Positions 1 to 48,113 of a DNA stretch of 48,113 nt are shown one piece after another; within the stretch, counting starts at the first letter, position 1, and every line of letters starts with the position of its first letter. A program made the translations under genes and the position numbers. The notes below the pieces were generated by a model that did not search any database, was not told the DNA's origin, and saw only the letters and a list, made by a program, of their open reading frames with translations. Source of the DNA: Melioribacter roseus (GTDB lineage: Bacteria; Bacteroidota; Ignavibacteria; Ignavibacteriales; Melioribacteraceae); contig DYJK01000014.1 in NCBI GenBank assembly GCA_020723165.1, positions 1 to 48,113 of the forward strand, written 5' to 3'.

Positions 1-1
1 T

Positions 2-1837
2 TTTAATCACGGGAAAAATAAGATTCTTTCAAGTTACGGTGGAATAGGTTCCGTTGTTGATACAACAGATAATTCCGTTATAATAGAGACATTTGATAAT
101 TGGGGTTATAATCATATTTTGAATTCAACTGAAATTGAGCAATACCTAATAATTGATGACAGATTACTTTCGAGACTCAAATATATTTTTACCAGTCTAC
201 AACATATTGTAAGTGTTCCAGATGAATATGATAGAAGAATTCATCCAAAGGCTAATTATTTCCCAAAATGGTTTTATTGTCCGAAGTGTAAACAGTTCAA
301 AGAATATTTTGAGTGGTTTAAATCCTGGAAAGAAATTGGAAAAGACCAAGCATATTTTTTTCCGCCTAAGTGCTCGAACAAAGAATGTTATGAAGAAATA
401 CTTGAACAAGTTCGATTTGTTATGACTTGTCCAAATGGCCATATTCAAGATTTACCTTGGAAGTTTTGGAATAAACAAACAAAAGAAAAACAAGCCAGAC
501 AAAATTTTAATACAGAAGATGAAGGGGAAGATAGCAGAGGCTCAATATTATTAGACTTTAGTTCAAAATGCTGTGAGAATCAAAAACTAATTTACTCTGT
601 TAGTAGAGAAAACTCAGAATTGTCTGGAATACATATTGAATGTAAAAGCTGTGGTAAAGCAGAAAATTTAAGCGGTATTTTTGGATTTAGAATGAAATGT
701 AATGGTAACTCACCTTGGTTTGGAATGAAAGTACATCAAAGTTGTGAAGAAAAATTAAAAGTTGTAATTAAATCAAGCAACAGTATATACTATGCCAACT
801 TAATTTCAAGTATTTACATACCAGTTAATCAGATTAGTTTGAAACAAGAACACAGAGTTTTAATTTCTAAATGGTTGGAGAGAGGCAAACAACCAGATGA
901 AATTATAAGAGATTTGAAACTTGATTATGATGTACCAGAATCTGAAACCAAAAAATACATACAAGGATCTGAAAGTTATATCTCAGAACAATCATTTAGG
1001 GAAGTAGAGTATGATTATTTCCTAACTAAAGAAATTGAATTGGGTGATTCAATAAAGTTTTCGAAAATTGATGTAAAAGACAGAATAAAAGGTTTAGATA
1101 CGATAGTAAGAATAGAAAAGTTGAAACAAATTTCTGTTCAAACATCTTTTACTCGTCAAATGCCTATTGATGCTGATGCAATTTTATTAACGGATGATGA
1201 GTCTAATGCAATAGAATATGAAGTAAAACGACAATCTACATCTTCAAAGAATATTAATACTTCAATCTTACCCGGCATTGAGTCATTTGGCGAAGCAATT
1301 CTATTCACAATTAATAAAAATGGATTAGATGAATGGTATAAAAATGATAATGTTGTGAAGCGAGCAAGTGTAATTAGAAATAATGCACAATCTTCACAAC
1401 GTAAATTTGTAAGAAGAATTAGCGAAGGTGTTACTCCACAATTTTTGTTAATACATACACTCTCTCATTTAATAATAAAAGAATTAGAATATGTATGTGG
1501 TTATCCAGCAGCTTCACTACAAGAACGACTTTATGTTGGCAATAAGATGTTCGGATTTATGATAATGGCAATCGAAGGAACTGAAGGAAGTCTTGGTGGC
1601 TTAGTAAGTCAATGCGATGACCTTGACAATTTAAAACGAATAATAAATAGTGCAATAGAAAGAGCTAAGGATTGTTCATCTGATCCAATATGTGAAAACT
1701 CAGATGGACAAGGAGTTGAAAACTTAAATCTTGCAGCTTGTTATTCTTGTACACTTTTACCGGATATATCTTGTGAAATGTTCAATTCTTTTTTAGATAG
1801 GAAACTTTTAATAGATAACGATTTTGGATTTTTTTAA
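2..1837 (+). CDS. drmB: DrmB-like DUF1998 protein of a DISARM defence system (5' end outside window)
   Basis: The frame is open to the left edge, so the gene is cut; 611 codons are visible. The first visible residues (SSYGGIGSVVD, then FDNW) fit the extreme N-terminus of DrmB, so little is missing, and a TTG at 119 is not the true start. Zinc-finger-like pairs follow (CPKC, then PPKCSNKEC), then a TCPNGHIQDLPW motif and another CKSC. The C-terminal third is the DUF1998 signature: HTLSHLIIKELE, GYPAASLQERLY, EGSLGGLV and the cysteine set CSSDPIC / AACYSCTLLPDISCE. In DISARM, DrmB works with the DrmA helicase in restricting phage DNA. DrmA would be expected off the left edge; no DrmC follows. 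The gene ends 34 bases before a repeat element. The family call is by eye from motifs. Confidence 0.85.
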   Translation, partial: FNHGKNKILSSYGGIGSVVDTTDNSVIIETFDNWGYNHILNSTEIEQYLIIDDRLLSRLKYIFTSLQHIVSVPDEYDRRIHPKANYFPKWFYCPKCKQFKEYFEWFKSWKEIGKDQAYFFPPKCSNKECYEEILEQVRFVMTCPNGHIQDLPWKFWNKQTKEKQARQNFNTEDEGEDSRGSILLDFSSKCCENQKLIYSVSRENSELSGIHIECKSCGKAENLSGIFGFRMKCNGNSPWFGMKVHQSCEEKLKVVIKSSNSIYYANLISSIYIPVNQISLKQEHRVLISKWLERGKQPDEIIRDLKLDYDVPESETKKYIQGSESYISEQSFREVEYDYFLTKEIELGDSIKFSKIDVKDRIKGLDTIVRIEKLKQISVQTSFTRQMPIDADAILLTDDESNAIEYEVKRQSTSSKNINTSILPGIESFGEAILFTINKNGLDEWYKNDNVVKRASVIRNNAQSSQRKFVRRISEGVTPQFLLIHTLSHLIIKELEYVCGYPAASLQERLYVGNKMFGFMIMAIEGTEGSLGGLVSQCDDLDNLKRIINSAIERAKDCSSDPICENSDGQGVENLNLAACYSCTLLPDISCEMFNSFLDRKLLIDNDFGFF

Positions 1838-1870
1838 AAATGAAATTTTATGAAATATAAAAACGCATAT

Positions 1871-1980
1871 AATGTCGCAACTTAAAGCGACCACCTCTTC
1901 GATGCGGTCTAATTGAGTCGCATTAAGGTAGGTTTTAAAGTCCGCGCGGTGGTAAGTTTGTTGTGTAAAGTTAGTTATAC
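1871..1980 (+). repeat. Dispersed intergenic repeat, copy A (attC-like)
   Basis: This fills the gap between drmB and namZ and runs into the last codons of namZ. Two blocks recur in reverse orientation near 43.1 kb: 1900-1929 matches 43095-43124 with two mismatches in 30, and 1955-1972 matches 43061-43078 exactly over 18 bases. Inside, GTCGC and GCGAC can pair, as can CCACC (1891) and GGTGG (about 1949). It ends GTTATAC, which resembles an integron R' box. The attC reading is a hypothesis; the repeat itself is directly visible. Confidence 0.6.
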
Positions 1981-3200
1981 AAATAATATCTCTTCGAAAT
2001 CTCTCTGAATTTGTTAACATCTTTTTTCAAAATATCTTTTATATCTTCAACCCGGTATTTTTCCGAAAATTTTAACCTGATTTGGTCTGTCCCCATAACT
2101 TTATCAAACATTTTTATTCTTGTCGAATCTGTGAGATCGAAAATTTTTTTATCGGGGTATAACTGATTATGAACTTGCATGAATTGGAACTGCAATTCCA
2201 ATAGATCAACGGCATCAGCGTTAGTAAAATGAATCTGCACGCCGTTAAGAATTTTATCAAGCCATATCCCGTAATTTGTTTTATAGGTGGTTGGTCTGAA
2301 CACAACCCCGTTAAGGTTCAGTTTATTCATTCTATCTGCCAAAGAATCTGCATTAATCCAATCAGCTGCAAAAGTTTGGAATGGAAGTGTGTAGCTAATA
2401 CCAATTGATATTGTTACTAATTCTCCCAGTACACCGGTACTTACAACGTAAAAAGGTATTTGACTGTACGGTACGTTGGCAGAAGTTGGCACCCAAATTA
2501 AACCGGTATCATCAAAAGTCATCCAACGTTCCCATCCGTTCATTTTAATAATATTCAGCTTGCACTTAACCCCGTTTGTTAACATTCCTTCTTCGTTTAA
2601 GAGATAAGCTAACTCGCCGCAAGTTAATCCATACACATAAGGGATTTTGAATCGGCTTACAAACGAAATAAAATTATCTTCGGGAATATTTCCTTCTATA
2701 CGTAAACCTCCAAGCGGATTTGGTCTATCGAGAACAACAAACTCAATATTATTTTCAGCGGCAGCTTCCATTGTATAACCAAGAGTGCTTATGTAGGTGT
2801 AGGAGCGGCATCCTATATCCTGGATATCATACACAAGTAGATCAATATCCAAGAGCATTTCAGGTGTAGGTTTTTGCCGCTTTCCGTAGAGCGAATAAAA
2901 TTTAATCCCGGTTAAACTATCAACAAAATCATCGGTCGATTCTCCGGCGGAATTAAATCCCCTGAAACCATGTTCAGGACTAAAAACAGAAACGAGATCA
3001 AAATTTTTTGCTTTATGAAAAAGATCAACATTAGAGACCAATCTGCTGTTAAGCCCGGTATGATTTGTTACCAGACCTACTCTTTTACCCGATAGAATTG
3101 AAAAATTATCTCTCTCTAAAACATCGAGTCCTAAAAGTACTTTTTGATTTTGAGCAAATAAAAAGGAATGTAGCAATAAAAAAAATAACCATAACTTCAT
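1971..3200 (-). CDS. namZ: DUF1343 / NamZ-like exo-beta-N-acetylmuramidase, exported
   Basis: 409 residues. The N-terminus (MKLWLFFLLLHSFLFA) is a signal peptide, so the enzyme acts outside the inner membrane. Family motifs are present: GLVTNHTG (42-49), SPEHGFRG (74-81), YDIQDIGCRSYTY (about 130-142) and LDRPNPLGG (about 165). Characterised members (GH171, NamZ) remove N-acetylmuramic acid from the non-reducing end of peptidoglycan fragments; activity here is inferred from family. It is the last gene of hutI-ftcD-fchA-namZ, and its ATG overlaps the fchA stop by four bases (ATGA type). Placing a murein-recycling enzyme behind histidine genes suggests shared transcription rather than shared pathway. 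Its stop codon at 1971-1973 lies inside the dispersed repeat, so that element may have replaced the original 3' flank. Confidence 0.85.
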   Translation of the reverse strand: MKLWLFFLLLHSFLFAQNQKVLLGLDVLERDNFSILSGKRVGLVTNHTGLNSRLVSNVDLFHKAKNFDLVSVFSPEHGFRGFNSAGESTDDFVDSLTGIKFYSLYGKRQKPTPEMLLDIDLLVYDIQDIGCRSYTYISTLGYTMEAAAENNIEFVVLDRPNPLGGLRIEGNIPEDNFISFVSRFKIPYVYGLTCGELAYLLNEEGMLTNGVKCKLNIIKMNGWERWMTFDDTGLIWVPTSANVPYSQIPFYVVSTGVLGELVTISIGISYTLPFQTFAADWINADSLADRMNKLNLNGVVFRPTTYKTNYGIWLDKILNGVQIHFTNADAVDLLELQFQFMQVHNQLYPDKKIFDLTDSTRIKMFDKVMGTDQIRLKFSEKYRVEDIKDILKKDVNKFREISKRYYLYN

Positions 3201-3829
3201 GATGACATAAGCGATTTTATTATTGATTCAAGAAGCGAAGTTGTACCCCGATCGATTTCTTCGTTAAGTATAGATACCCGTTTTCTTATTTCATCTGCTA
3301 TAGTTTGGTTATTTAAAGATGAACAATTGATTAGTACATTGAGATAAGCACCGTAAGAAGATGTTTTGATTAACGATGCTGCTACACCGGCATCGGATAG
3401 TGAATTTCGATTCCCTTTATCTACTACGACTTTTATGATAGGCAATAACTCGTAACAATTTTTAATTACTTCGGAAGGGATTTCGGCAGCACCGATTGTT
3501 GCTTGTTCTATCGCATTTGTTCTTATAGTTTTTTCTTGATCTGATTCTTTTGGAAGCTTGAACGCTGCCATAACATTATCAAATGCATCATTATCTTTTT
3601 GAGCGAGTTCAATAAATTTTTTCTGGTAAGTTTCTAATCTTCCTTTTAACGAGATCATTTCACTTTCAACTTCAGCATATTTCTTTTTGCCGATTGTAAG
3701 ATTGCAGACCATAGTTCCCAGACTTGCCGATAAAGCACCGCAAAGCGCTGCTACATTACCACCGCCCGGTGTTGGCGAGTTTGAAGATAATTCATTCAAA
3801 TATTCTTGCATTGTTTTTGAGAGATCCAT
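3197..3829 (-). CDS. fchA: Formiminotetrahydrofolate cyclodeaminase
   Basis: 210 residues, the normal length for a free-standing cyclodeaminase (the FTCD C-terminal domain family). The diagnostic PTPGGG motif is at 19-24, followed by the small-residue helix AALCGALSASLG; further on comes the conserved SDAGVAA. It converts 5-formimino-THF to 5,10-methenyl-THF with release of ammonia. The substrate is made by FtcD, encoded directly upstream on the same strand. In animals the two activities are fused; here they are separate genes. An AGGAG ribosome site lies about six bases before the ATG. Unusually for this operon, a 147-base gap holding a palindromic repeat separates it from ftcD; the other junctions overlap. 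Confidence 0.92.
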   Translation of the reverse strand: MDLSKTMQEYLNELSSNSPTPGGGNVAALCGALSASLGTMVCNLTIGKKKYAEVESEMISLKGRLETYQKKFIELAQKDNDAFDNVMAAFKLPKESDQEKTIRTNAIEQATIGAAEIPSEVIKNCYELLPIIKVVVDKGNRNSLSDAGVAASLIKTSSYGAYLNVLINCSSLNNQTIADEIRKRVSILNEEIDRGTTSLLESIIKSLMSS

Positions 3830-3846
3830 TGTTACTCCTATTCTTG

Positions 3847-3980
3847 TAATTCTGATACCGAAAATGAGTAAAACGAATTTTCGGGAGAAGAATCTCTAAC
3901 ACGTGTTATAAGAGATTCTCTGCCTTAAAAACGGCGGACAAGTTCGTCGCCCCGTGATTGCCGGGACTCCTCAGAATTAG
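3847..3980. repeat. MITE-like palindromic interspersed repeat between ftcD and fchA
   Basis: The ends are inverted copies: GTAATTCTGA at 3847-3856 and TCAGAATTAG at 3971-3980. The centre carries a perfect 9-base inverted repeat, AGAATCTCT / AGAGATTCT, around 3889-3920, with AACACGTGTT between the arms. A CCCCGTGATTGCCGGG hairpin is near 3952. It inserts into an otherwise overlapping operon, and its right end includes the ftcD stop codon. No ORF is inside, so it would be a non-autonomous element. From memory, this resembles short palindromic repeats scattered between genes in related genomes; copy number was not tested. Confidence 0.65.
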
Positions 3981-5014
3981 ATTATGTATTCAATAATTTT
4001 TTCTTCAGGTAAAAATTGATTAAGCGAACTCAACCCTAATTTATCAATAGCTAATTGGACTAATTTCTTTTCATCGATCTCATTATTACTTGAATAAAAT
4101 TTCCCGGCTTCGAGCAACGCTTCGAGCGGAACGAGTCCAATGATTTCGCTGCCGTCCACTTCGACACCTAATCTTTCGGCTTCCTTTTTCACTTCTTCAA
4201 ACGCTACGTGTATAGGTGTAACCTTGTAATTGGTCAAGTTGATTGACACCTGGGTACAATTATATTTTTCTAATGATACACCCATTCCTTTGAATTCTTT
4301 CAAACGTCCCGGAACTTTTACAGTTTTACCATCAATTTTAATAACGTTACCATTTTCATCGCGTTTAGAATAGCCGCTTTCACGTAGAACTTCCGCAATT
4401 TCTTTTGCATACTTAACATCGGTAGAACTAATATTTACATTATACGCAATTAAAAAGAAACGCGAACCGGTTACTATTGCACCAAGTTTGGGATTAAATT
4501 TTGCTTCGCCGTAATCGGGTATCCAATTCGGATCTTTTATTTTTTCTTCTAATCCTTCGTATTCACCTTGACGAATGCTAGATAAACTTTTTCTGTCTGC
4601 TTTTCTTGCTGCATGTTCATATAAATAAACCGGTACATTAAGTTCTTTGGAAATTATCCCGGCAAATTGTTCTGATATTTTAACACATTCTTCCGTTGTA
4701 ACGTTCGAAACCGGTACAAAGGGAACGACATCGATAGCACCTAAACGCGGATGCTCGCCTTTGTGGTTTCTCATATCAATATGTTCAGCCGCGGCTTTAC
4801 AAGCATTCACAGCACCATTTAATATTCCTTCTTCGTTGCCGGCAAGTGTAACAACAACACGGTTATAATCAGCATCCGGTTCAAGACTTAATAGTTTGGC
4901 ATCCTTGGTTGAATTAATAGCATTTCTAATTGCATCAAATGTTTTTTGATCTTTCCCTTCACTGAAATTTGGAACGCACTCAATTATTTTTTTCTTCCTA
5001 CTCTCTGGTGTCAT
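3977..5014 (-). CDS. ftcD: Glutamate formimidoyltransferase
   Basis: 345 residues, slightly longer than the usual ~300 of the stand-alone enzyme. Conserved features are ECVPNFSEG (12-20), AGNEEGI and NHKGEHPRLGAID (83-95), whose histidines form the catalytic/folate site in the family. It moves the formimino group from N-formimino-L-glutamate, the HutI product, to tetrahydrofolate, releasing glutamate. The ATG overlaps the hutI stop by four bases, which suggests translational coupling. The last codons and the stop lie inside the terminal inverted repeat of the 3847-3980 element, so the C-terminal residues may have been changed by that insertion. hutH and hutU are not in the window. Confidence 0.93.
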   Translation of the reverse strand: MTPESRKKKIIECVPNFSEGKDQKTFDAIRNAINSTKDAKLLSLEPDADYNRVVVTLAGNEEGILNGAVNACKAAAEHIDMRNHKGEHPRLGAIDVVPFVPVSNVTTEECVKISEQFAGIISKELNVPVYLYEHAARKADRKSLSSIRQGEYEGLEEKIKDPNWIPDYGEAKFNPKLGAIVTGSRFFLIAYNVNISSTDVKYAKEIAEVLRESGYSKRDENGNVIKIDGKTVKVPGRLKEFKGMGVSLEKYNCTQVSINLTNYKVTPIHVAFEEVKKEAERLGVEVDGSEIIGLVPLEALLEAGKFYSSNNEIDEKKLVQLAIDKLGLSSLNQFLPEEKIIEYII

Positions 5015-6267
5015 GAAATCTCCGGATTACGTTTATAGATGATATTACCTTTTTTGATTGTCATCGAATTTAAATTTTGTCCTATATTGTAAATTATTTC
5101 AGGATAGTTTTTAGCATCAAATATAGAAAAGTCCGCTTGTTTGCCGATCTCGATGCTTCCGATTTTATCATTCATATTAATTGCTTTAGCTGCATTGATT
5201 GTTACAGCACAAATTATTTCTTCCGCTTTCATTTTCATCTGGAGTGCTGCCAAACTCATTATGAAATGCAGATTTTGGATATTCGAAGAACCTGGATTGT
5301 AGTCTGTTGATAAGGCAACTATTGCATCTTGATCAATTAATTTTCTTGCCGGTGCATAATTATAATTCAAGAAAAATGACACTCCGGGCAGCAGAACCGA
5401 AACAACATCAGATTTAGCTAATTTATGAATATCCTCATCACGTATTACTTCAAGATGATCAGCCGAATATGCTTTATGTTTGAGCGCAACATCTAATCCG
5501 CCAATATTATTAAACTGCTCGGTATGAAGCCGTATTTTATATCCCAGCTTTTTTGCCTTTGTAAATATTTTATCAACCTCTTCGGAACTAAAAGCACTCT
5601 TCTCACAAAAGGCATCAACAAATTCTGCAAGATTATTTTTAATAATAAATGGTAAGAGTTCATCGGTAATAAGTTTAATGTAATTCTTATGATCGTTTTT
5701 GTACTCAAGCGGATAAGTGTGCGCACCAAGGAAAGTTGGGATTATATCGATTGGCAATAACTTTTTGAAATAGTTTATTACTTGGAGGAGTTTAATCTCA
5801 TCGTAATAACTTAACCCGTAACCGCTTTTTATTTCTAATGCAGTTATACCCTGGGAAATAAAATTGTCTATTCGTGGTCTGATGATTTTAATTAAATCTT
5901 CAAAAGATGATTGTCGTACGGCTTTAACCGTAGAATTTATTCCGCCGCCGGCTTCGGCAATTTCCTCGTATGTTGCGCCATTTAACCTCATCAAGAATTC
6001 GTTTGCCCTATTTCCGGCAAAAGCGGTATGAGTATGGCATTCAATCAAGCCTGGTAATACCAATCTATCTTTTACGTCAATTATTTCATCAAATCTGTGC
6101 TTATTGATTGTTGAATTTTTTATGAAATCTTTGATAATTCCATTTTCTACTATTATTGAATGATCATAAAGCGGTTCAAGGGAAGCTAAATCTTTCCCTC
6201 TTTTATAGTTTTTGCCAAAAGTATTGATGGTAACAATTTGAGAAGGTTCTTTTATTAATTTTTTCAT
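5011..6267 (-). CDS. hutI: Imidazolonepropionase
   Basis: 418 residues from the ATG at 6267. The open frame reaches back to 6333, but those extra 22 residues are not family-like and lie in the promoter-bearing gap, so the internal ATG is preferred. It is an amidohydrolase-fold enzyme that hydrolyses imidazolone-5-propionate to N-formimino-L-glutamate. Metal ligands H78 and H80 are in IECHTHTAFAGNRANEF; later come the LHTEQFN histidine and LSTDYNPGSS, which carries the catalytic aspartate region. It is the first gene of hutI-ftcD-fchA-namZ and is divergent from glgA across about 160 bases, where its promoter should lie. Confidence 0.93.
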   Translation of the reverse strand: MKKLIKEPSQIVTINTFGKNYKRGKDLASLEPLYDHSIIVENGIIKDFIKNSTINKHRFDEIIDVKDRLVLPGLIECHTHTAFAGNRANEFLMRLNGATYEEIAEAGGGINSTVKAVRQSSFEDLIKIIRPRIDNFISQGITALEIKSGYGLSYYDEIKLLQVINYFKKLLPIDIIPTFLGAHTYPLEYKNDHKNYIKLITDELLPFIIKNNLAEFVDAFCEKSAFSSEEVDKIFTKAKKLGYKIRLHTEQFNNIGGLDVALKHKAYSADHLEVIRDEDIHKLAKSDVVSVLLPGVSFFLNYNYAPARKLIDQDAIVALSTDYNPGSSNIQNLHFIMSLAALQMKMKAEEIICAVTINAAKAINMNDKIGSIEIGKQADFSIFDAKNYPEIIYNIGQNLNSMTIKKGNIIYKRNPEIS

Positions 6268-6367
6268 TATAGTCCGAATCTTAGAAAAATCACTCAAAAA
6301 CAGACGAAAATTGGTTTTTATTACCCACTTCAAAAATAGATAAATAATAAGTTTATTTTCTAATCTT

Positions 6368-6399
6368 TTTGTTGGTGGGTTTCAATTTTCGTATTTTTG
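6368..6399 (+). promoter_or_regulatory. Bacteroidota-type promoter for the glgA operon
   Basis: TTTG (6368-6371) is followed, after 20 bases, by TATTTTTG (6392-6399), matching the -33 TTTG / -7 TAnnTTTG pattern of the Bacteroidota primary sigma factor. A start near 6405 would give a leader of about 25 bases to the glgA ATG. The same -7 octamer occurs on the minus strand at 6331-6338, upstream of hutI, but without a good -33 partner. Prediction only. Confidence 0.45.
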
Positions 6400-6428
6400 C
6401 ATGTTAAAAACTATAGGACCAGCCATAA

Positions 6429-7916
6429 ATGCCTTCAAAGTATAAAATTCTTTTCGTTACATCAGAAGTAGTCCCATTCATTAAAACCGGCGGTCTCGCC
6501 GATGTTTCATCTGCATTACCTCAAAAATTACAAGAATTAGGGCACCAAGTTCGTATTGTTGTACCAAAATACGGTGCAATAGACGAAAGAAAACACAAAA
6601 TTCACGAGGTAGTTCGATTAAAGGATTTAAAAATCAATATTGGAGAAAAAGAAGTAATTTTTTCACTCCGTTCTTCATTCTTGATAGGTCCTAAAACAAG
6701 GGTACAGATATACTTTCTTGATAACCCGGAATATTTTGGAAGCAGACATAGTTTATATACCGATCCTCTTTCAGGTGAGGAATATCCAGATAATGATGAA
6801 AGATTTATTCTCCTTGCCCGTGCAGTATTTGAATTAGTAACAAAACTAGGCTGGGTGCCTGATATTATTCATTGTAATGATTGGCAAACCGGTTTGGTAC
6901 CGGCTTATTTGAAATCCGCATTTGCAAAAGACCCCCTCTTTACACCTATAAAAACCTTATTTACCATTCATAATCTTTCTTTCCAGGGCATTTTCTCTAA
7001 AAGTACTTTTGCTAAAACTGCATTACCAGCAGAATTAGAAAGTGAGAGAGGTATCCTTTTTAAAGGTAAATTAAATTTTCTAAAAAGTGCTCTCACTTAT
7101 TCGGATATGATCAATACTGTAAGCGAGACGTACTCAAAAGAAATTTGTCAGTTCAAAGAATTTGGATCGGGCTTGCATGATATTTTAAGCAAACGTAAAA
7201 AGGATATGTATGGAATTATAAACGGAATTGATGATACAATATGGAATCCGGAAGTAGATGCAAAAATTCAGCATAAGTATTCAATTAAAAATATTGAACA
7301 TAAAGAAGAGAACAAAAAAGCATTAGCTAATAATTACGGCTTTGACTACGATGAAAAAATTCCCGTCGTTGGAATGATTTCAAGATTGTTTGAGGATAAA
7401 GGATTGGACCTATTGGAAAAGGCATTCCCACAGTTGATGAAGTTAAATATGCGATTGATATTGCTTGGAACCGGCGATAAGAAATATCATAAATTTTTTA
7501 CAAGTGCTGCTTCCAAATACTCGGATAAATTTTCTTGCTTCATCGGCTTTGATGAAGAACTAGCTCACCTGATTGAAGCCGGTTCGGATATTTTCTTGAT
7601 GCCTTCAAAATATGAACCGTGCGGTTTGAACCAAATGTATAGTCTCGTTTACGGAACTGTCCCGGTAGCTCACAAGACCGGCGGTTTAGCCGATACTGTC
7701 CAGCCGTTCAACTCTAAAAATAATTCCGGTAATGGTTTCGTTTTTGAAAAATATACTTCACTTAGTATGATTACCGAATTGAAAAAGGCAATCAAAATTT
7801 TTACTAACGATAAAGAAACCTGGCAGACAATTATGAAGAACGGGATGAAATCTAATTTTAGCTGGCTCAATTCTGCCAAAAAGTATGTTGATCTTTACAA
7901 AAAACTCACCGATTGA
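6429..7916 (+). CDS. glgA: Glycogen (starch) synthase, GT5 family
   Basis: 495 residues, typical for bacterial GlgA. The N-terminal nucleotide-sugar loop KTGGLAD is at 19-25. HCNDWQTGLVPAYL and FTIHNLSFQG are characteristic GT5 segments, and the C-terminal EPCGLNQMYSLVYGTVPVAH followed by KTGGLADTV (396-424) holds the catalytic glutamate and the acceptor loop. It extends alpha-1,4-glucan using ADP-glucose (or UDP-glucose) in the cytoplasm. It starts a plus-strand run with gmhB and three envelope genes, joined by very short gaps or overlaps. No glgB or glgC is nearby. From memory, glgA next to a DUF4270-type lipoprotein is a recurring Bacteroidota arrangement, and the gene at 8491 fits that place. 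Confidence 0.95.
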   Translation: MPSKYKILFVTSEVVPFIKTGGLADVSSALPQKLQELGHQVRIVVPKYGAIDERKHKIHEVVRLKDLKINIGEKEVIFSLRSSFLIGPKTRVQIYFLDNPEYFGSRHSLYTDPLSGEEYPDNDERFILLARAVFELVTKLGWVPDIIHCNDWQTGLVPAYLKSAFAKDPLFTPIKTLFTIHNLSFQGIFSKSTFAKTALPAELESERGILFKGKLNFLKSALTYSDMINTVSETYSKEICQFKEFGSGLHDILSKRKKDMYGIINGIDDTIWNPEVDAKIQHKYSIKNIEHKEENKKALANNYGFDYDEKIPVVGMISRLFEDKGLDLLEKAFPQLMKLNMRLILLGTGDKKYHKFFTSAASKYSDKFSCFIGFDEELAHLIEAGSDIFLMPSKYEPCGLNQMYSLVYGTVPVAHKTGGLADTVQPFNSKNNSGNGFVFEKYTSLSMITELKKAIKIFTNDKETWQTIMKNGMKSNFSWLNSAKKYVDLYKKLTD

Positions 7917-7921
7917 TATTA

Positions 7922-8494
7922 ATGTCGAACTATGCACTATTTTTAGATAGGGATGGAACAATAAATTTTGATTCCGGCTACCTTAAAGACCCAAATGAAG
8001 TTATACTTTTACCCGGTGTAGCTGATGGCATAAAATACCTAAAAGATAAATTCAATCTGAAGATAATCGTAATATCAAATCAAGCCGGTATAGCTTATGG
8101 TTTGATGACCCACGAAGATGTAAAAAATGTTAACGAAAAAATTAATGCGCTGCTTCAAGAATACGGCACTTTCATAGATGCTTTCTATTACTGCCCATAT
8201 CATCCGCAATATAATACCGATGAAGAATCAAAATGTAGGAAACCATCTCCGTATATGATTGTTAAAGCAGCAGCTGAATACAACATTGATTTAGGTAAAT
8301 CATATATGATTGGCGATAAAAGTATAGATGTATTATGCGGAATGAATGCCGGTGTGAAGACGATTTTGATATCAAATGATAATACGGAAATTAATGTCTT
8401 GCATAATCAAGGGAAAAAGCCCAATTTTGTAGCCGCAAATTTTAAAGCAGCTTGCGATTATATTGATAATGATTTTTCGGAGGCAGTTAATTGA
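7922..8494 (+). CDS. gmhB: D-glycero-D-manno-heptose 1,7-bisphosphate phosphatase (HAD)
   Basis: 190 residues from the ATG at 7922. A TTG at 7913 overlapping the glgA stop (TTGA) would add three residues and cannot be excluded, since the same overlap occurs at other junctions here. HAD motif I is LFLDRDGTIN with D9 and D11; motif II is VISNQAG; motif III is CRKPSPYM; motif IV is IGDKSIDV. The zinc loop CPYHPQ...KCRKP keeps Cys, His and the last Cys, but the E. coli enzyme has CxC where this one has SKC, so zinc binding may differ. It would make ADP-heptose precursors for lipopolysaccharide. A histidinol-phosphatase role (HisB N-domain) is the main alternative. Confidence 0.85.
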   Translation: MSNYALFLDRDGTINFDSGYLKDPNEVILLPGVADGIKYLKDKFNLKIIVISNQAGIAYGLMTHEDVKNVNEKINALLQEYGTFIDAFYYCPYHPQYNTDEESKCRKPSPYMIVKAAAEYNIDLGKSYMIGDKSIDVLCGMNAGVKTILISNDNTEINVLHNQGKKPNFVAANFKAACDYIDNDFSEAVN

Positions 8495-9693
8495 ACAAAC
8501 CTTTTAAGCTTTTACTCCTTTCGCTTATTTCCGGTTTCTTATTTATCTCGTGTGATGATGATCCTTCATCTACCGGGCTTGGACTAGTAACGGATAAAGA
8601 TAAAGTACAATTTGCAGAACTTGATTCATATTCAGCCGGGATGAGGCAATCATCCGATTATTTTGAAGGTAAACAAAATTTAGGTTCATCCGAGTTATTA
8701 ATCCTTGGTAAAAATTCCAATTCAGAAAGTGTAGTGCTGTTACATTTCTCGATCTTTCTAACCGACTCTTTGAAGACACAATTAAACAACCACGAAGCAT
8801 TTGTTACAAAGGCATGGTTGCAGATGACACCTAATTATACTTTAGGTGATGTCAATAATAATTTTGATTTTACGGTACATAAAATTAATTCGCAGTGGAG
8901 TTCCGTAGGATTTAACAAAGATAGTCTTTTATCAGGCAGTTTTAGTTTTGATCCTACTAATGTTTTAACCTCAAAAACGATAGACGATACAACATTTAAT
9001 TTTGAAGTAGAACCGGAAGTTGTTCAAAAGTGGCTGGAATATCATGCTGATACATTGAACAATCCTAAATATTATGGATTGTTGCTGAAGCCGGCACCCG
9101 GCACTCAAAAATTTATAGGGTTCAACTCTTTGCAGTCGTCCGACTCTGAAACAAGACCGTTAATTAATGTTGTAATGGAAAAACCATCGGTTTATAAAGA
9201 TACTATAAGTATCAATCCGTATATGGATCTGCATGTTGTAACCGGAGATGTTCCGACAAATCCTAACAGAATAATTTTAGAAGGGGGTTTGCCGATTCAA
9301 GGGAACCTATTTTTTGATCTTTCATCGCTTACCAAAGATCTTATAATTAACAAAGCTACATTAGAATTAACGGTTGATACTTTAGCATCGTTCGATGGGA
9401 ATCCTAAATCCGATTCTATACTTGCAAGAATATTGAAAGACAGTACAGCAAAATCGTTGACAAGTGATAGTTTAATCGCTACTGTAATCAAGAGAACCGG
9501 TAATGTTTTTAGTGGTGATATAACATGGATGGTGCAGCGCTGGATTCAAGGAACTGTTGAAAACCAAGGTATACTTCTCGAATTGTATGATGAAGAATTT
9601 AGTGCAGCACGGATATCACTGTATGGTACCAAAGAGCCGGAAGTTTCACTTAGACCACGCCTTAAAATAATTTATGTGAAGAAAAAGAATTAA
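8491..9693 (+). CDS. Envelope lipoprotein, DUF4270/DNRLRE-like
   Basis: 400 residues. It starts with TTG at 8491, overlapping the gmhB stop as TTGA. A lipoprotein signal is clear: MNKPFK, a hydrophobic stretch, then lipobox FLFIS before C21, followed by DDD. The rest is soluble and beta-rich, with two similar halves: each has a block of beta segments followed by a WM/VQKW- or WIQG-type segment and a conserved PLINVVME / PRLKIIYV strand ending. That pattern resembles the DNRLRE-type beta-sandwich and the DUF4270 proteins often found beside glgA in Bacteroidota. The biochemical function is unknown. It is followed by an outer-membrane protein whose ATG overlaps its stop by one base (TAATG). Confidence 0.6.
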   Translation: MNKPFKLLLLSLISGFLFISCDDDPSSTGLGLVTDKDKVQFAELDSYSAGMRQSSDYFEGKQNLGSSELLILGKNSNSESVVLLHFSIFLTDSLKTQLNNHEAFVTKAWLQMTPNYTLGDVNNNFDFTVHKINSQWSSVGFNKDSLLSGSFSFDPTNVLTSKTIDDTTFNFEVEPEVVQKWLEYHADTLNNPKYYGLLLKPAPGTQKFIGFNSLQSSDSETRPLINVVMEKPSVYKDTISINPYMDLHVVTGDVPTNPNRIILEGGLPIQGNLFFDLSSLTKDLIINKATLELTVDTLASFDGNPKSDSILARILKDSTAKSLTSDSLIATVIKRTGNVFSGDITWMVQRWIQGTVENQGILLELYDEEFSAARISLYGTKEPEVSLRPRLKIIYVKKKN

Positions 9694-10937
9694 TGAAAAT
9701 TAAAAAATATTTTTTAGCGTTATTACTTATAATCCCGTTTGAGATTTTCGCATCCGGCGGATCTTTTTATTCGCGTTACGGATTGGGAGATTTTTACTAT
9801 TCAATATCCGCAAGAAGATTGGCGATAGGAGAATTAGGTATTGCCCTCTCAGATTATGATTACCTGAATAATCTTAATCCGGCAAGCTGGAGTAAATTAC
9901 GCTTGACTCGTGTTGAAACCGGGGTTCTTTACCACGGCACTGATATTTCTTCGGCAACAAGTTCCGTATTCCATTCTCAAACAATTTTTTCAGGAATTAT
10001 TCTCGGTTTCCCAATTGATAATGATCTTGGTATAGCATTGACCGGCGGAGTTGTCCCTTATTCGAATGTTAATTATGAAATATTAGGTGAAGAACAAGAT
10101 TCTTTGGTTGGTTCCTATGATGCTCATTACAAGGGAGATGGGGGATTATCAAAAGTATTTCTTGGTCTGTCATATAAATTACCGATGGATATTTCTTTTG
10201 GTGCTTCCTTCGAATATTATACCGGTAGAATTCAATACTCAACTGCAATCGATTTTTCGACTGAAGCTTCTGTGCGCGATGCTTCTTTCATAACAGATTA
10301 TAGTCATCATGGGGTCGGTTTTACTTTAGGTCTCATCTCTAATAATTTATCAGAACTATTTGGAATTGAGAAACTGAATGATATTAGGATTGGTGTTACG
10401 TACTCTAACGGTGTCAAATTAACAACTGATAGCACAAATACTTCGCAGACGATTATCGGAGATTTAATTTCCTCTGCCGGTACTTTCAAGACAGAATTGC
10501 CGTACCGTCTCGGTATCGGTCTCTCGATGAAGTGGAATGATAGATACAACATTTTGTTTGATTATCTTTTCCAGCCGATGGGCGAATTATCTTTTGAAGG
10601 TAATAAAACTCAAGAGTTAAGAAACCTGAATAAATTTAGTCTGGGATTTGAGTATCGTAACCCGGAATCCAGGTCACAGTCATTCTGGGAACACATAATG
10701 TTGAGAACCGGTTTAAGTTTTGAACAAACACAATACGTAGTTAATGGAAATGGGATCGATCAAATTTCATTTTATACCGGGTTATCTTTGCCAATTGGAT
10801 ATGATAACACAGTTGATTTGGCATTCCAGATCGGTAAAAGGGGAACAACAGATAACAATTTATTATCAGAGAATATTTATAAATTTTCCATAACTTTCAG
10901 CATCGGAGAACTTTGGTTCATTAGAAGTGATAGATAA
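9693..10937 (+). CDS. Outer-membrane beta-barrel protein (FadL/OmpP1-like)
   Basis: 414 residues. A signal peptide (MKIKKYFLALLLIIPFEIFA) ends near residue 20, and the mature protein opens with SGGSFYSRYGLGDF. The body has many alternating aromatic/aliphatic strands (for example GIALTGGVVPYSNVNYEI, VFLGLSYKLPMDISFGASFEYYTG, FSITFSIGELWF), as expected for a barrel of about 14 strands. The N-terminal segment with NNLNPASW is typical of Bacteroidota FadL-like porins. The substrate is unknown. It sits between a lipoprotein and a TPR protein in the same operon, and overlaps the next gene by 11 bases. The outer-membrane assignment is inferred from signal and strand pattern. Confidence 0.65.
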   Translation: MKIKKYFLALLLIIPFEIFASGGSFYSRYGLGDFYYSISARRLAIGELGIALSDYDYLNNLNPASWSKLRLTRVETGVLYHGTDISSATSSVFHSQTIFSGIILGFPIDNDLGIALTGGVVPYSNVNYEILGEEQDSLVGSYDAHYKGDGGLSKVFLGLSYKLPMDISFGASFEYYTGRIQYSTAIDFSTEASVRDASFITDYSHHGVGFTLGLISNNLSELFGIEKLNDIRIGVTYSNGVKLTTDSTNTSQTIIGDLISSAGTFKTELPYRLGIGLSMKWNDRYNILFDYLFQPMGELSFEGNKTQELRNLNKFSLGFEYRNPESRSQSFWEHIMLRTGLSFEQTQYVVNGNGIDQISFYTGLSLPIGYDNTVDLAFQIGKRGTTDNNLLSENIYKFSITFSIGELWFIRSDR

Positions 10938-12195
10938 AACAAACGTAAGGAAAATTAAATTGAAACGGGGAACAATTCTTTTCGTATTTATTTTGCTGAT
11001 TGCCAGCATTACACTTAAAGCTCAAAATGAGCTTCTAACAAATTTCAGTCTCTTCTACGAATACCATAAAAACAAAGATTTTCAGAGCGCACTTCCATAT
11101 GGATGGAAAGTTGTCAATACCGACCCGTCCCAATTTTTAAAATATAAAATTTTCTCAAGGATGGAAGAAGCTTTGTGGTATTTGCATGATAGCAGCAATG
11201 TATCGGATCAGGAGAAGATGGCAATCAAAGATACAATGAATTACTTCTATGATAAGGCAATTCAATATGAATCGAACTTAGCGGGTTTTTATACAGCAAG
11301 AAAAGCTTATGTTAAGGAAGTGTGGAATAATAGCGATCCCAATGAAATAATAAAAATATACGAATCTGCTTTAGAAAAAGATGCTGCACTGCCAACATTT
11401 TATAAAGACCGTTTGGGAATGCTTTACGTTAATAATGCATCAGACGAAAACGAATATAAATTAAAAGCTTTGGATCTATATTCTAAATTGGCTGAAGAAG
11501 AAGCTGATAATCCGGTATGGAATCAGAAGCTTGAATCAATAGCAGAAAATATTGAAGAGTTGGTGGACATTACTAAGAAATCATGGGATTTCGATAAGGA
11601 AAATCCGGAAAAAGCATGGAAATATGCAGCCACATGTATTAAAGCTCAAGACTTTGAAAAAGCAAAAGAACCGTTAGAGTTTCTCACAATCAAAGCACCG
11701 GAGGTTATTAATTATTGGAAACAGTTGGCTAGTGTTTATGATAAATTGGAAATGACAGATAAAGCAACTTCTGCTTACAAAAAATTAATTGAATTGCAGC
11801 CGGACAATAGAGATAACTATGTTAACATTGCGCTTGTTTATAAAAAGTTGGAACAGTTATCAGTTTCAAGGACCTATCTACAAAAAGCAATGAACATAGA
11901 TTCGAACTGGGATTACCCGGTTTTAATCGAAGCACAACTTTATGAACAAAGTGCCAGGTCATGCGAATTCGATTTTATGGCAAAGTGTGTTTATTTACTT
12001 GCAGTAAGTTCTTATAGAAAAGCTGCCGGTATGGGTGGACAATTTGCCACAACTGCTTCGGATAGAGTAAAGGCGTTACAAAATTCGATACCGACAAAAG
12101 AAGATTATTTCTTTAGAAAATTAAAATCAGGCGATACAATTAAAATTGAAGGTGCTTGTTACGCATGGATTGGAAGATCTGTAAACGTACCGTGA
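10927..12195 (+). CDS. TPR-repeat protein, exported
   Basis: 422 residues from the GTG at 10927, which overlaps the preceding stop; a TTG at 10960 would give a more compact signal peptide ([20 protein letters not shown], cleaved before Q). The mature part is helical, with tetratricopeptide-like repeats. The clearest are around residues 215-305: [40 protein letters not shown] and [20 protein letters not shown]. It probably acts as a periplasmic scaffold for the lipoprotein and porin encoded just upstream; that is inference from co-location. No catalytic domain is visible. Confidence 0.65.
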
Positions 12196-12223
12196 TCACA
12201 AATTATTCAAAAAAATAAATTAT

Positions 12224-13525
12224 ATGCTACAATATCTTACTGCTGATCCTGAAATATTAAAGATTGCACAACTTGAAATTAATAGACAGCAATCAAATCT
12301 TGAATTAATTGCATCCGAAAATTTTGTAAGTCTTGCGGTCCTAAGTGCTGCCGGTTCTGTTCTAACAAACAAATATGCTGAAGGCTACCCGGGCAAAAGG
12401 TATTACGGCGGATGTGAATTTGTTGATATGGCGGAAGACCTTGCACGGGAACGTTTGAAAAAACTATTCGGTGCTGAATATGTTAATGTTCAACCACACA
12501 GCGGCTCGCAAGCTAATATGGCTGCTTATATGGCTCTTCTTAAACCCGGTGATACAATCCTGGGATTAAGCTTAGATCATGGGGGCCATTTAACTCATGG
12601 TTCTTTAGTTAATTTTTCCGGACAAATCTACAGAGCAATTCCTTATACTTTAGATAGAGAAACAAAATTACTTGATTATAATTTGGTTGAAGACTTAGCG
12701 AAGAAAGAAAAACCAAAACTTATCGTAATGGGTGCAAGTGCATATTCACGCGATTGGGATTTTGCAAAGTTCAGGGAAATCGCTGATAAAGTTGGTGCGT
12801 TATTGATGTGTGATATTGCTCATCCGGCTGGTTTAATTGCTAAAGGTCTTTTGAATAACCCTCTTCCGTATTGTGATGTAGTGACTTCGACAACACATAA
12901 AACTCTCCGCGGGCCACGTGGCGGTATAATAATGATGGGTAAAGACCGCGATAATCCATTAGGAGTTAAAACATTAAAAGGTGACCGTTTAAAATTAATG
13001 TCTGAAATTTTTGATGGAATGGTTATGCCCGGTATCCAGGGTGGACCACTAATGCATGTAATAATGGCTAAAGCAGTTGCGTTCGGGGAAGCACTTCAAG
13101 ATTCATTTACTGATTATGTTAAGCTAGTAATAAAAAATGCACAAACATTAGCCAACGAATTAATGAATTATGGATATGAAATAGTATCCGGCGGAACAGA
13201 TAATCATTTAATGTTAGTTGATCTCACCAAAAATAATTTGAGCGGTAAAAAAATTGAGAATGCACTCGGTGCTGCCGGCATCACTGTAAATAAAAATATG
13301 ATTCCATTCGATACTAAAAGTCCTTTTGTTACAAGCGGTATTAGGATTGGTACACCGGCTGTTACTACAAGGGGGATGAAAGAAAACGAGATGAAAATTA
13401 TTGCTTCATTTATTGATAGAGCAATTATGAATTATGAGAATGAAGCGTTGCTGAAAAATATTAGTGAAGAAGTTGCCAGGTTGTGCAGTAAATTTCCTTT
13501 GTACCCTGAATTAAAATTAAACTAA
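12224..13525 (+). CDS. glyA: Serine hydroxymethyltransferase
   Basis: 433 residues, normal length. The PLP-lysine is K226 in [14 protein letters not shown]197 and H200 in CDIAHPAG hold the cofactor ring. [12 protein letters not shown] and [14 protein letters not shown] are signature segments. It interconverts serine + THF and glycine + 5,10-methylene-THF. It lies 28 bases after the TPR gene with no terminator between, and just before tatC. Together with ftcD/fchA it makes this part of the chromosome rich in one-carbon genes, though they sit in different operons. Confidence 0.97.
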
Positions 13526-13532
13526 ATTCATT

Positions 13533-14288
13533 GTGAGCACTAAAGGGAAAAACCACTCCGATAAGTCTGCAAATACTGAAATCGAAATGTCCTTTCTTGA
13601 GCATCTCGAAGAACTGAGATGGCGCATCATTTATGCTTTAATAGGAATTGTAATTGGGGCCATTGTTGCGTGGATATTCATCGACTTCTTTATTGATCAG
13701 ATTCTACTACTCCCGGCTAAGACAGCTAAACTCAAACTTCAGAACTTACGTCCTTTTGGGCAGCTCTTTATTTACTTTCAAGTAGCGATTATACTGGGAT
13801 TTATTTTTAGTATCCCGAATGTATTCCTACAATTGTGGAAATTTATATCGCCGGCATTAAAAGAAAATGAAAAAAAATACATTACTGCAATTGTAATTTT
13901 CACAACACTATGCTTTTTGTTAGGGGTAACTTTTGCATACTTTGTAATGCTTCCTTTGGCACTGAAGTTTGCTGTACAGTTTGGTTCACCCTTGATCGAA
14001 AATAATTTTTCTATCGATGAGTATTTTTCAATTATTCTTAGTGTTATTCTTGGTGCCGGACTTGTGTTCGAATTACCGATGCTCTCATTTTTCTTATCAA
14101 AGATAGGGATATTAACACCCGGGGTAATGCGTAGGTACCGCAGACATTCAATTGTAGCTATTTTAATATTTGCCGCTATTTTAACACCCGGCACCGACCC
14201 GGTTTCCCAGGTGATTCTTGCCATTCCATTGGTTATTTTATACGAAATAAGTATTTTAGTTTCAAAAATTTTCCAAAAGAAAACTTGA
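13533..14288 (+). CDS. tatC: Sec-independent protein translocase subunit TatC
   Basis: 251 residues from GTG at 13533. The signature opening SFLEHLEELRWRIIYAL is at about 20-36; six membrane helices can be traced; a conserved loop FISPALKENEKKY and the ending LTPGTDPVSQVILAIP are family features. TatC recognises twin-arginine signals and forms the Tat export receptor. tatA/tatB are not in the window. A likely local client is ActB (SRRKFL signal), encoded 2 kb downstream. It overlaps the next gene by four bases (TTGA). Confidence 0.93.
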   Translation: MSTKGKNHSDKSANTEIEMSFLEHLEELRWRIIYALIGIVIGAIVAWIFIDFFIDQILLLPAKTAKLKLQNLRPFGQLFIYFQVAIILGFIFSIPNVFLQLWKFISPALKENEKKYITAIVIFTTLCFLLGVTFAYFVMLPLALKFAVQFGSPLIENNFSIDEYFSIILSVILGAGLVFELPMLSFFLSKIGILTPGVMRRYRRHSIVAILIFAAILTPGTDPVSQVILAIPLVILYEISILVSKIFQKKT

Positions 14289-15265
14289 AACTAACATCGC
14301 TCTCAGAAATCACTTACCTTGTTGAAGACGAATTAAAACAATTCAATGAATTATTTAAAAAATCATTGAAATCAAAAGCCGGTCTTGTTGATCTTGTAGC
14401 CAGGTATATTCTTCGTCAAAAAGGGAAAAAAATAAGACCAGTTCTTGTACTCCTATCAAGTAAAATCTCCGGTGGAATTAACGAACGAAGTTACCGCGGT
14501 GCCACTCTTGTTGAATTACTTCATACAGCTACTCTTGTTCACGATGATGTTGTTGATAATGCCGAGAAAAGGAGAGGTTTCAAATCGATCAATGCCGTAT
14601 TTAAAAATAAAGTAGCTGTTTTAATGGGCGATTATCTTCTTGCGCGTGGATTAATGCTTGCGGTGGATGGGAATGATTTTGATTTTCTGCGCGTAATAAC
14701 AAATACCGTTAAAAGAATGTCAGAGGGTGAACTTGTCCAAATCAACAAGACAAGAAAACTTGATAACGATGAAGAAACTTATTTCAGGATTATATCGGAT
14801 AAAACTGCATCTCTGTTATCTACTTGTTGCGAAATTGGTGCAAGAGCTTCTACAAAAGACGAAAATAAAATTAATGCTATAAAAGAATTTGGTGAGAATT
14901 TAGGGATGGCTTTCCAGATTAGGGATGATATTTTAGATTATGTAGGCACTACAAAATTATTTGGTAAACCGCTCGGCGGAGATATCAAAGAAAAGAAACT
15001 AACTTTACCTTTGATACATGCTCTAAAAAATTCCGGCAACGGCGAATCAAAAAAAATATTGAGTGCAATTAAAAGCGGCGGTAATAAATTAGATATCGAT
15101 TATATAGTCGACTTTGTTAAGAGACACAACGGCATTGCATATGCTGAGAATGTATCAAAGAAATTTGCTGAACAAGCAATAAATAACCTTTCAATTTTTG
15201 AAGACACTGAAATAAAATCTGGTCTACAGTCGATAGTTAATTTTGTAGTTGAAAGAAAAAATTAA
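14285..15265 (+). CDS. Polyprenyl diphosphate synthase (long-chain, quinone tail type)
   Basis: 326 residues with a TTG start overlapping the tatC stop. The first aspartate-rich motif is DDVVD (87-91) in LVHDDVVDNAEKRRG; the second is DDILD (214-218) in AFQIRDDILDYVG. The GKKIRP segment near 47-52 binds diphosphate. It condenses isopentenyl diphosphate onto allylic primers; length and motif type fit octaprenyl/heptaprenyl-type synthases that make menaquinone side chains. That would suit the quinol-oxidising operon starting 230 bases downstream, but chain length cannot be read from sequence by eye. Confidence 0.88.
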   Translation: MKLTSLSEITYLVEDELKQFNELFKKSLKSKAGLVDLVARYILRQKGKKIRPVLVLLSSKISGGINERSYRGATLVELLHTATLVHDDVVDNAEKRRGFKSINAVFKNKVAVLMGDYLLARGLMLAVDGNDFDFLRVITNTVKRMSEGELVQINKTRKLDNDEETYFRIISDKTASLLSTCCEIGARASTKDENKINAIKEFGENLGMAFQIRDDILDYVGTTKLFGKPLGGDIKEKKLTLPLIHALKNSGNGESKKILSAIKSGGNKLDIDYIVDFVKRHNGIAYAENVSKKFAEQAINNLSIFEDTEIKSGLQSIVNFVVERKN

Positions 15266-15398
15266 TATCAAAAGGTCTTATAAGAGGGATTAATTTTTTA
15301 ATTTTTTTGTTCTATAATTTTTTTGTTTTTAAATCTCATTTCTTATCTTAACCACAAGAATTTTTGAAAATTCTATATCTTGTCCTAATAAATCATAT

Positions 15399-15433
15399 TT
15401 CTGATAGACCTTAAACGATCGGGCATATCAGAA
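15399..15433. promoter_or_regulatory. Inverted repeat upstream of the respiratory operon
   Basis: A perfect 8-base inverted repeat, TTCTGATA (15399-15406) and TATCAGAA (15426-15433), with 19 bases between, lies in the 227-base leader before actA. It could be an operator or an mRNA hairpin; no U-tract follows, so it is not a terminator. No known regulator site was recognised. Confidence 0.35.
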
Positions 15434-15492
15434 TTTCCAAATAAATAAAAACAAGCAACGAAGGGAACAAACCTATATTCTTTAGGCAATAA

Positions 15493-16062
15493 ATGAAAAA
15501 AACTGTTCTTGATTATGCTCTTAAGATTCGTCTTCCACTTACATTATTTGTTGTAGCTACAACATTCGTTTTAACATATTATATATCGCGGCCTGAAAGA
15601 GATGGCATAGGATATACACCCCAGCAGCCGATAAATTTTTCCCATAAACTTCATGCCGGTACAATGGGGATTGATTGCCAGTATTGCCATATCAATGTTA
15701 CAAAAGGACGCTACGCAACAATTCCTTCAGCAAATATCTGTATGAATTGCCATACGTTAGCTCGTAAAGATAGACCTGAAATTGTAAAGCTTACACAATA
15801 TTATGAAGAAGGAAAGCCGATACCTTGGAAGCGAGTTCATAAGGTACCCGATTATGCATACTTTAATCACAGTGTACATGTGAACAAAAACATTGACTGC
15901 ACTAGCTGCCATGGTGACGTTAAAGAAATGGAAGTTGTCGGACAAGTCCGCCAGTTCACTATGAAAGCTTGTCTCGATTGTCATAGACAGCCGCATGAAA
16001 ATCTTCCATATCTAAAACAAGTTAATATTGGACCAGAAAATTGCGCTGTTTGTCATCGCTAA
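15493..16062 (+). CDS. actA: Alternative complex III pentaheme cytochrome c subunit ActA
   Basis: 189 residues. A hydrophobic segment at about 13-31 is a signal/anchor. Five heme c motifs are present: CQYCH (62-66), CMNCH (83-87), CTSCH (136-140), CLDCH (160-164) and CAVCH (184-188), the expected number for ActA. Extra histidines in NFSHKLHAG and YFNHSVHV fit the sixth-ligand pattern of the cytochrome c7/c3-like fold. In alternative complex III it collects electrons from ActB on the periplasmic side and passes them towards the oxidase. First gene of the operon. It is shorter than some ActA proteins but complete in heme motifs. Confidence 0.93.
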   Translation: MKKTVLDYALKIRLPLTLFVVATTFVLTYYISRPERDGIGYTPQQPINFSHKLHAGTMGIDCQYCHINVTKGRYATIPSANICMNCHTLARKDRPEIVKLTQYYEEGKPIPWKRVHKVPDYAYFNHSVHVNKNIDCTSCHGDVKEMEVVGQVRQFTMKACLDCHRQPHENLPYLKQVNIGPENCAVCHR

Positions 16063-16080
16063 AAATGTTTTGGAGTGTTT

Positions 16081-16260
16081 ATGAGTGAAAATAAAAACTT
16101 AGACAGAAAAAAATTTTTAAGTATAGTTGGTCTTGGTGCCGGAATCGGATTTTTATCTTCGTTGACAGTCGTAAAGTTATTTAAATCAAAAATTTATAAT
16201 AGAAAAAACGTTTCAGTTAAAATTCATCCGTCCGCAGTAAAACGGAATGATAAGGTTTAG
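16081..16260 (+). CDS. Small Tat-signal-like membrane protein between actA and actB
   Basis: 59 residues from the ATG at 16081; the frame also allows GTG at 16075. The sequence LDRKKFLSIVGLGAGIGFLSS looks like a twin-arginine signal with the second arginine replaced (RK instead of RR), then one hydrophobic helix, then a short basic tail. It fits exactly between actA and actB with gaps of 18 and 3 bases, and AAGG before the actB ATG lies in its last codons. It could be a small ACIII subunit or assembly helper, or the relic of a larger Tat protein. It is not a subunit I recognise by name. It is easily missed because of its size. Confidence 0.6.
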   Translation: MSENKNLDRKKFLSIVGLGAGIGFLSSLTVVKLFKSKIYNRKNVSVKIHPSAVKRNDKV

Positions 16261-16263
16261 CAA

Positions 16264-19200
16264 ATGAATAATTCCGATAAAATAAAAGATGATAATAAAA
16301 GTTATTGGAAGAGTCTAAAAGCGTACGATAACGACCCCGAAGTACTAAAGTTGAAACAAAATGAATTTGTTGACGGTGTTACAGATGAATTTAAATCATC
16401 ACAATTACCAGATATATCACGCAGAAAATTTTTAGCGTTGCTTTCGGCTTCAGCAGCATTAACCGCAACTGCATGTACCGATTACCGTGACAAAGGTGAG
16501 ATAGTCCCTTATAATAAACGTCCTGAAAATGTATCGCCGGGTACGGCAAATTTTTATGCTTCAACGTGTAATGGATGCTCGCAAGCATGTGGTATTATTG
16601 TTAAAACGAGGGAAGGCAGACCGATCAAAATTGATGGCAATACCGATCACCCGATTAACAAAGGGAAAATTTGTGCAAAGGGACAAGCAAGCATTTTAAA
16701 TCTTTATGACCCGGAAAGATTGAATAACCCTACTTATAATAAAAGAAAGATTGATTGGAGCGATGCCGATAGTAATATTATCGATGCTTTAAACAAATCC
16801 CAAACCGATGGTAAGCAAATAGCAATTGTAACCGGTGCAATAGTTTCTCCAACGATCAAAAAAGTTTTTGATACATTTACGGCAAAGTATAACAATACAA
16901 AAATTTATTCTTATGACTTGTTAAATGATGCAATACGACGCGATGCGTGGTTTGAATGTTATGGCAGTAACGACTATCCTTCGATTAAATGGAATGAACC
17001 GAATATTATACTTGCTCTCGATTCCGACTTTTTAGGGTCTGAAGGAAATTATATTGAGAATATGAATCTCTTTACACAAAAGAGAGAAACATTATCGAAA
17101 CTTGATTTTAATAGATTGTATGCCGCCGAAGGAAGAATGAGCGTCACCGGTTCATTAGCCGATTATAGATTAAGGATTCCTCCTGATCAGCAATATGATT
17201 TTGTAATGGCGCTTACAAATGAATTGTTGAAAAAAGGTTCGGCAATATCGATTAATTCGCAAGTCCAAGCAAAAGTTCAAAAATTCTCTTTAAATAAATT
17301 TGAAAGAACGGTTGGTAAAGAAAAACTAACACATCTTGTTGAAGATTTAAATGCAAATCGCGGCAAATCGATTATCCATGCCGGTGATACTTTGAGTAAG
17401 GATGTTCATATTGCCGTAAATCTGCTAAATGAAATTTTGGGGAACACACAGATTTACGATTACAAAAAAACATTCAAAACAGTTCTTCCCGGTTCGACTA
17501 AAGGTGATTTCAAACAATTAATTGCTTCGATGAACAATGATGGTGTTGGTGTTGTAATTCATTTTGATTCAAACCCGGTTTTCACATTAGCCGGAGATTT
17601 CGGGTATACATCTGCATTGAAGAAAGTAGAAACTATAGTTGCACTAACCGAAAGTGAGAATGAGACTTCATCAGTTGCGCATTACACGTTACCGATAAAT
17701 AACCAACTTGAAAATTGGGGTGATGCATATGTTAGAGGTGGTGTTTATAGTTTACAGCAGCCGGTTATCTCGCCGGTTTTTAACACAAGACAAAAGGAAG
17801 CTGTTCTATTAACATGGATTAATGGTAAGACAAATTCTTATTCTCATAATATCTATCATAATTTCTTGATGGATAATTTCAACACTGAAATTTATCCGCG
17901 TAAAAAACCTTTCTCTGATCAAAAAACTTTTTGGTTATCTGCTTTACACGATGGTGTTGTTACTCTTGATGAAAATATTCAGCCATCAAAAGAAATTAAT
18001 ACTTCTGCATTATTGAATACTAATGAAAGTTTAAGCAATGGTTTTGTTCTTCATCTAACAAACAGTTATTATTTAAGTGATGGTAAATTTGCTAATAACG
18101 GATGGCTTCAAGAGTTACCGCATCCCATAACGAAAGTTGCCTGGGATAATTATGCAGCAGTTTCACCAAATACAGCTAAAGAAATTAGCGTTGAGAACAA
18201 TGATTTGGTTGAAGTGAATATCAACGGAAGAAATTTGACACTACCGGCACTTGTGCAACCCGGCATGAGTGATAAAACGATTAACATAGAACTTGGTTAT
18301 GGAAGAAAAGTTTGCGGCGATGTAGGGAAAGATGTCGGTTCTAATTCAATTAAATTGATATCGAAAGATTCATCGATTTCACCATTCATCTATTCAAACG
18401 CTTCCATAAAAAAATCATCAGGTACACACAAACTTGTTACTACGCAAGAACACCATTCATTAGATGATACATTTGTAAAAGATTTCCATCGCATAAGGAA
18501 TATTATCCAGGAAGGTACTGTTAATAAGTATAAAAACGATTCGAACTTTTTACATCACGAAAAACATGAAGTATTCAGCATTACAAACGAACATGAATAC
18601 AACGGAATGAAATGGGCGATGGCCATAGATTTGAACAAATGTACAAATTGCAGTGTTTGTATCTCTTCATGTAATGTTGAAAATAACATCCCGGTTGTTG
18701 GTAAACCCCAGGTAGAGCGCGGTAGGGAAATGCAATGGATGAGGATCGACCGGTATTATTCTGGAACGCCGGATGAACCTATTGTAAGTAACCAGCCGAT
18801 GTTATGCCAGCATTGTGATAATGCCCCTTGCGAAAATGTCTGCCCGGTTAACGCTACAAATCATAGTCCCGATGGATTGAACCAAATGGTTTACAACCGC
18901 TGTGTTGGAACCAGGTACTGCTCGAATAACTGTCCTTATAAAGTAAGAAGATATAACTTTTTTGATTACCGCGATGAATTTGCCGATGCTTATTATGAAA
19001 ATGATTTAACAGCTTTAGTTAACAATCCCGAAGTGACCGTTCGATCCCGTGGAGTTATGGAAAAATGTACTTTCTGCGTACAAAGAATTATGGAAGCCAG
19101 ATCGAATGCAATACGCGACGGCAGAGAATTAAAGGGAAGTGATGTAGTTACTGCATGTCAGCAAGCTTGCCCTACAAATGCAATTGTGTTTGGCAATGCG

Positions 19201-19335
19201 AACGATCCGGAATCGCCGGTTGCAAAATTGCGAGATCTTAATCTTGCTTATCATGTATTAGAAGAATTAAATATTAAACCGAATGTTACATACATAGCAA
19301 AATTAAGAAACACCCATTCGGAGGAAATTGCGTGA
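16264..19335 (+). CDS. actB: Alternative complex III iron-sulfur subunit ActB (molybdopterin-like plus Fe-S domains)
   Basis: 1023 residues. A Tat signal, [15 protein letters not shown], lies at 52-66 behind a long leader. The N-terminal part resembles Mo-bis-MGD oxidoreductases, including C102, C105, C109 and C137 (CNGCSQAC...ICAKG); in characterised ACIII this domain carries no molybdenum. The C-terminal domain (about 785-985) is ferredoxin-like, with 15 cysteines in four groups: 793/796/799/803, 848/851/856/860, 880/886/890 and 935/938/965/969. That matches three [4Fe-4S] and one [3Fe-4S] cluster known for ActB. It moves electrons from the quinol site in ActC to hemes of ActA. Its stop overlaps actC (GTGA). 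Confidence 0.95.
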
Positions 19336-20699
19336 GTGTTGTTGATTATTCACAAGAATTATCTGTTGTAGAAGGCAAGCCGCCTTTAAGATCGCTGGAT
19401 GATCTAATTGCGAAACCGCTTGAAGTAAAACCTGATAGAAAGTTTTACATTGCACTTTCTGTTACACTATCGATGCTCGGACTTTTTGTGATCGGGTTGG
19501 CACTTACATTTTGGTATGGTATCGGAATGTGGGGCAACAATAACCCGGTCGGTTGGGCTTTCGATATTGTTAACTTTGTTTTTTGGGTTGGTATCGGTCA
19601 TGCCGGAACCCTAATCTCTGCTATTTTATTTTTGTTCAGACAAAAATGGAGAACCGGTATTGCAAGGTTTGCAGAAGGAATGACAATCTTTGCAGTGATG
19701 ACGGCTCTCTTGTTCCCGTTGATTCACGTAGGACGGCCATGGTTAGATGGATGGCTGCTTCCTTATCCAAATCAACATGGAGTTTGGACAAATTTTACAT
19801 CACCGCTCTTGTGGGATGTGTTTGCTGTTTCCACATACTTTGCCGTATCACTAATATTCTGGTATGTTGGATTAATACCGGATTTTGGTTCATTGCGTGA
19901 AAGAGCAACGGGCAAATTCAAAAAAATAATTTACTCTACATTCAGTTTGGGATGGAGATTTTCTAATCGTCATTGGCACCATTATGAAATGGTTTATTTA
20001 ATCCTTGCCGGTTTTGCTACACCGTTAGTTCTCTCCGTACATACAATAGTGAGTTTCGATTTTGCTGTTTCGATAATACCCGGATGGCACACAACGATAT
20101 TCCCCCCATACTTTGTTGCCGGTGCTGTCTTTTCGGGATTTGCAATGGTACAGAATGTGCTGATCGCAGTAAGAAAAATTTTCAATTATGAACATATAAT
20201 TACAGTTGATACGCTCGAAAAGATGAACAAGATTATGCTTGTTACCGGTTCGATGGTCGGTTATGCGTATGCAATGGAATTTTTTATTGCGTGGTACAGC
20301 GGAGTTCAAGCTGAAACTTTTACATTTTTTAATAGGGCATTAGGTCCGTATGCTTGGGCATACTGGATTATGGTTACATGCAATGTAATTTCTCCGCAGC
20401 TTTTTTGGGTGAAGAAGATCAGAAGGTCAGTACCGGTAATGTTTGTAATTGCAATCTTTGTTAATGTTGGTATGTGGTTCGAAAGATTTGTAATTGTTGT
20501 TACGTCATTATCAAGAGATTTTCTGCCATCAAGCTGGGCTTATTATACACCTACTTATGTTGATTTTATGATATTGATCGGCAGCTTTGGATTTTTCTTC
20601 ACATGGATTTTGTTGTTCACAAAAGCATTACCGGTAGTCTCAATGGCTGAAGTAAAAGCAGTTGTGGATGGTTCGCAGCCATCACATGAGGATCATTAA
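19332..20699 (+). CDS. actC: Alternative complex III NrfD-like membrane subunit ActC
   Basis: 455 residues, GTG start overlapping the actB stop by four bases. After a ~40-residue cytoplasmic head there are about ten membrane helices. [20 protein letters not shown] (with H90) is the conserved NrfD/PsrC-type segment near the quinol site; HVGRPW follows the next helix pair. ActC oxidises menaquinol and hands electrons to ActB. It is related to ActF in the same operon. Ends with EDH two bases before the next gene. Confidence 0.94.
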
Positions 20700-20701
20700 T
20701 A

Positions 20702-21841
20702 ATGAATGAGAAGATTCTATATAGTTATACCGGGGTATTTAATTCTCCCAATGCAATTATTAATGCGGCAGAAAAAGTATCCGAAAAAGGATATAAAAAA
20801 TATGACGTTCATACACCGTATCCGCTTCATGGTATGAACAAAGCGATGAAATTACCACCATCGAAACTTGGTTATGTTGCTTTGGTAATTGGTCTATCGG
20901 GAGCGTTATCGGCATTACTTTTAATGTTTTGGATGTCGGCTGTCGATTACCCGATTGTGATTGGCGGTAAACCTCTGTTTTCATTCCCGGCATACGTCCC
21001 GGTAATTTTCGAAGTAACTGTTCTGTCTGCTTCAATCGCTACAGTGCTAACCATGCTCTTTATATTTTTTAAACTTCCCAATAATGCACATCCGCTTCAT
21101 GGTACAGAATATATGAAGAATGTTGCTGCTGATAAATACGGAATTTCAATTCAAGCCGAAGATGAAAAGTTTGACGAAGTTGAAGTTAAAAAACTATTAG
21201 AAGAGTGTGGTGCTATCAATATTACGGCAATCTACTACGATGAAGAAGAAATTAATCACAAGCATAAAATTTTAGAACCAAAGTTCATCGGGTTTTTATT
21301 ATTCACCGCACTATTAACATCGGGTGTCTCCTATTTCACTTTAAATAAAGTATTGTATATGTCTCCATTTAATTGGATGATGGAACAGAATAAGTTAAAT
21401 CCACAATCCACATCAACAATTTTTGCTGATGGCTTTGGAATGAGAAATCCGGTTGAAGGAACTATACCAAGAGGATATTTACCTTATCCATACAAGGGTC
21501 AGCCCGAAGCTGCCGGGGTAAATCTTATCAATCCATTACCGGTAACAAAACAAATTTTAGATATCGGTCAAAAGAAATTTGATATTTATTGCAGTCCTTG
21601 TCACGGTTTTAATGGAGAGGGTGATAGTAGATTACGCGGACAATTTCCAAACCCACCAAGCTTGCACTCGGAAAAAGTCCGTACATGGTCCGATGGAAGA
21701 ATTTTCCATGTTATAACTGATGGGCAGAATATAATGCCTTCATATTCTTCCCAGCTGAATACAGACGAAAAGTGGGCAGTCGTACATTACATACGTACTT
21801 TGCAAAGAGCTCTCAATGCTAAGGAGTCTGATTTACAATGA
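20702..21841 (+). CDS. actDE: Fused ActD-ActE: DUF3341 membrane subunit plus monoheme cytochrome c
   Basis: 379 residues combining two ACIII subunits usually encoded separately. Residues 1-190 are ActD-like (DUF3341): a soluble start, two membrane helices (about 56-78 and 99-124), the HPLHG motif repeated at 41-44 and 130-133, and an acidic segment (EECGAINI). Residues 195-379 are ActE-like: one membrane helix (195-213), the RNPVEGTIPRG segment (248-258), heme motif CSPCH (297-301) and a probable axial M345 in GQNIMPSY. The frame is continuous, with no stop or start signal between halves, so this looks like a true fusion. The next gene overlaps by four bases (ATGA) with an AAGGAG ribosome site. 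Confidence 0.88.
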   Translation: MNEKILYSYTGVFNSPNAIINAAEKVSEKGYKKYDVHTPYPLHGMNKAMKLPPSKLGYVALVIGLSGALSALLLMFWMSAVDYPIVIGGKPLFSFPAYVPVIFEVTVLSASIATVLTMLFIFFKLPNNAHPLHGTEYMKNVAADKYGISIQAEDEKFDEVEVKKLLEECGAINITAIYYDEEEINHKHKILEPKFIGFLLFTALLTSGVSYFTLNKVLYMSPFNWMMEQNKLNPQSTSTIFADGFGMRNPVEGTIPRGYLPYPYKGQPEAAGVNLINPLPVTKQILDIGQKKFDIYCSPCHGFNGEGDSRLRGQFPNPPSLHSEKVRTWSDGRIFHVITDGQNIMPSYSSQLNTDEKWAVVHYIRTLQRALNAKESDLQ

Positions 21842-23025
21842 GTACAACTCAAAATTTTGAATATCAGAAAAAACAAATTCCAAAAAAGATTCAAACAATC
21901 GGGTTAGCATTATTTTTAATTGGATTGATTACTGTTGGTATCGGTTATATAACTGATACAACGAGAGTTGCCTTTAATAATATTATAATATTTTCATTCT
22001 TAACAAGCATCGGTCTTGGCTCTTTGTTCCTTGTAGCAATAGAGTATTTAGGCGGAGCTGTTTGGAGTACCCCATTCAGAAGAGTTCCTGAATTTTTATC
22101 TGCAACACTTTTACTACTGCCATTTATAGTGCTGCCTTTATTGTTTTCAATGGGGAATATTTTTCATTGGCTGCATCCCGAAGTAATGAATGCAGATAAG
22201 ATATTAAAAAGTAAAGCGCCGTATTTGGATATTACATTTTTCATAATACGCGTAGCAGCATTCATTGTTATCTGGATTTTGTTCTATCTATTAATTACAA
22301 GAAATTCTAAGAAACAAGATATCGTAAATGATCAATCGCTGACGAAGAAAAACATAAAACTTTCCGCAGTATTCATCCCATTTTTTGCGCTAACAATTTC
22401 ATTTACAGCTATTGATTGGTTGATGAGTCTTGAACCGCATTGGTTCTCAACAATATATGGCGTCTATTATTTTTCAGGATCGGTATTAGCCGCACTTGCT
22501 GCATCAACAATAATTATTGTTTTACTTAATGAGAACGGTTACTTAGTAAAAGGATTAAAACCAGACCACTATTACAGCTTGGGCGCATTACTGTTTGCGT
22601 TTACTAATTTCTGGGCATACATCGCTTTCAGTCAATACCTATTGATTTGGTACGCAAATCTACCGGAAGAAACATTTTGGTTTTTACAAAGATGGGATGG
22701 AAACTGGATAATAATTTCTATTGGATTAATCTTTATACGATTTGTGATACCATACTTTGGATTACTTTCACAACCATCCAAGATGAATCCCAAAAGATTA
22801 TTAATTATGTCATCAGTCATTTTATTTGCACACTGGTACGATTTGTACTGGCTGGCAATGCCAAATTATAGCAAGGATGGTTTTATTCTTGGATGGCAAG
22901 AGTTAGGATTTATTTTATTTGCAGTCGGTTTGATAATGTTGATTTTTAACTTCATGGCAAAGAAAAATAATTTAGTGCCGATTGGTGATCCAAAACTTAA
23001 ACGTGGAATAGATTTCAGGTTATAA
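21838..23025 (+). CDS. actF: Alternative complex III membrane subunit ActF
   Basis: 395 residues with about ten membrane helices, beginning with a short charged cytoplasmic head. Segments such as FLVAIEYLGGAVWSTPFRRVPE, AIDWLMSLEPHWFSTIYGVYYF and LIWYANLPEETFWFLQRW are characteristic of ActF. Homologous to ActC, but in structures of the complex it is thought to lack the Fe-S partner and may serve in proton movement; that role is literature-based and not visible here. The start ATG lies in the actDE stop region. Confidence 0.93.
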   Translation: MSTTQNFEYQKKQIPKKIQTIGLALFLIGLITVGIGYITDTTRVAFNNIIIFSFLTSIGLGSLFLVAIEYLGGAVWSTPFRRVPEFLSATLLLLPFIVLPLLFSMGNIFHWLHPEVMNADKILKSKAPYLDITFFIIRVAAFIVIWILFYLLITRNSKKQDIVNDQSLTKKNIKLSAVFIPFFALTISFTAIDWLMSLEPHWFSTIYGVYYFSGSVLAALAASTIIIVLLNENGYLVKGLKPDHYYSLGALLFAFTNFWAYIAFSQYLLIWYANLPEETFWFLQRWDGNWIIISIGLIFIRFVIPYFGLLSQPSKMNPKRLLIMSSVILFAHWYDLYWLAMPNYSKDGFILGWQELGFILFAVGLIMLIFNFMAKKNNLVPIGDPKLKRGIDFRL

Positions 23026-23027
23026 AA

Positions 23028-23972
23028 ATGGAATTGAACCAAAAGAAAAAAATTGAGGAAGAAATTAATTTTAAGGAACTTCTAAAATCTCCAATTCGTT
23101 TATTCGGTTGGGTATTTGTTTACTTCTTTTTAATTCTCCTGGTATTAGGAATATTCTTCGGTCATAAATTAATCCCTATTTCTTTTAATATACAATCAGT
23201 TGGAATTATTGATAGTACGACTATTAAAAAAGAAATTCCGGAATCAAAAGGCGGTATCATACCGGCAGTAGATTTAACATCTATTAAAACTCCCGGCTCT
23301 GAGATGATTGCGAAAGGGAAAGAATTGTACGATGCAAACTGTCAATCATGTCACGGTGCAAATGGTATGGGCGATGGACCGGCTGGAATTGCATTGAACC
23401 CTAAACCACGAAATTTTCATACAGCTGATGGCTGGACTAACGGTAGAACCATTGATGCGATGTATAAGACTTTACAAGAAGGTATTCTTACAAGAGGAAT
23501 GGCAGCTTATGAATACTTGCCGCCTCAAGATCGTTTAGATATTATCAATTATATAAGAACATTTACCGAATTTCCTCCAATTACAGACGAACAGATAAAT
23601 AGTTTGGATAATACTTATAATTTGTCGGTTGGGATTAATAAACCGAACACTATCCCAATTCAAAAGGCAAAAATAAAATTAGAAGAAGATAGTTATGATT
23701 TACAAACAGTAGTTATTAACCTGAGAACAAAGATTATTCAAGATAAAGAGAATACTGCAGCTAAATTGTTAATTACCAATTCTTTGGATTTGAACAAAGT
23801 TCTGCTTTCTTTTATCAATTTACCCGTTAAATCTTTCGATGATTATGCAGCCGGTTTAACAAATGCTCCTTTAACGTTAGGTTATAGACCTACAATTTTA
23901 CAGCTATCATCTAGTGAAATAAAAGCTGTATATGGTTATTTGAATACAATATCAGCTAAATATAGATCATGA
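23028..23972 (+). CDS. Membrane-anchored monoheme cytochrome c with C-terminal extension
   Basis: 314 residues. One membrane helix (about 25-45) anchors a periplasmic cytochrome c domain: CQSCH at 105-109, then GPAGIALNPKPRNFH, and methionine candidates in GILTRGMAAYEYL. After the cytochrome domain (ending near 190) a ~125-residue tail has no heme motif and no family I recognise. It occupies the place where some ACIII operons carry ActE, but ActE is already fused to ActD, so this is probably the link carrying electrons from ACIII to the oxidase, whose subunit II has no heme domain. That role is inference. Confidence 0.75.
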   Translation: MELNQKKKIEEEINFKELLKSPIRLFGWVFVYFFLILLVLGIFFGHKLIPISFNIQSVGIIDSTTIKKEIPESKGGIIPAVDLTSIKTPGSEMIAKGKELYDANCQSCHGANGMGDGPAGIALNPKPRNFHTADGWTNGRTIDAMYKTLQEGILTRGMAAYEYLPPQDRLDIINYIRTFTEFPPITDEQINSLDNTYNLSVGINKPNTIPIQKAKIKLEEDSYDLQTVVINLRTKIIQDKENTAAKLLITNSLDLNKVLLSFINLPVKSFDDYAAGLTNAPLTLGYRPTILQLSSSEIKAVYGYLNTISAKYRS

Positions 23973-24772
23973 TACAAAAGAAAGTAAGATTCATATTTTA
24001 TTTATTCGTAATAAGTTATGTCTGGCACTTCAGCTATATCTCCGCACAGAGTACGATAAAAGTGGGTATTGATGAAAAGCTCGGCAATAAATTACCGATG
24101 GATCTGAAGTTTACTACAAGTGATTCGAATTCAGTTACATTAAAAGAACTGATAGATAAGCCCGTGCTCCTTGCTTTTGTTTATTATGAATGCCCCGGTA
24201 TATGCAGCCCGATGTTGAATGAATTGTCATGGACAATTGACAAAATTCAGTTAGAGCCAGGAGAAGATTTCAAGATTATTACATTGAGTTTTGATAACCG
24301 CGAGACACCGGGTATAGCTGCAAAATGGAAAAAGAATTATTTCCAAACTATTAAAAGACAGATGGACCAATCCGATTGGATATTTCTAACCGGTGATAGT
24401 GCAAACATTAAAAAATTAACCGATGCTGCCGGGTTCTATTACAAGAAAAGTAATGACGATCAATTCATTCACGCCGGTACAATTGTTACAATTTCTCCAG
24501 AAGGGAAAATTTCCCGTTATTTATTCGGTACTTCTTTCAACCCATTCGATGTTAAGATGGCATTGATTGATGCTAAAGCCGGCAAAACAAATCCGACTAT
24601 TACGAGGGTGCTGGAATTTTGTTTTAGCTATGATCCGGAAGGAAGACAATATACACTAAATGTTACAAGAATCATCGGTTCAATTATGCTCTTAGGTGTT
24701 GGAATATTTCTCGCTGTGTTAATTATCAAGAAAAAGAAAAATAAGAATGAGGGAGTAGAAGTAAATGAGTAA
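23969..24772 (+). CDS. SCO1/SenC-type copper chaperone for cytochrome oxidase
   Basis: 267 residues. Signal peptide 1-27; thioredoxin-like domain with the copper motif CPGIC (C75, C79) and H168 in FIHAGTIV, the three expected ligands. A single membrane helix near the C-terminus (about 232-255), ending in a lysine-rich tail, is an extra anchor not present in typical SCO1 proteins. It delivers copper to the CuA site of oxidase subunit II, encoded four genes downstream. Overlaps the preceding gene by four bases (ATGA) and the next by eight. Confidence 0.9.
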   Translation: MIQKKVRFIFYLFVISYVWHFSYISAQSTIKVGIDEKLGNKLPMDLKFTTSDSNSVTLKELIDKPVLLAFVYYECPGICSPMLNELSWTIDKIQLEPGEDFKIITLSFDNRETPGIAAKWKKNYFQTIKRQMDQSDWIFLTGDSANIKKLTDAAGFYYKKSNDDQFIHAGTIVTISPEGKISRYLFGTSFNPFDVKMALIDAKAGKTNPTITRVLEFCFSYDPEGRQYTLNVTRIIGSIMLLGVGIFLAVLIIKKKKNKNEGVEVNE

Positions 24773-26402
24773 CGGTGCGGTTACCATAAACGAAAATAAT
24801 TTCTATCAGCAAAGTACAAATAAATATAGCGGAATACTTTCCTGGTTGTTAACTACCGATCACAAACGGATCGGTTTAATGTATGGAATGGGTATCATCG
24901 TATTCTTTTTAGTTGGCGTGATTATCGGTGTTCTAATGAGACTCGAACTTATTGCACCGGGCAAAACTCTGATGGATGCTCAAACATATAATTCATTATT
25001 CACCTTGCATGGTGTTATAATGATTTTCTTGTTCATCATTCCAGGATTGCCGGCTATTTTCGGAAATTTTTTCCTACCCATTCAAATCGGTGCAAGGGAT
25101 GTTGCGTTTCCAAGATTGAATTTATTATCGTTCTATTTATATGTAATTGGTGCTCTTCTTGCATTACTTGCTGTTGTTATACCGGGCGGTGCCATTGATA
25201 CCGGCTGGACATTTTATATCCCGTACAGTGTAAGGAGTAATACAAATATTTCGTTGCCGCTTCTTGCAGCTTTTATTCTTGGGTTCTCGTCGATTCTTAC
25301 TGGTTTAAATTTTATTACTACCACACATCGTTTGCGCGCACCCGGCATGTCGTTTTTCAAGATGCCTTTGTTTGTTTGGGCCACTTATGCAACGGCGTGG
25401 GTTCAAATAATCGCTACACCGGTTATTGGTATTACGATTGTTCTTGTAATACTTGAAAGATTATTCGGTGTTGGAATTTTTGATCCGGCTCTTGGAGGCG
25501 ATCCAATTTTATTCCAGCATTTGTTCTGGATCTATTCTCACCCGGCTGTTTATATAATGATTTTACCGGCTATGGGTGTCGTATCGGAAATCATACCGAC
25601 ATTTTCAAGACGTACAATTTTTGGATACAAAGCAATTGCAATGTCTTCATTAGCAATCGCATTTGTGGGCTATTTGGTTTGGGCTCATCACATGTTTACG
25701 AGTGGAATGAGTGATACATCAAGATGGATTTTTTCTTTACTTACATTCATAGTTGCTTTGCCAAGTGGTGTTAAGATATTCAACTGGGTTGCTACTATGT
25801 ACAAAGGTTCTATCGATCCCAAACCTCCGTTTCTCTGGGTGATGGCTTTTATATTTTTGTTCTCAATAGGAGGTTTAACCGGTTTAGTGTTAGGTTCACT
25901 AGCAACGGATATTCATGTTCACGATACGTATTTTGTTGTAGCGCATTTTCATTTTGTTATGTTCGGCGGAACGGGCACAATTTTCTTTGCCGCATTGCAC
26001 TACTGGTTCCCGAAAATATTCGGGAAAATGTATAGCGATAAATTAGCAAGAATTGGTGTTGCCGGATTCTTTGTCGGATTTTTAATGTTGTACTTCCCAA
26101 AATTTATTATGGGTTATATGGGAATGCCGAGAAGATATTACGATTATCTCCCCCAGTTTGCATCGCTGCAATTGGTATCAACAATCGGATCTTGGATATT
26201 ATCTACAACTATATTTTTTATCGTGGGATATTTGATTTATGCGTTCTTTAAAGGACCTAAAGCTAAAACAAATCCGTGGGGAGGTGTTACATTGGAATGG
26301 CATATTCCATCACCGCCGCCAATGGAAAATTTTGCATCAATTCCAACTATAACACATGAACCGTACGATTTTAGCCAACTTAAGGAGATGAAAAATGAGT
26401 AA
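24765..26402 (+). CDS. ctaD: Cytochrome c oxidase subunit I, A2-type heme-copper oxidase
   Basis: 545 residues, twelve or more membrane helices. H82 and H396 are heme a ligands, H394 the heme a3 ligand, and H259, H308 and H309 the CuB ligands; Y263 is the cross-linked tyrosine. The segment is YSHPAVY (257-263) instead of GHPEVY: the D-channel glutamate is replaced by the Tyr-Ser pair that defines A2-type oxidases, as in Rhodothermus marinus caa3. It reduces O2 to water and pumps protons. First of the structural genes in the unusual order I-III-IV-II. AAGGAG precedes the next ATG. Confidence 0.97.
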   Translation: MSNGAVTINENNFYQQSTNKYSGILSWLLTTDHKRIGLMYGMGIIVFFLVGVIIGVLMRLELIAPGKTLMDAQTYNSLFTLHGVIMIFLFIIPGLPAIFGNFFLPIQIGARDVAFPRLNLLSFYLYVIGALLALLAVVIPGGAIDTGWTFYIPYSVRSNTNISLPLLAAFILGFSSILTGLNFITTTHRLRAPGMSFFKMPLFVWATYATAWVQIIATPVIGITIVLVILERLFGVGIFDPALGGDPILFQHLFWIYSHPAVYIMILPAMGVVSEIIPTFSRRTIFGYKAIAMSSLAIAFVGYLVWAHHMFTSGMSDTSRWIFSLLTFIVALPSGVKIFNWVATMYKGSIDPKPPFLWVMAFIFLFSIGGLTGLVLGSLATDIHVHDTYFVVAHFHFVMFGGTGTIFFAALHYWFPKIFGKMYSDKLARIGVAGFFVGFLMLYFPKFIMGYMGMPRRYYDYLPQFASLQLVSTIGSWILSTTIFFIVGYLIYAFFKGPKAKTNPWGGVTLEWHIPSPPPMENFASIPTITHEPYDFSQLKEMKNE

Positions 26403-27021
26403 TCACAACGAAGCTGCTGCTATTAATCATGTTCATCGCGATGATGTTGGTGCAAAGATGGGAATGTGGTTATTTCTCTTTACGGAGGTTCTTCTTTTTG
26501 GCGGATTGTTTTTAATTTATGCTGTATATCGTTATCAATATCCTGATCAATTTCATTTAGCCGGTATGGAGTTGAATACCGGTATCGGTACTTTGAATAC
26601 AATTATATTATTAACGAGCAGTTTGACCGTAGCACTTTCAATTGCAGCAATGCAAAAGAATAATAAATTTTTATCGATGATGATGCTCTCGCTTACGTTG
26701 TTCTTTGCATTAATGTTCATGGTTAATAAATATTTCGAGTGGTCGGCAAAATTTTCACATGGTATTTACCCGGGCTCTCCTGAATTATTAAATCTTCCTA
26801 ATGGACAGATTTTATTTTTCGGACTTTATTATGTAATGACTGGTTTGCATGGTCTTCACGTTTTAGTTGGAGTTGTTCTGCTTTCTATCATGCTTTACTT
26901 AATTGCTAAAGATAAGATTACACCTGACCATTATACAAAACTCGAAAATTCCGGTTTGTACTGGCACTTAGTTGATTTGATCTGGATCTTCCTTTTCCCG
27001 TTATTCTATTTAATTCAATGA
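26395..27021 (+). CDS. ctaE: Cytochrome c oxidase subunit III
   Basis: 208 residues with five membrane helices, the short form of subunit III common in bacterial caa3-type oxidases. Family features are KMGMWLFLFTEVLLFGGLF, TGLHGLHVLVG and the ending YWHLVDLIWIFLFPLFYL. It stabilises subunit I. Overlaps ctaD by eight bases; an AAGGAG ribosome site sits before its ATG inside the end of ctaD. Confidence 0.95.
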   Translation: MSNHNEAAAINHVHRDDVGAKMGMWLFLFTEVLLFGGLFLIYAVYRYQYPDQFHLAGMELNTGIGTLNTIILLTSSLTVALSIAAMQKNNKFLSMMMLSLTLFFALMFMVNKYFEWSAKFSHGIYPGSPELLNLPNGQILFFGLYYVMTGLHGLHVLVGVVLLSIMLYLIAKDKITPDHYTKLENSGLYWHLVDLIWIFLFPLFYLIQ

Positions 27022-27028
27022 GGAATAC

Positions 27029-27322
27029 ATGTACGAAGAACACGCAAAACATACGGCTCATCCCGGATACAGCACATACATTATAGTATGGCTTGCATTA
27101 TTGGCTTTTACTTCGATCACGGTTACAATTGCCGGTGTAAGTCTCGGCCGGTATACACTTTTAGTTGCGCTGTTAATTGCAGCTATTAAATCAGCTTTGG
27201 TAATTAATATTTTTATGCACATTAAGTTTGATGAAAAGATTTTCAAAGTATTCCTTGCGTTAAGCGGTCTTACCTTATTGGTAATTTTTATCCTAACATT
27301 TTTTGATTTTATCTATCGTTGA
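27029..27322 (+). CDS. Cytochrome c oxidase subunit IV (prokaryotic type)
   Basis: 97 residues with three membrane helices. The start HPGYSTYIIVWLALLAFTSITV and the segment KSALVINIFMHIKFDEKIFKV are typical of the prokaryotic COX IV family. It is an accessory membrane subunit with no redox centre. It lies seven bases after subunit III and nine before subunit II. Confidence 0.9.
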   Translation: MYEEHAKHTAHPGYSTYIIVWLALLAFTSITVTIAGVSLGRYTLLVALLIAAIKSALVINIFMHIKFDEKIFKVFLALSGLTLLVIFILTFFDFIYR

Positions 27323-27331
27323 GGTTTGTAA

Positions 27332-27952
27332 ATGTCGCCAGCTCCAACACAGCATGTTGAAACTGTAGATTTTGTAATGTTATATATTGTAGGCATTTCC
27401 GTAATCCTTTTGATCGGGATTACAATTGCAATGGTCTACTTTGTATTTAAGTACAACAGAAAGAAAGGGCATCAGCCGGTTGATATTCATGGTAATATTT
27501 GGCTGGAAATTATATGGATAGCTATTCCTACCATTTTAGTTCTTTCTATGTTTTACTATGGTTATACCGGGTTTAGAGAATACCGCGATGTACCGGAAAA
27601 TGCTTACATAATTAAAGCAACTGCCCGTATGTGGGCATGGGAATTTAATTATGATAACGGGAAAAAATTAGACACTTTGTATGTGCCGCAAGGTGTTCCT
27701 ATCAAAGTTGAATTAACTTCTCAAGATGTAAATCATTCATTATACATCCCGGCATTTAGAATTAAAGAAGATGTGATTGTTGGCAGAACAAATTATCTTG
27801 CGTTCACCGCCAGGCAAACCGGCTCTTATGATATTGCTTGCGCCGAATATTGCGGATTGAATCACTCGATGATGTATACTAAAGTTAAAGTTCTTCCTGA
27901 AAATCAATTTTATACATGGCTTAATGCCAAAACAGATACAACCCAAAATTGA
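27332..27952 (+). CDS. ctaC: Cytochrome c oxidase subunit II (CuA), without cytochrome c domain
   Basis: 206 residues: two N-terminal membrane helices (about 14-38 and 56-78), then the cupredoxin domain. CuA ligands are complete: H135, C170, E172, C174, H178 and M181 in CAEYCGLNHSMM. The aromatic patch ARMWAWEFNYDNG is present. Unlike caa3 enzymes it stops right after the CuA domain, so no heme c is fused; electrons must come from a separate cytochrome such as the one at 23028-23972. It has no obvious cleavable signal. The position after subunits I, III and IV differs from the common order with II first. Confidence 0.95.
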   Translation: MSPAPTQHVETVDFVMLYIVGISVILLIGITIAMVYFVFKYNRKKGHQPVDIHGNIWLEIIWIAIPTILVLSMFYYGYTGFREYRDVPENAYIIKATARMWAWEFNYDNGKKLDTLYVPQGVPIKVELTSQDVNHSLYIPAFRIKEDVIVGRTNYLAFTARQTGSYDIACAEYCGLNHSMMYTKVKVLPENQFYTWLNAKTDTTQN

Positions 27953-28843
27953 GTGTTGATATTGTTGTTAATTAGAAAATATATCGATCTATTACTTGAA
28001 CTTTGCAAAGTGAGAATTACCTTCTTTGTAGCAGTTTCTACTTTTGTCGGATTTATTCTTCATTCGGGGAATATTTCCTTGCAAATAATTTTACCATCGT
28101 TAGGTGTATTTATATTAGCGAGTGGTTCTTCAGCTTTGAATGAATACCAGGAAAGAGAAGCCGATAAATTGATGCGTAGGACAAAGAGCAGACCGATACC
28201 TTCCGGTAGGATCAATGAAAAATCAGCTTTGTTAATATCGTTAGTATTATTGATAACCGGTTTTGCAGTAATATTTTTTTCATCTAATCTGAATGCCTTG
28301 CTGCTTGGTATATTGGCAGTTATATGGTACAATGTTATTTACACACCGCTGAAAAAAAAATATGTTATGGCAGTTGTACCGGGTTCTTTGATTGGTGCTA
28401 TACCTCCAGTTATTGGCTGGGCGGCTTCGGGCGGTAATCCATTTGATTTTGAAATACTCACCGTTGCACTTTTCTTTTTCATCTGGCAGATACCGCATTT
28501 TTGGTTACTTCTTCTAATTTACGGGGAAGATTATGAATCAGCCGGATTTCCAACATTAACACGAAAATTTTCAAGACAACAATTAGGCAGAATTACTTTT
28601 ATTTGGATTTCTGCATTAGTAACAAGTTGTCTGCTTATTCCGGTTTTCAATATTTCTTCGAATATTTATTCACTAATTGCGATGATACTATCCGGTGTGT
28701 GGCTGCTTTGGGAAACGAAATTTATTCTTAATGATATTATAGAGAAATTTATTTTTAGAAAAGCTTTTGTAAGTATAAATCTTTATGTACTTGCAATTAT
28801 TGTAATTCTATCAATTGATAAACTGCTACTTCAAGAAATTTAA
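27953..28843 (+). CDS. ctaB: Heme O synthase (protoheme IX farnesyltransferase)
   Basis: 296 residues from GTG at 27953, directly after the ctaC stop. UbiA-family prenyltransferase with about eight to nine helices. The motif NEYQEREADKLMRRTKSRPIPSG holds the first acidic/Arg site, and YGEDYESAGFPTL the second. It farnesylates heme B to heme O. No ctaA (heme A synthase) or ctaG is present in the window, so whether the oxidase uses heme A or O cannot be settled here. Confidence 0.93.
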   Translation: MLILLLIRKYIDLLLELCKVRITFFVAVSTFVGFILHSGNISLQIILPSLGVFILASGSSALNEYQEREADKLMRRTKSRPIPSGRINEKSALLISLVLLITGFAVIFFSSNLNALLLGILAVIWYNVIYTPLKKKYVMAVVPGSLIGAIPPVIGWAASGGNPFDFEILTVALFFFIWQIPHFWLLLLIYGEDYESAGFPTLTRKFSRQQLGRITFIWISALVTSCLLIPVFNISSNIYSLIAMILSGVWLLWETKFILNDIIEKFIFRKAFVSINLYVLAIIVILSIDKLLLQEI

Positions 28844-28854
28844 CGGTAGGGAAA

Positions 28855-30201
28855 ATGGATTTTTTAGATAACCTCGTTTTACCGCAGTCGGCACATCATA
28901 TGTTGCTGTTAAAGTATCTGCTTGTGCTTACTTATATTTTACTAATTCCTTATCTAAGTATTTTATTCGGTTCATTAGTTTTATCGGTTTACTACGAGAA
29001 GAAGGCGGCAAAAACTTCGGATAAAAAATATTACCAGTTTGCCAAAGAATTGATAGATCAAATTACATTTAATAAGGGCGGAGCGTTTGCGCTTGGTGTA
29101 GTGCCTATGATAAGCGCTGCATTCTGTTATGCGCAATTACTGCACCTAACTAACCTTATAGTTCCGGAATTTATTTTGGTTGCCGTTCTGATATTTTTGA
29201 TAGCCTTGATTTTAATCTACACATACAAATACACTTTTCACCTTAAAGATATTTTCTCTTTGGTATCGGGCCAATCTAAAACTCAAGACGAATTAAATGA
29301 AGAAGTTGAATCTTATGCAACAAAAACTTCACGCTTACATAAGCATTCGGGGAGTTACGGTTTAACTTTATTGATTATTGCTGTCTACTTTTTTATCGGT
29401 GCTGTACAACTTGCCGGTGATAAAAACGCATGGGAAACAAGTAACGATTTCTTCGGGATAGTTATTTCTATAAAGTCTTTATTCTATTTCATACAATTTA
29501 TAATAGCATCCCTTGCGATTACTGCTGCATTAATACTTTATAAGTATTTTCGTCCGAATACGGATGTAAAAAATAAAAGTGAAGATTACTTAAATTTTGT
29601 TAAAAACTTTTCATTAAAACTTGGCATCATATCAACGATAATCTTACCGTTGTTTGTAGTAATCAATATTATTATCAAGCCCCAGGATTCATTTTCGTAC
29701 GATGTTTTTGGTTATGCTCTTGTTGCATTAATCTGTTTACTGGTAATTGCTGTTCTCTACTATGTTATGATTAAGGAATCGAATGTAAGATTCAGTTCTA
29801 TTGTAATATATCTTTTAGTTCTTGTTTTTGCATTTATAATAATTAAAGATCAATATGCTTTCGATACTACTACAAAGAAACAGTTTGTTATGTTAGCCGC
29901 TAATTATGAAGAATATCAGCAGAAAGTTAAAGAAGAATTCGGACTTGTTGTAGAGACAATAAATGGTGCAGATATCTATAACGGCAAATGTATCGCTTGT
30001 CATCAATTTGATAGAAGACTTGTCGGACCCCCGTACAATGAAACATTACCGAAGTATAAAGGGAATAAAGATGCTTTGGTTAAATTCATACTTAACCCGG
30101 TAAAGATAAATCCTGAATATCCGGCAATGCCAAATCAAGGATTGAAACCGAAAGAAGCAGAAGCCGTGGCTGATTATTTACTTTCGACATATAAGAAATA
30201 A
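28855..30201 (+). CDS. Polytopic membrane protein with C-terminal cytochrome c; N-terminal part CydA-like but degenerate
   Basis: 448 residues. About nine membrane helices fill residues 15-350, followed by a cytochrome c domain with CIACH (379-383), LVGPPY and axial M425 in PAMPNQGL. By eye, the first 90 residues follow the layout of cytochrome bd subunit CydA (helix 1, charged loop ending DKKYYQFAKE, then GAFALGVVPMIS, compared with ALGVATG in CydA), but the first-helix heme b ligand His is replaced (TYILL). LHKHSGSYG (161-169) could correspond to the second heme b site. So it may be a bd-derived module that lost oxygen chemistry. It is the last gene of the operon, 11 bases after ctaB. The family is not one I can name with certainty. 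Confidence 0.6.
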   Translation: MDFLDNLVLPQSAHHMLLLKYLLVLTYILLIPYLSILFGSLVLSVYYEKKAAKTSDKKYYQFAKELIDQITFNKGGAFALGVVPMISAAFCYAQLLHLTNLIVPEFILVAVLIFLIALILIYTYKYTFHLKDIFSLVSGQSKTQDELNEEVESYATKTSRLHKHSGSYGLTLLIIAVYFFIGAVQLAGDKNAWETSNDFFGIVISIKSLFYFIQFIIASLAITAALILYKYFRPNTDVKNKSEDYLNFVKNFSLKLGIISTIILPLFVVINIIIKPQDSFSYDVFGYALVALICLLVIAVLYYVMIKESNVRFSSIVIYLLVLVFAFIIIKDQYAFDTTTKKQFVMLAANYEEYQQKVKEEFGLVVETINGADIYNGKCIACHQFDRRLVGPPYNETLPKYKGNKDALVKFILNPVKINPEYPAMPNQGLKPKEAEAVADYLLSTYKK

Positions 30202-30221
30202 TTTTCGACTGCATGAATAAT

Positions 30222-30250
30222 AAGGGAAAGCGATTAGCTTTCCTTTTGTT
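30222..30250 (+). terminator. Rho-independent terminator of the respiratory operon
   Basis: AAGGGAAAGC (30222-30231), loop GATTA, GCTTTCCTTT (30237-30246): a ten-pair stem with one G-T pair, running into a T-rich TTTTGTTT. It lies 20 bases after the stop of the last gene. Confidence 0.75.
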
Positions 30251-30272
30251 TAAGACAAACGACTTTATAACC

Positions 30273-30396
30273 TCACAATTAAAATATTGTGAAATTAGAA
30301 TCCTTTCAGAACTCAGTTTTGTCCTTTGCAATTACTATTTATCATGTTAAATTCACAATTGTAATTAAAAATTTTTAGGTAAATTTTATATTGTGA
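30273..30396. promoter_or_regulatory. Repeated TCACAAT / ATTGTGA half-sites before and over the DUF4143 gene start
   Basis: Two inverted pairs of the same heptamer: TCACAAT (30273-30279) with ATTGTGA (30286-30292), spacer six, and TCACAAT (30353-30359) with ATTGTGA (30390-30396), spacer 30. The last half-site covers the GTG start codon at 30393. This arrangement suggests a dimeric repressor acting on this gene; no regulator is encoded next to it. Confidence 0.4.
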
Positions 30397-31526
30397 TACC
30401 AAGATTACTTGAAAATAGTATTAAATCTCAGCTTTTTAAGGGAAAGACACTAATCATTTATGGCGCTCGTCAGGTGGGTAAAACAACCCTTGTGCAAAAT
30501 CTGCTGAAAGAATTTGGAAATAAAGGACGTTACCTTAACTGTGAGATTTTTTCTGTTGAACAAAATCTAAAAGAAGCTGAACCGGAAAAACTAAAGGCAT
30601 TCCTCGGTGATTACAAAATAATCGTTTTAGATGAAGTACAAAACATCCCTAATCCCGGGAAGATATTAAAGGTGATTACTGATACCTTAAAAGAAATACA
30701 AATAGTTGCGACCGGATCTTCTAGTTTTGAACTTGCTAATAAAATAGCTGAGCCGATGACGGGGCGTGTGATACGTCATGTACTCTATCCAATTTCGGTT
30801 TTAGAAATAAAAGATGGGGAAGATTGGCTGAAGGTTGATGCCAAATTAGAAAAACTTCTCCGCTTCGGTTCTTATCCCGAAGTATATACTTCCAATGATG
30901 AAGATGCTGTTGAAAAATTGCATGAGCTTTCTTCAAGTTATCTATTTAAGGATTTGCTAAAGTTTGAGGGAATAAAAAAATCGAGCTTGCTGAAAAATCT
31001 TGTTATCTCCCTGGCTCTTCAACTTGGCAATGAAGTTACATATAATGAATTAGCGAACAAACTTGGTGTAAGCAGTATTACTGTTCAGAAATATATAGAT
31101 CTGCTTGAACAGAGTTTTGTTTTATTCAAACTAAACTCGTTTTCAAGGAATATTCGTAAGGAAATATCAAAATCATTCAAGATTTATTTCTATGATAATG
31201 GAATACGCAATGCACTTATTAATAATTTTAATCCTATTTCTTTGCGAAATGATGTTGGCGCGCTATGGGAGAATTTTTGCATTTCGGAAAGAATAAAATC
31301 TATTGCATACGCAAACAAAAAAGTTAACAACTACTTTTGGCGCACTTACGACCAAAAGGAGGTTGATTATGTAGAAGAATTTTCAGGCATAATTACCGGA
31401 TATGAAATAAAGTACTCCGAGAAACAAAAACTTAAAATTCCAAAGTCATTTTCCGAATCCTATAATGCTCAAGTTTTGAAGGTAGATAAAAGTAACTACT
31501 GGAAATTTTTTGATTTGCAGAATTAA
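30393..31526 (+). CDS. AAA_14 / DUF4143 family ATPase
   Basis: 377 residues from a GTG. Walker A is GARQVGKT (24-31); Walker B is KIIVLDEVQN with D80/E81; TGSSSFEL is the sensor segment. A winged-helix region (YNELANKLGVSSITVQKYIDLLE) follows, then the DUF4143 C-terminal domain with a nuclease-like KEVDYVEE...YEIKYS pattern (D and E, then E-x-K). The molecular role of these orphan ATPases is unknown; they are patchily distributed and often behave as accessory genes. It stands alone, with a terminator before it and 69 bases before prmC. The predicted repeated operator over its start suggests tight control. Confidence 0.85.
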   Translation: MIPRLLENSIKSQLFKGKTLIIYGARQVGKTTLVQNLLKEFGNKGRYLNCEIFSVEQNLKEAEPEKLKAFLGDYKIIVLDEVQNIPNPGKILKVITDTLKEIQIVATGSSSFELANKIAEPMTGRVIRHVLYPISVLEIKDGEDWLKVDAKLEKLLRFGSYPEVYTSNDEDAVEKLHELSSSYLFKDLLKFEGIKKSSLLKNLVISLALQLGNEVTYNELANKLGVSSITVQKYIDLLEQSFVLFKLNSFSRNIRKEISKSFKIYFYDNGIRNALINNFNPISLRNDVGALWENFCISERIKSIAYANKKVNNYFWRTYDQKEVDYVEEFSGIITGYEIKYSEKQKLKIPKSFSESYNAQVLKVDKSNYWKFFDLQN

Positions 31527-31595
31527 ATCATGAATGCTCTAAAATAAACGGGCAGTTTCAAGGCAATTAGCTAACTGCCAGTAACTTATCTAAAA

Positions 31596-32447
31596 ATGTT
31601 AACTGTACTCGAAGCAATAAAATTAGCTACTGAATATTTCGAAAAGAAGAATATTGAATCCGCAAGGACTAATGCAGAGCTGCTTTTAGCCCACCTACTC
31701 AATTGTAAGCGACTTGATTTGTATCTTAAATTTGATCGGCCGTTATCTGATACCGAATTAAATAGTTACCGTGAAATGATTTCCCGGAGAGGCAAATACG
31801 AACCGGTGCAGTATATTATCGGCCACGAAGAATTTTTCGGATTTAAATTCATAGTTAATCAATCTGTATTAATACCCAGACCTGAAACGGAGATACTTGT
31901 TGAATCAATAATCAGTATGTATCAAGGGATATCAAATTTAATTGTACTTGATATCGGGACCGGGAGCGGTAACATTGCAATATGTCTTAAAAAACATTTG
32001 AGTATTGAGCACCTTGACGCAGTTGATATTTCTTCAGATGCTATAAATATCGCTAAACAAAATGCTGAGCTAAACTTGGTTGATGGAATAAATTTTATCA
32101 ACCAAAATATTTGCAACGGTTTTGTACCCCCTAGTGGGAAATATGATGTTATTGTTTCCAATCCGCCTTATATTACTAAAGAGGACTACCAAAATCTGCA
32201 AAAGGAAATTTTACTATATGAACCTAAATCAGCATTGACAGACGATAAGGACGGTTTAGAATATTATAAAAGCATCGTGAAATTTAGTGCTAACAACCTC
32301 AAACAAAACGGTAAATTATTTTTTGAACTCGGAATCGGTCAGGTAAAGGAAGTGGAAGAGATTTTACAAAAATCAGGTTTTAATAATATCGAGATACAAA
32401 AAGATTACCAGCAGATAGATCGTGTTATTTCAGGAGAATTAATTTGA
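31596..32447 (+). CDS. prmC: Peptide chain release factor N5-glutamine methyltransferase
   Basis: 283 residues. An N-terminal helical domain includes PVQYIIGHEEFFG (70-82); the SAM-binding motif is LDIGTGSGN (118-126) and the catalytic NPPY is at 189-192. It methylates the glutamine of the GGQ motif in release factors RF1/RF2. Its stop overlaps the dtd start (TTGA), suggesting coupled translation of two translation-quality genes. Confidence 0.94.
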   Translation: MLTVLEAIKLATEYFEKKNIESARTNAELLLAHLLNCKRLDLYLKFDRPLSDTELNSYREMISRRGKYEPVQYIIGHEEFFGFKFIVNQSVLIPRPETEILVESIISMYQGISNLIVLDIGTGSGNIAICLKKHLSIEHLDAVDISSDAINIAKQNAELNLVDGINFINQNICNGFVPPSGKYDVIVSNPPYITKEDYQNLQKEILLYEPKSALTDDKDGLEYYKSIVKFSANNLKQNGKLFFELGIGQVKEVEEILQKSGFNNIEIQKDYQQIDRVISGELI

Positions 32448-32923
32448 GAGCACTTGTTCAAAGAGTTAGTGAAGCATCGGTAGAAATAAAATCGGAAAAT
32501 TATTCTGCTTCGATTGGTAAGGGAATGGTTATTCTGCTTGGCGTGAAAGATGGGGACACAGAAAACGATGTGGCCTTTGTTGCCGATAAATGTTCTAATC
32601 TTAGAATCTTTTCCCGAAGGGATCCCATTGGAACGGGAGAAGATGAAAATGAGAAAATGAATCTTTCGGTAAAAGATGTTGATGGTGAAGTGCTGGTAAT
32701 TTCTCAATTCACTTTGTATGGTGACGCACGGAAAGGGAATAGACCAAACTTTACCGATGCGGCTAAACCCCAATTAGCAGAAGAACTTTACAATAAATTT
32801 GTAGATAGGTTGAAACAGAACCTTGGTAGCGATAAAGTTAAGTCAGGTATTTTTGCAGCGATGATGCTCGTTAAAATTTTCAATGATGGCCCGGTTACAA
32901 TTTTAGTTGAACCTAAAACTTGA
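32444..32923 (+). CDS. dtd: D-aminoacyl-tRNA deacylase
   Basis: 159 residues, TTG start overlapping prmC. Family motifs: MRALVQRVSEASVEI at the start, SQFTLYGDARKGNRPNF (about 95-111, active-site Ser-Gln-Phe-Thr) and the C-terminal NDGPVTILVE, which contains the cross-subunit Gly-cisPro. It removes D-amino acids (and glycine from tRNA-Ala) from charged tRNAs. GIFAAMMLVKIF differs a little from the usual GxFGAxM. Length is slightly above the usual 145-150. Confidence 0.95.
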   Translation: MRALVQRVSEASVEIKSENYSASIGKGMVILLGVKDGDTENDVAFVADKCSNLRIFSRRDPIGTGEDENEKMNLSVKDVDGEVLVISQFTLYGDARKGNRPNFTDAAKPQLAEELYNKFVDRLKQNLGSDKVKSGIFAAMMLVKIFNDGPVTILVEPKT

Positions 32924-33010
32924 CCACCCCATATTCCCCTCCTTCTCTTCGACAAGGCTTCGGCGAGCTCAGCCGAGCCGCTCAGAGTGACGGAGGGGAA
33001 TTAAGGTGGG
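32924..33010. repeat. Palindromic interspersed repeat after dtd
   Basis: The outer arms are inverted: ATTCCCCTCC (32933-32942) pairs perfectly with GGAGGGGAAT (32992-33001), extended imperfectly by CCACCCC and GGTGGG. Inside, GGCT-CGGC and GCCGAGCC form a second stem around GAGCTC (32956-32980), and CTCAGAGTGAC follows. It starts right at the dtd stop and has no ORF. It could also act as a terminator-like hairpin. From memory, it resembles short palindromic repeats common between genes in this bacterial group. Confidence 0.6.
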
Positions 33011-33034
33011 AGGTGAAGTAGAAAGGATGTTGAT

Positions 33035-33937
33035 TTGCACTCAACAATTTTGATTTTTATGGATGGTGTAGGAATCGGTAAAAAGGATTATGAATACAAT
33101 CCCTTCTTCAAATATGGATTTAAAACATTTTCGGAAATTTTTGGTGCTATCCCGTCATTAGAAGAACAACGATTAAAAGGAGATAATGCTTACCTATTCC
33201 CGGTTGATGCGAGTATGGGAGTCCCGGAGATTCCATTGAGCGGTACCGGGCAAACAGCAATTTTCTGCGGCGTGAACGCATCTAAAATTGTAGGACATCA
33301 CTTTGGTCCCTATCCTCATTCAAAATTAATTCCAATCTTAAAAGAAAAAAATATTTTCTACGAGTTCAAAAAGCGAAGGCAAAAAGTTTCATTCGTAAAC
33401 GCTTATCCAAAACAATTTTTCCAGTATGTTAATTCAGGCAGACGCAGATTGAGTGTTACTACACTTAGCTGTTTGATGAGCGGTATCAAATTAAATAAGA
33501 TTGAAGAATTGAGGAGAGGAAAAGCATTAGCCGCCGATATCGATAATATTCACTTTGTCACAAAGATGAATTATAAACTACCGGTACTAACCCCTTTGAA
33601 AGCAGCACAGAGACTATTAAAAATTGCTGGGGAAAATCATTTAACAGTATTTGAAATTTTCCACACCGATCATCTCGGACATGGTAGAGCGCCAGAATAT
33701 TTGGAACACACAATTAAAGTTTTAGATGATTTTTTATTCAGCACCGCAAAAGGTCTTACATCCAACATGACATTAATTGTCTGCTCTGATCACGGGAATT
33801 TTGAGGACCTTTCGATCAAAATGCACACGCTAAACCCGGCATTAGGAATGGTGTTCGGCAAACATGCAAAAGAAATTTCTAAGAAGATTAAAAAGTTATA
33901 CCACATTAAACCGGCAATAATGGAGATGTATGGTTGA
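33035..33937 (+). CDS. Alkaline-phosphatase superfamily metalloenzyme (phosphoglycerate mutase-like)
   Basis: 300 residues from TTG at 33035, with AAAGGA eight bases upstream. ILIFMDGVGIG (5-15) provides the first metal aspartate; PLSGTGQTAIFCG carries the Ser/Thr nucleophile position, as in cofactor-independent phosphoglycerate mutase; FEIFHTDHLGHG and VCSDHGNFED hold the remaining Asp/His metal ligands. It is much shorter than iPGM (~510), because the cap domain is reduced. The substrate is unknown; peptidase or phosphomutase annotation is not supported beyond the fold. Overlaps comEC by four bases (TTGA). Confidence 0.7.
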   Translation: MHSTILIFMDGVGIGKKDYEYNPFFKYGFKTFSEIFGAIPSLEEQRLKGDNAYLFPVDASMGVPEIPLSGTGQTAIFCGVNASKIVGHHFGPYPHSKLIPILKEKNIFYEFKKRRQKVSFVNAYPKQFFQYVNSGRRRLSVTTLSCLMSGIKLNKIEELRRGKALAADIDNIHFVTKMNYKLPVLTPLKAAQRLLKIAGENHLTVFEIFHTDHLGHGRAPEYLEHTIKVLDDFLFSTAKGLTSNMTLIVCSDHGNFEDLSIKMHTLNPALGMVFGKHAKEISKKIKKLYHIKPAIMEMYG

Positions 33938-36348
33938 ATGATCATCCGCTAATAAAATTCATCCTATATTTTATCTGCGGCATTATCCTCCAAAAAATAT
34001 TTGAGCTGAATAGCCAGCTCCTTCTCTTTGTCGTAATCGTTTTAATCGCAGCAATCATCCCGCTAATACTTCTTAAGAAGAATAATCTAAAACCGCTTTC
34101 AAATTTTATAATAGTATTTCTAATAACATTTTCAGCAATGCTGCACTATTCACAATTCAAGAATGAAAAAGCAGTCTATCCTTTCGATTCGCAAAAAGTT
34201 TCTAACGCTGTTGTTTATGGAAAAGTGAACAACATTGAATTGATCAAGGAAGAAAGGATTGTTTTTAATATCAAAACCGATTCACTTTTTCTGAACGGTA
34301 AAAAAACTGTGATGAAAATATCATTGATTGCTTCTTTGCGTGAAGCAATATCGAATGTGAACCAAAAATACAGAGAGATCGGTGTTGGAAATTACTTAGA
34401 GTGCAGAGGAAATATTTTTAGAGCAAGGAATGAACGGAACCCCGGTGAATTTGATTACGAAGATTATATACAGCAAAGAGGTTTTTCCGGCTTGCTGATA
34501 ATCAATAATGCAGATAATGTTAAGATCATCGATAATAAAATTGAGCCGTTCGGAAATGCTGTCTTCAACGCGAGAAAAGTAATTGACGAACAAATCCTAT
34601 CACTGCACAACAAAACTACCGGCGGATTTTTGCGCGGACTTCTTCTTGGCGACCGCAGCATGATTCAATACGAAATTGAAAATGAATTTGTTAACGCCGG
34701 TGTTGTTCACGTACTATCGGTTTCGGGTCTGCATGTTGGATTTATAATCCTGATTTTCATTTTCCTCTTTAAAAGATTTAATGTGTACACAAGATTTGCC
34801 TTAACATTTACCGGGCTTCTTATATATGTAATCATTACCTACTTCCAGGCACCGGTAACACGTTCTGCAATAATGGGGCTCGCACTTTTATCCGCACCGC
34901 TTACAAACCGGAGTCCCAACAATATTAACTCATTAAGTTTAGCTGCATTTGTAATCCTAATATTTAGACCGGATGATTTATTCGATCCCGGTTTCCAGCT
35001 CTCGTTTTCTGCAATACTTGCCATTATAATTTTTTATCCTCCTTTCAGCAAATTCATTTATAAGTTGAATATAAAATTTGAATTGTTGAAAGATATTTTA
35101 CTTTTCTGTGCTGTTTCGCTTGCGGCACAAATCGGCACACTTCCGTTTACACTAGTTTATTTTCACAAACTCTCGATCGTAGCACTGTTTGCAAACATGT
35201 TTGTTATCCCTCTAAGCGGTATGATCGTTGGGCTTGGAATTCTTACTATCGCAATTGGTACAATTTACAGTTGGTTCGGGAGTGTTTTTGCTTCGGCAAA
35301 CGAGTTGATGACTTATGTTCTATTCTACTTAGTAGAACTATTCGGTAAGCTAAATTTTTCATTCATACCGATAAATCAATTCTCTTTGTATGATGGGATA
35401 ATTTTCTATTTCATCCTGATTTTTCTTTATCTTAATTGGAAAAGGTTAACAACCGTCAAATCAAAAATAATTGTAGTCTCCTTTTCAATATTAACCCTTG
35501 CTGTTTTATTCTCACTTGATAATAAAGTTTTGCTCGAAGAGAAAAAGCTGAGCATTGTTGCGATCGATATCGGTCAGGGTGATTCATTCTTGGTAAAGTT
35601 CCCTAATGGTGAGACTGCGCTTATCGATGGCGGAGATGCTACAAAATATTTTGATAATGGTGAACGCGTTATCAAACCATTCCTCGAAAGAATGGGAATC
35701 GATAAGATTAACTATGGATTTATCTCGCACGTGGACGGTGATCACTATCGTGGGATGGTTTATTTAATCAAATCAGGATTGATAGAAGAAATTTATAAAC
35801 CTAGAATTGATTCAACATTGGAAAAGGATGTAGAACTTGAAAAACTAATCCGCAGTAAAGGAATCCCGGTTAGCTATTACGGAAAAGATATTTTAAAAAT
35901 CGGCGGAACACGATTATATATACTCAACGACACACTAAATAATTATTTCGATTCATTCGAAACAAATGATAAAAGTGGTCTAATGAAGTTGGTTTATGGA
36001 AACACTTCGTTTTTATTTACTGGTGATGCTCAAATTAAAGCGGAAAAATATTACGCTGATAATTACAAAGAATTTCTAAAATGTAATGTACTTAAAGCCG
36101 GGCATCACGGAAGTAAAACCAGCACTTGTGAAATGTTTCTTAATTATGTTCAGCCGAAATCTGCAATAATATCATCTGGGATATTGAATAAGTTCAATCA
36201 TCCTAGTCCTGAAGTTATTGAACGATTCCAAAATCATAATGTTGAATTACTGAGAACCGATCTATCCGGTGCAATCATTCTTCAATCCGATGGCGGAACA
36301 ATTAAAAATATAAATTGGAAAAAGCCCGGTAGGGGATTTATATTTTGA
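33934..36348 (+). CDS. comEC: ComEC/Rec2 DNA-uptake channel
   Basis: 804 residues, full length. Order: short helices and a DUF4131 OB-like region (1-200), GLLLGDRSMI, then the Competence domain with VVHVLSVSGLHVGFI and helices to about 515, then a metallo-beta-lactamase domain (about 535-800) with AIDIGQGDSFLV, SHVDGDHY, FTGDAQ and LKAGHHGSKTST. It forms the inner-membrane pore for single-stranded DNA during natural transformation. Presence of an intact comEC means DNA uptake is possible, which fits the accessory DNA at both window ends. TTG start overlapping the preceding gene. Confidence 0.92.
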   Translation: MNDHPLIKFILYFICGIILQKIFELNSQLLLFVVIVLIAAIIPLILLKKNNLKPLSNFIIVFLITFSAMLHYSQFKNEKAVYPFDSQKVSNAVVYGKVNNIELIKEERIVFNIKTDSLFLNGKKTVMKISLIASLREAISNVNQKYREIGVGNYLECRGNIFRARNERNPGEFDYEDYIQQRGFSGLLIINNADNVKIIDNKIEPFGNAVFNARKVIDEQILSLHNKTTGGFLRGLLLGDRSMIQYEIENEFVNAGVVHVLSVSGLHVGFIILIFIFLFKRFNVYTRFALTFTGLLIYVIITYFQAPVTRSAIMGLALLSAPLTNRSPNNINSLSLAAFVILIFRPDDLFDPGFQLSFSAILAIIIFYPPFSKFIYKLNIKFELLKDILLFCAVSLAAQIGTLPFTLVYFHKLSIVALFANMFVIPLSGMIVGLGILTIAIGTIYSWFGSVFASANELMTYVLFYLVELFGKLNFSFIPINQFSLYDGIIFYFILIFLYLNWKRLTTVKSKIIVVSFSILTLAVLFSLDNKVLLEEKKLSIVAIDIGQGDSFLVKFPNGETALIDGGDATKYFDNGERVIKPFLERMGIDKINYGFISHVDGDHYRGMVYLIKSGLIEEIYKPRIDSTLEKDVELEKLIRSKGIPVSYYGKDILKIGGTRLYILNDTLNNYFDSFETNDKSGLMKLVYGNTSFLFTGDAQIKAEKYYADNYKEFLKCNVLKAGHHGSKTSTCEMFLNYVQPKSAIISSGILNKFNHPSPEVIERFQNHNVELLRTDLSGAIILQSDGGTIKNINWKKPGRGFIF

Positions 36349-36367
36349 ACCAAAACTTATTGACTAA

Positions 36368-37384
36368 ATGTTAATTCTTGAAAATCAATCATTAAAACAC
36401 CTCAACACCTTCGGCTTAGAAGCCAAAGCAAAATATTATATCGAAATCGAATCAGAAAAAGAATTAATCGAATTGTTCGTCACCCCAAAAAGTATACTTG
36501 ATAATGCATTGATATTAGGTGGTGGAAGTAATATCCTATTCACCAAAAATTATGATGGGCTAGTTATCCGGTACATTGCGAAAGGAATTAAGGTGATATT
36601 GGAAGACGATGAATCGGTTCTTATCAAAGCTGAAGCCGGGGAAGTGTGGGATGATCTTGTTAGTTATTGTGTGGCGAAAAAATATTATGGAATTGAAAAC
36701 TTATCATTGATACCCGGAACTGTTGGTGCCGCACCTATCCAAAATATCGGTGCTTACGGTGTTGAACTTAAAGATTGTTTTGAATTGCTCGAAGGTTATT
36801 TTATCGATAGTGGCAGTAAACAAACATTTATGAGAAGTGATTGTAATTTTGGCTACCGCGACAGCATATTCAAGAGAGAATTGAAAAATAAATTCGTCAT
36901 TACATCGATCGTTCTGCGGCTGTATAAAAAGCAAATATTTAATTTGTCGTACAGTGCATTAAAAGAAGAACTGAAGAATTATAACACGAATGAATTAACT
37001 ATCGAACTTGTGAGAGAAACAATTAAACGAATTCGTAAGAATAAGTTACCCGACCCCGTTCAACTTGGTAACTCCGGCAGCTTCTTTAAAAATCCCGAGA
37101 TAGATGAAGAAAAATTTTTATTAATTCATGAAAAAAATCCTGACCTGGTTTTTTATAAAACAAGCAGCGGCACTTATAAAATTCCAGCCGGATGGCTTAT
37201 TGAAAAATGCGGCTTCAAAGGAAGACGTATCGGAAATGTGGGCACGTTTAGTAAACAAGCACTTGTTATTGTTAATTACGGCAATGCAACCGGTGACGAA
37301 ATCAAAAATTACGCTGAACAAATCCGGCATGAAGTCAATACCAAGTTCAGCATACTTTTGGATTATGAAGTGAATATCATTTGA
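36368..37384 (+). CDS. murB: UDP-N-acetylenolpyruvoylglucosamine reductase
   Basis: 338 residues, the long (type I, E. coli-like) form. FAD contacts are in ILGGGSNILF (about 48-57) and IPGTVGAAPIQNIGAYGVEL; the catalytic serine is in GNSGSFFKNP; the C-terminal glutamate is in LLDYEVNII. It reduces the enolpyruvyl group to lactyl, giving UDP-MurNAc for peptidoglycan. It lies 19 bases after comEC; a strong hairpin follows. Confidence 0.95.
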   Translation: MLILENQSLKHLNTFGLEAKAKYYIEIESEKELIELFVTPKSILDNALILGGGSNILFTKNYDGLVIRYIAKGIKVILEDDESVLIKAEAGEVWDDLVSYCVAKKYYGIENLSLIPGTVGAAPIQNIGAYGVELKDCFELLEGYFIDSGSKQTFMRSDCNFGYRDSIFKRELKNKFVITSIVLRLYKKQIFNLSYSALKEELKNYNTNELTIELVRETIKRIRKNKLPDPVQLGNSGSFFKNPEIDEEKFLLIHEKNPDLVFYKTSSGTYKIPAGWLIEKCGFKGRRIGNVGTFSKQALVIVNYGNATGDEIKNYAEQIRHEVNTKFSILLDYEVNII

Positions 37385-37397
37385 CTGATATTAAAAG

Positions 37398-37422
37398 TCC
37401 CTCTCTTAGTTTAAGAGAGGGA
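37398..37422 (+). terminator. Hairpin terminator after murB
   Basis: TCCCTCTCTTA (37398-37408), loop GTT, TAAGAGAGGGA (37412-37422): a perfect 11-pair stem with a three-base loop, followed by TTTAGGG. The short T run is weak for a classical terminator. The stem sequence also resembles a dispersed repeat I recall from related genomes, so it may serve both roles. Confidence 0.6.
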
Positions 37423-37523
37423 TTTAGGGTGAGTTCGTTATTTACAATAAATTTTGGCACGGTCTCTAAATGTTGAGACTATTAAAAGATAAAATCGAAT
37501 TAACAAAACCTCAAAGGTGAATT

Positions 37524-39089
37524 ATGGATCTACTTGTTTCTCTAATCGGTTTAGGATTGATTACTTACTTTATTATTCTACTCGGTGGAACGCGGTTCGC
37601 GATTAGGAAAGGATTTAATGCTGCAATAATGTTTTCGATAGCACTTCTTCTGCCTCCTATTGCACTTTTAATTATTTTGTTTATCTACAACAGAAAAGAT
37701 GTTGAACGCGATGAAAAAAATACTTTCGGCAATATCATTTGGGAAGTTACACAACCATTCATCGATCTTGCTAAAACATCGCGTGCTCTGCTCGGTCTTA
37801 ATATTTCTTACGTACTCGAAGGTTTAACATACTTTGGCGTAGTCGGATTGCTCGCAATCTATTTTAATAATTACATTAATCTCGATGACATCCGCGCCGG
37901 AAATATGGTTGGCGTTCTTACTGCCGGTATTACTCTTAGCATGTTATTTCTCGGTGCAACTGTTGATATCGTGGGTGTTCGCAAAGCGCTTCTCTATGCA
38001 CTTTCTTCAATGCTCGTTGGAAGAATTCTTTTATCAACCGCTCCGCACCTTGGCGCACCCGGTTTATGGGGTTCTGCACACATATTTTCTATGCTCGGGA
38101 TCCTTGGCGTTGTTATCGGGTATGGAATGTACCAGCCGGCAGCTTACGCCGCCGTTAAAAAATTCACAACCGAAAATACCGCCGCTATGGGTTATGCAAT
38201 GTTGTATGCGCTGATGAACCTTGGCGGATTTTTACCCGGCTTAATTTCTCCGCCGATTAGAAGAGCTACAAGCATTCTTGGTGTATTCTGGGTTTATGCT
38301 GCTCTTACTGTTGCCGGTATTGCGGTTGTCTATTTTATTATGACAAAAAAAGCTGTTGCCCATGCAATTGAAGAAGCATCGAAAGAGAAGAAAGAAAGCG
38401 AGAAGGAAGATGAAGATGTTCTTTCCAAAATGACTGCTAAAGAAAAACTGAAATTCTATCTCAAAAACTTTCCGCTGAAAGATACAAGATTTTTGTTCTT
38501 CATTTTTGTTTTGATACCGGTGCAGACATTATTTGCGCACAACTGGTTAACAATTCCGCTCTATACAAGCCGTGCATTTGATGGTTTTGTCCAGGATAAT
38601 TTTGAATTTTTTGTGAACCTTAATCCTATTTTAATTTTTGTACTTACTCCTATGATTGCCGCACTTACTTCGAAAAAGAATGCGTACACGATGATGATTA
38701 TCGGAACGTTTGTTATGGCATCGCCTACATTTATTTTAGCAGCCGGACCCGGGATGGGTACCTTGTTAGCATACTTAATTATTATGACGATCGGTGAAGC
38801 AATGTGGCAGCCGAGATTTTTACAATGGGTCGCCGAGATTGCACCAAAAAATATGACCGGCATTTACATGGGCATCGGACAGTTTCCGTGGTTCTTAACA
38901 AAAGTTATAACAAGTTTATATTCAGGATGGTTCTTGATGCAATACTGCCCGACAGATACTCCGCCTTCGCAAATGAACACGGAATTTATGTGGCTGATAT
39001 ATGGCTTCATTGCAATTATTAGTCCGCTTGGATTACTCCTTGCTCGTAAATGGATGGTGAAAGGATTTAAAACTAAACATGCGGAATGA
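37524..39089 (+). CDS. MFS transporter, POT/peptide-transporter-like
   Basis: 521 residues with about 14 membrane helices. Two N-terminal helices (1-55) come before the usual twelve. GATVDIVGVRKALLYALSSML (about 147-167) is a variant of the MFS A-loop between helices 2 and 3; GYGMYQPAAYAAVKKFTTEN and MLYALMNLGGFLPGL resemble the POT family signatures. A charged cytoplasmic loop (KEKKESEKEDEDVLSK) separates the two halves. The substrate is unknown; a di/tripeptide carrier would fit the dipeptidase gene downstream, but that is inference. AAAGGTG lies before the ATG. Monocistronic between a terminator and a repeat. Confidence 0.75.
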   Translation: MDLLVSLIGLGLITYFIILLGGTRFAIRKGFNAAIMFSIALLLPPIALLIILFIYNRKDVERDEKNTFGNIIWEVTQPFIDLAKTSRALLGLNISYVLEGLTYFGVVGLLAIYFNNYINLDDIRAGNMVGVLTAGITLSMLFLGATVDIVGVRKALLYALSSMLVGRILLSTAPHLGAPGLWGSAHIFSMLGILGVVIGYGMYQPAAYAAVKKFTTENTAAMGYAMLYALMNLGGFLPGLISPPIRRATSILGVFWVYAALTVAGIAVVYFIMTKKAVAHAIEEASKEKKESEKEDEDVLSKMTAKEKLKFYLKNFPLKDTRFLFFIFVLIPVQTLFAHNWLTIPLYTSRAFDGFVQDNFEFFVNLNPILIFVLTPMIAALTSKKNAYTMMIIGTFVMASPTFILAAGPGMGTLLAYLIIMTIGEAMWQPRFLQWVAEIAPKNMTGIYMGIGQFPWFLTKVITSLYSGWFLMQYCPTDTPPSQMNTEFMWLIYGFIAIISPLGLLLARKWMVKGFKTKHAE

Positions 39090-39156
39090 GTGTAGAGTGG
39101 CGAGTGATGAGTGTAGAGTTAGTGAGTGTAGAGTGACGAGTAAGTGAGTGTAGATT
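39088..39156 (+). repeat. Short tandem repeat array left of the four-helix-bundle gene
   Basis: Four copies of GAGTGTAGAGT: 39088-39098, 39109-39119, 39124-39134 and 39146-39156 (the last with one mismatch), spaced 15-22 bases apart and separated by variants of GGCGAGTGAT. The first copy overlaps the transporter stop codon. An inverted copy lies at 39641-39651, on the far side of the next gene. Confidence 0.7.
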
Positions 39157-39240
39157 GGTGGGTGAATGATGTTATATTTGTGTTAGAGGTGGATATAAAA
39201 CTATGAATACAACATTATAAAATCTTTCAATGTAGGTTTT

Positions 39241-39621
39241 ATGCCGTGTGTATTTGAACAGCCGGCACTTTACCAGGGAATTTTATACCGTAAGGCTATG
39301 GAATTTGCTGTTCGTATTGTGAAGCTTTACAAATACTTAATGCAAAAGAATAAATCTCTTGAAGCTCTTTATGTTCAATTGCTCAAAGCCGGAACTTCTG
39401 TAGGCGCGAATGTTTCCGAAGCTCAAAGTGCAATTTCAAAAAAAGATTTTATAAACAAACTTTCGATCTCATTAAAAGAAAGCCGTGAATCGGATTACTG
39501 GTTAAAAGTTTTTCATCGAACGGAAATAATAAACGATACTGAATACGAAAGTTTAATTAAAGATTGTGATGAATTAGAACGGCTGTTAACAAGCAGTATT
39601 AAAACTGCAAGAGGTATTTAA
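39241..39621 (+). CDS. Four-helix-bundle protein (S23/Avd-like, TIGR02436 type)
   Basis: 126 residues, all helical. The core signature is LLKAGTSVGANVSEAQSAISKKDFINKLSISLKESRESDYWL (about 49-90), written here by its ends: it starts LLKAGTSVGAN and ends KESRESDYWL. Homologues are encoded in intervening sequences of some 23S rRNA genes, occur as many dispersed copies in Bacteroidota-group genomes, and are related to Avd of diversity-generating retroelements. No reverse transcriptase or template repeat is near, so a DGR is not supported. The gene is bracketed by inverted copies of AGTGTAGAGT, suggesting it moves as a small unit. Function is unknown; it binds nucleic acid in the studied relatives. 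Confidence 0.85.
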   Translation: MPCVFEQPALYQGILYRKAMEFAVRIVKLYKYLMQKNKSLEALYVQLLKAGTSVGANVSEAQSAISKKDFINKLSISLKESRESDYWLKVFHRTEIINDTEYESLIKDCDELERLLTSSIKTARGI

Positions 39622-39651
39622 CTCTACGTTCTTCACTCGCAACTCTACACT
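39621..39651 (-). repeat. Inverted copy of the tandem repeat, right of the four-helix-bundle gene
   Basis: ACTCTAC (39621-39627), CACTCGCAACTCTACACT (39634-39651): the reverse complement of AGTGTAGAGT plus GCGAGTG, matching the array at 39088-39156. It ends five bases before the ATG of the transporter at 39657, so the element forms that gene's whole leader. Confidence 0.65.
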
Positions 39652-39656
39652 ATTGT

Positions 39657-40883
39657 ATGAATTTATTACAAACGACATCACTTTTCGTAATAGCTTTCAC
39701 GCTCTACGGTATCGCCGTGGGCAGTTATCCGGCATTCAGAATGAACCGCGCTACGATTGCCCTCGTTGGTGCGGCAGTACTCATCTTTATCGGTGCAATC
39801 TCTTTAGAACAAGCATACAAAGCAGTTGACCTCAATACAATTTTACTCCTCTTTGCTATGATGATAATCAACGGCAATTTGAGAATCAGCGGATTCTTTA
39901 AGTTAGTTACGGCAAGAATAATCACAATTGCAAAATCACCACGGCAACTGCTTGCGCTTATAATTATTTCTTCCGGATTTTTTTCGGCATTCTTTTTAAA
40001 TGATACTATTGTAATTATTTTCACTCCGCTTGTAATTGAAGTTACACTTGCTCTTAAAAGAAATCCTATTCCGTACCTTGTTGCCCTGGTTACTTCTGCT
40101 AATATTGGTTCATCTGCAACAATAATCGGCAATCCCCAGAATATGATAATCGGCGTTTCATCGGGGATATCATTCAGCAAATACGCACTCTACCAAACTG
40201 CCCCGTCACTCATCGGATTATTAATTACCTGGATTATCATAACAATGATTTATAGGAAGGAGTTTGGGTCGCTTTATTTTGAAAAGATAGAACTTCCAAA
40301 AGTTAGACCGTACAAACCATTATTCATAAAAAGTATTTTTGCTTCTTCTTTGATGATCATTGCTTTTTTTCTTGGGGTATCGATTCCACTTGCTGCACTA
40401 GGAGGTGCAAGTTTATTATTGATTACGAGGCGGCTTAAACCCGAACGGGTATTCCAGGAAATCGATTGGGCACTCCTTGTATTTTTCGCTGCACTATTCA
40501 TAGTAACAAAATCGATTGATACAGCCGGCTTTGGAAAATTTTTATCCATGACCCTCGAACCTTTAATAACTCAAAGTAATACAAGCTTTGCGGTCTCTTC
40601 ATCAATATTAAGTAATGTTGTTTCTAATGTACCGGCAGTTTTACTTTATAGACCGATTATTCCAAATTTGCCAAACCCGGAACAAGCATGGCTTATACTT
40701 GGAATGGCAACAACCTTCGCCGGGAACTTAACTTTGATCGGGTCTGTTGCTAATTTAATTGTAGCCGAGACTGCAAAGAAACATTTTGTAAAACTTTCTT
40801 TCGTTGAGTATCTTAAATCGGGATTATTGATCACGATACTTTCACTTGCGGTTGGAGTAACCTGGTTCACATTAATCTTTTAA
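39657..40883 (+). CDS. SLC13/ArsB-NhaD superfamily anion transporter
   Basis: 408 residues, ten to twelve helices. SANIGSSATIIGNPQNMIIG (about 145-164) is the superfamily hairpin signature, and a second related segment, LSNVVSNVPAVLL plus TFAGNLTLIGSVANLIVAE, closes the pseudo-repeat. Members move dicarboxylates, sulfate, arsenite or sodium/protons; the substrate cannot be read here. Its leader is entirely repeat DNA, so its original promoter may lie before the inserted element. Followed at 17 bases by a dipeptidase. Confidence 0.82.
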   Translation: MNLLQTTSLFVIAFTLYGIAVGSYPAFRMNRATIALVGAAVLIFIGAISLEQAYKAVDLNTILLLFAMMIINGNLRISGFFKLVTARIITIAKSPRQLLALIIISSGFFSAFFLNDTIVIIFTPLVIEVTLALKRNPIPYLVALVTSANIGSSATIIGNPQNMIIGVSSGISFSKYALYQTAPSLIGLLITWIIITMIYRKEFGSLYFEKIELPKVRPYKPLFIKSIFASSLMIIAFFLGVSIPLAALGGASLLLITRRLKPERVFQEIDWALLVFFAALFIVTKSIDTAGFGKFLSMTLEPLITQSNTSFAVSSSILSNVVSNVPAVLLYRPIIPNLPNPEQAWLILGMATTFAGNLTLIGSVANLIVAETAKKHFVKLSFVEYLKSGLLITILSLAVGVTWFTLIF

Positions 40884-40900
40884 CTTTTTCGGGGAATCAA

Positions 40901-42094
40901 ATGAAATCATTATTGCTGCTTTTGATATCGGTTCTTACCATAAATATAAATTCACAAAATAAAGATGATGAACTCCGTAAGCTTGCTAATCGGCTTGCAA
41001 AAGAAATTTTGATTGTTGATACACACATCGATCTCCCGATGCGTTTGAAATCAAAATGGGAAGATATATCCCAATCTACAAAAGGTGATTTTGATTATCC
41101 GCGTGCTAAAGCCGGGGGATTGGATGTACCGTTCATGTCGATATATGTAGCGGCTCGCTTTGAAGGTAAAGGTGCTAAGGCAGAAGCCGATACTCTCATT
41201 AAACTGGTTAATCAGATTGTGAAAAGTAATCCGGATAAATTTGCTCTTGTGGATAAAATAGATGATGTATATAAAAATTTTAAGGATGGGAAAATTTCTT
41301 TACCAATGGGCATTGAAAACGGATCGCCGATAGAAGGTGATCTGAAAAACCTGAAATATTTTTACGATAAGGGGATTAGATACGTTACGCTCGCTCATTC
41401 AAAAAGTAATCACATTTGCGATTCATCGTACGACAAAGAAAGGAAATGGAACGGACTTAGTCCATTTGGTAAACAAGTGGTTGAAGCAATGAACCGTATC
41501 GGGATGATGATAGATGTTTCGCATATTACCGATAGCGCATTTTATCAAGTCTTAAGAATCGCAAAAGCGCCGGTTATTGCATCGCATTCATCGTGCAGAA
41601 ATTTTACTCCCGGCTGGGAAAGAAACATGAGTGATGAAATGATTAAAGCATTGGCTAAGAACGGGGGAGTGATACAAATTAATTTTGGTTCCGGATTCTT
41701 ACGGCAAGATATCCGCGACAAAGAAAAGAAGGTTTCGAACGATATTAGTAGCTATTTGCTCGAACATAACATTCCAAGAGAGAGCAAAGAAGCAGAAGCC
41801 GTCTCAGATAAATTTTGGAAGGAGAATCCAACCGGTTATGCCGATGTAAAAGATGTTGTTGAGCATATTAATCATGTTGTAAAACTCGTTGGTATCAATC
41901 ATGTTGGGCTCGGTTCTGATTTTGATGGTGTCGGCGATTCATTACCGACCGGTTTGAAAGATGTATCGTATTATCCAAACCTGATTTATGAATTATTGAA
42001 AGCCGGTTATTCGCAAGATGATATCAAGAAAATCTGCGGCGGTAATTTGATGAGGGTTTGGCTTCAAGTAGAAAAATATTCTCAACAAATTTAA
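40901..42094 (+). CDS. Membrane dipeptidase, peptidase family M19, exported
   Basis: 397 residues. Signal peptide 1-19 (ending ININSQ). Zinc ligands: H42 and D44 in VDTHIDLP, the bridging glutamate in MGIENGSPI, and histidines in DVSHITD and IASHSSCRN. GLGSDFDGVGDSLPTGL is the family C-terminal signature. It cleaves dipeptides, often with a D- or dehydro-residue at P1', in the periplasm or outside. A peptide-transporter-like MFS protein is encoded 1.8 kb upstream, which would make a peptide-use set; that is inference. Last core-like gene before the accessory region. Confidence 0.9.
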   Translation: MKSLLLLLISVLTININSQNKDDELRKLANRLAKEILIVDTHIDLPMRLKSKWEDISQSTKGDFDYPRAKAGGLDVPFMSIYVAARFEGKGAKAEADTLIKLVNQIVKSNPDKFALVDKIDDVYKNFKDGKISLPMGIENGSPIEGDLKNLKYFYDKGIRYVTLAHSKSNHICDSSYDKERKWNGLSPFGKQVVEAMNRIGMMIDVSHITDSAFYQVLRIAKAPVIASHSSCRNFTPGWERNMSDEMIKALAKNGGVIQINFGSGFLRQDIRDKEKKVSNDISSYLLEHNIPRESKEAEAVSDKFWKENPTGYADVKDVVEHINHVVKLVGINHVGLGSDFDGVGDSLPTGLKDVSYYPNLIYELLKAGYSQDDIKKICGGNLMRVWLQVEKYSQQI

Positions 42095-42194
42095 TGATGG
42101 TTAGAAGTCTAATTTTTGCTTTTGTTCTTAAATCATAATTCCTTGCTCGCCTCGCTGGTTCGAAATTCGGCATTCTCTTTTTATTTTTTTCTTT

Positions 42195-42255
42195 CACAGA
42201 GTAACACAGAGTTTACCCGCTGTTTTATAGCTGGAAGGCACTGAGTTCCACTGAG
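42195..42255. repeat. Paired short direct repeats in the 42095-42274 gap
   Basis: CACAGAG-TAA-CACAGAG (42195-42211) and CACTGAG-TTC-CACTGAG (42239-42255): two 17-base units, each a heptamer repeated with a ten-base period. This pattern recurs, to my recollection, as an intergenic repeat in related genomes. The rest of the gap from 42095 to 42274 shows no ORF or clear terminator. Confidence 0.5.
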
Positions 42256-42274
42256 AATTACTAAACATTTAAGG

Positions 42275-42421
42275 TTAGTTGGAGTCTGAGAATTTAGTCT
42301 TCAGTTGTACAGCCGTTCCGTAAGCAGAAACTACCAACGGAGTTGCAATTAAAGCACCGCTAAAAACTACAATCCAAACAAGCAGAGCGGTCGGTTTAAT
42401 TGCCGGTATGTTACTTTTTCT
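42275..42421 (-). pseudogene. Gene remnant with a YbjQ-like C-terminus
   Basis: In the frame of, and directly after, the stop of the next minus-strand gene, 48 codons stay open to a TAA at 42275-42277. They encode a hydrophobic stretch (PTALLVWIVVFSGALIATP) and the end LVVSAYGTAVQLKTKF. The VSxxGTAV ending matches the C-terminus of YbjQ/DUF74 proteins (E. coli YbjQ ends with MVSVSGTAV plus basic residues). There is no ATG. It looks like the 3' end of a gene cut where the accessory region joins the core; alternatively a small non-ATG membrane ORF. Confidence 0.4.
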
Positions 42422-42886
42422 TTAGTGTTTGATAACTTCTTCTCTATATGCTAAAGATTTTATATATGAATAATTACTTGGGAAATCACAATAAAATAAA
42501 TAATTATTATTTGACAAGTTCGACAACTCCATATGAATTATATAATTGCACATACATTTACAATTATTTTCCGCAGTATCTGCAACATTTAAAAAAACTG
42601 TATCATTTTTAATTTCATAATTTGTTACAAATCTGTTTGAATCCGGGCAACAATTTCCAAAAACACAAAAATCAATCTTTAAAGTATCTTCAAAATTATA
42701 AGTAAAACATGAATCATATTCACTTATTTTACTTAACGAATTATTACATCCTTTAATTTGTTTTGCAGAGAAAATAATTTCTTTTTCTTTTGATTTTGTA
42801 GGATTATCTTCCGAGCAAGAATAACTAAAAAATAAAATCGAGAAAAAGAGGAAAAAGCTAAAGATTAAATTGAAATAATTTTTCAC
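42422..42886 (-). CDS. Cysteine-rich lipoprotein of unknown function
   Basis: 154 residues from GTG at 42886. The frame runs back to an ATG at 42991, but those 35 residues are translated repeat DNA, while the GTG gives a clean lipoprotein signal: MKNYFN, a phenylalanine-rich core, FFSYS, then C24 and SEDN. The mature part is rich in cysteine (DSC, DFCVFGNCCPDSN, NNCKCMCNY), suggesting disulfides or metal binding, and otherwise polar. I recognise no family. It is likely an outer- or inner-membrane anchored accessory protein. It stands alone, with the large composite repeat upstream. Confidence 0.6.
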   Translation of the reverse strand: MKNYFNLIFSFFLFFSILFFSYSCSEDNPTKSKEKEIIFSAKQIKGCNNSLSKISEYDSCFTYNFEDTLKIDFCVFGNCCPDSNRFVTNYEIKNDTVFLNVADTAENNCKCMCNYIIHMELSNLSNNNYLFYCDFPSNYSYIKSLAYREEVIKH

Positions 42887-42904
42887 AGCTAACCTCGCAT
42901 TTTC

Positions 42905-43155
42905 GAAGTAACATAACACCGTTGCTGTTAAGCCGCAGCACAGAACAACTATGACGGTTTCGTCAACCAGCCTCGCGTTGCCGTAAGGCAAGGTGGGCGC
43001 AACTTTTATTTATACTTGCCCGCCAATCTTAATGGCGGGAATCAGTTTTGTCACACAATCAACTTTACACAACAAACTATTTCTGAAAAGCCAAACCCTA
43101 ATGCGACTCAATAAGACCGCATCGTTAGAAGCGGTCGTGTTGATTTGCTCGTTAG
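42905..43155 (-). repeat. Composite repeat region, copy B of the dispersed element plus hairpins (attC-like)
   Basis: Between the EamA gene and the lipoprotein. 43061-43078 and 43095-43124 match copy A (1900-1972) in reverse orientation. A perfect hairpin CCCGCCA / TGGCGGG lies at 43019-43039; TTGCC-GTAA-GGCAA lies near 42979-42992. Read on the minus strand it opens with CTAACGAGCAAATCAAC and ends GGTGTTATGTTA, a layout like an integron attC (AAC ... GTTA). CAATCTTAATGG (43024-43035) recurs at 45197-45208. The repeat is directly visible; the attC label is tentative. Confidence 0.55.
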
Positions 43156-43205
43156 TCCACTAAAATGCAGAAGGCAAGTAAATAGAATAATGAACTAGGG
43201 AAAAA

Positions 43206-44135
43206 TTAATCTCTGACTCCTTCGCTTGGTTTAATTTTCCTATCCCGGTACTGTTCATAAAGTACAAGATATACAGATATAATTATAATTGCTGTGGCAA
43301 TTAACAAGGCAGTAGTGATCTGTTCATTGGCGATGAGCCAGCCAAGGAAAACTGCAATTACGGGATTTACATAAGTGTGAGTAGAAATCCGTGTAACAGA
43401 CGTATGTCCAAGCAACCATATATAAGCGCTGAAGGCAATTACTGAACCAAAAATAATCAGGTATAAAAGTCCAAAGAAAGATTTTGAATTAACCTGGCTT
43501 AAGTGAAATTGCGATGGCTCACCAATGATAAAACTGGTTATCAAAACCAGTGTACCACCGAAAATTAATTCCATCCCCGATGACAACATAGGTGACTTAG
43601 GGACATTTGCAATTCTTGAATAAATAGCGCCTCCTCCCCAAGAAAAGGTACCTAAAACAATTAATGCAGAGCCAAGAAAATCATTATTTGATGTTGTGTT
43701 ACTTGTAGTAGAAGCAACTAGATAAACAACGCCGCCGAAACCGAGAAATAATCCTAATATTCCCCTTAGTTTTATCCGTATGTCCTTTAAGAAAAACCAT
43801 TCTATTCCCATAATCCATAATGGTTCCGGAGTAACAAGTACCGCCGCCATTCCGGAAGGTACATATTGTTGCGCCCATGCTAGTAGTCCATGCCCGATCA
43901 AAAAGAACATTGCTCCTAATGTAATTAGCGGGAAAATATTTTCCACTTTTATCTTTTCTTTGTTATTAAACCGGCTTAATACATAAAGAATTATCCCCGC
44001 TGTCAAGGATCTTATTCCAATCATCATTAACGGCGGTATTGTCTCAATTGCATAGCGGGTTGCAAGGTAAGTGGAACCCCAAATTATATAGATGGCTCCG
44101 AAAGCCGAAAGTATTTTTAAATTTTGTTGTTTCAT
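43206..44135 (-). CDS. EamA/DMT-superfamily permease
   Basis: 309 residues with ten helices in two similar halves, each of the EamA type. AIYIIWGSTYLATRYAIETI at the start, and MIGIRSLTAGIILY, are typical of YedA/RhaT-like exporters; the second half has FGSVIAFSAYIWLLGHTSVT and THTYVNPVIAVFLGW. Such proteins export amino acids or other metabolites; the substrate is unknown. It is alone, with 358 bases upstream and 200 downstream, on the same strand as all genes from here to the right edge. Confidence 0.88.
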   Translation of the reverse strand: MKQQNLKILSAFGAIYIIWGSTYLATRYAIETIPPLMMIGIRSLTAGIILYVLSRFNNKEKIKVENIFPLITLGAMFFLIGHGLLAWAQQYVPSGMAAVLVTPEPLWIMGIEWFFLKDIRIKLRGILGLFLGFGGVVYLVASTTSNTTSNNDFLGSALIVLGTFSWGGGAIYSRIANVPKSPMLSSGMELIFGGTLVLITSFIIGEPSQFHLSQVNSKSFFGLLYLIIFGSVIAFSAYIWLLGHTSVTRISTHTYVNPVIAVFLGWLIANEQITTALLIATAIIIISVYLVLYEQYRDRKIKPSEGVRD

Positions 44136-44493
44136 AATTAACTTATTGTTTGAATTAGAATGTTAAACCGTCAAAACAATTTCAAAGTTTAGTTTTATTT
44201 TACTAACCCCGTTATTAATCTCAGGATTAATAAAAAGATGTTTTATTTGAACTATTTCAACAGTTTACATGAGTCCGTTTTTCCTTTCAGACAACTGGTT
44301 AATTAGAAAAATTATATCTGTAAAGCCTATAGATACTTTTAATTGTATCAAAAAGAAGGTAAATAAAAGTTAAGCAATCCCCAAAATTTTTAATTTTGAC
44401 GCTTGATTGCGTAAATGCCGCCAATGATTTAAAACTAAAACACATGGTGAAGATATTCAACTTATTTTGGGAATTATTAATAAGTTAGCCGCC
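44136..44493. other. Intergenic region without a gene (358 bases)
   Basis: Holds a small hairpin, ATTAATC-TCAG-GATTAAT (44214-44231), and, near the RibD-like gene end, GCTTGATTGCGTAAATGCC (about 44401-44419), whose reverse complement shares the AATCAAGCG core with the 46 kb repeat. The promoter of the EamA gene should be here, but no clear boxes were found. No ORF with coding character. Confidence 0.4.
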
Positions 44494-45087
44494 TTAAGCT
44501 CCAATTGTACCGGTCTTGACTTTTCCGGCACGCTTGTAGTTGGCAATAATCACTCCGCTTGGTGTCACTGTACTCTCTATTAGTGTGAATGCTGCCGGAA
44601 TCGTGCCATTGTCAAACAATTTTTTTCCTTTACCAAGAGTCAATGGGAAAATTTTGAGCCAGAGTTCGTCAACTAAATCATTTTCTAGTAGTGTCTGGAT
44701 GAGCTTGCCGCTACCCCAAACCTGAATGTTAGAACCTTTTGAATTTTTGAGCTTTTCGATATCTGCCAAGCTATTGAGGAAAACTGAGTTTTTCCAATCT
44801 GACTTTTTCATGGTCTTGGACATGACGTATTTAGTGACCTCATTGATACCTGGCCATCCATTTTCATGCTCTGGCCAGTAGCTGGCAAAAATCTCAAATG
44901 TTTTTCTGCCCAAAAGTAGATCTGAAGGCTGCATATGTTTTTCCAGGACCTTACCAAAAACTTCGTCACCATACGATGCAGTCCAGCCGCCATATTTGAA
45001 ACTGCTTGATGTATCTTCGTCAGGTCCACCGGGTGCTTGCATTACCCCATCTAATGTAATCATTGGTAAAACAATTATTTTTCTCAT
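44494..45087 (-). CDS. RibD C-terminal / dihydrofolate-reductase-like protein
   Basis: 197 residues. Features of the RibD_C family: VLPMITLDGVMQAPGGPDED at the start, LLGRKTFEIFASYWPE (about 57-72), VWGSGKLIQTLLENDLVDELW and IFPLTLGKGKKLFDNG. These are NADPH-dependent reductases of unknown substrate, common as accessory genes; they do not replace folA or ribD with confidence. AAAGGAGG lies nine bases before the ATG. It is a single-gene unit with 300-400-base gaps on both sides, as expected for a cassette-like insert. Confidence 0.88.
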   Translation of the reverse strand: MRKIIVLPMITLDGVMQAPGGPDEDTSSSFKYGGWTASYGDEVFGKVLEKHMQPSDLLLGRKTFEIFASYWPEHENGWPGINEVTKYVMSKTMKKSDWKNSVFLNSLADIEKLKNSKGSNIQVWGSGKLIQTLLENDLVDELWLKIFPLTLGKGKKLFDNGTIPAAFTLIESTVTPSGVIIANYKRAGKVKTGTIGA

Positions 45088-45463
45088 GTCCAGCCTCCTT
45101 TGTTAAAATTACGTTAACTTTGTCCTAACCCTATCGTTTATATTAAACATCTGTAATCTATTAGAATATAATAAATGGGGAAAGGGTTATCTGCGTCAAT
45201 CTTAATGGTTGGTTGCGACATTTAATTTTAAATTATTAATTATCTTTTTAACACTAACCTTAATTATAATTATATCCTTTTATGTTTAAACTGCCTAATG
45301 GCGTGGCAAATAAAGCGCCGCCAAAAGGTTTACGCTGCCAATGTTACGTTTTACGGATTATGTTATTTATTTACTAAAAACATTTCTTTCACTAACAAAC
45401 TAAACTGCAAACAACATGACCGAATACAGCAGTCGGTTTGAGTTTCAGGTTATACCGTATTTC
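45088..45463. other. Intergenic region without a gene, with repeat modules (376 bases)
   Basis: GTTGCGACATT (45212-45222) is the reverse complement of AATGTCGCAAC in copy A (1871-1881), and CAATCTTAATGG (45197-45208) also occurs at 43024-43035. Further right, a minus-strand stretch GGCGGCGCTTTATTTGCC followed by ACGCCATTAGGC (about 45293-45326) resembles the right half of the 46 kb element and of attC sites (TTAGGC). No coding frame. Also contains the strong ribosome site of the RibD-like gene. Confidence 0.45.
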
Positions 45464-46003
45464 CTACAGACCAATAATTTTATAAGTTGCAATTACCAAA
45501 AGTTGACTCAGAATACTTACTGTAAAAAAATAACCATTATGTTTTAAATCTATCTTGAGTTTATAACTCGCTCTTATAACAATTAAAACCAATATTATCA
45601 GGATAATTATTCCTATTGTATATGTACCGAGTCCCATAATTGAAGATACTCGAGCTTCATCTTGTTGACTAAATCCTCCAAAGACTAGAGAAAAAAAACG
45701 AAGTACAAATTGAAAAAACAAAATCGGGTAGGCATATATCGTTGAATATTTCTCTAAAGTTAACAGAGCGAACACAGCCAACAATATCGTAAATGCTGGT
45801 CCACCAATGCTTACGAATAAATTATGGCTTTCGTCTAAATAATACCCTCCTTTAGGCCAGACATAGTTTAGACTATATATCATATCATTTCCTAAAAACT
45901 CTCCTACTATCCAGTGTCCGAATTCGTGAAATAGATAAGAAAAATAAGCTATGGGAATAAACAATAAATAAAGTTTAATTAATATTTTTTTATCAACTGT
46001 CAT
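45464..46003 (-). CDS. M50-like membrane metallopeptidase
   Basis: 179 residues with five or six helices. The first helix ends in YLFHEFGHWIVGEFLG, giving an HExxH motif (H26, E27, H30) placed in the membrane as in site-2-protease-like proteins. SIGGPAFTILLAVFALL resembles the GGP-type segment after the motif, and QQDEAR (about 114-119) could supply the third metal ligand, though S2P proteins usually have LDG. No PDZ domain. It may be a minimal M50-type protease or a non-proteolytic relative; the substrate is unknown. Single-gene unit in the accessory region. Confidence 0.65.
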   Translation of the reverse strand: MTVDKKILIKLYLLFIPIAYFSYLFHEFGHWIVGEFLGNDMIYSLNYVWPKGGYYLDESHNLFVSIGGPAFTILLAVFALLTLEKYSTIYAYPILFFQFVLRFFSLVFGGFSQQDEARVSSIMGLGTYTIGIIILIILVLIVIRASYKLKIDLKHNGYFFTVSILSQLLVIATYKIIGL

Positions 46004-46014
46004 AATTTGATATT

Positions 46015-46215
46015 ACTTAACGGTATAACGGCTTCGCCAATAAGCGGTCGCCCCAGAACAGCGATGCCACTTATAAAACAACTGCCAATAATTATAAAAA
46101 CATTTATTTAGCAGAACTACTTTACAAAACAACATTAAACGGAAGCGCAAAACCAGTAATTAAACAAATGCCAAATGCGAAAACGGCGTCCGCTTGATTG
46201 GCTCGTATGTTAATA
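46015..46215 (-). repeat. Long imperfect inverted repeat, attC-like
   Basis: On the minus strand the left arm reads GTATTAAC...GAGCCAATCAAGCGGACGCC (46214 downwards) and the right arm GGGGCGACCGCTTATTGGCG then AAGCCGTTATAC (ending near 46022). CCAAT-AAGCGG-CGCC pairs with its complement except for single-base differences, and TTAAC pairs with GTTA at the outer ends. The arms are about 150 bases apart. The ATG of the M50-like gene is 20 bases beyond the GTTATAC end, as in integron cassettes. Directly visible repeat; cassette reading is inference. Confidence 0.5.
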
Positions 46216-46253
46216 CCAAACATTAAATTCTATTTTTAGAACAACTAATTGGC

Positions 46254-46354
46254 AAAGTCATAGGAGAGATATGAGTGGCTAGATATCTCAATATAAAGAA
46301 TATCGTTAACAAGATTTCACTCCCTATGACTTTCCGCTTCATCGAATCTTGTTA
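46254..46354. repeat. Two overlapping inverted repeats
   Basis: AAAGTCATAGG (46254-46264) pairs with CCTATGACTTT (46323-46333), 11 of 11. TAACAAGATT (46307-46316) pairs with AATCTTGTTA (46345-46354), 10 of 10. The two cannot form at once without interlocking. They lie between the ChaN/EreA-like gene stop (46399) and the 46015-46215 element. The gap 46004-46398 as a whole has no coding frame. Confidence 0.6.
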
Positions 46355-46398
46355 TATGTAATTACAAGTTGTGAGCTTATTCATTAACGAATTACACT

Positions 46399-48009
46399 TT
46401 ATAAAGATGACCATCGTTTTATATTTTCACCGTTACTTTTAATCTTCTCGATAATTGCTTCTTTAGTAGCTCTATTTATTCCAAACCATTTTTCAACACT
46501 TGTTTTTGTCATTATAGCACGTCTATTCAATTCTTTAACATATTCATCTGTAAGAATATCATAAAACAAGTATTCTCCTTGTTCCGATTCTAAAGATTCT
46601 AAGAAAATGTAAGCATCATAATTATTTTCAAAATTACCGGTTTCTTTATCGTAAGTAATTTCATAGAGACCATCAAAAAGCTCTTTACCAAATGGACTGT
46701 CTTTTAATTTAAAAGCTATCGGTCTATTTCCAGACTTTGCAAAAATTGAATCAAAAAGCCCGTTTCTAATTAATCCGTGAATTGTGCCGTCATTACTAAT
46801 AATAGCACAATGTTGAAAAATTGAAAAAACTTCTTGGGAAAAGAATATTTTTGACAGCTGAGCTGCCGCTGTTGGTTTAGATTCGCTTTTAGGCCTTCCT
46901 ACTCCAAATCCGGAAACAGGTGATTTGAAAGCGTGGCCATTACCTACTATAAACAGATTATTTCGTTTATCTTTTTTTGTCAAAATTGTTTCTGAAATAA
47001 TCTTAGCCATTTGTTCATTTCTATCTAAAAGGTTATTAAAATGAGTTTTCATTTCTTCATAATTTTTAAATGATCCAAAGGGTCTGGGTTCATCTACACA
47101 CACAACTTTTATTCTTTTTTCTTCAGGTTGAGATTTATTCAATTTCCATATTTCTATCATAAATTCATACATCCCTCTATCATACCACCCATTTATTTGA
47201 ACGTCGCGGAAAATATTCAGAATTATTTCGGTATCTATTTTTTCATCAGCAAAAAATTTATCAAGTTCATTTTGTTTATCGGAAGAAAGCTCCATAAACA
47301 CAGTCCCGACCTTTTCAGCAAATGTCAGATCATTGATTACACTTTTCATCAAATCCCAGGATATTTTGCGTCTATGTATTTCACCATATACAACAATCTT
47401 ATAATTGGTCAATGCATCAAGAATAAAATCTTTTGGTGCACTCCCATTATTTTTTAAATAAGCAGTAAATGAGGACGTATCGGTCGATACTGATTTAAGT
47501 TCTTTAATCCGAGGTATATAATTTAGGAAATTGTTACACTTTCTTTTAAATACTTCTATTGCATTATTCAAATCATTCCCCAAGTCTTCGCCGGCATTTA
47601 ACCAGTTACCATCTTCACAACTTAAATATGTAATTATACACATAGGTTCGGAATAATCGGTTATAACTCCCGCAATAGAATCTTTATAAATAATTACTGC
47701 TTTGATTTTTGTATTTAGTAATTTTTCTTTTTTTTCTTTACTTACTTCAATGTCGGATGAATTTGGTTTAGGGAAATACCCTCTATTACGGTATGTATTT
47801 ACGACTTGATACAATCCTTGTTTTCCCTCCGATTGTAAATATTTGAAAGTAATAAATGAATTAAGCGGCGAACTTAAATCAAACTGATCTTGATATTCAT
47901 TTACTTTCTTATTGATATCGTTTAATATAAAATCCTTTTCAGTATTTTGAGCATTTGTGAATGTAGAGAGAATAATTAAGAGAATGGTTAGAGTAAATGC
48001 TTGTTTCAT
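46399..48009 (-). CDS. Secreted protein with ChaN/EreA (Tiki-superfamily)-like domain
   Basis: 536 residues from ATG at 48009, chosen because it begins a clean signal peptide (MKQAFTLTILLIILSTFTNA, cleaved before Q); the frame runs to 48045 without family support. AAAGGTG lies eight bases upstream. The first ~200 residues are unassigned. From about 205, YKIVVYGEIHRRKISWDL, then VGTVFMELSSDKQNELDKFF, YDRGMYEFMIEIWKL and FIVGNGHAFK follow the layout of the erythromycin-esterase/ChaN group, with a GExH start, a conserved Glu and a late GxxH. Members include macrolide esterases and heme-binding lipoproteins; activity here is unknown. Single-gene unit in the accessory region. Confidence 0.6.
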   Translation of the reverse strand: MKQAFTLTILLIILSTFTNAQNTEKDFILNDINKKVNEYQDQFDLSSPLNSFITFKYLQSEGKQGLYQVVNTYRNRGYFPKPNSSDIEVSKEKKEKLLNTKIKAVIIYKDSIAGVITDYSEPMCIITYLSCEDGNWLNAGEDLGNDLNNAIEVFKRKCNNFLNYIPRIKELKSVSTDTSSFTAYLKNNGSAPKDFILDALTNYKIVVYGEIHRRKISWDLMKSVINDLTFAEKVGTVFMELSSDKQNELDKFFADEKIDTEIILNIFRDVQINGWYDRGMYEFMIEIWKLNKSQPEEKRIKVVCVDEPRPFGSFKNYEEMKTHFNNLLDRNEQMAKIISETILTKKDKRNNLFIVGNGHAFKSPVSGFGVGRPKSESKPTAAAQLSKIFFSQEVFSIFQHCAIISNDGTIHGLIRNGLFDSIFAKSGNRPIAFKLKDSPFGKELFDGLYEITYDKETGNFENNYDAYIFLESLESEQGEYLFYDILTDEYVKELNRRAIMTKTSVEKWFGINRATKEAIIEKIKSNGENIKRWSSL

Positions 48010-48045
48010 ATTATTGCACCTTTTATGTGAGTGATCTTTACCCAA

Positions 48046-48113
48046 TATACATATTACATATAACGGCGTGTTATGTTAAAGTTCAATAACAACCGTCTTG
48101 AGTTCTCGTTTAT
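48046..48113. other. Edge sequence with attC-like end
   Basis: TAACGGCGTGTTATGTTAAA (48061-48080) shares GTGTTATGTTA, though on the opposite strand, with the end of the 42.9 kb composite repeat (minus strand near 42911-42921). Read on the minus strand it is TTTAACATAACACGCCGTTATAT, placed about 55 bases before the ATG of the last gene. It is probably part of a further boundary repeat continuing outside the window. Confidence 0.35.

Follow-up and report, generated by a model that had tools for sequence, protein, structure and literature searches.

A cytochrome bd-type membrane module fused to cytochrome c, encoded beside ACIII and cytochrome oxidase in Ignavibacteria, as a probable tethered electron bridge

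What is the role of a membrane protein with an attached cytochrome c whose gene closes an operon for both ACIII, which oxidizes quinol, and a cytochrome oxidase (Cox)? This question is raised by a gene at 28855..30201 on the forward strand of a 48,113-nucleotide stretch of DNA (termed here the window), the product of which has the working name BDC (for bd-type membrane module plus cytochrome c). The gene order in the window is ActA-B-C-DE-F-ActE-SCO-CoxI-III-IV-II-CtaB-[BDC]; the BDC open reading frame starts with ATG, begins 11 bases after CtaB and encodes 448 residues. An initial annotation of this DNA had given the same coordinates for the gene and the same residues (379-383) for a CIACH motif, and had placed the gene at the end of a respiratory operon; its position as the last gene after CtaB, in an ACIII-Cox operon, bears this out. 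That annotation had also read a CydA-like layout into the N-terminal helices, had suggested either a quinol-to-cytochrome c enzyme or a structural subunit working with ACIII and Cox, and had named profile-profile comparison, structure prediction with overlay on cytochrome bd, and a survey of ACIII operons as checks. The genes of the operon, all on the forward strand (+), are:

15493..16062, +, ActA, a pentaheme cytochrome with five CxxCH motifs
16264..19335, +, ActB
19332..20699, +, ActC (NrfD family)
20702..21841, +, ActD fused to a cytochrome c (ActD match at 5.2e-59, and a cytochrome c match)
21838..23025, +, ActF (named from gene order and length; no Pfam match)
23028..23972, +, ActE-like monoheme cytochrome c
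23969..24772, +, SCO1/SenC copper chaperone
24765..26402, +, CoxI
26395..27021, +, CoxIII
27029..27322, +, CoxIV
27332..27952, +, CoxII, with the CuA motif CAEYCGLNHSMM and no CxxCH
27953..28843, +, CtaB, heme prenyltransferase (UbiA family)
28855..30201, +, BDC, 448 aa, the final gene of the ACIII-Cox operon

Within BDC the following features are distinguished:

28855..29904, +, membrane module, residues 1-350, with eight predicted helices and a predicted CydA fold; no family in Pfam scores above cut-off
28891..29016, +, first helix, residues 13-54 (helix prediction and alignment), with Tyr27 in the column that holds His in the partner family described below
28897..28899, +, His15, at the periplasmic end of helix 1 (alignment of relatives)
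29143..29145, +, His97, in the periplasmic loop after helix 2 (alignment of relatives)
29338..29346, +, H162-K-H164, not conserved in the alignment
29962..30189, +, monoheme class I cytochrome c domain, residues 370-445 (Pfam, PDB sequence search)
29989..30003, +, CIACH heme attachment motif, residues 379-383 (C379, C382 and H383 kept in 45/46 rows)
30127..30129, +, Met425, the presumed sixth heme ligand by analogy with class I cytochromes (45/46 rows)

BDC is single-copy in the window's 3.8-Mb genome. It is flanked by CtaB and an AAA ATPase gene, with no adjoining CydA-cytochrome c gene, and the only gene of that genome matching the Pfam CydA family (PF01654) sits on a different contig. The ATPase gene (AAA_14/DUF4143, window positions 30393-31526), which lies between the operon end and prmC, has no match in any of 80 compared loci and looks like a local insertion. 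Named relatives carry the labels Melioribacter, Stygiobacter, Ignavibacteria or Bacteroidetes.

The C-terminal part of the protein is an ordinary monoheme cytochrome c, as had been noted from the sequence at the outset. Pfam assigns residues 370-445 to cytochrome c (E 4e-7), which is the only Pfam family above cut-off on BDC; NCBIfam gives nothing above its cut-offs, and a PDB sequence search yields matches confined to this same part. Both marks of a class I monoheme cytochrome c, CxxCH and a downstream Met, are present: the CxxCH and Met425 are kept in 45 of 46 aligned rows (44 distinct sequences, with the fragment L022 omitted), the remaining row being cut by a contig end. A Met-Pro pattern, searched for across the 74 cytochrome-bearing BDC rows, is absent in 4.

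The membrane module has no such ready match. Hydropathy indicates eight membrane segments in BDC, and among 46 relatives eight are found in 32, seven in 10, six in two and nine in two. Positive charges fall mostly in the odd-numbered loops, so that both termini should, on this topology, face the periplasm, as the cytochrome c requires. An AlphaFold2 model (17 sequences; mean pLDDT 83, pTM 0.74) retrieves cytochrome bd subunits as the first 13 Foldseek rows, albeit with weak E-values (best 1.2e-3). When residues 10-355 of this model are aligned structurally using VIA-align, the CydA chains of 10 PDB entries rank highest (Z 22.7-25.1; rmsd 3.3-3.8 over 295-312 residues), followed by ActC/ActF of ACIII at about 18, polysulfide reductase PsrC at 15.3 and others at 9.0 or less. 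Modelling L045, a divergent homologue with 30% identity, gives CydA Z of 22.7-24.9 and then about 18, with a best Foldseek E of 4.7e-4; as the two models share most alignment rows, they are not independent. As modelled, then, the membrane part of BDC has the CydA fold, in agreement with the layout first proposed, and a bd fold appears in the overlay of both models.

Sequence profiles place the module within the same superfamily, by way of an intermediate. PF01654 lists no match to BDC up to E 10, in a search whose HMMER filters drop most weak ones. Weak matches in scans of relatives and of the class led, however, to a two-gene system in some Ignavibacteria, which consists of a CydA-like protein fused to cytochrome c (CydA-c) and an adjoining partner membrane subunit without any Pfam family. 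Using hhalign families of 79 rows for the BDC module and 27 rows each (26 distinct) for the partner and for CydA-c, the BDC module matches the partner family over its full length (E 2.4e-26 over 342 columns) and the membrane part of CydA-c at 3.6e-10; the partner in turn is linked to CydA-c (1.2e-16) and, more weakly, to canonical CydA (1.8e-5), and CydA-c matches canonical CydA at 3e-13. Between the BDC module and canonical CydA (23 rows) there is no direct match (E 0.15), nor is there one with CydB, and the controls ActC, ActF, CoxI, CoxIII and CtaB give none against the BDC module. Judged by these profiles, BDC joins canonical CydA only via the partner and CydA-c families. In agreement with this, a sequence search starting from a partner subunit returns BDC at E 3.2e-6 and BDC relatives at up to 1.6e-11 (in G071). 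The CydA-c proteins themselves vary in their likeness to CydA: PF01654 matches both of those in L071 (9e-21 and 1e-16), does not match that of L072 at E 1 or better nor that of L256 at 0.001, and yet the L072 protein matches fellow CydA-c family members at 4.5e-79.

The profile-profile comparison thus yields a strong link to bd-type proteins, and neither the folds nor the profiles produced a clear match to another membrane family. The initial assignment to CydA holds insofar as the module is bd-derived; its nearest relative is the partner subunit of CydA-c and not CydA itself. The partner family may represent the second subunit in bd enzymes of the OR-C or OR-N type. In a sample of 198 genomes from a different class within the phylum (probably Bacteroidia), five hold a partner with a C-terminal cytochrome c of its own: in four (G272, G563, G570 and G639) this cytochrome-bearing partner retains the first-helix His and adjoins a CydA-c gene, and the fifth (G542) is a partial copy. 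These share with BDC the plan of a membrane module followed by cytochrome c. The cytochrome c domain of the G272 partner scores 66 bits, compared with at most 27 bits for CydA-c cytochromes; this score is not relied upon, since a related full-length profile gives free cytochromes of relatives about 19-53 bits. Bd-type pairs in which both subunits end in cytochrome c occur in that other class at L256:11094-13947 and at L261, L262 and L263.

Does this module still bind heme b? The hemes of cytochrome bd sit near the periplasm and are held by a His in helix 1, a second His, a Met and a Glu. The first-helix His is invariant in the partner family (27/27 rows, 26 of them distinct), whereas the corresponding BDC column holds His in 3 of 79 rows and otherwise mostly Leu, Phe or Tyr (Tyr27 in the window), so that the loss of this residue noted earlier extends to nearly all relatives. 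The three exceptions (L216, L218, L219) form one clade, in which the His could be either a relic or a regain. A His occurs at the column of the window's Val300 in 31 of 79 rows, never together with the helix-1 His. Across the 79 rows, the start Met aside, no column of the membrane part is at least 75% His, Met or Glu. The invariant CydA His of column 192 corresponds to no His in BDC, the helix-1, Q-loop and C-terminal ligand columns lying outside that CydA alignment. The LHKHSGSY segment, which the initial annotation had considered a possible heme site, does not bear up: of 46 rows, 11 have His at position 162 and one, the window's own, at position 164, and the predicted topology puts the segment at the cytoplasmic end of helix 4. 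On conservation, H162 and H164 are ruled out as heme ligands. More widespread are two His residues at the periplasmic face, His15 (59/79 relatives; 58/74 of those bearing the cytochrome) and His97 (39/79; 38/74), both of which are missing from all six copies in loci without CoxI, including the two (L175 and L186) that keep the cytochrome c; it is possible, given this small number of loci, that they contact Cox or the cytochrome. By its conservation pattern, BDC appears to be a subunit of bd origin in which no heme b site is conserved, and the protein itself presumably lacks heme b.

Two readings of the module can be weighed at this point. One is that BDC is an active, bd-derived quinol:cytochrome c reductase whose module binds heme b, oxidizes quinol and feeds its own cytochrome c. 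The bd fold in both models, the frequency of periplasmic-side His15 and His97, and the sporadic His of helix 1 (3/79) and of the residue-300 column (31/79) speak for such an enzyme; nevertheless, quinol oxidation is disfavored by the lack of conserved ligands in the membrane part and by the loss of the partner family's first-helix His in 76 of 79 rows, the adjoining ACIII already oxidizes quinol, and four of six loci without CoxI drop the cytochrome c while the module stays. This reading is very improbable, and of the two functions suggested initially the catalytic one is not supported, leaving a structural subunit with ACIII and Cox as the better option. The other reading takes the membrane part to be an NrfD/ActC-type module instead of a bd-type one, as the fold Z of about 18 to ActC/ActF chains might suggest; CydA ranks 4-7 Z units higher, however, and the profiles show no similarity to ActC or ActF but link the module to bd-type families. 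On that ranking and the absent profile similarity an NrfD identity was rejected, and we regard it as extremely unlikely.

The genomic setting ties the gene to ACIII and Cox. In a survey of 80 loci (each at most 18.4 kb), ActB or ActE is visible in 69, BDC being a conserved gene of ACIII operons, and in nearly all readable loci BDC comes last, after CtaB, in the same order as in the window. In L205, L212 and L217 it lies between CoxII and CtaB; the other exceptions are six loci without CoxI, the lone copies L187, L191 and L221, and loci cut by contig ends. On a metagenome contig labelled 'bacterium isolate S144_13' (L045:9995-11296), BDC directly precedes ActA-ActB-ActC. Among relatives, a match to BDC was found in 53 of 58 genomes (the window's own included), and the five without it also lack a CoxI match; for one of these five (G026), in which the contig carrying ActA and ActB breaks off within ActC, the absence is provisional. 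In a sample of 149 genomes of the class, BDC is present in 66 of 66 with this clade of CoxI (counted at 750 bits or more) and in one of the 83 others, where it is a fragment (G083); from this count 13 of 80 matching genomes (G063, G091, G096, G101, G109, G116, G141, G144, G153, G159, G168, G182 and G183) were dropped, the match being to the cytochrome c part only or to a partner-type gene. The initial proposal that the gene is tied to ACIII and Cox is thus upheld by the survey of ACIII operons. Across a phylum-wide sample, 60 of 395 genomes matched, of which G168 and, outside the class, G272 did so through partner-type genes; the remaining 58 carry BDC or a fragment of it, and all fall within the class Ignavibacteria.

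Two further observations concern BDC's neighbors. The CoxII of the window has CuA and no cytochrome c domain; an own CxxCH occurs in 3 of 69 CoxII genes of the loci, and likewise in L047, L257 and L258, so that some Cox do have a bridging domain of their own. Matches to ActB with in-frame stops (TGA, TAA or TAG) occur in G135, G074, G064, G171, G154 and G129 (family f10), and may reflect assembly error, split genes or decay.

Six genomes offer a natural comparison: they keep ACIII and the module, and their loci lack CoxI, CoxII, SCO and CtaB. Elsewhere in these genomes, two of which are 88-90% complete, matches to CoxI are all weak and lie in frames of 701-715 aa, with none in G005; these CoxI-like frames are taken for CcoN of cbb3 oxidases. 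The cytochrome c is lost from four of the six modules (L189, L190, L192 and L193) and kept in two (L175 and L186). Among uncut BDC copies, it is present in 66 of 66 with CoxI in the locus versus 2 of 6 without, a count that leaves out L160, whose frame is truncated by the end of its contig, and seven loci with a lone gene or no readable operon (L162, L176, L183, L187, L191, L215 and L221). A Fisher test gives p 1.5e-5, a value that ignores relatedness; the tree indicates three separate losses of the cytochrome c and three of CoxI, and a sign test on three independent pairs gives p 0.25-1, significance being unreachable at that number. The pattern is most simply explained if the module is a companion of ACIII and the cytochrome serves the acceptor; since L175 and L186 keep the cytochrome without CoxI, it can have another acceptor. 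In five of the CoxI-less loci (L175, L186, L189, L190 and L192) CoxIII and CoxIV remain between ActE and the module, and may themselves be membrane subunits associated with ACIII.

A few copies lie in other settings. G048 has an ACIII-Cox operon without BDC, and its only copy (L236:13937-15202) follows nosZ, nosL, nosD and ABC genes; G035 has a second copy (L235:3791-5062), two genes from nrfHA and next to DoxX, with nar nearby. Such positions suggest that these paralogues donate electrons to N-oxide reductases, and hence that the cytochrome can probably serve other acceptors.

These settings bear on two further explanations. BDC could be a general tethered donor, in which the module is a mere anchor, with no fixed place at ACIII, and the cytochrome feeds aa3, cbb3, NosZ and Nrf alike. 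The paralogues behind the nosZ-L-D-ABC cluster and near nrfHA and nar genes are what such a donor would predict, as are the two CoxI-less copies with a retained cytochrome c, the weak CoxI matches of their genomes (712 and 715 aa) being taken for CcoN. It is unlikely, however, in view of the near 1:1 co-occurrence with one CoxI clade and of the cytochrome-less modules that stay in ACIII operons, which an anchor alone does not explain. Alternatively, BDC might be a Cox assembly factor that helps to build the CuA site or CoxII, with its cytochrome c as a redox helper in maturation; this would fit the placement of the gene after CtaB (and SCO), the loss of the cytochrome c only where the locus has also lost CoxII, SCO and CtaB, and the copy behind nos genes, inasmuch as NosZ also has a CuA site. 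But the module stays with ACIII in six loci that lack CoxI, CoxII, SCO and CtaB, and the cytochrome c shows the ordinary CxxCH/Met pattern of an electron carrier, making an assembly role quite unlikely.

The most likely interpretation is that BDC is a membrane-tethered cytochrome bridging ACIII to CuA, with the bd-type module as its anchor and dock. The predicted fold, the kinship, the lack of conserved heme b ligands, the intact heme c site, the place in the operon and the co-occurrence come from the computations; the docking on ACIII and the transfer of electrons to CuA are inferred and, in our judgment, probable. On this view BDC descends from one half of a cytochrome-c-type bd enzyme, probably a partner subunit that already bore its own C-terminal cytochrome c and was paired with CydA-c; it would then have lost the heme-binding His residues, separated from CydA and come to lie in the ACIII-Cox operon, presumably in that order. 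Most likely, the eight-helix module would anchor the protein and dock it beside ACIII, where the tethered periplasmic cytochrome c could take electrons from the c hemes of ACIII (ActA, ActE and the ActD-fused cytochrome) and hand them to the CuA of CoxII along a path that would replace a free soluble cytochrome. A counterpoint to this bridging role is that the operon already encodes the ActE and ActD-fused cytochromes. A more far-reaching version--that a subunit of a bd oxidase has become an obligate, heme-b-free docking subunit of ACIII; that it forms a third kind of ACIII-oxidase bridge, after those on CoxII and on ActA; and that it persists in an oxidase-less ACIII complex in lineages without CoxI and CoxII, mostly with orphan CoxIII and CoxIV--is advanced tentatively, as a real possibility to which we give somewhat less than even credence.

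The handover of electrons from ACIII to the oxidase varies by lineage, and in one bacterial class the task seems to have fallen to a former oxidase subunit. If so, the bd fold can persist without conserved heme b sites. Moreover, docking is open to test in the lineages that keep the module without CoxI and CoxII, most of which also have CoxIII and CoxIV.

Comparison with known systems begins with M. roseus itself, for which MROS_0033 is listed as a class I soluble cytochrome c551/c552 and drawn as a carrier from ACIII to the oxidases in two papers (PMC5492636, PMC3534657); MROS_0033, CoxI, CoxII, ActC and ActDE were, according to one of them, reliably identified only in aerobically grown cells (PMC5492636). 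MROS_0033 is taken to be the BDC homologue at 34865-36202 of G009, which follows CtaB in the place of the last gene of Mros0039-0033, and for which eight hydrophobic segments are predicted; thus a protein published as soluble is predicted here to be membrane-integral. This calls the soluble-carrier picture into question, and a tethered donor would alter both the kinetics and the supercomplex model for Ignavibacteria. Searches of open-licence PMC papers turned up no description of the BDC gene as bd-derived.

Within the bd superfamily, BDC is nearest to the partner subunit, to which it is related by a full-length profile match, but the partner has the first-helix His (27/27) and an adjoining CydA-c gene and BDC has neither. 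With CydA (PF01654) it shares the predicted fold (Z 22.7-25.1), and it differs in having no Pfam or direct profile match, no conserved ligands, eight helices and an added cytochrome c. The closest precedent found for a bd-type protein encoded beside ACIII is the OR-N5 CydAA' bd-like enzyme of Nitrospirales, directly downstream of ACIII in the account given there (PMC12342949); compared by description, OR-N5 is a presumed oxygen reductase, whereas the BDC locus has an aa3-type Cox and BDC has no conserved ligands. In its proposed role, BDC resembles two tethered cytochromes c proposed to act between ACIII and Cox: the cytochrome domain of CoxII (CoxIIc), which is described as the bridge to caa3 in R. 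marinus, and an extra domain of ActA, described as the bridge to the oxidase in F. johnsoniae (both PMC5928083), where ActE is reported to be dispensable for transfer to aa3 (PMC8552683). The window's CoxII, unlike that of the caa3 partner of R. marinus ACIII as presented there (PMC5928083), has no cytochrome c domain. Bridging cytochromes are themselves known; what would be new here is a probable tethered bridging cytochrome on a bd-superfamily subunit without oxidase features, in that the cytochrome is carried on CoxII in R. marinus and on ActA in F. johnsoniae, and in BDC on a bd-type membrane module.
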